Shown here in pieces: positions 1-64,000 of a stretch of DNA of 64,000 nt. The first letter of the stretch is position 1. The number at the start of each line of letters is the position of its first letter. The stretch comes from Cherax quadricarinatus (Eukaryota > Arthropoda > Malacostraca > Decapoda > Parastacidae), in NCBI RefSeq assembly GCF_038502225.1, contig NC_091293.1, positions 16,971,552-17,035,551 on the forward strand, in the 5' to 3' direction. The position numbers and the translations under genes were made by a program. A model generated the notes under the pieces. That model did no database searches. It was not told where the DNA came from and worked only from the letters and a program-made list of their open reading frames with translations.

Positions 1-90
1 AGTCGACAGGCTTCAAACTAGACGACAGTATTTAATCAATGGTTTCCGGCGTTATCTACAAATCTGTCGCCTAAAGAACTTTCAAAAAAT
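1..90. other. Flank left of the first minisatellite
   Basis: Non-repetitive sequence with no recognisable gene or element. Confidence 0.5.
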
Positions 91-2142
91 ATGAGATCTG
101 TCTGCTGTACCGTGTCTGCTGTACCTCTGTTGTACCGTGTCTGCTGTACCGTGTCTGCTGTACCTCTGTTGTACCGTGTCTGCTGTACCGTGTCTGCTGT
201 ACCTCTGTTGTACCGTGTCTGCTGTACCTCTGTTGTACTGTGTCTGCTGTACCGTGTCTGCTGTACCGTGTCTGCTGTGCCGTGTCTGCTGTGCCGTGTC
301 TTGTACCGTGTCTGCTGTACCGTGTCTGCTGTACCGTGTCTGATGTACCATGTCTGATGTACCGTGTCTGATGTACCGTGTCTTGTACCGTGTATGATGT
401 ACCGTGTCTGCTGTACCTCTGTCGTACCGTGTCTGTTGTACCGTGTTTGATGTACCGTGTCTGCTGTAACGTGTCTGTTGTAACGTGTCTGCTGCACCGT
501 GTCTGCTGTGCCGTGTCTGTTGTATCGTGTCTGCTGTACCGTGTCTGCTGTACCGTGTCTGCTGTACCGTGTCTGCTGTACCGTGTCTTGTACCGTGTCT
601 GTTGTACCGTGTCTGCTGTAACGTGTCTGTTGTAACGTGTCTGATGTACCGTGTCTGATGTACCGTGTCTTGTACCGTGTATGATGTACCGTGTCTGCTT
701 TACCTCTGTTGTACCGTGTCTGTTGTACCGTGTCTGCTGTAACGTGTCTGTTGTAACGTGTCTGCTGCACCGTGTCTGCTGTGCCGTGTCTGTTGTACCG
801 TGTCTGCTGTACCGTGCCTTGTACCGTGTCTGTTGTACCGTGTCTGCTGTACCGTGTCTTGTACCGTGTCTGCTGTAACGTGTCTGCTGTAACGTGTCTG
901 TTGTACCGTGTCTGATGTACCGTGTCTGATGTACCGTGTCTTGTACCGTGTATGATGTACCGTGTCTGCTGTACCTCTGTTGTACCGTGTCTGTTGTACC
1001 GTGTTTGATGTACCGTGTCTGCTGTAACGTGTCTGTTGTAACGTGTCTGCTGCACCGTGTCTGCTGTGCCGTCTGCTGTGCCGTGTCTGTTGTACCGTGT
1101 CTGCTGTACCGTGCCTTGTACCGTGTCTTCTGTACCGTGTCTGTTGTACCGTGTCTGCTGTACCGTGTCTTGTACCGTGTCTGCTGTAACGTGTCTGTTG
1201 TACCGTGTCTGACGTACCGTGTCTGATGTACCGTGTCTTGTACCGTGTATGATGTACCGTGTCTGCTGTACCTCTGTTGTACCGTGTCTGTTGTACCGTG
1301 TTTGATGTACCGTGTCTGCTGTAACGTGTCTGCTGCACCGTGTCTGCTGTGCCGTGTCTGCTGTGCCGTGTCTTTTGTACCGTGTCTGCTGTACCGTGCC
1401 TTGTACCGTGTCTGCTGTACCGTGTCTGCTGTACCGTGTCTGTTGTACCGTGTCTGTTGTACCGTGTCTGCTGTAACGTGTCTGTTGTAACGTGTCTGCT
1501 GCACCGTGTCTGCTGTGCCGTGTCTGCTGTGCCGTGTCTGTTGTACCGTGTCTGCTGTACCGTGTCTGCTGTACCGTGTCTGCTGTACCGTGTCTGTCTT
1601 GTACCGTGTATGTACCGTGTCTGCTGTACCTCTGTTGTACCGTGTCTGTTGTACCGTGTTTGATGTAACGTGTCTGCTGTAACGTGTCTGCTGCACCGTG
1701 TCTGCTGTACCGTGTCTGCTGTAACGTGTCTGCTGTAACGTGATTCTGTACCGTGTCTGCTGTACCGTGTCTGCTGCACCGTGTCTGCTGCACCGTGTCT
1801 GCTGCACCGTGTCTGCTGTACCGTGTCTGCTGTACCGTGTCTGCTGCACCGTGTCTGCTGTACCGTGTCTGCTGCACCGTGTCTGTTGTGCCGTGTCTGC
1901 TGTACCATGTCTGCTGTACCGTGTCTGCTGTACCGTGTCTGCTGCATCGTATCTGCTGTACCGTGTCTGCTGTACCGTGTCTGCTGTAACGTGTCTGCTG
2001 TAACGTGTCTGCTGCACCGTGTCTGCTGTACCGTGTCTGCTGTACCGTGTCTGCTGTAACGTGTCTGCTGTAACGTGTCTGCTGTAACGTGTCTGCTGTA
2101 ACGTGTCTGCTGTAACGTGTCTGCTGTAACGTGTCTGTTGTG
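91..2142. repeat. 14-bp minisatellite with higher-order structure
   Basis: About 145 tandem copies of a 14-bp unit close to GTACCGTGTCTGCT, with variants (GTAACG, GCACCG, GTGCCG and a CTCTGTT form). A diagnostic variant containing GTATGATGT recurs near 392, 681, 952 and 1249, and a shortened form near 1607, so blocks of roughly 270-360 bp have been duplicated as units. The minus-strand open frames of 716, 692 and 415 codons and the plus-strand ones are artefacts: three 14-bp units equal 42 bp, so the peptide repeats every 14 residues without stops. The repeat ends in unique sequence containing TGCCTCCAAAAAC. Confidence 0.95.
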
Positions 2143-2192
2143 CCTCCAAAAACTTTACAATTTTTGGTCCGAATGCAATAAGTCAAAGTTTT

Positions 2193-2262
2193 CTATGAGG
2201 TAACCTCTATGAGGTAACCTCTATGAGGTAACCTCTATGAGGTAACCTCTATGAGGTAACCT
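2193..2262. repeat. 14-bp tandem repeat, five perfect copies
   Basis: Five exact copies of CTATGAGGTAACCT. It lies about 50 bp beyond the first minisatellite but has an unrelated sequence. Confidence 0.95.
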
Positions 2263-2827
<565 letters not shown>

Positions 2828-2904
2828 CTGGAGGGAGTATCGGGGGTCAACGCCCCCGCTGCCCGGTCCTTGACCAGACCTCGTGGTGGATCAGGGCCTG
2901 ATCA
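2828..2904 (-). mobile_element. LINE-A 3'-end remnant
   Basis: Reverse complement of the extreme 3' end of LINE-A, which is seen in sense at about 14960-15034 and 51555-51636. The shared blocks are the TGATCAGG...GATCCACC segment and the GGGGGCGTTGACCCCCG hairpin-like block, ending in CTCCAG. Only about 75 bp survives. It abuts the 36-bp minisatellite that follows. Confidence 0.75.
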
Positions 2905-2914
2905 CGATGACCCT

Positions 2915-4812
2915 TAACCTGCACTCTCTTGAAAACTGAGAGCCGTCAACCTGCACTCTCTTCAAGACTAACTGAGAGCCCTCAACCTGCACTCTCTTCA
3001 AGACTAACTGAGAGCCCTCAACCTGCACTCTCTCCAAGACTAACTGAGAGCCCTCAACCTGCACTCTCTTCAAGACTAACTGAGAGCCCTCAACCTGCAC
3101 TCTCTTCAAGACTAACTGAGAACCCTCAACCTGCACTCTCTTCAAGACTAACTGAGAGCCCTCAACCTGCACTCTCTTCAAGATTAACTGAGAACCCTCA
3201 ACCTGCACTCTCTTCAAGATTAACTGAGAGCCCTCAACCTGCACTCTCTTCAAGACTAACTGAGAGCCCTCAACCTGCACTCTCTTCAAGACTAACTGAG
3301 AACCCTTAACCTGCACTCTCTTCAAGACTAACTGAGAGCCCTCAACCTGCACTCTCTTCAAGACTAACTGAGAGCCCTCAACCTGCACTCTCTTCAAGAC
3401 TAACTGAGAGCCCTCAACCTGCACTCTCTTCAAGACTAACTGAGAACCCTCAACCTGCACTCTCTTCAAGACTAACTGAGAACCCTTAACCTGCACTCTC
3501 TTCAAGACTAACTGAGAGCCCTCAACCTGCACTCTCTTCAAGACTAACTGAGAACCCTTAACCTGCACTCTCTTCAAGACTAACTGAGAGCCCTCAACCT
3601 GCACTCTCTTCAAGACTAACTGAGAGCCCTCAACCTGCACTCTCTTCAAGACTAACTGAGAGCCCTCAACCTGCACTCTCTTCAAGACTAACTGAGAACC
3701 CTTAACCTGCACTCTCTTCAAGACTAACTGAGAGCCCTCAACCTGCACTCTCTTCAAGACTAACTGAGAACCCTTAACCTGCACTCTCTTCAAGACTAAC
3801 TGAGAGCCCTCAACCTGCACTCTCTTCAAGACTAACTGAGAACCCTTAACCTGCACTCTCTTCAAGACTAACTGAGAGCCCTCAACCTGCACTCTCTTCA
3901 AGACTAACTGAGAGCCCTCAACCTGCACTCTCTTCAAGACTAACTGAGAACCCTCAACCTGCACTCTCTTCAAGAGTAACTGAGGGCCCTCAACCTGCAC
4001 TCTCTTCAAGATTAACTGAGAACCCTCAACCTGCACTCTCTTCAAGACTAACTGAGGGCCCTCAACCTGCACTCTCTTCAAGACTAACTGAGGGCCCTCA
4101 ACCTGCACTTTCTTCAAGACTAACTGAGAGCCCTCAACCTGCACTCTCTTCAAGACTAACTGAGAACCCTCAACCTGCACTCTCTTCAAGACTAACTGAG
4201 GGCCCTCAACCTGCACTCTCTTCAAGACTAACTGAGAACCCTCAACCTGCACTCTCTTCAAGACTAACTGAGGGCCCTCAACCTGCACTCTCTCCAAGAC
4301 TAACTGAGAGCCCTCAACCTGCACTCTCTTCAAAACTAAGGGCCCTCAACCTGCACTCTCTTCAAGACTAAGGGCCCTCAACCTGCACTCTCTTCAAGAC
4401 TAACTGAGGGCCCTCAACCTGCACTCTCTTCAAGACTAACTGAGGGCCCTCAACCTGCACTCTCTTCAAGACTAACTGAGAGCCCTCAACCTGCACTCTC
4501 TTCAAGACTAACTGAGAACCCTCAACCTGCACTCTCTTCAAGACTAACTGAGGGCCCTCAACCTGCACTCTCTTCAAGACTAACTGAGAACCCTCAACCT
4601 GCACTCTCTTCAAGACTAACTGAGGGCCCTCAACCTGCACTCTCTCCAAGACTAACTGAGAGCCCTCAACCTGCACTCTCTTCAAAACTAAGGGCCCTCA
4701 ACCTGCACTCTCTTCAAGACTAAGGGCCCTCAACCTGCACTCTCTTCAAGACTAACTGAGGGCCCTCAACCTGCACTCTCTTCAAGACTAACTGAGGGCC
4801 CTCAACCTACAC
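2915..4812. repeat. 36-bp minisatellite (first)
   Basis: About 52 tandem copies of a 36-bp unit built on CAACCTGCACTCTCTTCAAG. Because 36 is divisible by three, a minus-strand frame of 480 codons stays open with a 12-residue repeat (KRVQVEGSQLVL). It has no start context, no non-repeat domain and many synonymous-free length variants elsewhere, so I treat it as non-coding. Two pairs of 32-bp units that lack CTGA (near 4331 and 4683) mark a 352-bp block of ten units duplicated in tandem. Confidence 0.95.
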
Positions 4813-5090
4813 TCTTGAAGACTGAATGATTTCAACCTGAACTCTTGTATGATCGAGGTACACAGATGGAAGACTGGTTTAAGTTTGGGTTTACTTGAAG
4901 TTTTCTTCTTTTTTTTTGGGGGGGGGGGGGGTCAACGCCTCCCCGCCGGTCCGTAAACCCAGACTTACCTTAAGAAATATTTCTAAACTGAGTATTCAAG
5001 TTGGATAAATCCAGATTCAGAAAATATAGACGAAAGTACTGGAGTGGAACAATGTGCCAGGCAGGCTGCACTGGACACAACAGAAGAATT
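4813..5090. other. Spacer with poly-G tract and possible LINE remnants
   Basis: Contains a T-run followed by about 14 G (4911-4932). The next 30 bases resemble the GGGGTCAACGCC block at the LINE-A 3' end, in antisense. Bases 5000-5045 weakly resemble the LINE-C segment that encodes KLDKFRFRKDIGKYW. Both resemblances are partial. Confidence 0.4.
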
Positions 5091-8000
5091 GAGATGGAAG
5101 GCAGTACCTGACACAACACCAGAACTATGATGGAAGGCAGTACCTGGCACAACACTAGAACTATGATGGTAGGCAGTACCTGGCACAACACCAGAACTAT
5201 GATGATAGGCAGTACCTGGCACAACACCAGAACTATGATGGTAGGCAGTACCTGACAACACCAGAACTATGATGGTAGGCAGTACCTGACCCAACACCAG
5301 AACTATGATGGAAGGCAGTGCCTGGCACACCAGAACCATGATGGTAGGCAGTACCTGACAACACCAAAACTATGATGGTAGGCAGTACCTGGCACAACAC
5401 CAAAACTATGATGGTAGGCAGTGCCTGGCACACCAGAACCATGATGGTAGGCAGTACCTGACAACACCAAAACTATGATGGTAGGCAGTACCTGGCACAA
5501 CACCAGAACTATGATGGAAGGCAGTACCTGACAACACCAGAACTATGATGGAAGGCAGTACCTGGCACAACATCAGAACTAAGATGGTAGGCAGTACCTG
5601 GCACAACACCAGAACTATGATGGAAGGCAGTACCTGACAACACCAAAACTATGATGGTAGGCAGTACCTGGCCCAACATCAGAACTAAGACGGTAGGCAG
5701 TACCTGGCACAACACCAGAACTATGATGGAAGGCAGTACCTGGCACAACATCAGAACTAAGATGGTAGGCAGTACCTGGCACAACACCAGAACTATGATG
5801 GAAGGCAGTACCTGACAACACCAAAACTATGATGGTAGGCAGTACCTGGCCCAACATCAGAACTATGATGGAAGGCAGTACCTGGCCCAACATCAGAACT
5901 AAGATGGTAGGCAGTACCTGGCCCAACACCAGAACTATGATGGAAGGCAGTACCTGACAACACCAGAACTATGATGGAAGACAGTACCTGGCACAACACA
6001 GAACTATGATGGAAGGCAGTACCTGGCACAACACCAGAACTATGATGGAAGGCAGTACCTGGCACAACACCAGAACTATGATGGAAGACAGTACCTGGCA
6101 CAACACCAGAACTATGATGGAAGGCAGTACCTGGCACAACACCAGAACTATGATGGAAGACAGTACCTGGCACAACACAGAACTATGATGGAAGGCAGTA
6201 CCTGGCACAACACCAGAACTATGATGGAAGGCAGTACCTGACACAACACCAGAACTATGATGGAAGGCAGTACCTGGCACAACACCAGAACTATGATGGA
6301 AGACAGTACCTGGCACAACACCAGAACTATGATGGAAGACAGTACCTGGCACAACACCAGAACTATGATGGAAGGCAGTACCTGGCACAACACAGAACTA
6401 TGATGGAAGACAGTACCTGGCACAACACAGAACTATGATGGAAGACAGTACCTGGCACAACACCAGAACTATGATGGAAGGCAGTACCTGGCACAACACC
6501 AGAACTATGATGGAAGGCAGTACCTGGCACAACACCAGAACTATGATGGAAGGCAATACCTGGCACAACACCAGAACTATGATAGAAGGTAGTACCTGGC
6601 ACAACACCAGAAGTATGATGGAAGGCAGTACCTGGCACAACACCAGAACTATGATGGAAAGCAGTACCTGGCACAACACCAGAACTATGATGGAAGGCAA
6701 TACCTGGCACAACACAGAACTATGATGGAAGGCAGTACCTGGCACAACACCAGAACTATGATGGAAGGCAGTACCTGGCACAACACCAGAACTATGATGG
6801 AAGGCAGTACCTGGCACAACACCAGAACTATGATGGAAGGCAGTACCTGGCACAACACCAGAACTATGATGGAAGGCAGTACCTGGCACAACACCAGAAC
6901 TATGATGGAAGACAGTACCTGGCACAACACCAGAACTATGATGGAAGGCAGTACCTGGCACAACACCAGAACTATGATGGAAGGCAGTACCTGGCACAAC
7001 ACCAGAACTATGATGGAAGGCAGTACCTGGCACAACACCAGAACTATGATGATAGGCAGCACCTGGCACAATACCAGAACTATGATGGAAGTACCTGACA
7101 ACACCAGAACTATGAAGATGGGCAGTACCTGGCACAACACTAGAACTATGATGGAAGGCAGTACCTGGCACAACACCAGAACTATGATGGAAGGCAGTAC
7201 CTGGCACAACACAGAACTATGATGGAAGGCAGTACCTGGCATAACACCAGAACTATGGTGGAAGGCAGTACCTGACACAACACCAGAACTATGATGATGG
7301 GCAGTACCTGACACAACACCAGAACTATGATGGAAGGCAGTACCTGGCACAACACCAGAACTATGATGGAAGGCAGTACCTGGCACAACACCAGAACTAT
7401 GATGATAGGCAGCACCTGGCACAACACCAGAAGTATGATGGAAGGCAGTACCTGGCACAACACCAGAAGTATGATGGAAGGCAGTACCTGGCACAACACC
7501 AGAACTATGATGGAAAGCAGTACCTGGCACAACACCAGAACTATGATGGAAGGCAATACCTGGCACAACACAGAACTATGATGGAAGGCAGTACCTGGCA
7601 CAACACCAGAACTATGATGGAAGGCAGTACCTGGCACAACACCAGAACTATGATGGAAGGCAGTACCTGGCACAACACCAGAACTATGATGGAAGGCAGT
7701 ACCTGGCACAACACCAGAACTATGATGGAAGGCAGTACCTGGCACAACACCAGAACTATGATGGAAGGCAGTACCTGGCACAACACCAGAACTATGATGG
7801 AAGGCAGTACCTGGCACAACACCAGAACTATGATGGAAGGCAGTACCTGGCACAACACCAGAACTATGATGGAAGACAGTACCTGGCACAACACCAGAAC
7901 TATGATGGAAGGCAGTACCTGGCACAACACCAGAACTATGATGGAAGGCAGTACCTGGCACAACACCAGAACTATGATGGAAGGCAGTACCTGGCACAAC

Positions 8001-11000
8001 ACCAGAACTATGATGATAGGCAGCACCTGGCACAATACCAGAACTATGATGGAAGTACCTGACAACACCAGAACTATGAAGATGGGCAGTACCTGGCACA
8101 ACACTAGAACTATGATGGAAGGCAGTACCTGGCACAACACCAGAACTATGATGGAAGGCAGTACCTGGCACAACACAGAACTATGATGGAAGGCAGTACC
8201 TGGCACAACACCAGAACTATGATGGAAGGCAGTACCTGACACAACACCAGAACTATGATGGAAGGCAGTACCTGGCACAACACCAGAACTATGATGGAAG
8301 GCAGTACCTGACACAACACCAGAACTATGATGGAAGGCAGTACCTGGCACAACACCAGAACTATGATGGAAGACAGTACCTGGCACAACACCAGAACTAT
8401 GATGGAAGACAGTACCTGGCACAACACCAGAACTATGATGGAAGGCAGTACCTGGCACAACACAGAACTATGATGGAAGACAGTACCTGGCACAACACAG
8501 AACTATGATGGAAGACAGTACCTGGCACAACACCAGAACTATGATGGAAGGCAGTACCTGGCACAACACCAGAACTATGATGGAAGGCAGTACCTGGCAC
8601 AACACCAGAACTATGATGGAAGGCAATACCTGGCACAACACCAGAACTATGATGGAAGGTAGTACCTGGCACAACACCAGAAGTATGATGGAAGGCAGTA
8701 CCTGGCACAACACCAGAACTATGATGGAAAGCAGTACCTGGCACAACACCAGAACTATGATGGAAGGCAATACCTGGCACAACACAGAACTATGATGGAA
8801 GGCAGTACCTGGCACAACACCAGAACTATGATGGAAGGCAGTACCTGGCACAACACCAGAACTATGATGGAAGGCAGTACCTGGCACAACACCAGAACTA
8901 TGATGGAAGGCAGTACCTGGCACAACACCAGAACTATGATGGAAGGCAGTACCTGGCACAACACCAGAACTATGATGGAAGACAGTACCTGGCACAACAC
9001 CAGAACTATGATGGAAGGCAGTACCTGGCACAACACCAGAACTATGATGGAAGGCAGTACCTGGCACAACACCAGAACTATGATGGAAGGCAGTACCTGG
9101 CACAACACCAGAACTATGATGATAGGCAGCACCTGGCACAATACCAGAACTATGATGGAAGTACCTGACAACACCAGAACTATGAAGATGGGCAGTACCT
9201 GGCACAACACTAGAACTATGATGGAAGGCAGTACCTGGCACAACACCAGAACTATGATGGAAGGCAGTACCTGGCACAACACAGAACTATGATGGAAGGC
9301 AGTACCTGGCATAACACCAGAACTATGGTGGAACGCAGTACCTGACACAACACCAGAACTATGATGATGGGCAGTACCTGACACAACACCAGAACTATGA
9401 TGGAAGGCAGTACCTGGCACAACACCAGAACTATGATGGAAGGCAGTACCTGGCACAACACCAGAACTATGATGATAGGCAGCACCTGGCACAACACCAG
9501 AAGTATGATGGAAGGCAGTACCTGGCACAACACCAGAAGTATGATGGAAGGCAGTACCTGGCACAACACCAGAACTATGATGGAAAGCAGTACCTGGCAC
9601 AACACCAGAACTATGATGGAAGGCAATACCTGGCACAACACAGAACTATGATGGAAGGCAGTACCTGGCACAACACCAGAACTATGATGGAAGGCAGTAC
9701 CTGGCACAACACCAGAACTATGATGGAAGGCAGTACCTGGCACAACACCAGAACTATGATGGAAGGCAGTACCTGGCACAACACCAGAACTATGATGGAA
9801 GGCAGTACCTGGCACAACACCAGAACTATGATGGAAGGCAGTACCTGGCACAACACCAGAACTATGATGGAAGGCAGTACCTGGCACAACACCAGAACTA
9901 TGATGGAAGGCAGTACCTGGCACAACACCAGAACTATGATGGAAGACAGTACCTGGCACAACACCAGAACTATGATGGAAGGCAGTACCTGGCACAACAC
10001 CAGAACTATGATGGAAGGCAGTACCTGGCACAACACCAGAACTATGATGGAAGGCAGTACCTGGCACAACACCAGAACTATGATGATAGGCAGCACCTGG
10101 CACAATACCAGAACTATGATGGAAGTACCTGACAACACCAGAACTATGAAGATGGGCAGTACCTGGCACAACACTAGAACTATGATGGAAGGCAGTACCT
10201 GGCACAACACCAGAACTATGATGGAAGGCAGTACCTGGCACAACACCAGAACTATGATGGAATGCAGTACCTGGCACAACACCAGAACTGTGATGGAAGG
10301 CAGTACCTGGCACAACACCAGAACTATGATGGAAGGCAGTACCTGGCATAACACCAGAACTATGATGGAAGGCAGTACCTGGCACAACACCAGAACTATG
10401 ATGGAAGGCAGTACCTGGCACAACACCAGAACTATGATGGAAGGCAGTACCTGGCATAACACCAGAACTGTGATGGAAGGCAGTACCTGACACAACACCA
10501 GAACTATGATGGAAGGCAGTACCTGGCACAACACCAGAACTATGATGGAAGGCAGTACCTGGCACAACACCAGAACTATGATGGAAGGCAGTACCTGGCA
10601 TAACACCAGAACTATGATGGAAGGCAGTACCTGACACAACACCAGAACTATGATGGAAGGCAGTACCTGGCACAACACCAGAACCATGATGGAAGGCAGT
10701 ACCTGGCACAACACCAGAACTATGATGGAAGGCAGTACCATGCACAACACAGAACTATGATGGAAGGCAGTACCTGGCACAACACCAGAACTATGATGGA
10801 AGGCAGTACCTGGCATAACACCAGAACTATGATGGAAGGCAGTACCTGGCACAACACCAGAACTATGATGGAAGGCAGTACCTGGCACAACACCAGAACT
10901 ATGATGGAAGGCAGTACCTGGCACAACACCAGAACTATGATGGAAGGCAGTACCTGGCACAACACCAGAACTATGATGGAAGGCAGTACCTGGCACAACA

Positions 11001-11633
11001 CCAGAACTATGATGGAAGGCAGTACCTGGCACAACACCAGAACTATGATGGAAGGCAGTACCTGGCACAACACCAGAACTATGATGGAAGGCAGTACCTG
11101 GCACAACACCAGAACTATGATGGAAGGCAGTACCTGGCACAACACCAGAACTATGATGGAAGGCAGTACCTGGCACAACACCAGAACTATGATGGAAGGC
11201 AGTACCTGGCACAACACCAGAACTATGATGGAAGGCAGTACCTGGCACAACACCAGAACTATGATGGAAGGCAGTACCTGGCACAACACCAGAACTATGA
11301 TGGAAGGCAGTACCTGGCACAACACCAGAACTATGATGGAAGGCAGTACCTGGCACAACACCAGAACTATGATGGAAGGCAGTACCTGGCACAACACCAG
11401 AACTATGATGGAAGGCAGTACCTGGCACAACACCAGAACTATGATGGAAGGCAGTACCTGGCACAACACCAGAACTATGATGGAAGGCAGTACCTGGCAC
11501 AACACCAGAACTATGATGGAAGGCAGTACCTGGCACAACACCAGAACTATGATGGAAGGCAGTACCTGGCACAACACCAGAACTATGATGGAAGGCAGTA
11601 CCTGGCACAACACCAGAACTATGATGGAAAAAA
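5091..11633. repeat. 36-bp minisatellite (second), about 180 copies
   Basis: About 180 copies of a 36-bp unit (core GGCAGTACCTGGCACAACAC, then CAGAACTATGATGGAA), unrelated to the preceding 36-bp array. The left part (5091-6000) is diverged. The middle (about 6250-10270) consists of two nearly identical 2070-bp blocks. The right part (10757-11630) is about 24 almost perfect units. Open frames on both strands (up to 665 codons on minus, 348 on plus) simply follow the 36-bp period and are interrupted wherever a unit loses two bases (CACAACACAG forms). Not a gene. Confidence 0.97.
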
Positions 11634-12228
11634 TATTCGATAGTGAAGGGTGTGGTGACAATTATTTCTGGTCACATTGGTTTCATCTGGTAACAGTGAT
11701 TTCATCTGATCATCGTGGTTTCGTCCGGTTACAGTGGTTTCATCTGGTCAGAGAGGTTTCAGCTGGACTTGTTAATGTCTGCTGTGGTAGTTTCTATCTC
11801 TAGTATCAATGCTCCTCCTGCAAGGTTTCAGCGTATTCCGAAGTTTCGGTTTCACTAGTTTTCTTGAGTGGTTTCTGGAAGTATCGGTCTCTAGGTGAAA
11901 CCTGTCTGGCAACTGGTGTTTAGACCGATCACTCTCACTCCTGCCTGAACCAACCAGAAGACCGGTAACCTGTCTGGCAACCTGCAACAACTGTTGGGCT
12001 CCTGATCCAAGGAACTGAACCTCACCGCCCCTCCCATCCCCAAGGTTGAACCCATCTGCCAATCTTCACCCAGCCCTTAGCGCTGTATGAACCCCAACGG
12101 GTTTAGCGGTTCTCCTCCCTCCCCCTTACGAACGAGGGAGAGGTAGAGCCGTACGGGAGCTACATCGCCTTATGAATACGAAGCAGATCTGAGGCGAGGA
12201 ACTAGAAGGGGATAGATCGTAAAAATAA
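11634..12228. other. Spacer with short degenerate repeats
   Basis: Between two minisatellites. Bases 11679-11766 hold about four degenerate 28-bp repeats around GGTTTCATCTGGT. Bases 12070-12150 contain a GC-rich segment with AGCGCTGTATGA and GGGTTTAGCGG that looks like part of a dispersed repeat. No protein or RNA gene recognised. Confidence 0.4.
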
Positions 12229-12572
12229 CCAGGTATCAGTACCAGGCGTCAGTACCAGGCGTCAGTACTAGGTGTCAGTACCAGGCGTCAGTACCAGGCG
12301 TCAGTACTAGGTGTCAGTACCAGGCGTCAGTACCAGGTATCAGTACTAGGTGTCAGTACCAGGCGTCAGTACTAAGTGTCAGTACCAGGCGTCAGTACTA
12401 GGTGTCAGTATCAGGCGTCAGTACCTGGCATCAGTACTAGGTGTCAGTACCAGGCGTCAGTACTGTCAGTACCAGGCGTCAGTACAAGGCATCAGTACTA
12501 GGTGTCAGTAACAGGTGTCAGTAACAGGTGTCAGTAACAGGTGTCAGTACCAGGCGTCAGTACCAGGTAACA
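12229..12572. repeat. 13-bp minisatellite
   Basis: About 26 copies of a 13-bp unit CAGGCGTCAGTAC, with frequent TAGGTGTCAGTAC variants alternating with the main form. Confidence 0.93.
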
Positions 12573-12654
12573 GTCGTCTGCAAATGACAGATTCAAATGA
12601 AGCTGAACATCGAAAAGTGGCAGTAAGAAGCCACGAGTGTTGAGCCTTGTGTAC
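12573..12654. other. Short spacer
   Basis: Unique 80-bp stretch between two minisatellites. No feature seen. Confidence 0.4.
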
Positions 12655-13898
12655 CAGGTGGAAAGTGTTGTAGTCCTGGTGGAAAGTGTTCTTGTCCAGG
12701 TAGAAAGTGTTGTTGTCCAGGAGGAAAGTGTTGTTGTCCAGGTAGAAAGTGTTGTTGTCCAGGTAGAAAGTGTTGTTGTCCAGGTAGAAAGTGATGTTGT
12801 CCAGGTAGAAAGTGATGTTGTCCAGGAGGAAAGTGTTGTTGTCCAGGTAGAAAGTGATGTTGTCCAGGTAGAAAGTGATGTTGTCCAGGAGGAAAGTGTT
12901 GTTGTCCAGGTAGAAAGTGATGTTGTCCAGGTAGAAAGTGTTGTTGTCCAGGAGGAAAGTGTTGTTGTCCAGGTAGAAAGTGATGTTGTCCAGGTAGAAA
13001 GTGTTGTTGTCCAGGTAGAAAGTGATGTTGTCCAGGTAGAAAGTGTTGTTGTCCATGTAGAAAGTGATGTAGTCCAGGTAGAAAGTGTTGTAGTCCAGGT
13101 AGAAAGTGTTGTAGTCCAGGTAGAAAGTGTTGTAGTCCAGGTAGAAAGTGTTGTAGTCCAGGTAGAAAGTGTTGTTGTCCAGGTAGAAAGTGTTGTTGTC
13201 CAGGTAGAAAGTGTTGTAGTCCAGGTAGAAAGTGTTGTAGTCCAGGTAGAAAGTGTTGTAGTCCAGGTAGAAAGTGTTGTTGTCCAGGTAGAAAGTGATG
13301 TTGTCCAGGTAGAAAGTGATGTTGTCCAGGTAGAAAGTGTTGTTGTCCAGGTAGAAAGTGTTGTTGTCCAGGTAGAAAGTGTTGTAGTCCAGGTAGAAAG
13401 TGTTGTTGTCCAGGTAGAAAGTGTTGTTGTCCAGGTAGAAAGTGTTGTTGTCCAGGTAGAAAGTGTTGTTGTCCAGGTAGAAAGTGTTGTCCAGGTAGAA
13501 AGTGTTGTAGTCTAGGTAGAAAGTGTTGTTGTCCAGGTAGAAAGTGTTGTAGTCCTGGTAGAAAGTGTTGTTGTCCAGGTAGAAAGTGTTGTTGTCCAGG
13601 TAGAAAGTGTTGTTGTCCAGGTAGAAAGTGTTGTAGTCCAGGTAGAAAGTGTTGTAGTCCAGGTAGAAAGTGTTGTTGTCCAGGTAGAAAGTGTTGTAGT
13701 CCTGGTAGAAAGTGTTGTTGTCCAGGTAGAAAGTGTTGTAGTCCAGGTAGAAAGTGTTGTAGTCCAGGTAGAAAGTGTTGTTGTCCAGGTAGAAAGTGTT
13801 GTAGTCCAGGTAGAAAGTGTTGTAGTCCAGGTAGAAAGTGTTGTAGTCCTGGTAGAAAGTGTTGTAGTCCAGGTAGAAAGTGTTATATTCCGGGTAGA
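12655..13898. repeat. 21-bp minisatellite (first)
   Basis: About 59 copies of a 21-bp unit CAGGTAGAAAGTGTTGTTGTC, with GTAGTC and GTGATG variants in runs. Seven codons per unit keep a 292-codon plus-strand frame open (QVESVVV repeated). I do not regard this as a gene. Confidence 0.95.
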
Positions 13899-13947
13899 AA
13901 GGGTTTATATCACGTAAGTGTTTTTATACGTCACGCAGTAGCTGTTA

Positions 13948-14296
13948 TGTCTCTTAGCTGTAGGTGTTATATATGACGTAGGAACCGCAACATACTATGT
14001 AGGTGTTATATATGACGTAGGAACCGCAACATACTATGTATGTGTTATATATGACGTAGGAACTGTTATATACTGTATAGGAGGTATTATGTGTGATGTA
14101 GGAGCCGCTACATATTATGTATGTGTTATGTATCACGTAGGAGCCGCTACATACTATGTATGTGTTATATATCACGTAGGAGCCGCTATATACTATGTCG
14201 GTGTTATGTATCACGTAGGAGCCGCTACATACTATGTATGTGTTATGTATCACGTAGGAGCCGCTACATATTATGTATGTGTTATGTATCACGTAG
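13948..14296. repeat. 39-bp minisatellite, left segment
   Basis: Degenerate copies of a 39-bp unit containing GTAGGAGCCGCTACATACTA and TGTGTTATGTATCAC. The left edge is the most diverged (GACGTAGGAACCGC forms). It is the left half of an array interrupted by a LINE fragment at 14297. Confidence 0.93.
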
Positions 14297-15034
14297 ACCT
14301 GGGAGTGATTATGTCGGAGGATCTCACCTTCAAGGACCATAACATTGTATCAATCGCATCTGCTAGAAAAATGACAGGATGGATAATGAGAACCTTCAAA
14401 ACTAGGGAGGCCAAGCCCATGATGACACTCTTCAGGTGTTCTATCTAGGCTGGAATATTGCTGCACACTAACAGCACCTTTCAAGGCAGGTGAAATTGCC
14501 GACCTAGAAAATGTACAGATAACTTTCACGGCGCGCATAACGGAGATAAAACACCTCAATTACTGGGAGCGCTTGAGGTTCCTAAACCTGTATTCCCTGG
14601 AACGCAGGCGGGAGAGATACATGATTATATACACCTGGAAAATCCTAGAGGGACTAGTACCGAACTTGCACACGAAAATCACTCACTACGAAAGCAAAAG
14701 ACTTGGCAGACGATGCACCATCCCCCCAATGAAAAGCAGGGGTGTCACTAGCACGTTAAGAGACCATACAATAAGTGTCAGGGGCCCGAGACTGTTCAAC
14801 TGCCTCCCAGCACACATAAGGGGGATTACCAACAGACCCCTGGCAGTCTTCAAGCTGGCACTGGACAAGCACCTAAAGTCAGTTCCTGATCAGCCGGGCT
14901 GTGGCTCGTACGTTGGTTTGCGTGCAGCCAGCAGCAACAGCCTGGTTGATCAGGCTCTGATCCACCAGGAGGCCTTGTCACAGACCGGGCCGCGGGGGCG
15001 TTGACCCCCGGAACTCTCTCCAGGTAAACTCCAG
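14297..15034 (+). mobile_element. 5'-truncated LINE-A insertion inside the 39-bp array
   Basis: Encodes the C-terminal part of the LINE-A reverse transcriptase: DLGVIMSEDLTFKDHN, the LNYWERL and YSLERRRERY motifs and the GPRLFNCLP segment, which are also seen at about 25735-26174. A frameshift near 14434 breaks the frame. The non-coding 3' end has the GGGGGCGTTGACCCCCG block and terminates in CTCCAGGTAAACTCCAG. The 39-bp array stops at CACGTAG and resumes with GTAGGAGCC, so any target duplication is only 3-4 bp. This is a dead 5'-truncated copy. Confidence 0.88.
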
Positions 15035-16215
15035 GTAGGAGCCGCTACATACTATGTATGTGTTATGTATCACATAGGAGCCGCTGCATATTATGTATGC
15101 GTTATGTATCACGTAGGAGCCGCTACATACTATGTATGTGTTATGTATCACGTAGGAGCCGCTACATATTATGTATGTGTTATGTATCACGTAGGAGCCG
15201 CTACATATTATGTATGTGTTATGTATCACGTAGGAGCCGCTACATACTATGTGTTATGTATCACGTAAGAGTCGCTACATACTATGTATGTGTTATGTAT
15301 CACGTAGGAGCCGCTACATATTATGTATGTGTTATGTATCACGTAGGAGCCGCTACATATTATGTATGTGTTATGTATCACGTAGGAACCGCTACATATT
15401 ATGTATGTGTTATGTATCACGTAGGAGCCGCTACATACTATGGATGTGTTATGTATCACGTAGGAGCCGCTACATATTATGTATGTGTTATGTATCACGT
15501 AGGAGCCGCTACATATTATGTATGTGTTATGTATCACGTAGGAGCCGCTACATATTATGTATGTGTTATGTATCACGTAGGAGCCGCTACATACTATGGA
15601 TGTGTTATGTATCACGTAGGAGCAGCTACATATTATGTATGTGTTATGTATCACGTAGGAGCCGCTACATATTATGTATGTGTTATGTATCACGTAGGAG
15701 CCGCTACATACTATGTGTTATGTATCACGTAAGAGTCGCTACATACTATGTATGTGTTATGTATCACGTAGGAGCCGCTACATATTATGTATGTGTTATG
15801 TATCACGTAGGAGCCGCTACATATTATGTATGTGTTATGTATCACGTAGGAGCTGCTACATACTATGTATGTGTTATGTATCACGTAGGAGCTGCTACAT
15901 ATTATGTATTTGTTATGTATCACGTAGGAGCCGCTACATATTATGTATGTGTTATGTATCACGTAGGAGCCGCTACATACTATGTATGTGTTATGTATCA
16001 CGTAGGAGCCGCTGCATATTATGTATGTGTTATGTATCACGTAGGAGCCGCTGCATATTATGTATGTGTTATGTATCACGTAGGAGCCGCTACATATTAT
16101 ATGTGTTATGTATCACGTAGGAGCCGCTACATACTATGTATGTGTTATGTATCACGTAGGAGCCGCTACATACTGTATAAGACGTATTATATAACACGTA
16201 GGAGCCGCTCATAGC
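15035..16215. repeat. 39-bp minisatellite, right segment
   Basis: About 30 copies of the same 39-bp unit as at 13948-14296, more homogeneous. A shortened unit (TACATACTATGTGTTATG) recurs near 15240 and 15705, indicating duplication of blocks of about 465 bp. Frames of up to 321 codons are repeat artefacts (13 residues per unit). Confidence 0.95.
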
Positions 16216-16263
16216 ACGTAGGTGCTATATATCACGTACAGGTTATATATCACATAAACATTG

Positions 16264-16575
16264 TTATATGTCTCGTCGCAACTGTTATATAGAACGTAGC
16301 CACTGTTATATAGAACGTAGCCACTGTTATATAGAACGTAGCCACTGTTATATAGAACGTAGCCACTGTTATATAGAACGTAGCCACTGTTATATAGAAC
16401 GTAGCCACTGTTATATAGAACGTAGCCACTGTTATATAGAACGTAGCCACTGTTATATAGAACGTAGCCACTGTTATATAGAACGTAGCCACTGTTATAT
16501 AGAACGTAGCCACTGTTATATAGAACGTAGCCACTGTTATATAGAACGTAGCCACTGTTATATAGAACGTAGGAG
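16264..16575. repeat. 21-bp minisatellite (second), derived from the 39-bp unit
   Basis: About 14 nearly perfect copies of a 21-bp unit GTAGCCACTGTTATATAGAAC. It shares GTTATATA and ACGTAG with the neighbouring 39-bp repeat, so it looks like a shortened daughter unit that was then amplified. Confidence 0.93.
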
Positions 16576-16960
16576 CCAACACGTAGGGCGTAGCAGTAGT
16601 TACATATCACGTAGAAGCTATTATATATGACGTAGCAGTTGTTATATATGACGTAGCAGTTATATAAGTCAGGTCGTGGTTGTTCATAACACCAGCGCTT
16701 TATACACAGTAAATAACTTCTCCAGCATGAGTGTGTGGGTGAGTGAGAGAACCAGAGAGAGAGAGAGAGAGATATCTTACCTCCATGGCTGCTGCTGTTG
16801 TTGTAGTTGTAGTTGTTGTAGCAGAGATGTCGAGGGGTTGGTGTGGGCTGGAGGTTGGGGGAGGTTGTGAGTGAGTTTGGCAGGGAGGTGTCAGTGCCAC
16901 AAGGATGAACGCAGTACTACCTTACTGACACTCACTGAACCTACGCTTTACAACTCCCGC
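16576..16960. other. Spacer with decayed repeats and a GA run
   Basis: The first 90 bases still carry decayed ACGTAG...GTTATATAT units. A short GA run lies at 16754-16772 and GCTGCTGTTGTTGTAGTTG trinucleotide sequence at about 16786-16822. No gene recognised. Confidence 0.5.
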
Positions 16961-17336
16961 CCCTCGCTCACCCCCTCCAATACTACCCCCACCCCTGCCA
17001 TAACCCCCACCTACCACCACAACCCCCTTCACCACCCCCGCCACAATCCCCTCCTACCACCACCACAACCCCCTCCTACCACCACCCCCTCGACTACCAC
17101 CCTCACCCCCGTCAACCCTCCTACCACCACCACCCCCTCGACTACCACCCTCACCCCCGTCAACCCTCCTACCACCACCACCACAACAACCCCCTCCTAC
17201 CACCACCCCAACCCCTGCCACAACCCCTCCTACCACCACCACAACCCCGTCCACCACCACCTCCACCCAGCCACAACCCTCTCCTACTACCACCACCACA
17301 ACCCCCTCTTACCACCCCCACCCCCGCCACAACCCC
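16961..17336. repeat. CCA/CCT-rich degenerate simple repeat, left part
   Basis: Pyrimidine-rich imperfect repeats of ACCACCACAACCCC and CCTCCTACCACC. The SINE at 17337 is inserted in it, and the same type of sequence resumes at 17664. Confidence 0.85.
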
Positions 17337-17623
17337 CTCTGGGTGGCCTGGTGGTTAACGCTCTCGCTTCACACGGCGAGGGCCTGGGTTCGATTCCCAG
17401 CCAGAGTAGAAACATTGGACGTGTTTCTTTCCACCTGTTGTCTATGTTCCCCATCAGTAAAATGGGTACCTGGGTGTTAGTCGACTGGTGTGGGTCGCAT
17501 CCTGGGACACTGACCTAATTTGCCCGAAATGCGGAGCATAACAAGGGAGTTTCTAGATAGTAGTATGTCATTGTTGTCAGCTAGGACTGTATACCTTGTA
17601 CATGTACTTGTAGTAAATAAAGA

Positions 17624-17662
<39 letters not shown>

Positions 17663-17663
17663 C
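17337..17663 (+). mobile_element. tRNA-derived SINE
   Basis: Starts with a tRNA-like head (17337-17406). CTCTGG at 17337 pairs with CCAGAG at 17401, which forms an acceptor-like stem. Box A-like TGGCCTGGTGG lies at 17344-17354 and a perfect box B GGTTCGATTCC at 17387-17397. The anticodon arm CTCGC/GCGAG encloses a loop with TTCACAC, which reads as anticodon CAC (valine-like) with one extra loop base. A tRNA-unrelated body of about 220 bp follows and ends in AATAAAGAT plus an (ATT)n tail. Box A and box B suggest RNA polymerase III transcription, and mobilisation would need a LINE in trans. The insertion target is simple repeat, so a target duplication cannot be read. Confidence 0.85.
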
Positions 17664-17880
17664 ACCACCACAACCACTATCCCCTCTTACCACCCCCACC
17701 CCCGCCATAACCCCCTCCTGCCACCACCACAAACCCCTCCACCACCACCTCCACCCCCGCCACAACCCTTACCTACCACCACAACCCCCCCTACCACTAC
17801 CACCCCTTACCACCACCATCACCACCACCCCAGCAACCACCCGATACCACCACTACCACCACCGCCGCCATCTTGAACAA
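17664..17880. repeat. CCA/CCT-rich degenerate simple repeat, right part
   Basis: Continuation of the array interrupted by the SINE. Units are ACCACCACC and CCACCCCCGCCA. Confidence 0.85.
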
Positions 17881-18185
17881 CACCCCCACCCACCACCACC
17901 CATAACCCCACACAACCCATCGTTCACCTCCCACGCAACACCCACTTCCACTTTCACACCACAACCCCCTTTTCCGATAAAACCTCCCCCTCCCCCTTTC
18001 TCTATCTCTCTCAAATAACCACACGGGCACATCAACCCCCCCCCCCACATAAATACCCATCACCCACACCAGAAACGACGTCTCCCCCGCCTTATCAGCA
18101 GCAATACAACTCTTAAAAAACTCAACGAAAGTCAAGGAAACAGACGAAGTGTATTGACAAGTGTGAGTGAGTGTGGTGAGCCAGT
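17881..18185. other. Pyrimidine-rich spacer
   Basis: Low-complexity C-rich sequence with no convincing gene. The minus-strand 130-codon frame is glycine/tryptophan/valine-rich and follows the composition bias. Confidence 0.4.
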
Positions 18186-18740
18186 CCACTCAGCGAGCAC
18201 ACTACACACCACGCACTCTACATCACACTCTTAATAACGTTGTTTCACGCACTCTACACAACATCACACTCTACACAGGGTTGTTACACGCACTCTACAC
18301 AACACCACACTCTGCACAGGGTTGTTTCACGCACTCTACACAATATCACACTCTACACAGGGTTGTTTCACGCACTCTGTACATCACACTCTACATAGCG
18401 CTTCACACACTCTATACAACAGACTCTACATAGCGTCGTTTCACGCACTCTGCACAACTTCACACTCTACATAGCGTTGTTTCACGCACTCTATACATCA
18501 CACTCTACATAGCATTGTCTCACGCACTCTACACAACATCACACTCTACACAGGGTTGTTTCACGCACTTTATACATCACACTCTACATAGCACTTCACA
18601 CACTCTATACAACAGACTCTACATAGGGTTGTTTCACGCACTCTACACAACTTCACACTCTGCATAGCGTTGTTTCACGCACTCTACACATCACACTCTA
18701 CATAGCATTGTCTCACGCACTCTACACAACATCACACTTT
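18186..18740. repeat. 41-bp degenerate minisatellite
   Basis: About 13 imperfect units containing TTTCACGCACTCTACACAAC and ATCACACTCTACATAG, in long and short versions. It runs directly into the gypsy integrase fragment at 18741. Confidence 0.85.
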
Positions 18741-19378
18741 TTTACTCACGTAGGGATCCCTAAGGAAATTCAAACAGATCAGGGGTCAAATTTTACATCT
18801 AAACATTTTTGCACAGTTTTGGTTGTGGAGCGCTCTCACTTGTCTCTCAAGACTATGCTGCATGCCTATTGTACCCAGTACGGAAGGACTAGGGGTTGAT
18901 ATTCACCGGAAGGACTAGGAAGGACTAGGATGAGGGTGTCCCCCTCCTTTTATTTGCTGTGCCGGACAGCACTCAGGACTCAGTACGCTATACTCCCATC
19001 CAACTGATCTATGGTCACCAAGTAAGGGGACCACTGATGATTTTGAAGGATCACTGGCTTGGTGAGGATTGTGAGGCTGCCCCCTTAGAGGATTTTCTTA
19101 CTTTCAGAGACTGGCTCACATGAAGTGTGTGGCGGCTGAGAACCTGCACAACAGCCAAACCAAAATGAAGAGGCTATTTGGCTGCAAGACCGTGCCCTGT
19201 ACCTTTAAAGTGGGAGAGGAGTTACTAGCATTGGAGCTGGTACCTGGTAACGCCTTGAAAGTGGGCCATACAAGGTAGTGGAAAAGGTCACAGATCAAAA
19301 TTACAGAATTCACACCCCTGGCGGTGGAAGTCTGAATGTGAGGTGCACATAAACAGGCTGAAAAGGCCTCAAAAAATG
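18741..19378 (+). pseudogene. Ty3/gypsy integrase fragment
   Basis: Frame fragments match the end of a gypsy-type Pol polyprotein. At 18741-18899 the integrase core motif GIPKEIQTDQGSNFTS is visible, with the aspartate of TDQGS. After about 100 diverged bases come LIYGHQVRGPL (about 19008-19040), FRDWLT, and at 19180-19290 a VGEELL and GPYKVVEKV-like GPY/F segment. Stops and frameshifts break it. No LTR is visible here and the 5' part of pol is missing. It is a relic unrelated to the complete element at 33.4 kb. Confidence 0.75.
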
Positions 19379-19404
19379 ACCTCGAACTAGCAAGGTGCTT
19401 CTGG

Positions 19405-20395
19405 TTGTGCAATAAAGATGTAGAACTTTGGGCAGGTATCAGAAAGGTACTAAGGAGAGTAATAAATGATAAAAACAATCAAGAAAACAAGGAAGACCTC
19501 TTGGATAGTCTACCAAAAATATATAAAACATGGGAGCAAGAGATAGTGTATAAAAAAATGCAGAATGCCCATACCACAACAGATGACTTGAAACTATCTA
19601 GTCACCCACATAGTGCTAAGCCAGACCCATCCCCCAGTCATAGCACTAATACCCACAGTGCTGGTGCTGGCCCAGGCTCCCCCAGTCATAGCACTAATAC
19701 CCACAGTGCTGGTGCTGGCCCTGGCCCAGCCGCTGGCCCAGGCTCAGCCCCCAGCCCCAGTGCTGACTCAGACCCAGCCCCTAGCCTTACTGCCAGCCCA
19801 GACTCTACTAAGGACCCTACCATAACCACCACTAAAACCGTAAATATACAACCATCATTGCACAAGACCGTGGCCCACAGTACAGATGTTAGAGAGGAGT
19901 CTCCTCCTTCTTCTGTTGGGGAAAATAGATGGAATCCAGGACAGGGTGGCCCTGGCTTGGATACTGAGGATTAGAGTGCAGTCCCAGAACCTGCAGAAAT
20001 TGACAACACACCTCCCAACAATTCTCAACCAAAGGTGAATTTGTGTAAATATTATGCTTGGGGTATCTGTAAGCATGGAATATCAGGAAAAAAAAAATGG
20101 GACTTGCAACTTTGAGCATCCCCAAAAATGTAGCGACCTCCTGTCTAAAGGAGTGTGTCGTTATTCTTCCTGTACTTTCTTTCACCCAAAAATGTGTCAC
20201 TCCTCAGTCCTCCAGAAGCAGTGTTACAACATCGACTGCCCTGCATACCATCTAAAAGGGACCAGGAGGCACAGACCCCACAAGACAAGCAATAGCAGCT
20301 ACGACAACCCAACTCCAGGTGATTTTTTAGTGGCAGGAAACGGAAAAAGAAAATGGAAGGAAATAATAAAAATATTCCACCACCTTGGAGCCTTG
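19405..20395 (+). pseudogene. LINE-A ORF1, CCCH zinc-finger protein (broken)
   Basis: 5'-truncated ORF1 (nucleic-acid-binding chaperone of a non-LTR element). The N-terminal part (19405-19974) is a proline/serine/alanine-rich low-complexity region with tandem SPSHSTNTHSAGAGP repeats, ended by a stop at 19972. The frame continues past this stop into three CCCH-type fingers: C-x7-C-xn-C-x3-H (about 20040-20115), then two of C-x8-C-x4-C-x3-H (about 20128-20190 and 20200-20260). A run of eight A at 20090 causes a frameshift between the first finger and the others. The ORF runs into the hammerhead array at 20396 and its continuation is at 23338. Such fingers in ORF1 would bind the element RNA (inference). 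Confidence 0.75.
20381..20395. repeat. 15-bp target-site duplication, left copy
   Basis: CACCTTGGAGCCTTG, repeated exactly at 23338-23352 on the far side of the HH-A array. Confidence 0.92.
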
Positions 20396-20434
20396 AAGAT
20401 TGAGACACTTATGCAGCATATGGGAATCTTTATT

Positions 20435-20468
20435 CAGGAAACGTTTCGCCACACAGTGGCTTCATCAG
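20435..20468 (-). ncRNA. HH-A hammerhead motif 1
   Basis: Reads on the minus strand CTGATGA, A, stem II GCCAC/GTGGC around a TGT triloop, GAAAC, then GTTTCC. The first complete motif of the left arm. Confidence 0.7.
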
Positions 20469-20812
20469 TCCAATACAAAGAGGAAGGCGTAAGGAGAGGA
20501 GGAGTATGAGGTAATCAGTCCCTCAGCCTGGAGTCGATGTGTTCAGTCCATCAATCTTGTAGAATGTACAGCATAGGGCCGTAGACGTGGCTTATATACT
20601 GTAGTGAGGTGACTTGAAGCAGATGGAGGCGGGATCATAGTGGTACCATCCACTAGTCGAAGTAGGTCTTTGTCCAAAGGTTGAACAAGCGTTGAAGAAT
20701 TCTTTGTAAGAAGATCCCATGATGCTGCAGTGTCTGACAGTTGTGATGAATGGTTTGAAAAACCGACAAGTTGAAGATTGAGACACTTATGCAGCATATG
20801 GGAATCTTTATT

Positions 20813-20846
20813 CAGGAAACGTTTCGCCACACAGTGGCTTCATCAG
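20813..20846 (-). ncRNA. HH-A hammerhead motif 2
   Basis: Identical to motif 1, 378 bp further on. Confidence 0.7.
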
Positions 20847-21189
20847 TCCAATACAAAGAGGAAGGCGTAAGGAGAGGAGGAGTATGAGGTAATCAGTCCC
20901 TCAGCCTGGAGTCGATGTGTTCAGTCCATCAATCTTGTAGAATGTACAGCATAGGGCCGTAGACGTGGCTTATATACTGTAGTGAGGTGACTTGAAGCAG
21001 ATGGAGGCGGGATCATAGTGGTACCATCCACTAGTCGAAGTAGGTCTTTGTCCAAAGGTTGAACAAGCGTTGAAGAATTCTTTGTAAAAGATCCCATGAT
21101 GCTGCAGTGTCTGACAGTTGTGATGAATGGTTTGAAAAACCGACAAGTTGAAGATTGAGACACTTATGCAGCATATGGGAATCTTTATT

Positions 21190-21223
21190 CAGGAAACGTT
21201 TCGCCACACAGTGGCTTCATCAG
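21190..21223 (-). ncRNA. HH-A hammerhead motif 3
   Basis: Identical core, 377 bp after motif 2. Confidence 0.7.
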
Positions 21224-21567
21224 TCCAATACAAAGAGGAAGGCGTAAGGAGAGGAGGAGTATGAGGTAATCAGTCCCTCAGCCTGGAGTCGATGTGTTCA
21301 GTCCATCAATCTTGTAGAATGTACAGCATAGGGCCGTAGACGTGGCTTATATACTGTAGTGAGGTGACTTGAAGCAGATGGAGGCGGGATCATAGTGGTA
21401 CCATCCACTAGTCGAAGTAGGTCTTTGTCCAAAGGTTGAACAAGCGTTGAAGAATTCTTTGTAAGAAGATCCCATGATGCTGCAGTGTCTGACAGTTGTG
21501 ATGAATGGTTTGAAAAACCGACAAGTTGAAGATTGAGACACTTATGCAGCATATGGGAATCTTTATT

Positions 21568-21601
21568 CAGGAAACGTTTCGCCACACAGTGGCTTCATCA
21601 G
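21568..21601 (-). ncRNA. HH-A hammerhead motif 4
   Basis: Identical core, 378 bp after motif 3. Confidence 0.7.
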
Positions 21602-21944
21602 TCCAATACAAAGAGGAAGGCGTAAGGAGAGGAGGAGTATGAGGTAATCAGTCCCTCAGCCTGGAGTCGATGTGTTCAGTCCATCAATCTTGTAGAATGT
21701 ACAGCATAGGGCCGTAGACGTGGCTTATATACTGTAGTGAGGTGACTTGAAGCAGATGGAGGCGGGATCATAGTGGTACCATCCACTAGTCGAAGTAGGT
21801 CTTTGTCCAAAGGTTGAACAAGCGTTGAAGAATTCTTTGTAAAAGATCCCATGATGCTGCAGTGTCTGACAGTTGTGATGAATGGTTTGAAAAACCGACA
21901 AGTTGAAGATTGAGACACTTATGCAGCATATGGGAATCTTTATT

Positions 21945-21978
21945 CAGGAAACGTTTCGCCACACAGTGGCTTCATCAG
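21945..21978 (-). ncRNA. HH-A hammerhead motif 5
   Basis: Identical core, 377 bp after motif 4. Confidence 0.7.
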
Positions 21979-22322
21979 TCCAATACAAAGAGGAAGGCGT
22001 AAGGAGAGGAGGAGTATGAGGTAATCAGTCCCTCAGCCTGGAGTCGATGTGTTCAGTCCACCAATCTTGTAGAATGTACAGCATAGGGCCGTAGACGTGG
22101 CTTATATACTGTAGTGAGGTGACTTGAAGCAGATGGAGGCGGGATCATAGTGGTACCATCCACTAGTCGAAGTAGGTCTTTGTCCAAAGGTTGAACAAGC
22201 GTTGAAGAATTCTTTGTAAGAAGATCCCATGATGCTGCAGTGTCTGACAGTTGTGATGAATGGTTTGAAAAACCGACAAGTTGAAGATTGAGACACTTAT
22301 GCAGCATATGGGAATCTTTATT

Positions 22323-22356
22323 CAGGAAACGTTTCGCCACACAGTGGCTTCATCAG
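22323..22356 (-). ncRNA. HH-A hammerhead motif 6
   Basis: Last minus-strand motif before the inversion point at about 22376. Its upstream leader is cut short there, leaving only about 20 bp of stem I side. Confidence 0.65.
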
Positions 22357-22478
22357 TCCAATACAAAGAGGAAGGCTGTACATTCTACAAGATTGATGGA
22401 CTGAACACATCGACTCCAGGCTGAGGGACTGATTACCTCATACTCCTCCTCTCCTTACGCCTTCCTCTTTGTATTGGA

Positions 22479-22512
22479 CTGATGAAGCCACTGTGTGGCG
22501 AAACGTTTCCTG
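22479..22512 (+). ncRNA. HH-A hammerhead motif 7
   Basis: First plus-strand motif after the inversion. Stem I is formed by GGA before CTGATGA and TCC after the predicted cleavage site, with a further TAT/ATA pairing beyond a small internal loop. Confidence 0.72.
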
Positions 22513-22726
22513 AATAAAGATTCCCATATGCTGCATAAGTGTCTCAATCTTCAACTTGTCGGTTTTTCAAACCATTCATCACAACTGTCAGACACTGCAG
22601 CATCATGGGATCTTCTTACAAAGAATTCTTCAACGCTTGTTCAACCTTTGGACAAAGACCTACTTCGACTAGTGGATGGTACCACTATGATCCCGCCTCC
22701 ATCTGCTTCAAGTCACCTCACTACAG

Positions 22727-22734
22727 TATATAAG
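22727..22734 (+). promoter_or_regulatory. TATA box of an HH-A unit
   Basis: TATATAAG, 130 bp upstream of the ribozyme at 22857. The same box recurs at 23105-23112 and, inverted, in every left-arm unit (for example 20591-20598). HH-B units have TATATAAG in the equivalent place. Confidence 0.55.
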
Positions 22735-22856
22735 CCACGTCTACGGCCCTATGCTGTACATTCTACAAGATTGATGGACTGAACACATCAACTCCAGGCT
22801 GAGGGACTGATTACCTCATACTCCTCCTCTCCTTACGCCTTCCTCTTTGTATTGGA

Positions 22857-22890
22857 CTGATGAAGCCACTGTGTGGCGAAACGTTTCCTG
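22857..22890 (+). ncRNA. HH-A hammerhead motif 8
   Basis: Identical to motif 7, 378 bp downstream. Confidence 0.72.
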
Positions 22891-23104
22891 AATAAAGATT
22901 CCCATATGCTGCATAAGTGTCTCAATCTTCAACTTGTCGGTTTTTCAAACCATTCATCACAACTGTCAGACACTGCAGCATCATGGGATCTTCTTACAAA
23001 GAATTCTTCAACGCTTGTTCAACCTTTGGACAAAGACCTACTTCGACTAGTGGATGGTACCACTATGATCCCGCCTCCATCTGCTTCAAGTCACCTCACT
23101 ACAG

Positions 23105-23112
23105 TATATAAG
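23105..23112 (+). promoter_or_regulatory. TATA box of an HH-A unit
   Basis: TATATAAG, 130 bp upstream of motif 9. Confidence 0.55.
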
Positions 23113-23234
23113 CCACGTCTACGGCCCTATGCTGTACATTCTACAAGATTGATGGACTGAACACATCGACTCCAGGCTGAGGGACTGATTACCTCATACT
23201 CCTCCTCTCCTTACGCCTTCCTCTTTGTATTGGA

Positions 23235-23268
23235 CTGATGAAGCCACTGTGTGGCGAAACGTTTCCTG
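23235..23268 (+). ncRNA. HH-A hammerhead motif 9
   Basis: Last motif of the array. AATAAAGATTCCC follows immediately and the element ends 69 bp later at the target duplication. Confidence 0.72.
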
Positions 23269-23337
23269 AATAAAGATTCCCATATGCTGCATAAGTGTCT
23301 CAATCTTCAACTTGTCGGTTTTTCAAACCATTCATCA

Positions 23338-26174
23338 CACCTTGGAGCCTTGTTGGACTGGAGGCGCAGCCAGTGGCCACCCATGGCCCTCCAGAATTAC
23401 AACTACTGATGCCAATAACAAAATCCCCCCAACAAACACAGAATACAACCTCGTTCATATTTGCTAATATACAGGGCCTTAAGCCATCCACCAACAACAA
23501 AATACCTTCTATCAGTGGACTTCTAGAGGAGTCTAATGCAATGTTTGCAGCCTTCACAGAGACTCACATAAAAGATCACTTTGATAGTGAAATATGGATA
23601 AGTGGTTACAACCTTTTTAGATGTGACAGAAAGAACAGGCAACAAGGGGGGGTTGGCCTGTATGTCAAAGAGTCCCTCATCTGCACGGAGTTGCTGAACA
23701 CCACAAATGAGGTAGTTGAATTTCTATCAATAAAGATCGAGAACCAAAACCTGGTCATTGTGGTTGTATATAAGCCACCAGATGCAACCTCACAACAGTT
23801 CAAGGAACAGCTACTGAAAATTGATTACTGTTTGGAAAACCTTCCAGCTCCATCCCCAAACATCTTACTGCTTGGTGATTTCAACCTAAGACATACAAAA
23901 TGGAAGAATGTAGCAAATAATGTTATAGCTGAAACAATCCCCGGAGGTAGCGCAGATGAAAGGTCACACACACATGAGCTACTAAGTCTCTGCGAAAAAC
24001 ACACCTTAAGCCAGCAGATAGTGGAGCCAACAAGACTAGAAAACACACTTGACCTTATCTTCACAAATAATGAGGACCTGATAAGAGACATAAGAATATC
24101 AAAAACAACAAATTCCGATCACAACCTAATCGAAGTCCAGATGTACATGCATAGGGGTCCTGATCAGCAGAATGCATGTACCTGTGAAGGTGTCTTCACA
24201 AAATACAACTTCAACAACAAGAACATCAACTGGGACCAGGTAAACCATGTCCTAAACGAAACATGTTGGGAGGATGTCTTAAATGACATGGATCCAAACC
24301 AGTGCCTTGAAAGGATCAACTTCCTGGCAGCCGAAGCATGTTCTAGGCATATTCTCCTAAGAAAGAAGAAGAGCAGGAGTAAACTGGAGAGAGAAAGACG
24401 CTCCCTCTACAGAAGACGACGAAGAGTCACTGAGCTCCTCAGGAGTGCTAGAATATCTGATACATGAAAGGAGGCGCTGACCAGGGAAGTGGAAACTATC
24501 GTACTTAAGTTAAATGACTCTTACAGGAACCAGGAGAGACAGGAGGAGCTTAAAGCTGTTAGTAAAATTGAAAGAAATTCAAAATATTTCTTTTCATATG
24601 CCAAAAACAAGGCAAATACCACATCTAGTATTGGGCCCTTACTCAGACAGGATGGGACTTACACAGATGACAACAAGGAAATGAGTGAAATATTGAAATC
24701 CTAGTACGACTCTGTGTTTAGTGAACCACTAATCGGTCTGAGGATCGATGACCCAAATGATTTCTTCATGAATGAGCCTCAAAACTCCATAAATGTATGC
24801 CAAAATACCGACATTACCCTAACTCCGATAGATTTCGAAAAAGCCAATGCACTCAGCCCCGGGCCCAGACTCGTGGAACTCTGTTTTCATTAAGAACTGC
24901 AAGAAACCCCTCTCGCATGCCATAAGTATACTGTGGAGGAGGAGCTTGGACATGGGTGAAATTCCACAGTCACTTAAAACAACGGATATAGCCCCACTCC
25001 ATAAAGGTGGCAGCAAAGCATTAGCTAAGAACTATAGACCAATAGCTCTGACGTCCCACATCATAAAAATCTTTGAAAGAGTGCTAAGAAGCAGGATTGC
25101 AAATCACCTGGATTCCCAAAATCTGCACAATCCAGGGCAACATGGGTTCAGGGCAGGTCGCTCCTGCCTCTCACAACTACTGGATCACTATGATATGGCC
25201 TTGGATGCACTGGAAGAAAATCAGAATGCAGATGTAATATACACAGACTTTGCAAAAGCATTTGACAAATGCAATCATGGTGTAATAGCCCATAAAATAC
25301 GCGCTAAAGGAATAACTGGGAAAGTGGGGAGATGGATCTTCAACTTTCTAACAAATCGAACACAAAGAGTAGTGGTCAACAGAGTTAAATCGGAGGCTGC
25401 CATAGTGAAGAGCTCTGTTCCACAAGGCACAATACTCGCCCCCATCTTATTCCTTATCCTCATATCAGACATAGACAGAGATATACATCACAGCACCGTA
25501 TCATCCTTTGCTGATGATAATAGGATCTGCATGAGGCTGTCATCTGCTGAGGACGTGGTTAACCTCCAGGAAGGTATAAACAAAGTTTTCCAGTGGGCAA
25601 CGGTAAACAACATGATGTTCAATGAAGACAAAGTCCAACTACTCCGTTATGGAAAACTGGAGGAGATAATAACTAGAACAGAGTATACTACAGACTCTGG
25701 CCATACAATAGAGCAGAAAAATAATGTAAGGGACCTGGGAGTAGTAATGTCTGAGGATCTCACTTTCAAGGATCACAACAGTGCCATGATCGCACGTGCA
25801 AAGAAAATGATAGGATGGATAATGAGAACTTTCAAAACGAGAGATGCCAAGCCAATGATGATCCTTTTCAAATCACTTGTTCTCTCTAGGCTGGAATACT
25901 GCTGTACATTAACATCTCCATTCAAAGCAGGTGAAATCGCAGATCTAGAGAGTGTACAGAGATCCTTTACTGCATGTATAAGTTCTGTCAAGCACCTTAA
26001 CTACTGGGAACGCTTGGAAGCACTTGATTTGTACTCGTTGGAACGCAGGAGGGAGAGATATTTCATAATCTACACTTGGAAAATCTTGGAAGGAATGGTC
26101 CCAAATCTGCACACAGAAATCACTCCCTATGGAAGTAAAAGACTGGGCAGGCGATGCAAAATGCCCCCAATAAA
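23338..26174 (+). pseudogene. LINE-A ORF2, endonuclease and reverse transcriptase (broken)
   Basis: Non-LTR retrotransposon ORF2. The APE-type endonuclease is at about 23440-24170, with FTETHI (catalytic glutamate), LLGDFNLRHTKW and NSDHN (catalytic Asp-His). A linker rich in Arg/Lys ends in a stop at 24465. The frame continues with a TAG at 24702 and a frameshift near 24845. The reverse transcriptase is at 24847-25700, with NYRPIALTS, YTDFAKAFDK (first catalytic Asp), SVPQGTILAP and SFADDNR (catalytic Asp pair). The thumb and C-terminal YSLERRRERY and GSKRLGRRC region run to 26174. LINE-B sequence then replaces the rest of the ORF and 3' end. At least two stops and one frameshift make it inactive. 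The right copy of the 15-bp target duplication is 23338-23352. Confidence 0.88.
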
Positions 26175-26868
26175 AACTCGGCAACAGGCTACGACAGATC
26201 ATCTCTCTCAGCAAACGATGGGTGCAGAGAACCCTGCCATACCGCAGATCTCTCAGCAGCTAACCCAAGTCAATGCCCAGGAATTCCCAACCCTCGAAGC
26301 CTCAACCAGGCGCCAAGGTCAAGAACCTCGTTCACCCTTTCCTCAACGAAGAAACAGAAACAAGAGGAACAGGAGGCGTCAACAGGGTACATCTGGTCAA
26401 TGCGATCAGCAGGCGGCACTAAACCAGCCCCCACTGGCCATAGCACGACAATGCAGGCACTCCTTACCCGGCACAGGCACTTTGCAGACTCAACTGGCGC
26501 CTCACCAGCAGATCCCAGCTACCCAACCTGGTATACAGCAACAAACCACGGTGCATACAATAAAGAAATCCAACCCTCAGCAGTCCCTACAGACCATAAC
26601 AGCCCAGATAATATCCACTGTTTCGAACCCAACCCCAAAGCAGGCCCTCACCAGAGAGGATCTCGTAGCACTCATCAAGGTGTTCACGGATCTTATTTGC
26701 AACACAATCAACTCCACGGAACAACAGAGTGCATTCAGGCAGATGGTCAGTACGCTCCTGAGAGTGTGCTTACTGACCGAGGAGGAGACAGTGGATGCCA
26801 TGAATCTGCAGGTTCTCAGAGCGGGCAGGACTCAGTCTCCAGCTCAGGAAACAACAGCGATGGAATAA
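26175..26868 (+). pseudogene. LINE-B ORF1, 3' part
   Basis: An open frame continues without a break from the LINE-A RT into a Gln/Thr/Pro-rich basic region (about 26320-26400, RRNRNKRNRRRQQ) and a helical C-terminus (REDLVALIKVFTDLICNTIN). It ends at TAA 26866-26868, 23 bp before ORF2 begins. The composition and position fit the end of a LINE ORF1 product. I see no CCHC knuckle, so either the 5' part is missing or this lineage lacks one. The apparent fusion to LINE-A is a chance in-frame junction at about 26174. Confidence 0.55.
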
Positions 26869-26890
26869 CCTCGGTACCAAATCAAACCGT

Positions 26891-28226
26891 CATGGTCCTA
26901 CAATGGAACATTCAAGGCCTGAGGGGCAAACAGCACCTCTTGCTGGAGGCAGTAATTCGGGATCGGGTTGACATCGTCTTGCTACAAGAAACTCTGACTG
27001 TCCTGACTATGTGCCCAAGACTACCCAGTTTTGCTGGGTATTTTCGGCACATGGACCCGGGCGTTCACTGCAGAGGCACAGCTGTATTTGTATCCAATAC
27101 AATACTTCACGAGGTTATAGCCAACCCTGTGGACTGTAGGGAGGATGTCGAGGTACAGGCCATCCTTGTGCACATACCTGGGGCGCCCATTACCATCTAT
27201 AACATCTACAAGAACCCAAGACACACCCTCGACATTGCAGAGCTCCTCGCACTTGCCCGCACTGAGTGTATTATTGTGGGTGGAGATTTCAATGCACATC
27301 ACCCAATGCTACACTCTCACTCAGCAACCAATGCTGCTGGCAGACACATAGCAATGCTCCTACACAATATTCCAGAGGTAAAGTTGCTAAACAATGGAGA
27401 CCCCACACACCTGTTGGGTGGCTGCTTCGACCTTACCTTTGGGTCAAGACAACTCGCAGCAGGAGCCACATGGGATACTCATCCTCACCTTGTCAGTGAC
27501 CACTTTGCAGTGATCACCCCCTTCAACGTCAACAGGCCTCCCACAGTTGTGCTGCCTCCTAGATGGGACGTAAAGAGGGCCAACTGGAAGGTGTTCCAGG
27601 ATTATCTTCATGACTGGTGGTCCACATACTCTCTATCTGAAGACTGTGATACGGCTGAACAGGAGCTAATCACTGTTCTCATCCAGGCAGCAGAGTGTGC
27701 AATTCCAAAGAAGTCCGCAGGACGCACTCACAAAAGAGACCAGTGGTTCTACAATGACGAGGTGCGAGAACAGAACCACCGCATCAACTCTTTTAGGAAT
27801 CTATACAGGCGTAACCCTACGGCAGAGAACAGGAATACTCTGAGAGCCATTGTGCAGCATGCCCGCAGAGTCTCTCTCAGAGTAAAAACTGAGAAATGGC
27901 TGGAGTGGTGCTCAACATTCGGGCATCACACCACCTTATCTGAGATATGGGGCAAACTCAACATAGCAACTGGCAAGAGCAAGCCGAGGCCACCAGCACA
28001 CCCGAACCCATCCCAGGAAGCTGAGAAACTAGTGGAGCTTTTCACTTCCAGGGGAGCCTCCACTCAGTTCACACAGGACATCCGGAATATACAGACGGAT
28101 CTTCTGCCACAGCACCAGCTAACGATACAAGCTGCATGTGAGTCAGAAGATGTGACTGATGAAGACCTCACGGACTTGGAACTCCGATGTGCCATTAAGA
28201 ACACAGGTGACACTGCCCCGGGCATC
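26891..28226 (+). pseudogene. LINE-B ORF2 part 1, endonuclease (split by insertion)
   Basis: Starts at MVLQWNIQGL (26891), a typical APE-endonuclease opening. Catalytic motifs are LLQET (about 26985), VGGDFNAHHP (about 27280) and LVSDHFAV (about 27490). A linker to the RT runs to TAPGI at 28224, where a LINE-C fragment interrupts. The frame is intact throughout this part. The upstream extension of the same frame to 26154 overlaps ORF1 and looks non-coding. Confidence 0.85.
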
Positions 28227-28746
28227 GTAGGATGACTAAATTAATACATAGCATTAGAAATCTTCCTTATGAAGAAAGATTGAAGACTCTTAAGTTACAT
28301 TCACTTGTTAGCGAAGAATGAGGGGAGACCTGATCGAAGTGTATAAGTGGAAGATAGGTATTAATAAAGGGGATATTAATAAGGTCTTAAGGATGTCTCT
28401 CCAAGAGAGAACCCGCAGTAATGGATTTAAATTAGATAAGTTTAGATTTAGAAAGGACATAGGAAAGTATTGGTTTGGAAATAGGGTAGTAGATGAGTGG
28501 AACAGTCTACCTAGTTGGGTTATTGAGGCTGGGACTTTGGGTAGTTTCAAATTTAGGTTGGATAAGTACATGAGTGGGAGGGGTTGGATTTGAGTGGGAC
28601 TTTCACATCAGAGCTTATTTCTTGGGTGGCATTGAAAATTGGGTTGGGCAAATGTTTTGTTAGTGGGATGAATTGTAAAGGACCTGCCTAGTATGGGCCA
28701 ACAGGCCTCCTGCAGTGTTCCTCCTTTCTTATGTTCTTATGTTCTT
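28227..28746 (+). mobile_element. 5'-truncated LINE-C insertion in LINE-B
   Basis: A 520-bp LINE-C 3' end. It starts at the RRMTKLIHSIRNLPYEER segment, carries a frameshift near 28312, then KFRFRKDIGKYWFGNRVVDEWNSLP and a 3' UTR ending in tandem TTCTTATG octamers. LINE-B reads on at 28747 exactly where it stopped. The only repeated bases at the junctions are about four (ATCG), so the target duplication is very short or absent. Confidence 0.88.
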
Positions 28747-31086
28747 ATCGATGGTGTTACATACTCCATGATTGCACGGGCTGGGCAGAGTGGATGGGAG
28801 GCCATACTAGATGTCATTAACAAGTCATGGAGGGCCAGGACACTCCCAGCAGCTTGGAAGAAAGCTACCATCGTACCAATTCCAAAGCCCAAGGACCCAG
28901 GCAGTATGAGACCCATTTCGCTGACCAGCTGCTTAGCCAAGACTGCTGAGAGGATGGTGTTAAACCGCCTCCTATGGAAACTTGGACCCTCTCATCATCA
29001 CATATTTGGCTTCTCCAAAGGAGTGGGTACAGCAGAGTGCATAACCACTCTACTAAGCCAGATTGCTGACAGTAACAAAAAACCTAGTATCGTCGTCTAC
29101 CTCGACCTTGAGAAGGCATTTGAGCTAGCCAGCCCCACAGCAATTCTGGCAATACTAGCACGGAAGGGAATCAAAAGAGCCTCCTGGCCTGGATAGAGTC
29201 CTACCTTAGGGGCAGGCAGGCCTGTGTCAGCTTTCAGGGACACTACTCTTCCTTTAAAACCCTGGAAAACGGTATGCCACAAGGAGGTGTGCTCAGTCCT
29301 ACCCTGTTTAACATCCTTATGCAGGAACTTGTGAGCCTTCCCTTTCATAGTGGTACACAGCTCCTCAGCTATGCTGATGATCTTGCACTCGTAGTGAATG
29401 GGAAAGGCAATTTAGAACGACAGGCCCAGAGAGCTTTGGACCTAATTACACAGTCTTGCAAGGAACTAGGCCTCAAGATCTCGGCCGAGAAATCTCTTGC
29501 AATGATGTTCAAGGGACCAGATCCTGTGAATAGATTACGTATTCAGGATATAGAACTTGAGTGGACAGGCTCCTACCTGTACTTGGGAATCTACATTGAT
29601 GAAAAGCTGACCTTTCAGAAACAGGCCGAGTATGTCAGGTCACGTGCTCTACTCAGACTCAACGCCATGAGAGCCATGATGAGGCACCGTGCAGGGGCAA
29701 GCAAAGATGTACTTCGCTTGTACTATATACAAGCTATATGCTCGCTCATTGACTACGGTGCACCGGCGTTAGCTCATCTCTTCCCACAGAGCAGGCAAAG
29801 GGTGGAGGTCGTACAAAATCAGGTGATAAGAACTATGCTTGGGGCCACCCTTTGGACCAACACAGTTTGTCTCAGATCTGAGGCCCGGCTTCCTTCCTTG
29901 GCTGACAGTAAGATACATAAACGCCTGCAAAGTGGCCATGATTCTGCACCGGCAGCAAGGTACCCCACTAAGGAGACGGATATTAACAACCATGACACAA
30001 GATCCCACACTCTTTACGGACTACTCCTGAATTCGTTCGTTTTGTGCTGCTGGGCGGAAGCTGCTGCCTATACAACTACTCCTTGAGAAGAGTTGTGACC
30101 TTCCTGTTGCTGGGTACCATCCACCACCTCCCTGGCACCCAGATCCAGCCGATGTTTGCATCATGCAGCTACCCATCTCTAAGCATCTCTGCAGTCAAGA
30201 CACCCTCAGCAATCATGCTGAGACAAGCATGGCACTGGCAGAGGGAGGCATATGTGCAGTGTATTTCACAGATGGTTCTGTCGACCCTGACAGGAAGAGA
30301 GCAGCAGCTGGACTGTACCACAATGGTCACACACAAGGCTGGCGACTCCCTGACCACTGCACGATCCTTCAAGCTGAGTTGGTGGCGATTCAGCAGGCAT
30401 TGTCACATGCCCTACGACATCGGCTCCGACCTGTCATACATGTTGATTCCACCTCTGCAATCAATGCCCTCTCCCATCCTCAACCACAGGACAATGTTCA
30501 CCTCATCACATCGATCCTGAGCATAATGACGGCCTTAGAAGTTCAGGGAAACAGATCGACATTGAACTGGATCCCCAGCCATGCTGGCATCCTGGGAAAT
30601 GAGGCGGCAGATGATGCAGCTAAGGCAGCAGCAGACTATCCACATGTTGGGATTACTGTCCCAATCAGCCTATGACAGACCAAACTGGCGGCTGCCAGAG
30701 CCACAAAACTTATGGGGGAGGTCTTAGGTGATACCCCATCTCAACAGTGGTACCATGCAGTGACTCAGGGAGAACCCCCTCCATATGATAGAAGCTGGTC
30801 CAGAGCGCAGTGTACCGCCATCCATCGGCTTCGTTTGGGCTTTCCCACATCCAAGATGATAGTAGACAAGGCTGAGGAAATGTGCCAGTACTGTCAGCAC
30901 GTTGTCCAGCGGCCCCTAACACACTATCTTCTGAAGTGTGAAGTTACTGAGACATTCCGCAGGCAACTAGGAGTGATATTCCCTCCCGAAGAGGACCCAG
31001 AGATGACTGCGGCCACACTAGTGTACCATGGGGTCAACGAACCAGACAAGCTGTTACCTGTGATAACGACATATCCTCCTCCTTGC
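28747..31086 (+). pseudogene. LINE-B ORF2 part 2, RT and RNase H (I-like, broken)
   Basis: Continues from 28226. The RT has MRPISLTSCLAKTAER, VYLDLEKAFE (first catalytic Asp), MPQGGVLSPTLFN and SYADDLALVV (catalytic Asp pair, about 29370). The RNase H domain (about 30270-30640) has YFTDGSVD, LQAELVAIQQAL, VDSTSAI and SHAGILGNEAADDAAK, so all four acidic positions are visible. A CCHC-like tail C-x2-C-x5-H...C lies near 30880-30940 (MCQYCQHV, THYLLKC). A frameshift near 29190, another around 29930-30160 and a TGA at 30673 inactivate it. RNase H downstream of the RT is a feature of the I/Loa/R1-type group. Confidence 0.88.
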
Positions 31087-31282
31087 TAGTGTCCATAGTT
31101 AGGAGTACGTATGGTGTTGTTGCTTATGAAATGCACCAGTTGAACTGACCAGAAGAGTGCTTGAGCAGCATACGTCGCATCATCGTAGAAACCTTTCTCC
31201 ATCGGGAGCCAGAGATGGGTCATCGCAAGACTGAGACCCGTGCCAGGACTATGGTCTTGGCGAACATTATACACACACACTT
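31087..31282. other. LINE-B 3' flank, unassigned
   Basis: Follows the LINE-B stop and precedes an HH-B copy. It could be LINE-B 3' UTR. No tail repeat is visible. Confidence 0.35.
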
Positions 31283-31487
31283 CATCTCCATATTGTTTCA
31301 GACTATGGAACAATACTCTTCTCCAGACTGAGGGACTGACCATCTCAAAACTTCAAGGGTGATGGACTGATTACATCATCTTCAAGTCTCTTCTGCTTCT
31401 ATCAACTTTTCTGTACTTGACTGAAGAAGCCTACTGTGTAGGCGAAACATTTCGAAATAAAGATACCTAACTGTTGCATATGTGTCT
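31283..31487 (+). mobile_element. Solo HH-B copy, 5'-diverged
   Basis: Matches the 3' half of an HH-B unit, from CATATTGTTTCAGAC through CCAGACTGAGGGACTGACC, the hammerhead motif and CTAACTGTTGCATATGTGTC. The part upstream of 31283, including the TATA box, is not recognisable. No clear target duplication. Confidence 0.8.
31421..31453 (+). ncRNA. HH-B hammerhead motif, variant
   Basis: CTGAAGA core with intact stem II GCCTAC/GTAGGC. ACGT of stem III is changed to ACAT, which breaks its self-complementarity, so activity is doubtful. Confidence 0.5.
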
Positions 31488-31937
31488 TACCTTGTTTCAG
31501 CTTGCTCAGGGTGGTACTTCTCCACAAACATTTGGACATCATTCCACTTGGACATCATTCCACTTCTGTATTATTTCCTTCTTCACATCTATGGTGTTTC
31601 TCACTTTCTTTACCACTGGGGTACCACTAGCAAGTATCATTGCTCCCATTGTAGTTTATTTCACAGTCCCACAAGCACTAAACACAATGAAATTATCGTA
31701 AAATGTTTGAATGAGATCGCAGGCTAGTGTTCACTCAAACATCAACAAAACCAGACTGGCTCACGGCACTTGTGTGGGGACACACATGGATGTAGTGGGC
31801 TGCCAGACAGGTCCGGTACCCGGCGGTTCGAAAATATGGGCGAGTTTGATAATAGGGACAAAGTTGGTTTGGAAAAAGGGTTCTATTTTCGAAGAGTTCG
31901 ATAAGCGATACGTTCGAAATTTAAGGTTCCACTGTAC
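31488..31937. other. Unassigned sequence with a possible DNA-transposon end
   Basis: No recognisable gene. Bases 31825-31937 contain short TTCGAA/TTCGATA repeats and end in GGTTCCACTGTA next to a TA. In reverse complement this resembles the CAGTGGAACC-type ends of pogo/Tigger-like transposons, but I see no matching second end. Confidence 0.3.
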
Positions 31938-32222
31938 TAGTTTGGAAATAGGGTAGTTGATGAGTGGAACAGCCTGCCTAGTAAGATTATTGAAGCTAAA
32001 ACCTTGGGTAGTTTCAAATTTAGTTTGGATAAATACATGGGTGAGAGCAGTTGGATTTAAGTGGGACTTGCACATGAGTAAATAAATTTATCAAAGCTTA
32101 TTGCTTGAGTAGTGTTGAAAGTGGGTTATGCAAGTGTTCTATTAGTGAGTTGGATTTGTGAAGGACCTACTCAGCATAGGCTAATGGGCCTGCTGCAGTG
32201 TTCCTCCTTTCTTATGTTCTTA
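31938..32222 (+). mobile_element. LINE-C 3' fragment
   Basis: Contains TTTGGAAATAGGGTAGTTGA (FGNRVVDEW), the SLGSFKF-like segment, a diverged 3' UTR and a final CCTCCTTTCTTATGTTCTTA tail. Confidence 0.85.
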
Positions 32223-33033
32223 ACATACACATAAATACAAGGTGGTTTATGTTTGGCATATATACTGGCGACATACACATGTATACAAAGGGGTTTATGT
32301 TGGGTGTATATACAGTGAGTGGGTGTCAGTACAACTGACACTACTGATAACTGATACTACTGATAGCTTGGCAATGCTAACGTATGGTGCCCCAACATAC
32401 ACCTAATACAAACTAGAGGCTACAGGCTTATGACTCTGGCTGATTCTATACAATGTCAAAGTACACAACAGTAGAACATTATAACTATGCATAACTATAC
32501 ATATTATTGTAAGGGATGTTACAACATATGATAAACCACAAAACACAGTAATTGACAGAATCAACGATTACAAAGTACTAAAAAATTAACAGAGAAAAGA
32601 GAAGATTGATCAATCTGTATTCATGTGATCTATGGATTCTGAGGAAGTATATTTACAAATAAAGAAAAGGCAGACTTGGTGCACTCAAGCCTTTTACTGT
32701 TAAATCTCAGAATTCAGAGAGAACATGAACACACAGAAAAATATCTGGCATAATACTAAGTTGATACTGGAACATACAGTTGAAATATTCACTAGCCTAA
32801 ATTATCTGTCTATAGAGATTATTTACATTTAACCACAACTTTGCTAGGGTGAGATTTTCATATGGAGAATGGTTATCATCTCTGGGGGGGGGGGTCAAAT
32901 ACTTTGCAATGGCTAACTCATGCCATGGTTGAGGAGGATCTATATTGGTATTTACAAATGATATTTGAGGATTTCCCAGTACTTGTCATGTATGTAGGAA
33001 ATAACGACATTCAGGTTGTTCGTCTGATTAACT
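32223..33033. other. Spacer without recognised gene
   Basis: AT-rich unique sequence. Two imperfect copies of an approximately 50-bp block (ACATACACA...GGTTTATGTT) occur at 32224-32320 and a run of ten G at 32884-32893. Nothing coding was recognised. Confidence 0.4.
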
Positions 33034-33042
33034 GTTAGAGGT
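33034..33042. repeat. 9-bp target-site duplication, left copy
   Basis: GTTAGAGGT, repeated at 33421-33429. Confidence 0.8.
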
Positions 33043-33110
33043 GATGAATGGTTTGAAAAACCGACTAGTTGAAGATTGAGACACTTATGCAACATATGGG
33101 AATCTTTATT

Positions 33111-33144
33111 CAGGAAACGTTTCGCCACACAGTGGCTTCATCAG
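33111..33144 (-). ncRNA. HH-A hammerhead motif, left arm of inverted pair
   Basis: Core and stem II identical to the array motifs. Confidence 0.68.
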
Positions 33145-33344
33145 TCCAATACAAAGTAGAAAGGCATAAGGAGAGGAGGAGTTTGAGGTAATCAGTCCCT
33201 CAGCCTGGAGTCAATGTGCTCAGTCCATCAATCTTGTAGAATGTACATTCTACAAGATTGATGGACTGAACACATCGACTCCAGGCTGAAGGACTGATTA
33301 CCTCAAACTCCTCCTCTCCTTATGCCTTTCTACTTTGTATTGGA

Positions 33345-33378
33345 CTGATGAAGCCACTGTGTGGCGAAACGTTTCCTG
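33345..33378 (+). ncRNA. HH-A hammerhead motif, right arm of inverted pair
   Basis: Identical core. The GTATTGGA leader that forms the 5' side of stem I is preserved. Confidence 0.7.
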
Positions 33379-33451
33379 AATAAAGATTCCCATATGTTGC
33401 ATAAGTGTCAATCTTCAACCGTTAGAGGTAGAGGGTACAGAGTCAGGAGGA

Positions 33452-33828
33452 TGTGGGATGTAGATGAGGTGACATAGAGTGAGTCCAATTTGGTGGGTTG
33501 GCGAGGTCAATGCGCTGCCTGTAGGTGAGGCGGAAAAACATGAGTGTAAACAAAGAGAGTGTGAGGCTGACAGAACATGTATTACCTCCCTAATACGTAA
33601 GTTAATAGTTACGTATTATGCAGGGAAGAGCACTGTACACCCACTATAGATTTCCATCCATACCATGCACAGTTAATGATATATCAGGACTAGGAGGTAC
33701 AATGTGTACTCAAAGTGGCAGGTTGTGCATCCTAATTTGTGTATTTTATCTATTTGCAGCTAGGAGCATTCATTATGTTGCACCTGAATAAAGGATTACC
33801 AACACACACCTGAATGTCTCTTTGACCA
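33452..33828 (+). repeat. 5' LTR of Ty3/gypsy element
   Basis: A 377-bp LTR that begins TGTGGGATG and ends TTTGACCA (TG...CA). It is about 90% similar by eye to the 3' LTR at 38535-38896. It contains GAATAAAGGATT as a possible polyadenylation signal. It is preceded by the 5-bp target duplication GAGGA (33447-33451). Confidence 0.92.
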
Positions 33829-33953
33829 TGCTCCTAGGCATTAATTTACGTATTACACAGGTTAAGGAGCTGGTGTGCTAGCCCACCTAGGCATACCTGG
33901 TGGTGATGGCGGTTTCATTGAGTTGCGAGGCAGCAGGGTATACAGAGGTGAAG

Positions 33954-34760
33954 ATGGCAGAAGACATGCTGATATGCATTGCACTGATGCAGCTACATCA
34001 AAAGAATGTGCATGACACCAGGGACACCTGACAGAGGCTGCCCAAAGTCAACTGACCAACTCTACAGCAAGGCATCGGTGAAAATGATTTGGCTGCATTT
34101 AACCGCCGGTGGGAGATGTTTAGAAATGGGACTGACCTAACACCCAATCAAGTCACTGCTCAGCTTCCGGCCTGCTGCGAGCCAGATTCAGAAGCCACAT
34201 TGTTCCAGGAAACCCCAACAATAGCCAGCAGTCCTGAGACAGAGGTCTTAGATGCCATGAAATGTCTCACTGTGTTGAGCATGGCACTGAGTGTGCAATG
34301 GGGAGCACTACTTCAGATGAAGCAGGAGCCAGGGGAGTACATCAGGCAGTATGTGGTGAGACTATGTGGGTTAGCCAATGTCTGTCAGTGGATCAAAGCT
34401 GGGACCTGTAGTGTGGCCACCTGCTCTGGTACAGCCGCCATGGACTGCACCGAGGATATTGTCAAATTGGTTCTCTTAACTGGTCTGGTAGATGACGACA
34501 TCAAGAAGGAGGTCCTCGGGATAACAGACATTGACACGGACTCTGAGTTAAACTGTCGGTCTTGTCGATAGCAAAGGGACTGCTGCCCATGCCATGGCAA
34601 CCGAGAATCTACTGGTGGCAGCCAGTGGCTACAAGAAGATGGTCCGTGGGTGCTGCAGCCAGGCATCACCAGCACCCACACAGGATCATGGTGAGCAGGC
34701 CCAGATGAGATGCAAGATATGCTGCCAGTGCAGCTCTCTCATCCCCAATTTGGTATGGTG
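33954..34760 (+). pseudogene. gypsy gag (broken)
   Basis: Starts at ATG 33954 (MAEDMLICIALMQLH) with in-frame stops at 34029 and 34053. It continues in the same frame with FNRRWEMFRNGTDL and YIRQYVVRLCGLA, which fits the capsid-like part of gypsy Gag. A frameshift lies near 34560. The following frame has AKGTAAHAMATENL and a cysteine cluster CKICCQC (about 34711-34735) that probably derives from a zinc knuckle. It ends at a stop near 34760. Confidence 0.65.
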
Positions 34761-34856
34761 AGAAACAAACTCAAGGAATTCATGTTGTGTCTCAGATGCT
34801 GGTAAAAGAGCAACCCACGCCCCTGTATGTCGTCTCCACCATGATCCGGTGGGTCG

Positions 34857-35246
34857 GTGGCGCTGTTTCACTATGTTGCCACCACCAAGATAGGCTCCCA
34901 CGCTCTGCCCCATCCGACGCTATCTTTATCAGTAGCTGTGGATGGTGAGGCCTACAACCTGGCAAAGACACCATGTCCACCATGGAGGTTGGCCAGCATC
35001 TCTGCCATCGCCGACTCCGGTGCACAAACCTGTCTGATAAGACTGCAGCTCCTCAAGAAGTTGGGTTTATGCCAACGGCACCTCACTCATGTCTCCACAA
35101 GCATTCTGGCTGTGAATAATGTGGAGATAAATGTTCTGGGTGCAGTGTTCCTCATGCTGTCTGGTTGCAACAAACAAGGGAAACAACTCAAGACTTCTGC
35201 TGTGGTCTATGTCACTGACTCCACCAGCCGGTTTTACCTGAGCTGA
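34857..35246 (+). pseudogene. gypsy aspartic protease region
   Basis: The motif AIADSGAQTCLI (about 35005-35040) is the retroviral-type aspartic protease active site (Asp-Ser-Gly), followed by LLKKLGL and ILGAV-like spacing. The frame is open for 129 codons but is separated from gag and RT by stops or frame changes. Confidence 0.75.
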
Positions 35247-35529
35247 GCTACATTGGAACAGCTGAAGGTTATTGGGCCTGATTTTCCAAAAATTGGCGCA
35301 ACAGAAACCGGTGTGTGTGGGAATGCGGTGCGTACATATACCAGCCCCACCATGGCAAGATGCAGGTGCCCACAGTGCACAGCAATGCCTCCCTGCCCTG
35401 CCAGTTTGCCCGTAGTGCCATCACTTGAGTCCACAGCTGCGATGAAGACATGGCTCTTGGAGAGGTATGCTTCGTCGACCTTCAACATATGCCCACACCA
35501 GCTGTTTCCATCGATGACGGGCCCCCCCA

Positions 35530-36864
35530 ATGGAGATTCAGGTTGACTCAGATGTGCAACTGGTGGTGACCAGAAGACCTCCAAATGTCCCAGTTCACTG
35601 GCAACAGGAAGTGTCGGACCAACTTGATAGGGACGTGGCACTGGGAGTCATAGAGCGAGTGCCTCCGAACACACCTGTGACTTGGCCTCCACAGTATGGT
35701 CCTGACACACCCAAGTTGGATGGCACGCCCCGCCTCACAGTGGATCTGCAACCTCTAAATCTCCACAGTATGTGGGAGATCCATCACACTGTACCACTCA
35801 TTAAACAGGCAAAGGCCGTTCCACCTAATACGTTCAAGACCATCACAGATACATGGAACAGCTTTCACTCCATTGAGATCCAGCCTGAGGATCACCATAA
35901 GACAACAGTCCTGACTGAGCAAGGCAGATTCCACTACCATCGTGCGCCGATGGGCTTCCCTGCATCGCAGGATACCTACATGCAACGGTATGATGCCATC
36001 ATCGCTGATGTACCTAGAAAGACCAAATGCATCGACGACACCATCACATGGGACACAGACTTGAAGGAACATTGGTGGCGAGTGATTGATTACCTGGAAC
36101 TCGTAGGCCGCAATGGTGTGGTCCTCAGTCCAGCTAAGCTTCAGTTTGCCTCGACAGGAGTGGAATTTGCAGGGTTTCAGTTAACCAGGTCTGAAGTGAA
36201 ACCTCTACCTAAGTATCTGAATGTCATTGCAACATTCCCAAGGCCAGCCAATATTACATATGTATGGGCTTGGTTTGGTCTCGTTAACCAGGTATTGCAC
36301 TACAGTAGGACCACAGACATGATGGCACCGTTCAAGCCGCTCCTCAGCCCCAAGGTCAGCTTCAGATGGGATTCAGCCCTGGAAGAGGCATTTCACTGCT
36401 CAAAAGAGGCAATCATCAATACAATTGAAGCAGGGGTCGAGATATTCAATCCCAGCAAGCAGACGTACCTCAACCCTGACTGGTCTAGAACTGGGGTGGG
36501 TTATTCACTCCACCAGAAACATTGCAGCTGTGACCATACTATTCCCGGATGTTGTGCAGATGGATGGAAGGTAACACTAGCTGGGTCTCACTTCTTAAGG
36601 GATGCTGAGAAGTGGTATGCACCAACCGAGGGGGAGGCCTTGGCTGTCGTGTGGGCACTGGAAGATAGCTGCTTCTTCACCATGGGATGCCGGGATCTCA
36701 TCATAACTACCGACCACAAGCTGTTTGTGAAAATTCTTTGGGATCAGGCACTAGACGACATCACCAATCTGAGGGTCTTCAGGCTAAAACAGTGCACTCT
36801 CATGTGGCAGTACCGGATTGTGCACGTTCCTGACAAGACTATCCCAGCAGCAGATGCAACATAG
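35530..36864 (+). pseudogene. gypsy reverse transcriptase and RNase H
   Basis: An open frame of 444 codons. The RT has LTVDLQPLN (first catalytic Asp), FHYHRAPMGFPASQ and CIDDTITW (catalytic Asp pair, with Cys in place of the usual Tyr). A connection domain includes FAGFQLTRSEVKPLP. RNase H has LNPDWSRTGVGYSLHQ, PTEGEALAVVWAL and ITTDHKLFV. It ends at TAG 36862, before the integrase. It is the longest intact domain of the element, though its frame is offset from that of the protease. Confidence 0.88.
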
Positions 36865-36888
36865 CGATATCCATCAGCCACAGACCAA

Positions 36889-38506
36889 ATGGACACAGCC
36901 ACTGAAATGTGTGCTCTGTCTCCTGTCCGGGTCCCAGCGGGCACCCACGATGACCTGGAGACACTCCTCGTGGCGGCAGCAAGATCATCCGTGGACTCTC
37001 TTGGCACTATCACATGGGAGAGAGTCAAGGAGTGCACCTCCACAGACCACGACCTCCAGCTGCTCACTCCACTAGTTGAGTTTGGGTTCCCACCATTCTG
37101 GGATGCCCTACCAGAGGAACTGCAACCATACTGGCAGTACCATGACAGATTATCTCTCATGAATGAAGTCGTCATGATGGACCACAGGATCGTGATACCA
37201 CAAGCACTTCAGAGTGAGGTCCTACGGACACTTCATGCAGCTCACCAAGGCAGCAGTCGCATGCACAGTAGGGCAGTAGGCGCCGTCTTTTGGCCTGGCA
37301 TCACCAGAGACATCTAGAGCATGTGTTCCAGGTGCCAAGCTTGCTGGGGAATGTCACCTTCCCAGCCTCGCATGCCACCTGTACAACCATGTGTATCAAG
37401 CAACCCCTTCCAAGCCATTGCTGCTGACCTTTGTGTAGAGCATGGCATTGGGTACTTGGTCATCCTGCACAGGTTCAGTGGCTGGCCACACATTGTCGCG
37501 TCCAAGTCAGGCGCCAAGGGCTTCATTACGGCCTTTCTCAATTACTTGGCAGCGTTTGGTGTTCCTGAAGAACTGAGCACAGGCGGAGGCCTGGAGTTCA
37601 CTGCAAAAGAAACAGTCACTTCTGCAACGATGGGGAGTGAGCCATCACTTTTCATCGGCACACCACCCACAGTCCAACGGGCAGGCAGAGGTAGTCGTCA
37701 AGTCTATAATGCACTTACTGACATCACATACAAACGCAAATGGGAGTCTTGATACCAAGGCAGTGACCACCAGCTTGCTTCAGTATCAAAACACACCAGA
37801 CCCCCAGACCAGTATGTCACCAGCACAAATCATCTTCGGCAAGAACCTTTGGGATCTGATACCCATTGCTCTGGGAATGCAGGTATTCGCCAACCCATTG
37901 ATTCACCCTGTGTGACATCATACATGGGGCATGCATGAAGAGGCACTCCGACTAAGATTTGCCAAACAAGTTGATGATCTACAGCACCACACCCGGCAGC
38001 TTCACCCCTTAGCACTCGGTAATTGGGTGATTCTGCAAAACCAGACTGGGAATCACAGCACGAGCTGGAAAAGGACCGGTGTGGTAGTGGAGTCGAAGCC
38101 ATACGACCAATACTTAGTCAAAGTGGACGACTCAGGATGGCTTACTTTGCACAATCGGCAGTTCCTGCGCCACATTCAGGGGTTTGCCAGTGCCAACCAG
38201 CCCTCATCGTCACCACATCCTGGTCCTCAGCCTCCTGACATCCCATCCATGCCAGCCTGTAGTGCAGCACAGAACTGCGAGCTGCCTCAGGTGCCAAGTG
38301 GCGATGTGGCAGCCAGACCCCCACAGTCGCATGACACAGCAACAACCCCAGAACCACCCATGGAGCATGCAGATCAGGCACTCCCACAGGCACAAGAGCC
38401 AGTATCCAGCCAGACAATCGCACAACACATTCCCATATCGCCACCTCCAAGACCACGAAGAGACAGACATCCGCCAGTGTACCTAAGGGATTATGTCACA
38501 GAGTGA
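36889..38506 (+). pseudogene. gypsy integrase and C-terminal tail (broken)
   Basis: The zinc-binding HHCC domain is at about 37230-37350 (LHAAHQGSSRMH...CSRCQAC), with a stop at 37315. The catalytic core has IAADLCVEHG (first Asp). The second Asp position reads STGGGLEFTA, where families usually have Thr-Asp-Gly-Gly, so it is mutated. A frameshift near 37640-37740 precedes HHPQSNGQAEVVVKS (catalytic Glu). After another stop, 37931-38506 encodes the GNWVILQNQTG...WKRTGVVVE chromo/GPY-like C-terminus and a Pro/Ser-rich tail. Inactive. Confidence 0.85.
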
Positions 38507-38534
38507 TGAGTTTCCTGCTGAAAACTGGGGGGAA

Positions 38535-38896
38535 TGTGAGATGTAGATGAGGTGATATAGAGTGAGTCAAATTTGGCGGGTCAGTGGCGCCGATGAGGCC
38601 GAGAAAGGTGAGTGTAAACAAAGAGAGTGTGTGGCCGACGGAACACATATTACCTCCCTAATACCCAAGTTAATAGTTACGTATTATGCAGGGAAGAGCA
38701 CTGTACACCCACTATAGATTTCCGTCCATACCATGCACAGTTAATGATATATCAGGACTAGGAGGTACAATGTGTACTCACAGTGGCAGGTTGTGTATCC
38801 TAATTTGTGTATTTTATCTCTTTGCAGCTAGGAGCATTCATTATGTCGTACCTGAATAAAGGATTACCAACACACACCCGAATGTCTCTTTGACCA
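38535..38896 (+). repeat. 3' LTR of Ty3/gypsy element
   Basis: A 362-bp LTR, starts TGTGAGATG and ends TTTGACCA. It is shorter than the 5' LTR mainly through a deletion around 38580. It is followed by the target duplication GAGGA. Confidence 0.92.
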
Positions 38897-38901
38897 GAGG
38901 A

Positions 38902-40235
38902 TTGTCAGAGTCTGTTACATTAGTCTGGGTATGAACATCATCATCATCTCTTACATGTAATAATTACTCGACATACAACTCCTAACTTTGCAAGGATTAC
39001 TGTCAACCAGGCTATTATCACCATCTAGAACACGGACAGACACTCTAGTGCACTGGCCACGACAGAAACGTCTTTCTGCAACTGCCTGTGACACAAGAGA
39101 TGGCATAATTCATTTCAAGTAGTCTTTCTTCGACAAGGGGTCCACTGGAGAGGAAATACCATTTGAACAAGTAGCCATCGCAGGGACAGTAGTCTCAGCA
39201 CCCAAGGTTGTCTGAAGTTCCTCTGACACCCGAGGTAACTGTACACTATCCTTCGCACAAGGATTCCAGACAGGAGTGACAGGTTTACTAGTGCCTGATC
39301 GCTCGGTTATGTTAATATGTAATGCACATAACTATAATGATTTAATCTGAACTTCACATTCTGTAATGCTGTAACAATTTTCGGATGCAAGTTGTGTGAA
39401 CAACTATATTGCATATGAGCTATATATTGTGTTTCAGTTGGTAAGGGACTATTGCAAATTTGCACAGGAACAACATTGGCCTGAGTAGCATCATTCACTA
39501 CGGGATCACTCGAAGGAGTGTGAGACATGATTTCAGAGAATTTACACAGACTTTGATGTCGTAACTGAAATAAAATGTTCCTGGTTCCTAAAGGCTACTT
39601 ACAGTGCTGTCTAGGGGTTATAAAATTACTCTGAAAACATCAAACCTTGGGCCAGCATGTACTCATACAAATTAAGCATGAGTGCAAATAATTAACGGTG
39701 TATAAGGAAGGACACAAAAACTCATATATACAAAAATATACATATATTAGCAGTAACTTACATACAACTTACAAACTACTACAAAAAAGCCACCACACTC
39801 CAGTTCACATTAACTCACTAGTATGAGTTAAACAAAATAAATGAACATTTATGAACAGGGAGGCTCCATGACCCCACCTGACAGTGGAAACGTTAAATAC
39901 TCTCCAAAACACAGGCTCCTGCATACTAGGGCTTTACAGATAAACATGAGAGCACTTAAACACAAGCACGTATAGTATACACTAAAAAACTTACCAAAAT
40001 TACCTACTCAAACTACCGCCTGAACATGATGACTTCACCCCGTGACCACCAGTCTGGTACTGAACTAAACACACCTGTCTTCTGCTCCTGTCCTGGTCAC
40101 TGGCTGACTGGCAGGAATAGTACACATCCACGTTCCGTATACTACATGGAAAATGACGTGATATATGGAGCGTTATTTTAAATAAATATTGTTTGTTTTT
40201 ACAGTACTCCGTAACAGTTATGTAATACAGTGAAT
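38902..40235. other. Spacer without recognised gene
   Basis: AT-rich unique sequence. A 73-codon minus-strand frame (39307-39528) has no similarity I recognise. It may be an old transposon or intergenic DNA. Confidence 0.35.
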
Positions 40236-41188
40236 AGAACTATGCAGCATAATCTAAATGAGGCCTAACCAGTGATACATAGAGTTGAAGAATAACTTGT
40301 GGACTTCTTTTAGTTATACTATTTGATGTGAAGCCAAGAATTCTGTTCGCTTTTTTTTTTAATACTTACGCGCTGTTGTCTGGGTTTCACATTACTACCA
40401 ACCAGAACTCCCAAATCTTTCTCACACTCAGAGACATTAAGATCTACATTGTAGATAAATGGTTCAGAGAACTAACAAGTTGATAAATTAGACACATGTG
40501 CAACACCTGGGTATCTTTATTGAGGAAACGTTTTGCCACACAGTGGCTTCATCATTCCATACAAAGGAGAATGGTGAAGAACAGGAGAAGTTTGAGGTAA
40601 CCAGTCCCTCAGCCTTGAGTTAGATACAGCAACTTCTTGGGCTCTTAATACTGGGAATTCTTCACTTGCCTAACCTTCAGGCATGACCTACTTCCACATT
40701 TGACTAATGTGATACCATCTTTGACTGCTGCACCTCACCTGCCTACAGCATATAAGCCACTTCTTCGTACACATGCTGTATTCTTTCAAGATTGACTGAT
40801 CACATCGACTCAAGGCTGAGGGACTGATTACCTCAAACTTCTCATATTCTTCACCATTCTCTTTTGTATGGACTGATAAAGCCACTGTGTGGCGAAACAT
40901 TTCCTCAGTAAAGGTACCCAAGTGTTGCACATGTGTCTAATTTATCAAGATCTACATTATTTAGATTATAAGTTTCATGGTTATTTACCTATCCAATGCT
41001 TAGAACTTTGCAGTTCTCTATGTTAAACTGGCTCTGCCACTGCACCAGTATATTCAGACCTTCCTGGAGCACTCTTGCATCCTCGTCAGAATGAATTCAA
41101 CGCCCTATTTTGGCGTCATCAGCAAACTTGCTTATATCGCTATGATTACCCTCATCTACATCATTTATGTAAATTGTGAACAACAAGG
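40236..41188 (-). pseudogene. Antisense LINE-C, 3' part of a split copy
   Basis: In reverse complement it reads the LINE-C RT C-terminal half: the LLFTIYINDVDEGN and FADDAKIG catalytic segment near 41100-41185, then the WQMQFN and KVLSIG region, and VRPHLDYAA near 40240. It is interrupted at 40451-40946 by an HH-A-like element. Its upstream part lies at 46784-48850, displaced by the sense LINE-C insertion at 41189-46783. Confidence 0.82.
40451..40946. mobile_element. Old HH-A-like inverted-pair insertion
   Basis: A 496-bp element with inverted HH-A-like arms (40451-40620 minus, 40785-40946 plus). An internal segment contains a CATATAAGCC TATA-like sequence at about 40748. It is flanked by the exact 12-bp duplication AAGATCTACATT (40439-40450 and 40947-40958). 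Both ribozyme cores are mutated: the left arm has lost the first C of CTGATGA and has AAAAC for GAAAC, and the right arm has CTGATAA. Confidence 0.8.
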
Positions 41189-41249
41189 GGTCACCTGCGG
41201 TCATACCTGTCCTAAGCTCTGGGGGTTAGCGTGGGTGTTACCAAGCACC

Positions 41250-42104
41250 ATGGCTTGTTGTAGTGTTTTAGAATTGCAGGTTAAAGTGTTGAAGAAGGAG
41301 ATTCTACTTCTTCAGGAGGAAAATAGGAAGCTGAAGCTTCGCCTAGATGAGTGTGGGAGTGAGTGTGAGAAGGATTTAGCTGGTAAGGAGGAAATGGTCG
41401 CTAGCAGTGATAGTGGCAGCCACTTTAAGTGGCAAGTGGTTCACAGTTCACGAAGAAGGAAGATAAGGAGGGTTAACAGAGAAGATGTGAAGGTAGGAAA
41501 TCGATTCTCTGTTCTCCAGGATGAGTACCCTTCAGTGGTTAGTGAGGTTGAAGGTACCACTGATTCCCCTGTTAATCAAGGTAAGAATATTTTAATAGTA
41601 GGAGATTCTCAGGTAAGATATATGGACTGTGTTCTTTGTAACAGAGACAGAAAGGTCAGACAGAGGGTGTGCCTTCCTGGAGCTGGTGTTGGTGACATAG
41701 TCAGCAGGTTGGATAATATTTTGTCAGGTAATGGGAACAAGCTCATTATCTGTCTTAGTACTCAGGGTAATGACACTGGGAAGGGCGGGAGACAGGAGCT
41801 GCTGGATAAGTACAGGTCAGCCATAGAAGTAATTAGGTCTAAGGGAGGGATCCCAGTCATATGTAGCATCTTGCCTAGAAAGGGAGTGGGCAATGAATGG
41901 ATGTCTAGGGCAACTGGTATAAATTGCTGGTTAGACAGGTACTGCAAGGAACTTGCAATCCCATTCATTGATAACTGGGACCTATTCTTTGGCAAACTTA
42001 ATATGTATGCAAGGGATGGGGTTCATCTCTCTGGGGATGGATTGGTTGCATTAGCCAATTCGATTGAGAGGGTAATTGATGACTTGTCTAGGAATTTAAA
42101 CTGA
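41250..42104 (+). CDS. LINE-C ORF1 with coiled coil and SGNH esterase domain (copy C5)
   Basis: 284 codons. I chose ATG 41250 because the longer frame from 41091 lies in the antisense LINE-C fragment. An N-terminal coiled coil (VLELQVKVLKKEILLLQEENRKL, split here as a heptad-rich stretch, residues 5-35) precedes a basic linker. The SGNH-hydrolase-like domain has [10 protein letters not shown] (Ser nucleophile block), QGNDTG where the related ORF at 60993 has GGNDVG (a likely damaging change), and RDGVHLSG (Asp-His). Esterase domains in ORF1 are known from CR1-type LINEs, where the protein is thought to act on or near lipids or to aid RNP formation. The role here is inferred. Confidence 0.75.
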   Translation: MACCSVLELQVKVLKKEILLLQEENRKLKLRLDECGSECEKDLAGKEEMVASSDSGSHFKWQVVHSSRRRKIRRVNREDVKVGNRFSVLQDEYPSVVSEVEGTTDSPVNQGKNILIVGDSQVRYMDCVLCNRDRKVRQRVCLPGAGVGDIVSRLDNILSGNGNKLIICLSTQGNDTGKGGRQELLDKYRSAIEVIRSKGGIPVICSILPRKGVGNEWMSRATGINCWLDRYCKELAIPFIDNWDLFFGKLNMYARDGVHLSGDGLVALANSIERVIDDLSRNLN

Positions 42105-42284
42105 TAGATTATAAAGATATGGGTGTTTGTGGGAAACAATCAGGCTGCAGCATTAGGGTTAAAAACAGCAGTTATTACCGGGATACCTCAGGGATATATT
42201 TAAAAGACAATATTCAAAAATAAAGTTGCTATTAATGGCAAATCAATTGATCAACAAACAAAGAGAGATAGTAGAGGGCAACGA

Positions 42285-45063
42285 GTGACTAGCTCCCTTA
42301 AGGTTTACTATACAAATAGTAGGAGTCTAAGAAATAAGATAGATGAGCTAAGATTACTTGCAAGTGTAGGTAATATAGATATTATTGGTATAACAGAGAC
42401 CTGGTTCAACCTGAAAGATAGAGAAATGCCTTCTGAATGCAACATACAGGGTTATAAACTATTCCACACTGACAGGGTCAACAGGAAGGGTGGTGGTGTG
42501 GCGATGTAGGTCAGCAAAAATTTAAATTGTTGTCTTAGACATGATATAAGATTAGAAACATCGAACACAGAATCTGTTTGGCTACAGTTTCTCGAGGGTC
42601 GTGACAAATTAATTTTGGGTGTGATTTATAGGCCCTAAACCTTGATAGAGAGTGCAGTAAGCTGTTATGGGGCGAAATTCATAAAGCATCTAGATATGAA
42701 AATGTTGTGATAATGGGAGATTTTAACTTTAGACAAATTGATTGGAACAATATGACAGGAAATCTTGAGTCTAGTGACCTTCTTGATACGGTTCAGGATT
42801 GCTTTTTACAACAGGTTGTGACAGAACCAACCAGAGGAAACAGCCTGCTTGACTTGGTTCTTGCCAACAAAGAATCACTAATTAATAATCTTGAGGTTAA
42901 TGATGAGCTTGGGGAAAGTGATCACAAATCACTTAGTTTCAATATATCATGGAATTACCAAGATAACTGCAATCAAATCTCTGTCCCAGATTTTCGCTTG
43001 GCCGACTTCATGGAACTGAAAAATTACCTGGGTGGGCTAAATTGGGATGTCCTGATTATGGGTCAGGTAGGTGATCTTGGTTGCCAATATGACGTTTCTC
43101 AGAGCATAGTTCTAGCTGCCCAGACAACTTTTGTTCCGAGAAGGGAAATTAGATCTAACAAAAATTATCCAAAATGGATGAACAATGGATTAAAAATCTC
43201 ATTGGTCAAAAGAGAGGGAAACATAGGCGTATCAAAAGAGGGGGTCGGCAGTTAAGAAATCAATATATTCAATTAAAGAGAGAAATAAAGAAAGGAATAG
43301 GAAAATCAAAAAAGGGATTATGAGGCTAAGGTTGCAAGGGATTCAAAGACTAACCCAAAAGGATTCTTTCAGGTATACAGAAGTAAGATTAGGGACAAGA
43401 TTGGCCCACTTAAGAGTAACTCTGGTCAGATCACTGACAGTGATAAGGATATGTGTGACATTCTAAATACCTACTTCCTCTCAGTTTTCACCCAGGAAAA
43501 TACTAGCGATATTCCAGAAATAATAGATTATTTAGAACAGGACGATAATAAACTATGCACGATTGCAGTAACTAGTGACATGGTCCTCAGACAAATAGAG
43601 AAACTAAAACCTAACAAATCCCCAGGTCCTGATGAACTGCTTGCAAGAGTGTTAAAGGAATGTAAAGAGGGACTTAGCATACCTTTGGCTAATCTTTTTA
43701 ACATACCACTACAAACTGGCATAGTGCCTGATAAGTGGAAAATGGCAAATGTAATATCTATTTACAAGGCAGGTGACAAGTCATTGGCTTCGAACTATAG
43801 ACCAATAAGCCTTACCTCCATAGTGGGAAAAGTTATGGAATCAATAATTGCCGAAGCAATTCGTAGCCATCTTGACAGGCACAGATTGATTAATGAATCT
43901 CAACATGGTTTTACAAAGGGGCGTTCCTGTCTTACGAATTTACTAACACTTTTCACTAAGGTGTTTGAGGAGGTAGATCATGGTTATGAATATGATATTG
44001 TGTATATGGACTTCAGTAAGGCTTTCGATAGAGTTCCACATCAGAGGCTATTGAGGAAAGTTAAGGCACACGGAATAGGAGGAGAATTTTTTTCCTGGGT
44101 AGAGGCATAGCTGACAAATAGGCAGCATAGAGTTTGCATAAATGGGGAGAAATCAGAATGGGAGCACGTCACAAGCGGTGTTCCTCAGGGGTCAGTGCTG
44201 GGCCCATTGTTGTTCACAATTTACCTAAACGACATAGATGAGGGAATAAATAGCGACATAAGCAAATTTGCTGATGACACCAAAATAGGCAGTCCAATTA
44301 ATTCTAATGAGGACACTAGAGCACTCCAGGATGATTTGAATAGACTGATGCAATGGTCGGAGAAGTGGCAGATGCAGTTTAATATTGACAAATGCAAAGT
44401 TCTAAATGTTGGACAGGAAAATAACCATGTGACATATAAACTAAATAATGTAGATCTTAATACTACTGATTGCAAAAAGGATTTAGGAGTTCTGGTTAGC
44501 AGTAATCTAAAACCAAGACAACAATGCATTAGTGTTCACAATTAAGCTAACAGAATTCTTGGCTTCATATCTAGAAGTATAAATAATAGAAGTCCTCAGG
44601 TTGTTCTTCAACTCTATATATCCTTGGTTAGGCCTCATTTAGACTATGCTGCTCAGTTCTGGCCACCGTATTACAGAATGGATATAAATACTCTGGAAAA
44701 CGTACAGAGGAGGATGACAAAGATGATCCCATGTATCAGAAATCTTCCCTGTGAGGATGGACTGAGGGCCCTGAATCTGCACTCTCTCGAAAGGCCTAGA
44801 ATTACGGGGGATATGATCGAGGTGTATAAATGGAAAAAAAGGAATAAATATAGGGGGTGTAAATAGCGTGCTGAAGATTTCCAGCCAAGACAGGACTCGC
44901 AGCAATGGTTTCAAGTTGGAAAAATTCAGATTCAGGACGGATATAATAGGGAAGCACTGGTTTGGCAATAGAGTTGTGGATGAGTGGAACAAACTCCCAA
45001 GTACAGTTATTGAAGCTAAAACGTTGTGTAGTTTTAAAAATAGGTTAGATAAATGCATGAGTG
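42285..45063 (+). pseudogene. LINE-C ORF2 (copy C5), endonuclease-RT, broken
   Basis: The endonuclease begins at LKVYYTNSRSLRNKIDEL, with ITETW, GDFNFRQIDW and SDHKSLSF. Stops occur at 42508 and about 42639. From about 43230 the linker is frameshifted. The RT from 43451 has [22 protein letters not shown] and, after a TAG at 44108, [13 protein letters not shown] and FADDTKIG. Another stop occurs at 44543 and a frameshift near 44865. The C-terminal FGNRVVDEWNKLP region ends near 45060. The same domain order as copy C11 at 61847. Inactive. Confidence 0.88.
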
Positions 45064-45211
45064 AGTGTGAGTTGGACCTGACTAGCTTGTGCTGCTGGGT
45101 CTGGTGCCGTGCTCCTTCCTTAAGTGAATATGACCTGACCAGACTGGGTGGGTCATTGGGCTAATCCAAGGGGTGACATGGACCTGCTCTGCATGGGTCA
45201 GTAGGCCTGTT
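45064..45211 (+). mobile_element. LINE-C 3' UTR (copy C5), left part
   Basis: Non-coding 3' end of C5 up to the insertion. Its last 14 bases (45198-45211) are the left target duplication TCAGTAGGCCTGTT. Confidence 0.8.
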
Positions 45212-45250
45212 AGGTAAGGCACATATGCAACAGTTATGTATCTTTATTTC

Positions 45251-45283
45251 GAAACGTTTCGCCTACACAGTAGGCTTCTTCAG
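45251..45283 (-). ncRNA. HH-B hammerhead motif, left end
   Basis: CTGAAGA core, stem II GCCTAC/GTAGGC with TGT loop, GAAAC. Stem I is a full TCGA/TCGA four-pair helix in this copy. Confidence 0.7.
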
Positions 45284-46634
45284 TCGAGTACAGAAAAGTT
45301 GATAGAAGCAGAAGATACTTGAAGACGATGTAATCAGTCAAGTATCTTCTGCTTTGTTACAAAAAACGCAATTCTAAAAGCTTAGAAATCTCCAGTGAAT
45401 ACTAGAAAGAACTGCCCTTCTAGCATCCAGCCTGTTACTGGGTTTTCGTAACAAGTAGTCAGTATCCTTGTCCAATTATCCATTAGAATTCAGTATGAAT
45501 TAATAGTGCTTCAGGATTACAACTGGTAGGCTACTAACTAGAGCAATTAAAATTTAATAAATTTGTTAATCATTAAGTTGTCTAGGCGTATATCAAATTA
45601 AATTAAATTATTCACAGTAATTAAAATAATATCACTTCTCTCAAGTACAATATTATTGTGCTGAAAGCACATATCACATTTATAATTCTTAAGTACTGTC
45701 TGGTACATTAACATTTAATAAGATATTACAAATATGTACAAGTAATTTTGTGTATGTGTGTAAGTGCTCTAAGTAGTTCGCTATGTCTCAAGACTCGACT
45801 AGACTTAAACAAGTGACTGACAAAGTCCTCAAATAAACTAACTTCTTGGCCAACTGGCAATCAGAACAGTCTGCTTGAACAATAAAAAGAATGCTAAGCC
45901 CAATAGCAATACAACAAGCAACTGCGACACAGAATCAGGAACAAGGAGATAATATAATGACGCTAAGTAGGGACCATCAGCAGATCCTCCACAAAAGTCA
46001 CAAAACTCCCATACTACTGAATCTAAGTTCAGCATAAGAAAATCCCCGACTGTGATAATACACAGATACCAGTACAAATTAGGTCAGAAGCTACAGCTCA
46101 AGACCCCGAGTTGATTAGAGTGTCTATGCGACACACAACCTCAGTACAACGTCGAAAATCACTAAGTCTATACAATGTTCTGTGAGCAGAGTTCTACAGA
46201 ACTAACAAGAATAATGAGACAGATAATCTGTCCAACCACCAAGCGAGTCTAGACCAGACTGAATACTTCAGGCGAGGTGAGGACACCCCCCCCCCTCGAT
46301 CACGTGATAGCTCCGTGGGTTGCTGCCCAGCAACAACGAGAAGCCGGCAGTCTAACGAGCCACAAGCGATAATTACAGTAGTTAGACAATCAAGACTTGA
46401 ACTGAGCACATAATATGTTACATCCTACCTCACAAAATTTAGCTAAGTCAAATAATAATAATATAAAGCAATATATTTACGATTTAGCTATTATCGCAAA
46501 TATAAGCAATATAAAATTATATGAAAAGGTGATAATTATATATATACATTATATTCATAATCATAATATACATTATATATATTGCAACCCATTCAGGGGT
46601 TGCAACATGCTTCTATCAACTTTTCTGTACTCGA

Positions 46635-46667
46635 CTGAAGAAGCCTACTGTGTAGGCGAAACGTTTC
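46635..46667 (+). ncRNA. HH-B hammerhead motif, right end
   Basis: Same as the left-end motif, with the full four-pair stem I. AAATAAAGATACC follows. Confidence 0.72.
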
Positions 46668-46740
46668 GAAATAAAGATACCTAACTGTTGCATATGTGTC
46701 TTACCTAACAACCTGTCGGTATTTTATACCATTTTAATGT

Positions 46741-46783
46741 TCAGTAGGCCTGTTGCAGTGTTCCTTCTTTCTTATGTTCTTAA
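46741..46783 (+). mobile_element. LINE-C 3' end (copy C5), right part
   Basis: Resumes with the right target duplication and ends in CTTTCTTATGTTCTTA, the LINE-C tail. The antisense host starts at 46784. Confidence 0.85.
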
Positions 46784-48850
46784 AACTAACCCCTATGGAA
46801 CACCGCTTGTGATGCTTTCCCACTCTGATTTCTCCCCATTTATGCACACTAACTCTTTGTTGCCTATCTGTCAGCCACACCTCTATCCAGGAAAAAAATT
46901 CTCCTCCTATTCTGTGTGCCTTAACTTGCCTAAATAGTCTCCAATGTGGGACTCTGTCAAAAGACTTACTGAAGTCCATTTACACAATATCATTTTCATT
47001 ACCATGATCTACCTCCTCAAATATCTTAGTGAAAAAAGTTAGTTCGTAAGGCAGAGATGCCATTTTGTAAAACTGTGCTGAGATTCATTAATCAATTTAT
47101 GTCTTTCAAGATTGCTACGAATAGCCTCGGCAATTATAAATTCCATCAATTTTTCCAATGTGGTGGTTAGGCTTATTGATCTGTGGTTCAAAGCAAAGGA
47201 CCTGTCACCTGATTTGTAGACAGGTATCACTTTTGCCATTTTCCACTTATCTGGTACTATGCCAGTTCATAGAGAAAAGCTGGAAAGACTAGCCAAAGGT
47301 TCAATAAGTTCTGATTTACATTCCTTCAAAACCTTTATGAACAGTTCGTCAGGCCCCGGGAATTTGTTAGGTTTTAATTTATCTATTAGTCTGAGAACCA
47401 TGTCACTAATGACTTGGATCATGCATAACATATCATCGTTCAGCTCAACATAGTTTATTATTTCTGGAATTTCACTAGTATCTCCCTGCGTAAAAAAACT
47501 GAGAAGAAATAAATGTTAAAAATTCTACACATTTCCTTATCACTCTCAGTGAACTGACCTGAGTGACTTTTGAGCTGGCATATCTTGTCCCTAGTCTTAC
47601 TTCCGTATACCTGAAAGAAACCCTTTGGATTACTCTCCGAATCCCTTATGATTTTAACCTCATAATCGCTTGCTTTTCTTATTTGCTTTTATTTCATGCT
47701 TTAATTGAATATACTGATTTCTTAAGTGCCCCTCTCCTCTTTTGATTCGCCTGTATATGCCTCTATTATGACCTGTGAGGTGTTTTAATCTGTTGTTTAT
47801 CCATTTTGGATCATTTTTGCTTGATGTAATTTCTCTATTTGGAACGTACGTTGTCTATGCAGCTAGAACTATGCTCTGAAAATCGACATATTGACACCTA
47901 TCACCACCTACATGACCTAAAGTCAGGTTATTCCACTTCAACCCACCCAAGAAATTTTGCAAACCTGTGAATCAGCCAAGCGGAAGTCAGGGACAGAGAC
48001 TTGATTGTAGTTATTAGAGTAATTCCATTAAAATTGAAACTGACTGATTTGTGATTGCTTTCCCCAAGCTCATCATTAACCTCAGGATTATTAGTGATTC
48101 CTTGTTGGCAAGAACCAAGTCAAGTAGGTTATTTCCTCTAGTTGGTTCTGTCACAAACTGTCTTAAAAAGCAATCCTGAATCATATCAAGAAAATCGCTA
48201 GACTCCAGATTTCCTGTCATATTGCTCCAATCAATTTGTCTAAAGTTAAAATCTCCCATTAACACAACATTTTCCTATCTAGAATCCTTATGAATTTCGT
48301 CCCATAGTAGCTTACTGCACTCCCTATCAAAGTTTGGAGGCGTATAAATCACACCCAAAATTAAATTTGCACGACCCTCAATTAAACTGTAGCCAAACAG
48401 ATTCTGTGTCCGACGCTTCTAAATTTATATCTTGCCTTACAAAATAAATTCAAATTATCTCTGACATACATCGCCACCCTACTACCCTTCCTATTGACCC
48501 TATCAGTTTGGAATAGTTTAAAGCCTTGTATGTGGCATTCAGAAGGCATTATCTATTTTTCAGATTGAACCAGGTCTCCGTTATGGCAATAATATCTATG
48601 CTACCTGCACATGCGATTAATCTCAGCTCATCTATCTAATTTCTTACTCTCCTACTAGTAGTATAGTAAACTTTGTTAGATAAAAGGACACAAGTGCAAC
48701 TAATGTAACATTTTGTTGTGGCAACATATCGCTCTCCAGGAGCAACTTTATTAAGAATATCTTTTACACATATCTCTGATGCATTCTGGTAATATCTGCT
48801 GTTTTCAGCCCTAGTGCTGCAACCTGATGCTGGAAGTGAAGGCTGCCTAC
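46784..48850 (-). pseudogene. Antisense LINE-C, 5' part of a split copy
   Basis: Reverse complement encodes ORF2 from the inter-ORF region (about 48690-48850, resembling 42106-42290) through the endonuclease (GDFNFRQIDWSNM near 48240, LDLVLANKESL near 48120) to the RT (YKSGDRSFALNHRSISLT near 47190, MDFSKSFDRVPH near 46970, up to GVP at 46800). Many frameshifts. It stops at 46784, exactly where the fragment at 41188 would continue, so both are one copy split by C5. Confidence 0.82.
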
Positions 48851-48944
48851 ATAACCCTGTCTGTCACAACTTGTACTTCTGAGTGGTTGAATGTGTCAGC
48901 CTCTCATCTGAGCTTCTCTTTGTTTCTTAGTGTTTGTTCATGGT
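48851..48944. other. Short unassigned spacer
   Basis: Between the antisense LINE-C and a decayed HH-A copy. Nothing recognisable. Confidence 0.3.
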
Positions 48945-49165
48945 ATGATAAATGGTTTAGAAAACCGACAAGTTGAAGAATGAGACACTTTCTTCAAGAT
49001 TGATGGACTGAACATATCGATTCCAGGTTGAGGGACTGATTACCTCAAACTCCTCCTCTCCTTACACCATTCTTTGTATTGAACTGATAAAGCAACTGTG
49101 TGGCAAAACCGAAACGTTTCCTCAATAAGAGTCTGCATAAGTGTCTCACTATTCACAGTGTCCTT
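48945..49165. mobile_element. Decayed HH-A copy
   Basis: Short minus-strand tail (AAACCGACAAGTTGAAGAATGAGACAC) joined to a plus-strand 3' half with GGTTGAGGGACTGATTACC. The ribozyme region has CTGATAA, a broken stem II (GCAAC/GTGGC) and an insertion around GAAAC. No target duplication seen. Confidence 0.7.
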
Positions 49166-49345
49166 GTTAATTTAGAATGTACCGAGCTGCCTTGGTTTCA
49201 GATTACTGCTAACCACAACTCCTAAATCTTTTTTGCAATCAGTGATATTAAGTTCTACATTATAAATGTATAAGTGTCATGGTTATTTTCTTTTCCAATG
49301 CTTAGAACTTTGCCCTTGTCTACATTAAACTGCATCTGCCACCAC
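49166..49345 (-). pseudogene. Antisense LINE-C fragment
   Basis: Corresponds to the LINE-C RT segment around NIDKCKVLNVG and KKDLGVLV in reverse complement (compare 44390-44520). Its end merges with the CTA/CCA simple repeat. Confidence 0.7.
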
Positions 49346-49437
49346 TACCACCACTACTACTATTACTACCACCACCACTACTACTGTTACTACCACCACC
49401 ACTACTACTATCACCACTACCACTGCTATTACCACTA
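49340..49437. repeat. ACC/ACT trinucleotide repeat, left part
   Basis: Imperfect CCACTACCACC-type repeat interrupted at 49438 by a MITE. Confidence 0.85.
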
Positions 49438-49778
49438 CAGGTCGGACAGACATCACTAATGAGGCAATCAGTTATCTGGCTCCGTCAGTAATCTGGTACT
49501 AATTTTGGCTGGCATAATTTCAAATTTCATCATTATGCTGACTCAAATTATATTGACTCAAATTTCATCATTATACTGACTCAGAAATTGTGTAGATGTT
49601 GTAAATCCACAGCAGCAAGCCAGTAGAGGACAAAGCAGTGAAGAAAATAAGATGTAGCAGAGTCTCTGTTGATAGGTTAATTAAGTGTATTCTAACCTAA
49701 CCACTCTGTAATCCGGCAAACTCACTAATCCGGCACACTACAGGTTCCAATGATGCCGGACTAGTGATGGCCAACCTA
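49438..49778. mobile_element. Tigger/pogo-like MITE
   Basis: A 341-bp non-coding element flanked by TA (49436-49437 and 49779-49780). The left end starts CAGGTCGG...CATCACTA and the right end, in reverse complement, reads AGGTTGGCCATCACTAGTCC. These are imperfect terminal inverted repeats. Tandem AATCCGGCA motifs inside the right end are typical of Tigger-like termini. It has no transposase and would depend on an autonomous relative. Confidence 0.72.
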
Positions 49779-49780
49779 TA

Positions 49781-50034
49781 CCACTACTGGAACTACCACC
49801 ACTACTTCTACCACCACTACTTCTACCACCACTACTACCACCATCACTCCTACCACCACCTTTACTACCACTACCACCACCATTATTACCACTACCACCA
49901 CCATTACTACCCCCACCACCACAACCACCACTACTACCACCACTACCACTACTACAACCACCACAACCACTATTACTATCACCACTACCATTACTATTAC
50001 CACTACTTAAATTACCACCACCACTACTACTCAG
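49781..50034. repeat. ACC/ACT trinucleotide repeat, right part
   Basis: Continuation of the repeat at 49340-49437. Its frames encode only His/Tyr or Val runs. Confidence 0.9.
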
Positions 50035-51636
50035 GGTTCAATGAACCGTAAATCTGACTAACAGTCGACAATCTAAATGATTTTTTTTATGACCGAGACT
50101 CTAAAATTTCTAAAATCATCATAACACAACAGGACTTTGAAAAAGCAATAAATGACCTGGCCATGCACTCTGCCCCAGGTCCAGACTCATGGAACTCTCA
50201 CATGCCTTAAATATTCTATTGAGAGGGAGCATGGACACAGGTGTCACCAACAACATCAGACATTAGCCCACACTCCACAAACGTGACAGGAAAGCAATTG
50301 CAAAGAATTACAAAGCGACAACACTAACGTATCACATCATAAGAATCTTTGAAAGGGTTGTAAGAAGCAAGATCGCCACCCACTTAGATACCCATCAGTT
50401 GCACAACCCAGGGCAGCACGGGTTTAGAGCGGGTCGCTCCTGCCTCTCACAACTACTGGACCACTATGACATGGTCTTGGATACTCTGGAGGACAAACAA
50501 AATGGAGATGTAGTATACTTCTACATTTAAAATTGCAATCATGGTGTAATAGCACAAATAATGTATGATAAAGGAATAACAGGAAAAGTGGGTAGATAAA
50601 TCTATAACTTTCTAACAAATAATATACAAGCGGTAATAGTAATCAGAGTGAAGTCAGAGGTTGCTACTGTGAGAAGCTCTGTTCCATAAAGTACAGTACT
50701 CGCTCACATCCTTTTCCTCATCCTCATAATTGACACAGAGAAAGATGTAAGCTACAACACTGTGTCCGCCTTTGCTGATGACACTCGAATTTGCATGACA
50801 GTCATCATCGAAGACACTGCAGACCTCCATGAGGATATCAACCAAATCTTTAAGTGGGTTGCAGAAAAAAATATGATGTTCAACGAAGACAAGTTTCAAT
50901 TATTCCTCTACGGAAAACTGGAGGAAATAAAATCTGGATCCGATTATAAAATAAATTCCAACGACACAATAGAGCGAAAACTAATATGAAGGACCTGGGA
51001 GTGATGATGTCAGAGAATGTCACTTTCAAAGATCACAACAATGTATCTACCGCATCTGCTAGGAAAATGATAGGATAGATAATGAGAACCTTCAAAAACC
51101 AGAGATGCCAAGACCATGATGATTCTCTTCAAATCACTGTTCTCTCTAGGCCGGAATACTGCTGTACACTAGCGGCCCCTTTCATGGCAGGCGAAGTTAC
51201 GGACATGGAGAATATACAGAGAAATTTCATGGCACGTGAAAATACGATAAAGCGCCTAAATTACTGGGAACGGTTGAAGTCCTTTGATCTGCACTTCCTG
51301 GAATGCAAGCGAGAAAGATACATTATAATATACACATAGAAAATCCTAGAAGGACTACTCCCAAATCTGCCTAAAAATCACTCCCTACGAAAGCAAAAGA
51401 CTCGGCAGAAGAAACATTCCCCATTGAAAAGCAGGGGCGTCACGAGTACACTAAGAGACAACACAATATGTGTTAGGGGCGCCTAAACTATTTGATCAGC
51501 TGGGCTGTGGTTTGTACATTGGAGTGTGTGCAGCTGGCAGTAACAGCCTGGTTGATCAGGCCCTGATCCACCGCGAGGCCTGGTCACGGACCTGGCCGCA
51601 GGGGCGTTGACCCCCGAAATACCCTCCAAGTATTCT
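50035..51636 (+). pseudogene. LINE-A copy, RT region to 3' end (heavily decayed)
   Basis: Aligns by eye with 24720-26174. Recognisable pieces are the QHGFRAGRSCLSQLLDHYDM segment (about 50410-50470), AFADDTRIC with the catalytic Asp pair (about 50768-50800), VMMSENVTFKDHN, LNYWERLKSFDL and the 3' block GCAGGGGCGTTGACCCCCG. It ends TTCTCCAG at 51636. There are multiple stops, frameshifts and deletions. The 5' part before the RT is missing. Confidence 0.85.
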
Positions 51637-51800
51637 CCAGATGTACTACTACTACTACCAGTACTACTACGACTACCACTATTACACCACTACCACTACT
51701 ACCCCTACTTCCACCACCCCTACCCCACTACTGCGATTACTACTACCACCACGACTATCACCACCACCACCACTGACAGTATTACTACCTCTACCCAGGA
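51637..51800. repeat. CTA/CCA simple repeat at LINE-A 3' end
   Basis: Starts immediately after the LINE-A terminus with ACTACTACTACTACC and degrades into CCACC-rich sequence. It may have grown from the LINE tail. Confidence 0.8.
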
Positions 51801-52081
51801 GCTATGAGAGGGCGGTTCAGCCGGTACATTGGTCCGAGACCCGGCTGTGAACCTCTGAAATGACCCCCTGGCCATAGACGTTTTTATTTTTAATTTTTTC
51901 ATTCGATGTTTTGGTAATTTCAACTAATTTTAGTTAATTTAGAAAAATAATTATATAGAATTCACTTAGACTTCTAAATTCTGGTTGCTGATCAATGTTC
52001 ACATTTTCCGAAAACCTGTCTTTTGTTTTTTAATTGATAATGTTGTTGCATGACTGAGTTTGTTTTAATGATGTTAAGAGG
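51801..52081. other. Spacer without recognised gene
   Basis: Begins with GC-rich sequence around GGTTCAGCCGGTACATTGG and becomes AT-rich. No gene recognised. Confidence 0.35.
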
Positions 52082-52515
<434 letters not shown>

Positions 52516-52551
52516 TTAAGGTTAACTGTGTCTCGAAAATGACCTATTGAT

Positions 52552-53478
52552 TTAGCAAGACTGAGTATTGAATCAAGCATTGTCGTAGTAAGACTGAGTA
52601 TTGAATCAAGCATTGTCATAACAAGACTGAGTATTGAATCAAGCATTGTCGTAGGAAGATTGAGTATTGAATCAAGCATTGTCATAACAAGACTGAGTAC
52701 TGAATCAAGCATTGTCATAACAAGACTGAGTACTGAATCAAGCATTGTCGTAGGAAGATTGAGTATTGAATCAAGCATTGTCATAACAAGACTGAGTATT
52801 GAATCAAGCATTGTCATAACAAGACTGAGTATTGAATCAAGCATTGTCATAACAAGACTGAGTATTGAATCAAGCATTGTCGTAGGAAGATTGAGTATTG
52901 AATCAAGCATTGTCATAGTAAGACTGAGTATTGAATCAAGCATTGTCGTAGTAAGACTGAGTATTGAATCAAGCATTGTCATAACAAGACTGAGTATTGA
53001 ATCAAGCATTGTCGTAGGAAGATTGAGTATTGAATCAAGCATTGTCATAACAAGACTGAGTACTGAATCAAGCATTGTCATAACAAGACTGAGTACTGAA
53101 TCAAGCATTGTCGTAGGAAGATTGAGTATTGAATCAAGCATTGTCATAACAAGACTGAGTATTGAATCAAGCATTGTCATAACAAGACTGAGTATTGAAT
53201 CAAGCATTGTCATAACAAGACTGAGTATTGAATCAAGCATTGTCATAACAAGACTGAGTATTGAATCAAGCATTGTCGTAGGAAGATTGAGTATTGAATC
53301 AAGCATTGTCATAGTAAGACTGAGTATTGAATCAAGCATTGTCGTAGTAAGACTGAGTATTGAATCAAGCATTGTCATAACAAGACTGAGTATTGAATCA
53401 AGCATTGTCGTAGGAAGATTGAGTATTGAATCAAGCATTGTCTTTGTAGGACTGAGTATTGAATCAAGCATTGTTAAA
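52552..53478. repeat. 33-bp minisatellite
   Basis: 28 copies of a 33-bp unit AGTATTGAATCAAGCATTGTC plus a variable 12-bp part (ATAACAAGACTG, GTAGGAAGATTG or ATAGTAAGACTG). The order of variant units repeats: two ACTGAATC units recur at 52699 and 53062, so an 11- to 12-unit block (363 or 396 bp) was duplicated. The 286- and 361-codon frames follow the period and are not genes. Confidence 0.95.
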
Positions 53479-53519
53479 GAAAATGACTTAGATAGTCTTA
53501 CTAGATATTTTTTAGACTA

Positions 53520-53634
53520 AAAAGACCAGAAAAGTTAATTAATTAGTCTGAGTATATATTAAAATTTCAAGAATATATTTTACGGTGAAAGTATTTATAA
53601 AACGTTTAAAAATTTAGGCACTTGTATAGTTACA
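53520..53634. other. Spacer before the gap
   Basis: AT-rich sequence with no recognised feature. Confidence 0.35.
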
Positions 53635-53734
53635 NNNNNNNNNNNNNNNNNNNNNNNNNNNNNNNNNNNNNNNNNNNNNNNNNNNNNNNNNNNNNNNNNN
53701 NNNNNNNNNNNNNNNNNNNNNNNNNNNNNNNNNN
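53635..53734. other. Assembly gap (100 N)
   Basis: Exactly 100 N, a conventional placeholder for a gap of unknown length. Sequence on the two sides need not be adjacent at the stated distance. Confidence 0.99.
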
Positions 53735-54694
53735 TTGACATTAAGAGGGACATTAAAAAGGGGATAAGAAAAGCTAAAAGGGACTATGAAATTAAAGTTG
53801 CTAGGGATTCAAAAACTAACCCAAAAAGTTTTTTCCAGGTCTATAGAACAAAAGTCAGAGATAAGATAGGTCCCCTTAAAAATAACTATGGGCATCTTAC
53901 TGACAAAGAGAATGAAATGTTCTCGATTTTAAATAATTATTTTCTCTCGGTTTTTACACAGGAAGACACTAATAATATTCCGGTAATTAATTTTTATAGT
54001 GGATCAGAAGAAGATAAATTATGTAACATCACAGTCACTAGTGAAATGGTTGTGAAGCAGATAGACCGACTGAAGCAAAATAAGTCACCGGGTCCTGATG
54101 AGGTTTTTTCAAGGGTTCTTAAGGAATGCAAAATGGAAGTCTGTGAACCATTAACTAATATTTTTAATTTATCTCTTCAAACAGGTGTAGTGTCTGATAT
54201 GTGGAAGATGGCTAATGTAATTCCTATTTTTAAAACAGGGGACAAGTCGTTACCGTCAAATTACCGCCCAATAAGCCTGACCTCAATTGTAGGCAAATTA
54301 CTAGAGTCAATTATAGCTGAGATTATAAGAAGCCATCTCGATAAGCATAGCTTGATTAATGATACTCAGCATGGATTCACAAGAGGCCGGTCTTGTCTAA
54401 CTAATTTATTAACTTTCTTCAGTAAAGCTTTTGAGGCTGTTGACCAGGATAAAGAATTTGATATTGTTTACTTAGATTTTAGTAAGGCATTTGATAGAGT
54501 TCTGCACCAAAGACTGTTGAAGAAAGTAGCAGCTCATGGCATTGGGGGAAGGGTGCTCTCGTGGATCGAATCATGGCTCACAGATAGGAAGCAGAGAGTG
54601 TCCATAAATGGGGTTAAATCCGAGTGGGGATCAGTAACAAGTGGGGTTCCACAGGGATCAGTCTTGGGCCCGTTGTTGTTTATAATATATATCA
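53735..54694 (+). pseudogene. LINE-C copy C8, RT left part (host of a nested insertion)
   Basis: Open from the gap edge: linker [20 protein letters not shown], then the RT with [28 protein letters not shown] (catalytic Asp), [17 protein letters not shown]. It breaks at 54694, just before the INDLDEGITSD position. The missing continuation (EGITSDMSKFADDTKIG) begins at 58966, so 54695-58965 is an insertion in this copy. Confidence 0.85.
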
Positions 54695-54813
54695 TCTGTT
54701 GACTTACACTTATCATCTGTTGACTTCACACTTATCATCTGTTGACTTTACACTTATCATCTGTTGACTATACACTTATCATCTGTTGACTACACACTTA
54801 TCATCTGTTGACT
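54693..54813. repeat. 20-24 bp tandem repeat at a LINE-C 5' junction
   Basis: Six imperfect copies of ATCATCTGTTGACT plus a short spacer (TACACTT, CACACTT). The seed CACTTATCTGTTGACTGGGG is present once in the related LINE-C copy at 60016. The repeat sits exactly at the 5' end of the truncated copy C9. Confidence 0.88.
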
Positions 54814-56275
54814 GGGGTAACGAAGAGAGCTATCAATATGACAGTTTTCTGAACACAATACATGCTGCTCAAAGAACGTTTATCCCTTATAAGGAAATTA
54901 GATCAAATAGAAATGACCCAAAGTGGATGAATAATAGGCTGAAATATCTACTAGGGCATAAGAAAGGAATTTATAGGCGTATCAAAAGAGGCGAGGGTCA
55001 TCTTATGAATCAGTATATTGACATTAAGAGGGACATTAAAAAGGGGATAAGAAAAGCTAAAAGGGACTATGAAATTAAAGTTGCTAGGGATTCTAAAACT
55101 AACCCAAAAATTTTTTTCCAGGTCTATAGAACAAAAGTCAGAGATAAGATAGGTCCCCTTAAAAATAACTATGGGCATCTTACTGACAAAGAGAATGAAA
55201 TGTGCTCGATTTTAAATAATTATTTTCTCTCGGTTTTTACACAGGAAGACACTAATAATATTCCGGTAATTAATTTTTATAGTGGATCAGAAGAAGATAA
55301 ATTAAGTAACATCACAGTCACTAGTGAAATGGTTGTGAAGCAGATAGACAGACTGAAGCAAAATAAGTCACCGGGTCCTGATGAGGTTTTTTCAAGGGTT
55401 CTAAAGGAATGCAAAATGGAAGTCTGTGAACCATTAACTAATATTTTTAATTTATCTCTTCAAACAGGTGCAGTGTCTGATATGTGGAAGATGGCTAATG
55501 TAATTCCTATTTTTAAAACAGGGGACAAGTCGTTACCGTCAAATTACCGCCCAATAAGCCTGACCTCAATTGTAGGCAAATTACTAGAGTCAATTATAGC
55601 TGAGATTATAAGAAGCCATCTCGATAAGCATAGCTTGATTAATGATACTCAGCATGGATTCACAAGAGGCCGGTCTTGTCTAACTAATTTATTAACTTTC
55701 TTCAGTAAAGCTTTTGAGGCTGTTGACCACGATAAAGAATTTGATATTATATACTTAGATTTTAGTAAGGCATTTGATAGAGTTAGGCACCAAAGACTGT
55801 TGAAGAAAGTAGCAGCTCATGGCATTGGGGGAAGGGTGCTCTCGTGGATCGAATCATGGCTCACAGACAGGAAGCAAAGAGTGTCCATAAATGGGGTTAA
55901 ATCCGAGTGGGGATCAGTAACAAGTGGCGTTCCACAGGGATCAGTCTTGGGCCCGTTGTTGTTTATAATATATATCAATGATCTTGATGAAGGAATTACT
56001 AGTGATATGAGCAAATTCGCCGATGACACGAAGATAGGTAGGATAATTGATTCAGACGTAGATGTTAGGGAACTTCAGGATGATTTAGACAAACTCTACT
56101 CTTGGTCAGAAAAGTGGCAGATGCAGTTCAATGTAGATAAATGCAAGGTTCTGAAGCTCGGGAGTGTCCATAACCCTAGCACTTATAAATTAAATAATGT
56201 AGAACTTAACCATACAGATTGCGAAAAGGACTTGGGGGTTATGGTAAGCAGCAACCTTAAACCAAGACAGCAATG
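54814..56275 (+). pseudogene. LINE-C copy C9, RT (nested in C8), left part
   Basis: 5'-truncated. The frame is open from 54786 to 56275: the WGNEESYQYDSFLNTIHAAQ region, the linker, and a complete RT with [24 protein letters not shown] and FADDTKIG (about 56010-56040). It stops at KPRQQ because an HH-B array is inserted in the codons that follow. The last nine bases (56267-56275) are the left target duplication ACAGCAATG. Very close to C8 in sequence, so recent. Confidence 0.88.
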
Positions 56276-56349
56276 AACATTAAAATGGTATAAAATACCG
56301 ACAGATTGTTAGGTAAGACACATATGCAACAGTTAGGTATCTTTATTTT

Positions 56350-56382
56350 GAAACGTTTCGCCTACACAGTAGGCTTCTTCAG
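56350..56382 (-). ncRNA. HH-B hammerhead motif, array 1
   Basis: CTGAAGA core with intact six-pair stem II. The third stem I pair is C-A rather than C-G, as in the other motifs of this array. Confidence 0.62.
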
Positions 56383-56749
56383 TCGAGTACAGAAAAGTTG
56401 ATAGAAGCAGAAGATACTTGAAGACGATGTAATCAGTCCATCACCCTTAAAGTTTTGAGGTGGTCAGTCCCTCAGTCTGGAGAAGAGCATTGTTCCGTTG
56501 TCTGAAACAATATGAAGTTGAAGTGACAGAATCGGGCCTTATATAGTGCCAGGTGAGATGTAGGTTGATTTGGGAGGGCAGGTCCCTCTCAAACCCAGCC
56601 GTTCTCACTAGTAGAGGTTGTCGAAGTTGATGGTCTGTACCAAGATACCCTTGTGTTGCAGTGTCTGACAGAATGAACATTAAAATGGTATAAAATACCG
56701 ACAGATTGTTAGGTAAGACACATATGCAACAGTTAGGTATCTTTATTTT

Positions 56750-56782
56750 GAAACGTTTCGCCTACACAGTAGGCTTCTTCAG
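56750..56782 (-). ncRNA. HH-B hammerhead motif, array 2
   Basis: Identical, 400 bp after array motif 1. Confidence 0.62.
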
Positions 56783-57203
56783 TCGAGTACAGAAAAGTTG
56801 ATAGAAGCAGAAGATACTTGAAGACGATGTAATCAGTCCATCACCCTTAAAGTTTTGAGGTGGTCAGTCCCTCAGTCTGGAGAAGAGCATTGTTCCGTTG
56901 TCTGAAACAATATGAAGTTGAAGTGACAGAATCGGGCCTTATATAGTGCCAGGTGAGACGTAGGTTGATTTGGGAGGGCAGGTCCCTCTCAAACGTTTCA
57001 AAATAAAGATACCTAACTGTTGCATATGTGTCTTACCTAACAATCTGTCGGTATTTTATACCATTTTAATGTTCATTCTGTCAGACACTGCAACACAAGG
57101 GTATCTTGGTACAGACCATCAACTTCGACAACCTCTACTAGTGAGAACGGCTGGGTTTGAGAGGGACCTGCCCTCCCAAATCAACCTACGTCTCACCTGG
57201 CAC

Positions 57204-57211
57204 TATATAAG
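57204..57211 (+). promoter_or_regulatory. TATA box of an HH-B unit
   Basis: TATATAAG, 163 bp upstream of the motif at 57367. It recurs at 57604-57611 and 58004-58011. Confidence 0.55.
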
Positions 57212-57366
57212 GCCCGATTCTGTCACTTCAACTTCATATTGTTTCAGACAACGGAACAATGCTCTTCTCCAGACTGAGGGACTGACCACCTCAAAACTTT
57301 AAGGGTGATGGACTGATTACATCGTCTTCAAGTATCTACTGCTTCTATCAACTTTTCTGTACTCGA

Positions 57367-57399
57367 CTGAAGAAGCCTACTGTGTAGGCGAAACGTTTC
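57367..57399 (+). ncRNA. HH-B hammerhead motif, array 3
   Basis: First complete plus-strand motif. The 5'-most plus unit at the fold (about 56993) retains only the bases after GAAAC. Confidence 0.62.
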
Positions 57400-57766
57400 A
57401 AAATAAAGATACCTAACTGTTGCATATGTGTCTTACCTAACAATCTGTCGGTATTTTATACCATTTTAATATTCATTCTGTCAGACACTGCAACACAAGG
57501 GTATCTTGGTACAGACCATCAACTTCGACAACCTCTACTAGTGAGAACGGCTGGGTTTGAGAGGGACCTGCCCTCCCAAATCAACCTACGTCTCACCTGG
57601 CACTATATAAGGCCCGATTCTGTCACTTCAACTTCATATTGTTTCAGACAACGGAACAATGCTCTTCTCCAGACTGAGGGACTGACCACCTCAAAACTTT
57701 AAGGGTGATGGACTGATTACATCGTCTTCAAGTATCTTCTGCTTCTATCAACTTTTCTGTACTCGA

Positions 57767-57799
57767 CTGAAGAAGCCTACTGTGTAGGCGAAACGTTTC
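57767..57799 (+). ncRNA. HH-B hammerhead motif, array 4
   Basis: Identical, 400 bp further on. Confidence 0.62.
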
Positions 57800-58166
57800 A
57801 AAATAAAGATACCTAACTGTTGCATATGTGTCTTACCTAACAATCTGTCGGTATTTTATACCATTTTAATGTTCATTCTGTCAGACACTGCAACACAAGG
57901 GTATCTTGGTACAGACCATCAACTTCGACAACCTCTACTAGTGAGAACGGCTGGGTTTGAGAGGGACCTGCCCTCCCAAATCAACCTACGTCTCACCTGG
58001 CACTATATAAGGCCCGATTCTGTCACTTCAACTTCATATTGTTTCAGACAACGGAACAATGCTCTTCTCCAGACTGAGGGACTGACCACCTCAAAACTTT
58101 AAGGGTGATGGACTGATTACATCGTCTTCAAGTATCTTCTGCTTCTATCAACTTTTCTGTACTCGA

Positions 58167-58199
58167 CTGAAGAAGCCTACTGTGTAGGCGAAACGTTTC
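58167..58199 (+). ncRNA. HH-B hammerhead motif, array 5
   Basis: Last motif of the array. The element ends 45 bp later at CTTACCTAACAAC. Confidence 0.62.
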
Positions 58200-58244
58200 A
58201 AAATAAAGATACCTAACTGTTGCATATGTGTCTTACCTAACAAC

Positions 58245-58965
58245 ACAGCAATGCCTAAGCGTACGTAATAAGGCAAATAGATTACTGGGATTTATATCAA
58301 GAAGTGTAAACAACAGAAGTCCAGAGGTCATACTGCAGCTTTATACATCATTAGTAAGGCCTCACCTAGATTATGCAGCTCAATTCTGGTCTCCATATTA
58401 CAGAATGGACATAAATTCGTTAGAAAACATTCAGCGTAGGATGACTAAATTAATACATAGCATTAGAAATCTTCCATATGAAGAAAGATTGAAGACTCTT
58501 AAGTTACATTCACTTGTTAGACGAAGAATGAGGGGAGACCTGATCGAAGTGTATAAGTGGAAGATAGGTATTAATAAAGGGGATATTAACAAGGTCTTGA
58601 GAATATCTCTCCAAGAGAGAACCCGCAGTAATGGATTTAAACTGGATAAGTTTAGATTTAGAAAGGACATAGGAAAGTATTGGTTTGGAAATAGGGTAGT
58701 AGATGAGTGGAACAGTCTACCTAGTTGGGTTATTGAGGCTAGGACTTTGGGTAGTTTCAAATTTAGGTTGGATAAATACATGAGTGGGATGGGTTGGATT
58801 TGAGTGGGACTTGCACATCAGAGCTTATTTCTTGGGTAGCATTGAAAATTGGGTAGGTCAAATGTTTGTTAGTGGGATGAATTGTAAAGGACCTGCCTAG
58901 TATGGGCCAACAGGCCTGCTGCAGTGTTCCTCCTTTCTTATGTTCTTATGTTCTTATGTTCTTAT
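58245..58965 (+). pseudogene. LINE-C copy C9, right part and 3' tail
   Basis: Resumes at the right target duplication. QCLSVRNKANRLLGF, VRPHLDYAAQFWSPYY and the C-terminal FGNRVVDEWNSLP run to the stop at 58801. A 160-bp 3' UTR follows and ends in three to four TTCTTATG octamers (58936-58965). The next base continues copy C8. Confidence 0.88.
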
Positions 58966-59947
58966 GAAGGAATTACTAGTGATATGAGCAAATTCGCCGA
59001 TGACACGAAGATAGGTAGGATAATTGATTCAAACGTAGATGTTAGGGAACTTCAGGAGGATTTAGACAAACTCTACTCTTGGTCAGAAAAGTGGCAGATG
59101 CAGTTCAATGTAGATAAATGCAAGGTTCTGAAGCTCGGGAGTGTCCATAACCCTAGCACTTATAAGTTAAATAATGTAGAACTTAGCCATACAGATTGCG
59201 AAAAGGACTTGGGGGTTATGGTAAGCAGCAACCCTAAACGAAGACAGCAATGCCTAAGCGTACGTAATAAGGCAAATAGATTACTGGGATTTATATCAAG
59301 AAATGTAAGCAACAGAAGTCCAGAGGTCATACTGCAGCTTTATACATCATTAGTAAGGCCTCACCTAGATTATGCAGCTCAATTCTGGTCTCCATATTAC
59401 AGAATGGACATAAATTCGTTAGAAAACATTCAGCGTAGGATGACTAAATTAATACATAGCATTAGAAATCTTCCTTATGAAGAAAGATTGAAGACTCTTA
59501 AGTTACATTCACTTGTTAGACGAAGAATGAGGGGAGACCTGATCGAAGTGTACAAGTGGAAGATAGGTATTAATAAAGGGGATATTAACAAGGTCTTGAG
59601 GATATCTCTCCAAGAGAGAACCCGCAGTAATGGATTTAAATTAGATAAGTTTAGATTTAGAAAGGACATAGGAAAGTATTGGTTTGGAAATAGGGTAGTT
59701 GATGAGTGGAACAGTCTACCATGTTGGGTTATTGAGGCTGGGACTTTGGGTAGTTTCAAATTTAGGTTGGATAAGTACATGAGTGGGAGGGGTTTGATTT
59801 GAGAGGGACTTGCACATCGGAGCTTGTTTCTTGGGTGGCATTGAAAATTGGGTTGGTCAAATGTTGTTAGTGTTATGAATTGTAAAGGACCTGCCTAGTA
59901 TGGGCCAACAGGCCTGCTGCAGTGTTCCTCCTTTCTTATGTTCTTAT
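58966..59947 (+). pseudogene. LINE-C copy C8, right part and 3' tail
   Basis: Starts at EGITSDMSKFADDTKIG and runs in one frame to the stop at 59800, then a 3' UTR ending in a TTCTTATG tail at 59947. It is the continuation of 53735-54694, with about 11 bp lost at the junction. It ends abruptly against copy C10. Confidence 0.85.
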
Positions 59948-60174
59948 GATAGTAGGGATAACTCAGTAACAGTCCCAGATTTTCGCTTAGCAGATTACGA
60001 TGGGCTTAGAGAACACTTATCTGTTGACTGGGGTAACGAAGAGAGCTATCAATATGACAGTTTTCTGAACACAATACATGCTGCTCAAAGAACGTTTATC
60101 CCTTATAAAGAAATTAGATCAAATAGAAATGACCCAAAATGGATGAATAATAGGCTGTAATATCTACTAGGGCA
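59948..60174 (+). pseudogene. LINE-C copy C10, inter-domain fragment, left part
   Basis: Encodes VPDFRLADYDGLREHL and WGNEESYQYDSF...KEIRSNRNDPKWMNN, the segment between the endonuclease and the RT, with a stop near 60160. It is the right-hand flank of C8 and therefore the older host. Its last 13 bases are the left target duplication ATCTACTAGGGCA (60162-60174). Confidence 0.8.
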
Positions 60175-60217
60175 TGTTAGGTAAGACACATATGCAACAG
60201 TTAGGTATCTTTAATTT

Positions 60218-60250
60218 GAAACGTTTCGCCTACACAGTAGGCTTCTTCAG
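60218..60250 (-). ncRNA. HH-B hammerhead motif in 60175-60745, first
   Basis: Intact core and stem II. The following sequence reads AATTAAAG, so the AATAAA signal is lost in this unit. Confidence 0.6.
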
Positions 60251-60620
60251 TCGAGTACAGAAAAGTTGATAGAAGCAGAAGATACTTGGAGACGATGTAA
60301 TCAGTCCATCACCCTTAAAGTTTTGAGGTGGTCAGTCCCTCAGTCTGGAGAAGAGCATTGTTCCGTTGTCTGAAACAATATGAAGTTGAAGTGACAGAAT
60401 CGGGCCTTATATAGTGCCAGGAGGTGAGACGTAGGTTGATTTGGGAGGGCAGGTCCTTCTCAAACCCAGCCGTTCTCACTAGTAGAGGTTGTCGAAGTAG
60501 ATGGTCTGTACCAAGATACCCTTGTGTTGCAGTGTCTGACAGAATGAACATTAAAATGGTATAAAATACCGACAGATTGTTAGGTAAGACACATATGCAA
60601 CAGTTAGGTATCTTTATTTT

Positions 60621-60653
60621 GAAACGTTTCGCCTACACAGTAGGCTTCTTCAG
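60621..60653 (-). ncRNA. HH-B hammerhead motif in 60175-60745, second
   Basis: Intact core and stem II, 403 bp from the first. AAATAAAG is retained. Confidence 0.62.
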
Positions 60654-60745
60654 TCGAGTACAGAAAAGTTGATAGAAGCAGAAGATACTTGGAGACGATG
60701 TAATCAGTCCATCACCCTTAAAGTTTTGAGGTGGAATGTTCATTC

Positions 60746-60918
60746 ATCTACTAGGGCAAAAGAAAGGAATTTATAGGCGTATCAAAAGAGGCGAGGGTCA
60801 TCTTATGAATCAGTATATTGACATTAAGAGGGACATTAAAAAGGGGATAAGAAAAGCTAAAAGGGACTATGAAATTAAAGTTTCTAGGGATTCTAAAACT
60901 AACCCAAAAAGTTTTTTC
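60746..60918 (+). pseudogene. LINE-C copy C10, right part
   Basis: Continues LLGQKKGIYRRIKRGEGH and KRDYEIKVSRDSKTNPKSFFQV, then stops at the 5' end of the full-length copy C11. Confidence 0.8.
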
Positions 60919-60992
60919 CAGGTACTTTGAGTGCTGACCTGTACTTAACTCTGTGAAGAAGTGTCTTGTTTGCTCCCGTGGACTGAACCAAG
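60919..60992 (+). promoter_or_regulatory. 5' UTR of LINE-C copy C11
   Basis: About 74 bp between the end of C10 and ORF1. It resembles the sequence before ORF1 of copy C5 (41189-41249), so it is probably the native 5' end with an internal promoter. No TATA box is visible. Confidence 0.5.
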
Positions 60993-61832
60993 ATGCCCTC
61001 CATCGAGCAACTTTACCAGCAACTTAAGGAAGAATTGAGGGCAGCGAAGATGGAGATACGGCGATTGACCGAGGAAAACAAGAGGATTCGTAGTAGTCCT
61101 CCTGTTTCGAGTCCTCAGGTCAAGAAGGGATCGTGGTCAGTGGTTGGACAGCAGGGGACGACGAAGTTGACGATCAAGAAGACGAATGGAAAGCCAGAAA
61201 CGATGAAGAAGAAAGAGACTGCTGTGGAAACTCCCGTGGAAACCTCCAACGCATTCTCGGTGCTACCCGACGAATGTGAGTCTACTACTGGGATCGTCAC
61301 GACGAACGACAACAAGGAAGGTAAGAATATTGTTGTTGTTGGGGATAGCCAGGTTAGATACATGGATAGGGCATTCTGCTTGAAGGACAGGAGTAGGAGA
61401 CAAAGGGTATGCTTTCCTGGGGCTGGGATGGAGGACATTGTTAGCCGGCTTGACAACATCATGAACGGTAATGGGATCAATCCTATTATTTGCCTCAGTG
61501 CTGGAGGCAATGATGTAGGCAAGCGTAGAAGTGAGGATTTAGTTAGAAAGTTCAGGACAGCTATAGACATGATTAGGAAGAAGGGGGGGCGCCCTGTTAT
61601 ATGTGGCATTTTGCCAAGAAGAGGTGTTGGTAATGAATGGTTGTCCAGAGCAATTGGTATTAATTGTTGGCTGGATAAACACTGTAAGGATAATGCAGTA
61701 CCATTCATTGACAACTGGGACAACTTCTATGGCCGAAATGACATGTATGCCAGGGATGGGGTTCACTTATCCAGGGCAGGTGTGGGTTTTCTTGCTAACT
61801 CAGTTGAGGGGGTTGTTAGGACTTTAAACTAG
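60993..61832 (+). CDS. LINE-C ORF1, SGNH-esterase protein (intact)
   Basis: 279 codons, complete, ATG at 60993. Residues 4-33 form a coiled coil ([20 protein letters not shown] and following). Residues 40-95 are a Lys/Thr-rich linker. The SGNH-hydrolase-like domain spans about 108-279, with GDSQ (Ser119), GGND (Asn173) and DGVH (Asp255, His258), the four hallmark blocks in order. Such esterase ORF1 proteins are known in CR1-type LINEs. It would bind the element RNA as an oligomer through the coiled coil; the esterase substrate is unknown. ORF2 starts 14 bp downstream, suggesting reinitiation or readthrough. No stop or frameshift, so the copy may be young. Confidence 0.88.
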
Positions 61833-61846
61833 GATTAGTTAGAGGT

Positions 61847-63985
61847 ATGGGTTTTGAAATGATTAATAATGAATATGGATATATTGACTTATGCTCTGAT
61901 ATTAAGAATCTTAATAGTAACTGTCATGGAGTAACTCTGGGTAATGATAATTTCAGAAATTGTGTAAAAACAAAGATGAATAGGAAAAATGTGCAGAAGA
62001 AAAAACATATGATGGTATTTTATGCTAACAGTCGAAGTGCAAGAAATAAAATTAATGAACTACGTTTGGTAGCATGTGCTGGGAACTTTGATATCATTGC
62101 ATTAACTGAAACGTGGTATGATTTAAAGAGTCGGGATATGACTGCTGAGTGTAATATTCAGGGATTTAAGTTATTCAATGTGGATAGATGTAATGGGAAG
62201 GGGGGAGGAGTTGCATTGTATGTTCGAGAAAATATTAATTGTTGCATAAAAAAAGGTATAAAAATAGATGGAGCAGTAACAGAGTCTGTTTGGGTAGAGT
62301 TCGTGGAGGGTCAAGAAAAACTAATTCTAGGTGTAATATACCGACCTCCAGGCTTGGATCACGATAGAGGGAGACTTCTTTGGGACGAAATTGTTAGGGC
62401 TTCTGGACACAGTAACGTAGTCATAGTAGGGGACTTTAACTTTAGCCAAATTGACTGGAATTCTTTGACAGGTAATCTAGAGTCCAGTGACTTCATGGAA
62501 ACAGTTCAGGACTGTTTTCTGAAACAGAGTGTAACTGAACCTACCAGGGGTAATAATTTGCTAGACCTAGTCTTGTCAAATAAGGAAACACTCGTGAATA
62601 ATCTGGAGATCACTGAAGAGCTTGGCGCAAGTGATCACAAATCCATCACCTTTAGCATTAATTGGGAATGCAAGAATAATGATAATACAGTAAAAATCCC
62701 CGATTTTCGTTCTGCCGATTATAATGGACTTAGGGAACATCTGTCTAATCTTGATTGGGGTTATCTAGCTAATGATTTTATTGACGATAATCATACTTAT
62801 GAATATGAAGGGATCTGCTTTTATGATTGTTTTCTTAATAATGTACACAGTGCCCAGAGTATATACATTCCCCAGAGAGAAATTAGGTCTAATAATAACG
62901 ATCCCAAATGGGTTAACAGGAGGCTAAAGCATCTATTAGGGGAGAAAAGGGGAATTTATAGGCGCATCAGAAGAGGAGAGGTTAACCTTACTGACCAATA
63001 TGTTCAGCTTAAAAGAGAAGTAAAAAAGGCGATTAGAAAGGCTAAACGTGACTATGAAATTAGAGTTGCTAATGAATCAAAGACTAATCCAAAGGGGTTC
63101 TTTCAAGTGTATAGGACGAAGGTGAAGGAAAAAGTAGGACCTCTGAAATCTGGGAATGGACAGCTGACGGATAATGAACTGGAAATGTGTTCCTTATTTA
63201 ATGACTATTTTTTGTCAGTTTTTACACAGGAAGATGTAAATGAGATTCCAGTAATTAACAATTATTTAGTTCCTGATGAATTTAAGTTAACTAATATTAC
63301 TGTCACGAGGGACATGGTTATTAAACAGATAGACAAACTGAAACAAAATAAGTCCCCGGGACCCGATGAGTTGTTTTCAAGGGTACTTAAGGAATGCAAG
63401 ATGGAGCTTAGTCAGCCATTAACGAGTGTATTCAATGCGTCCATCCTTACCAGTGTTGTGCCAGAGATGTGGAAGATGGCTAATGTGGTTCCTATATTCA
63501 AATCAGGGGATAAGTCCACTCCTTCAAATTACCGTCCAATAAGCCTGACATCTATAGTGGGCAAGTTATTAGAATCAATTATAGCTGACATTATCAGAAG
63601 TCACCTTGAAGAGCATAACTTGATAAATGAATCTCAGCATGGATTCACGAGAGGTCGTTCCTGCCTGACAAACTTACTGACGTTCTTCAATAGAACATTT
63701 GAGGCAGTTGACAGTGATAAGGAATATGATATTGTTTATTTGGATTTTAGTAAAGCCTTCGACAGAGTACCTCACAAGAGACTCTTAAGAAAAGTGGCAG
63801 CTCATGGTATAGGAGGTAAAGTTCTAGCATGGATTGAGGCATGGCTTACCAATAGAAAGCAGAGAGTTACCATTAATGGAGTGAAATCTGAATGGGGATT
63901 AGTCACTAGTGGCGTTCCACAAGGATCAGTTTTAGGCCCTCTCTTGTTCATAATTTACATTAATGACCTTTATGAAGTAGTTTAG
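61847..63985 (+). CDS. LINE-C ORF2, endonuclease and reverse transcriptase (3'-interrupted)
   Basis: 712 codons open. After about 48 residues the APE endonuclease begins ([17 protein letters not shown]), with TETW (Glu88), GDFNF (Asp196) and SDHKS (Asp263-His264). The basic linker has [12 protein letters not shown] and [10 protein letters not shown]. The RT has [32 protein letters not shown] (Asp633) and [13 protein letters not shown]. The match to other LINE-C copies ends at about 63976, before the FADD motif, and the frame closes at TAG 63983. Because C8 and C9 are also interrupted near this point, either another insertion starts here or the copy is truncated. The rest lies outside the window. 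Not functional as seen. Confidence 0.88.
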
Positions 63986-64000
63986 GCAGTGGTGACGTGT
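63977..64000. other. Sequence beyond the LINE-C break
   Basis: Does not match other LINE-C copies. Too short to identify. Confidence 0.4.

Follow-up and report, generated by a model that had tools for sequence, protein, structure and literature searches.

We consider it probable that the block at positions 20396 to 23337 of the window (the whole 64,000-nucleotide stretch of Cherax quadricarinatus DNA that was analysed) is one insertion of a non-coding retroelement, flanked by a 15-bp target duplication and likely Penelope-mobilised, with reverse transcription primed from both cut strands, and that each of its full 378-bp units carries a minimal hammerhead predicted to be self-cleaving. Judged from its sequence, the element is best read as a putative non-autonomous, Penelope-type retroelement with a minimal hammerhead motif and a retrozyme-like organisation, a kind that is already known.

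A single insertion with head-to-head arms

The insertion is flanked on both sides by CACCTTGGAGCCTTG, 15 bp that are identical in the left (20381-20395) and right (23338-23352) target-site duplications and that place its bounds exactly at the coordinates given by an earlier sequence-only reading, 20396-23337. This duplication scores 15, as compared with a maximum of 8 among 60 exchanged-partner controls. The same reading had described tandem 378-bp units. The repeats are there (TRF on the insert returns 5.3 + 2.6 copies of 378 bp with 99% matches), but their orientation had been missed: six minus-strand cores are followed, head to head, by three plus-strand cores, forming a double array within one insertion.

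The minus-strand arm (20396-22376) comprises 5.3 units of 378/377 bp and holds hammerhead-like cores 1 to 6, at 20440-20468, 20818-20846, 21195-21223, 21573-21601, 21950-21978 and 22328-22356. Its outer end lies 73 nt from the C of CTGATGA, which makes it a short end as defined below, and is without the tail. The plus-strand arm (22375-23337) comprises 2.6 units of 378 bp and holds cores 7 to 9, at 22479-22507 (with a predicted cut after GTT, at 22507/22508), 22857-22885 and 23235-23263. Its outer end, at 103 nt, is a long end with the tail present, and within it lies the tail hairpin predicted for GGTTTTTCAAACC (unit positions 83-95; 23317-23329, plus strand). A TATA-like box, TATATAAG, starts at unit position 249 (22727-22734, plus strand). 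The inner 5' ends of the two arms differ, at unit position 359 in the minus arm and 275 in the plus arm.

Unit lengths alternate between 378 and 377 bp in the minus arm. Because the minus arm alternates at column 137 and the plus arm does not, the two arms, close as they are, are not copies of one RNA molecule. A single dimeric circular template for the whole insert was rejected since the plus arm lacks the 378/377 alternation; such a template may have served the minus arm alone. No Penelope-like ORF was found, in that no stop-free frame of at least 150 aa lies wholly within the insert. A LINE-like reading frame, recognised by eye, follows the insert, and LINE frames are plentiful across the window.

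Abundance of the element and its families

Three further head-to-head insertions with target duplications lie in the window, each with a long left and a short right end. The first, at 33043-33416, belongs to the same family as the block (family A), has one arm each way and is flanked by a 13-bp duplication with one mismatch. The second, at 40451-40943, belongs to the sister family B (15-bp duplication, one mismatch), and the third, at 56276-58240, to a 400-bp family with the core CTGAAGA and a 6-bp stem II (13-bp duplication, one mismatch).

Across the 3.95-Gb assembly (7334 contigs), the exact 31-nt core common to families A and B occurs 46,664 times, 23,410 forward and 23,254 reverse, and its reversed-sequence control occurs 0 times genome-wide. 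A 77-nt stretch of family A has 3,610 + 3,503 occurrences in the genome and the core of family D has 7,046 + 7,144. Together with the target duplications, the 46,664 exact cores bear out the suggestion, made from the sequence alone, of a mobile family, and show that it is abundant.

A hammerhead motif without a helix III loop

Every element that had been attributed to the motif is present: CTGATGA, the extra A, GCCAC-TGT-GTGGC, GAAAC, GTT and the GGA/TCC flanks. The pattern CTGATGA-N(5-20)-GAAACGT matches 11 times in the window versus a mean of 0.01 in 100 shuffles; nine of these matches lie within 20396-23337 and the other two at 33117-33144 and 33345-33372. The core CUGANGA / GAAA / NUH stands between stems I and II, and three families carry U3-A8 in it; GUH directly follows GAAAC, so that helix III is not closed by a loop. 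An outer TAT/ATA pairing had also been proposed, and the predicted minimum-energy fold extends it to an outer helix of 7 bp.

The hammerhead reading itself drew support from comparison between families but none from Rfam: the hammerhead models gave no match at gathering score, and relaxing the limit to E 10 for 20350-23400 still gave none. Among other matches, one to MIR8742 was rejected, since the pairing of its arms is due to the palindrome at the head-to-head junction, and its 51 bits are below the gathering score of 130. Matches to group II introns and snoRNAs in 20350-23400, with E above 5, were taken as chance. A scan with an RNA-motif descriptor recovered the same layout in other families, and serves solely as the source of the following list of variants, as its counts include overlapping loci. 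Stem I occurs as GGA/TCC, TCGA/TCGG, TGAC/GTCA, GGC/GCC and TGTA/TACA, and stem II as GCCAC/GTGGC, GCCTAC/GTAGGC, GCCCAC/GTGGGC, GCTC/GAGC and GCCA/TGGC; the core pair across families is C3-G8 or U3-A8.

Nine representatives, drawn from five families, were compared at six variable pairs, and 53 of the 54 cells hold standard pairs, against a shuffle mean of 34.2. With one representative per family the count is 30 of 30, against 19.0, in a set that used the better-pairing member of the 400-bp family (the single non-pair of the other member is counted in the 53 of 54). None of 20,000 shuffles reached the observed pairing for either row set, and as the shuffles take no account of relatedness these values are not probabilities in the strict sense. 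All nine representatives have the extra A before stem II that the sequence-only reading had flagged, and the cleavage position is T, C or A in these nine, never G. Poorer fits were seen for pairs 2.4-1.4 (7 of 9 representatives) and 15.2-16.2 (8 of 9). These comparisons support the interpretation that the motif behaves as a hammerhead across families, including through the change from C3-G8 to U3-A8. Hammerhead cores with U3-A8 exist in nature and are active in vitro, according to the accessible text of PMC3088659.

Family D has the two-helix hammerhead fold as its minimum-energy structure; in E this fold equals the minimum in energy, and in A and the 400-bp family it is 0.8 and 1.7 kcal/mol, respectively, above the minimum. 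Since helix III has no loop, the monomer is predicted to be unlikely to cleave well. When two strands were co-folded, other duplexes were preferred energetically; the idea that cleavage probably takes place in a dimer rests on the conserved, self-complementary ACGU and not on energy.

The same motif could be a non-working ribozyme, acting as a binding or start signal for a Penelope-like protein or persisting as a relic. Consistent with this, helix III is not closed, the triplets (GUU or others) would be without the usual loop contacts, Rfam gives no match, and the inner ends of the arms are not enriched at the cut site: they lie near it in 6 of 70 arms versus 4.3 expected, which leaves the ribozyme cut site unsupported as the usual template end. 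Further, in the available text of Frangieh et al. (2024; PMC11167929), insertion of the RNA proceeded equally well when its hammerhead was dead, and the hammerhead cut only with the protein. Against it, the C3-G8/U3-A8 covariation and the H at the cleavage position of the nine representatives are requirements of cleavage and go beyond those of a mere hairpin. We therefore regard a non-working ribozyme as somewhat unlikely, and retain the reading of a minimal hammerhead predicted to cleave itself.

One tail in most insertions

The structure of insertions beyond the window was examined from 100 exact-core places among the matches listed, which lie in the first 12.7 Mb of contig 1, form 60 clusters and were examined as 57 regions. 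Adjacent exact cores within 1.5 kb are arranged minus-plus in 27 cases, plus-plus in eight, minus-minus in four and plus-minus in one, among the 100 listed places. A single exact core is present in 33 of the 60 clusters, so not every copy is visibly two-armed. An arm profile search returned 65 head-to-head groups, the window included; three without a full outer arm were dropped, leaving 62 with both outer arms. A target duplication scoring at least 9 is found in 47 of these 62 (the best of 60 exchanged-partner controls scores 8), and the other 15 have no duplication at this threshold.

Outer ends, measured from the C of CTGATGA, fall into two classes, short (67-76 nt, around 73) and long (101-109 nt, around 105), by windows that were chosen after the data had been seen. 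One short end is combined with one long end in 40 of the 47 insertions; one insertion is long-long and none is short-short, and of the remainder five have one end outside the windows and one has both ends outside. In 41 insertions both ends fall within the windows, and if the ends were independent, 40 discordant ones out of these 41 would have a chance probability of 1.9e-11, a value to be read with the post hoc choice of windows in mind. One locus (L061) holds two copies that share one duplication, so that 39 of the 40 fits are independent. The 40 consist of 15 insertions of family A, 16 of B, five of the 400-bp type (one only ~80% alike) and four of D, and target duplications measure 12-14 bp in 34 of them. 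In 34 of the 40 the long end alone carries the tail motif GTCGNT; six have it at neither end, and none has it at the short end.

The two end sites lie on either side of a conserved hairpin, which is the window's tail hairpin in A, GGTTCTCTGAACC in B, GGTATTTTATACC in the 400-bp family and GGTAATTCTACC in D, its pairing kept while the sequence changes across families. Single-armed copies were also scanned. Five of 34 arms have a clear duplication, three of them with a short end (L028, L016 and L047) and two with a long end (L017 and L041); in several of the other arms the search hit neighbouring units.

Inverted pseudo-LTR arms, a tail and a target duplication are thus found together, as in Penelope-like elements. 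The sequence-only reading had offered both retrozymes and Penelope-like elements as relatives; of these two, the anatomy of the insertion (inverted arms, a tail at one end, a target duplication) is Penelope-like, and the tandem non-coding units are retrozyme-like. In the sampled insertions the one-tail rule is near-strict, which brings the tail from its published status as optional close to a rule, and favours two primers.

Mirror-image insertions could also arise by self-priming, in which the end of a cDNA folds back and copies itself. In the accessible text of Arkhipova et al. (2013; PMC3846280), a 31-bp tail is described as optionally present at one inverted pseudo-LTR and self-priming on an antisense template is suggested, with palindromes at the inverted junctions of bdelloid Penelope elements as the basis. 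Short palindromes are present near junctions here as well, for example in L054, with apparent 5' ends 22/22 at GAAACGTTTC. However, a fold-back copy would repeat the first arm, and offers no reason for an arm ending 30 nt earlier at a defined site, as seen in 40 of the 47 insertions. The inner 5' ends of the two arms also often differ, as do those of the window insert (359 versus 275). We judge self-priming improbable, and prefer priming from both cut strands.

A coding Penelope-like relative

In one sampled locus on contig 1 (L070), two family D cores lie 3.9 kb apart, and the stretch that they enclose contains two Penelope-like coding copies, head to head, read except for two pieces of 839 and 459 bases. 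Pfam places its RT above the cut-off and its GIY-YIG just below; NCBIfam gave distant RT matches only. The tail is at the left end and the right end stops before the tail site, which is the one-tail pattern. A target duplication cannot be placed because the insertion lies in a ~21-bp tandem repeat. Penelope-like coding fragments are present in eight more sampled loci (L018, L021, L022, L023, L034, L045, L046 and L068), and a Penelope-like frame from the genome has its best protein match in Cherax quadricarinatus (94% identity, 79% query coverage). Among the sampled loci, no coding element flanked by the window's own unit was found.

A retrozyme with no link to Penelope, whose circular RNA is copied by a LINE enzyme or some other one, was weighed against these observations. 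The non-coding 378-bp tandem units and the 15-bp duplication fall within what is given for metazoan non-LTR retrozymes (units of ~170-400 nt, duplications of more than 4 bp) in the accessible text of PMC7229834; the units of an array are near-identical, and LINE frames abound in the window. Canonical type I retrozyme hammerheads, by contrast, have a helix III, and no helix III loop is present here; moreover, the coding Penelope-like insertion has the same Penelope-like outer ends, tail and inverted arms. We judge an origin without Penelope improbable, and the Penelope-mobilised reading is kept below.

Templates of short and long insertions

Inner 5' ends lie at unit positions 268-298 in 24 of 70 arms versus 5.8 expected, downstream of the TATA-like box. 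This count used 35 of the 47 insertions, the other 12 being of other families, too diverged, or the duplicate at L061. As these ends gather past the TATA-like box instead of at the cut site, RNA that began at a promoter and was left uncut looks to have been the template of many short insertions.

Units differ on average by 0-1.4 sites within one array (4.2 in L068), by 2.2-13.8 sites between arrays, and by 0-3 sites between opposite arms of one insertion; in L069, five full units from both arms are all identical. As units are near-identical within arrays and across arms, the long arrays fit an origin by copying from a single source of circular or multi-unit RNA. Rare variants common to the arms of one insertion number 143, compared with a mean of 114.4 when arms were exchanged within families (0 of 1000 exchanges as high), in a test that includes a few wrong pairings where matches overlap at the junction. 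An ordinary satellite or local tandem duplication without retrotransposition, for which the 378/377 alternation of the minus arm would be expected from a two-unit local duplication, is scarcely credible, given that exact copies recur tens of thousands of times and that the insertions have target duplications and two defined end sites.

Proposed mechanism

In the mechanism that we propose, transcription would begin ~30 nt past the TATA-like box of a unit. A Penelope-type protein (RT + GIY-YIG endonuclease) would cut the target with a stagger of ~13 bp, and both 3' ends would act as primers. One primer would begin just before the tail hairpin and the other just after it, an arrangement in which the asymmetric ends are observed and the two start sites may be coupled. 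The two cDNAs would reach the 5' end of the RNA or halt earlier, and the mirror shape observed would come from their joining head to head. Long arms of near-identical units would be copies of multi-unit or circular RNA. The hammerhead may trim multi-unit transcripts, probably as a dimer through the ACGU of helix III.

Two-sided priming agrees with the biochemistry of an anole Penelope-like protein. In the text available of Frangieh et al. (2024; PMC11167929), this protein cuts both strands and extends them, and synthesis begins within the RNA at a pair of adjacent sites by which the tail is defined. The same assay showed no difference between the strands in start site and no need for ribozyme cleavage, and both results weigh against our explanation. 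Further points that count against it are the 15 of 62 groups without a duplication, the 7 of 47 insertions off the one-tail rule, the post hoc choice of the end windows and the 33 of 60 single-core clusters, as well as the window's two arms not stemming from one RNA molecule, the lack of enrichment of inner ends at the ribozyme cut, the negative Rfam result and the failure to find a coding element flanked by this exact unit among the sampled loci.

A stronger version of the model would make Penelope retrotransposition obligately two-sided: a dimeric enzyme would use paired, mutually exclusive start sites around one RNA hairpin and leave exactly one tail per event, and the hammerhead units would ride in arrays, so that retrozymes and Penelope-like elements would be one system. 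We advance this version tentatively, and would put it slightly below an even chance.

Relation to known systems

Hammerheads in Penelope elements, inverted pseudo-LTRs and a tail that is optionally present have been described before, whereas the near-strict one-tail rule and the mirror-image non-coding arrays look new. No earlier description of either was found in the literature searched, with most subscription papers outside its scope, and the accessible text of a crayfish satellite paper (PMC13130569) and a decapod repeat paper (PMC10454600) does not mention hammerheads.

Head-to-head Penelope copies have been ascribed in print to self-priming, and the one-tail rule points instead to coordinated two-strand priming. 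Natural copies in the genome run to tens of thousands, and the insertions that were sampled follow the rule of two outer 3' ends and one tail. Non-coding hammerhead units on the ends of Penelope-type insertions are the link that has been proposed for animal retrozymes, and the families provide a natural covariation set for hammerheads without helix III.

In L1 twin priming, two primers on opposite target strands produce an inverted insertion with target duplications, and the second primer anneals inside the RNA. The insertions described here are unlike this in that both outer ends are 3' ends of the element, at two fixed sites. Metazoan non-LTR retrozymes, as described in the available text of Cervera and de la Pena (2020; PMC7229834), share with them non-coding tandem units of 170-400 nt, a type I-like hammerhead, target duplications of more than 4 bp and thousands of copies, and differ in that the hammerhead here is without helix III and the insertions are inverted and two-armed. 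The satellite hammerhead repeats of newt and axolotl, with ~330-350-bp tandem units and a weak helix III that needs dimers, are similar as well; their helix III consists of one pair and a tetraloop (same source), and here there is no loop at all.

The closest resemblance in the anatomy of the insertion is to Penelope/Poseidon-type elements, for which the accessible parts of PMC11167929 and PMC3846280 describe head-to-head pseudo-LTRs, target duplications, a ~30-bp tail between two start sites, a TATA-like box and a minimal hammerhead without helix III. Minimal hammerheads of this kind are reported in Penelope-like elements in the accessible text of PMC6155905 too, and their position in the pseudo-LTR is a feature present here. 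Unlike Penelope/Poseidon-type elements, the unit here has no ORF, and long non-coding arrays run both ways in one insertion; and the Penelope tail, called optional in the text available of PMC3846280, is here at exactly one end in 40 of 47 insertions.

Within the window, a LINE-like RT frame is split at 56263-58253 by the insertion of the 400-bp hammerhead-motif family, with one part of the frame lying before the insertion (54768-56276) and LINE-like coding continuing past it (58207-58803). Because the frame is broken in this way, the insertion must be younger than the LINE copy that it splits. Additional arms of the hammerhead-motif families, single or decayed, are found at 31326-31491, 45213-45348, 46608-46705, 48946-49150 and 60180-60735, and some of these five stretches carry CTGATAA cores. 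A large share of the window's first 17 kb is taken up by dense, unrelated minisatellite arrays, with units of 14 bp (99-2141), 36 bp (2911-4815 and 5071-11629), 21 bp (12654-13905) and 39 bp (15035-16238).

Among the 47 insertions with a target duplication, the sole exception to the short-long end rule in which both outer ends are long is locus L010:1579-2823. Here, E-type and B insertions, which belong to different families, lie side by side, and the same 16-19 bp flanking repeat is common to both. In L071 and L072, a tandem repeat of ~21 bp units houses a Penelope-like coding insertion.

A descriptor scan also returned a recurrent motif at L035:2791, L039:2832 and L045:1355; it reads TTCC, then either TTGATAA or TTGATGA, T, a hairpin resembling GTGAGTAGTCAC, GAAA, GCGC and finally TTGGAA. 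This motif shares the hairpin and GAAA with the hammerhead but lacks the U at 16.1.
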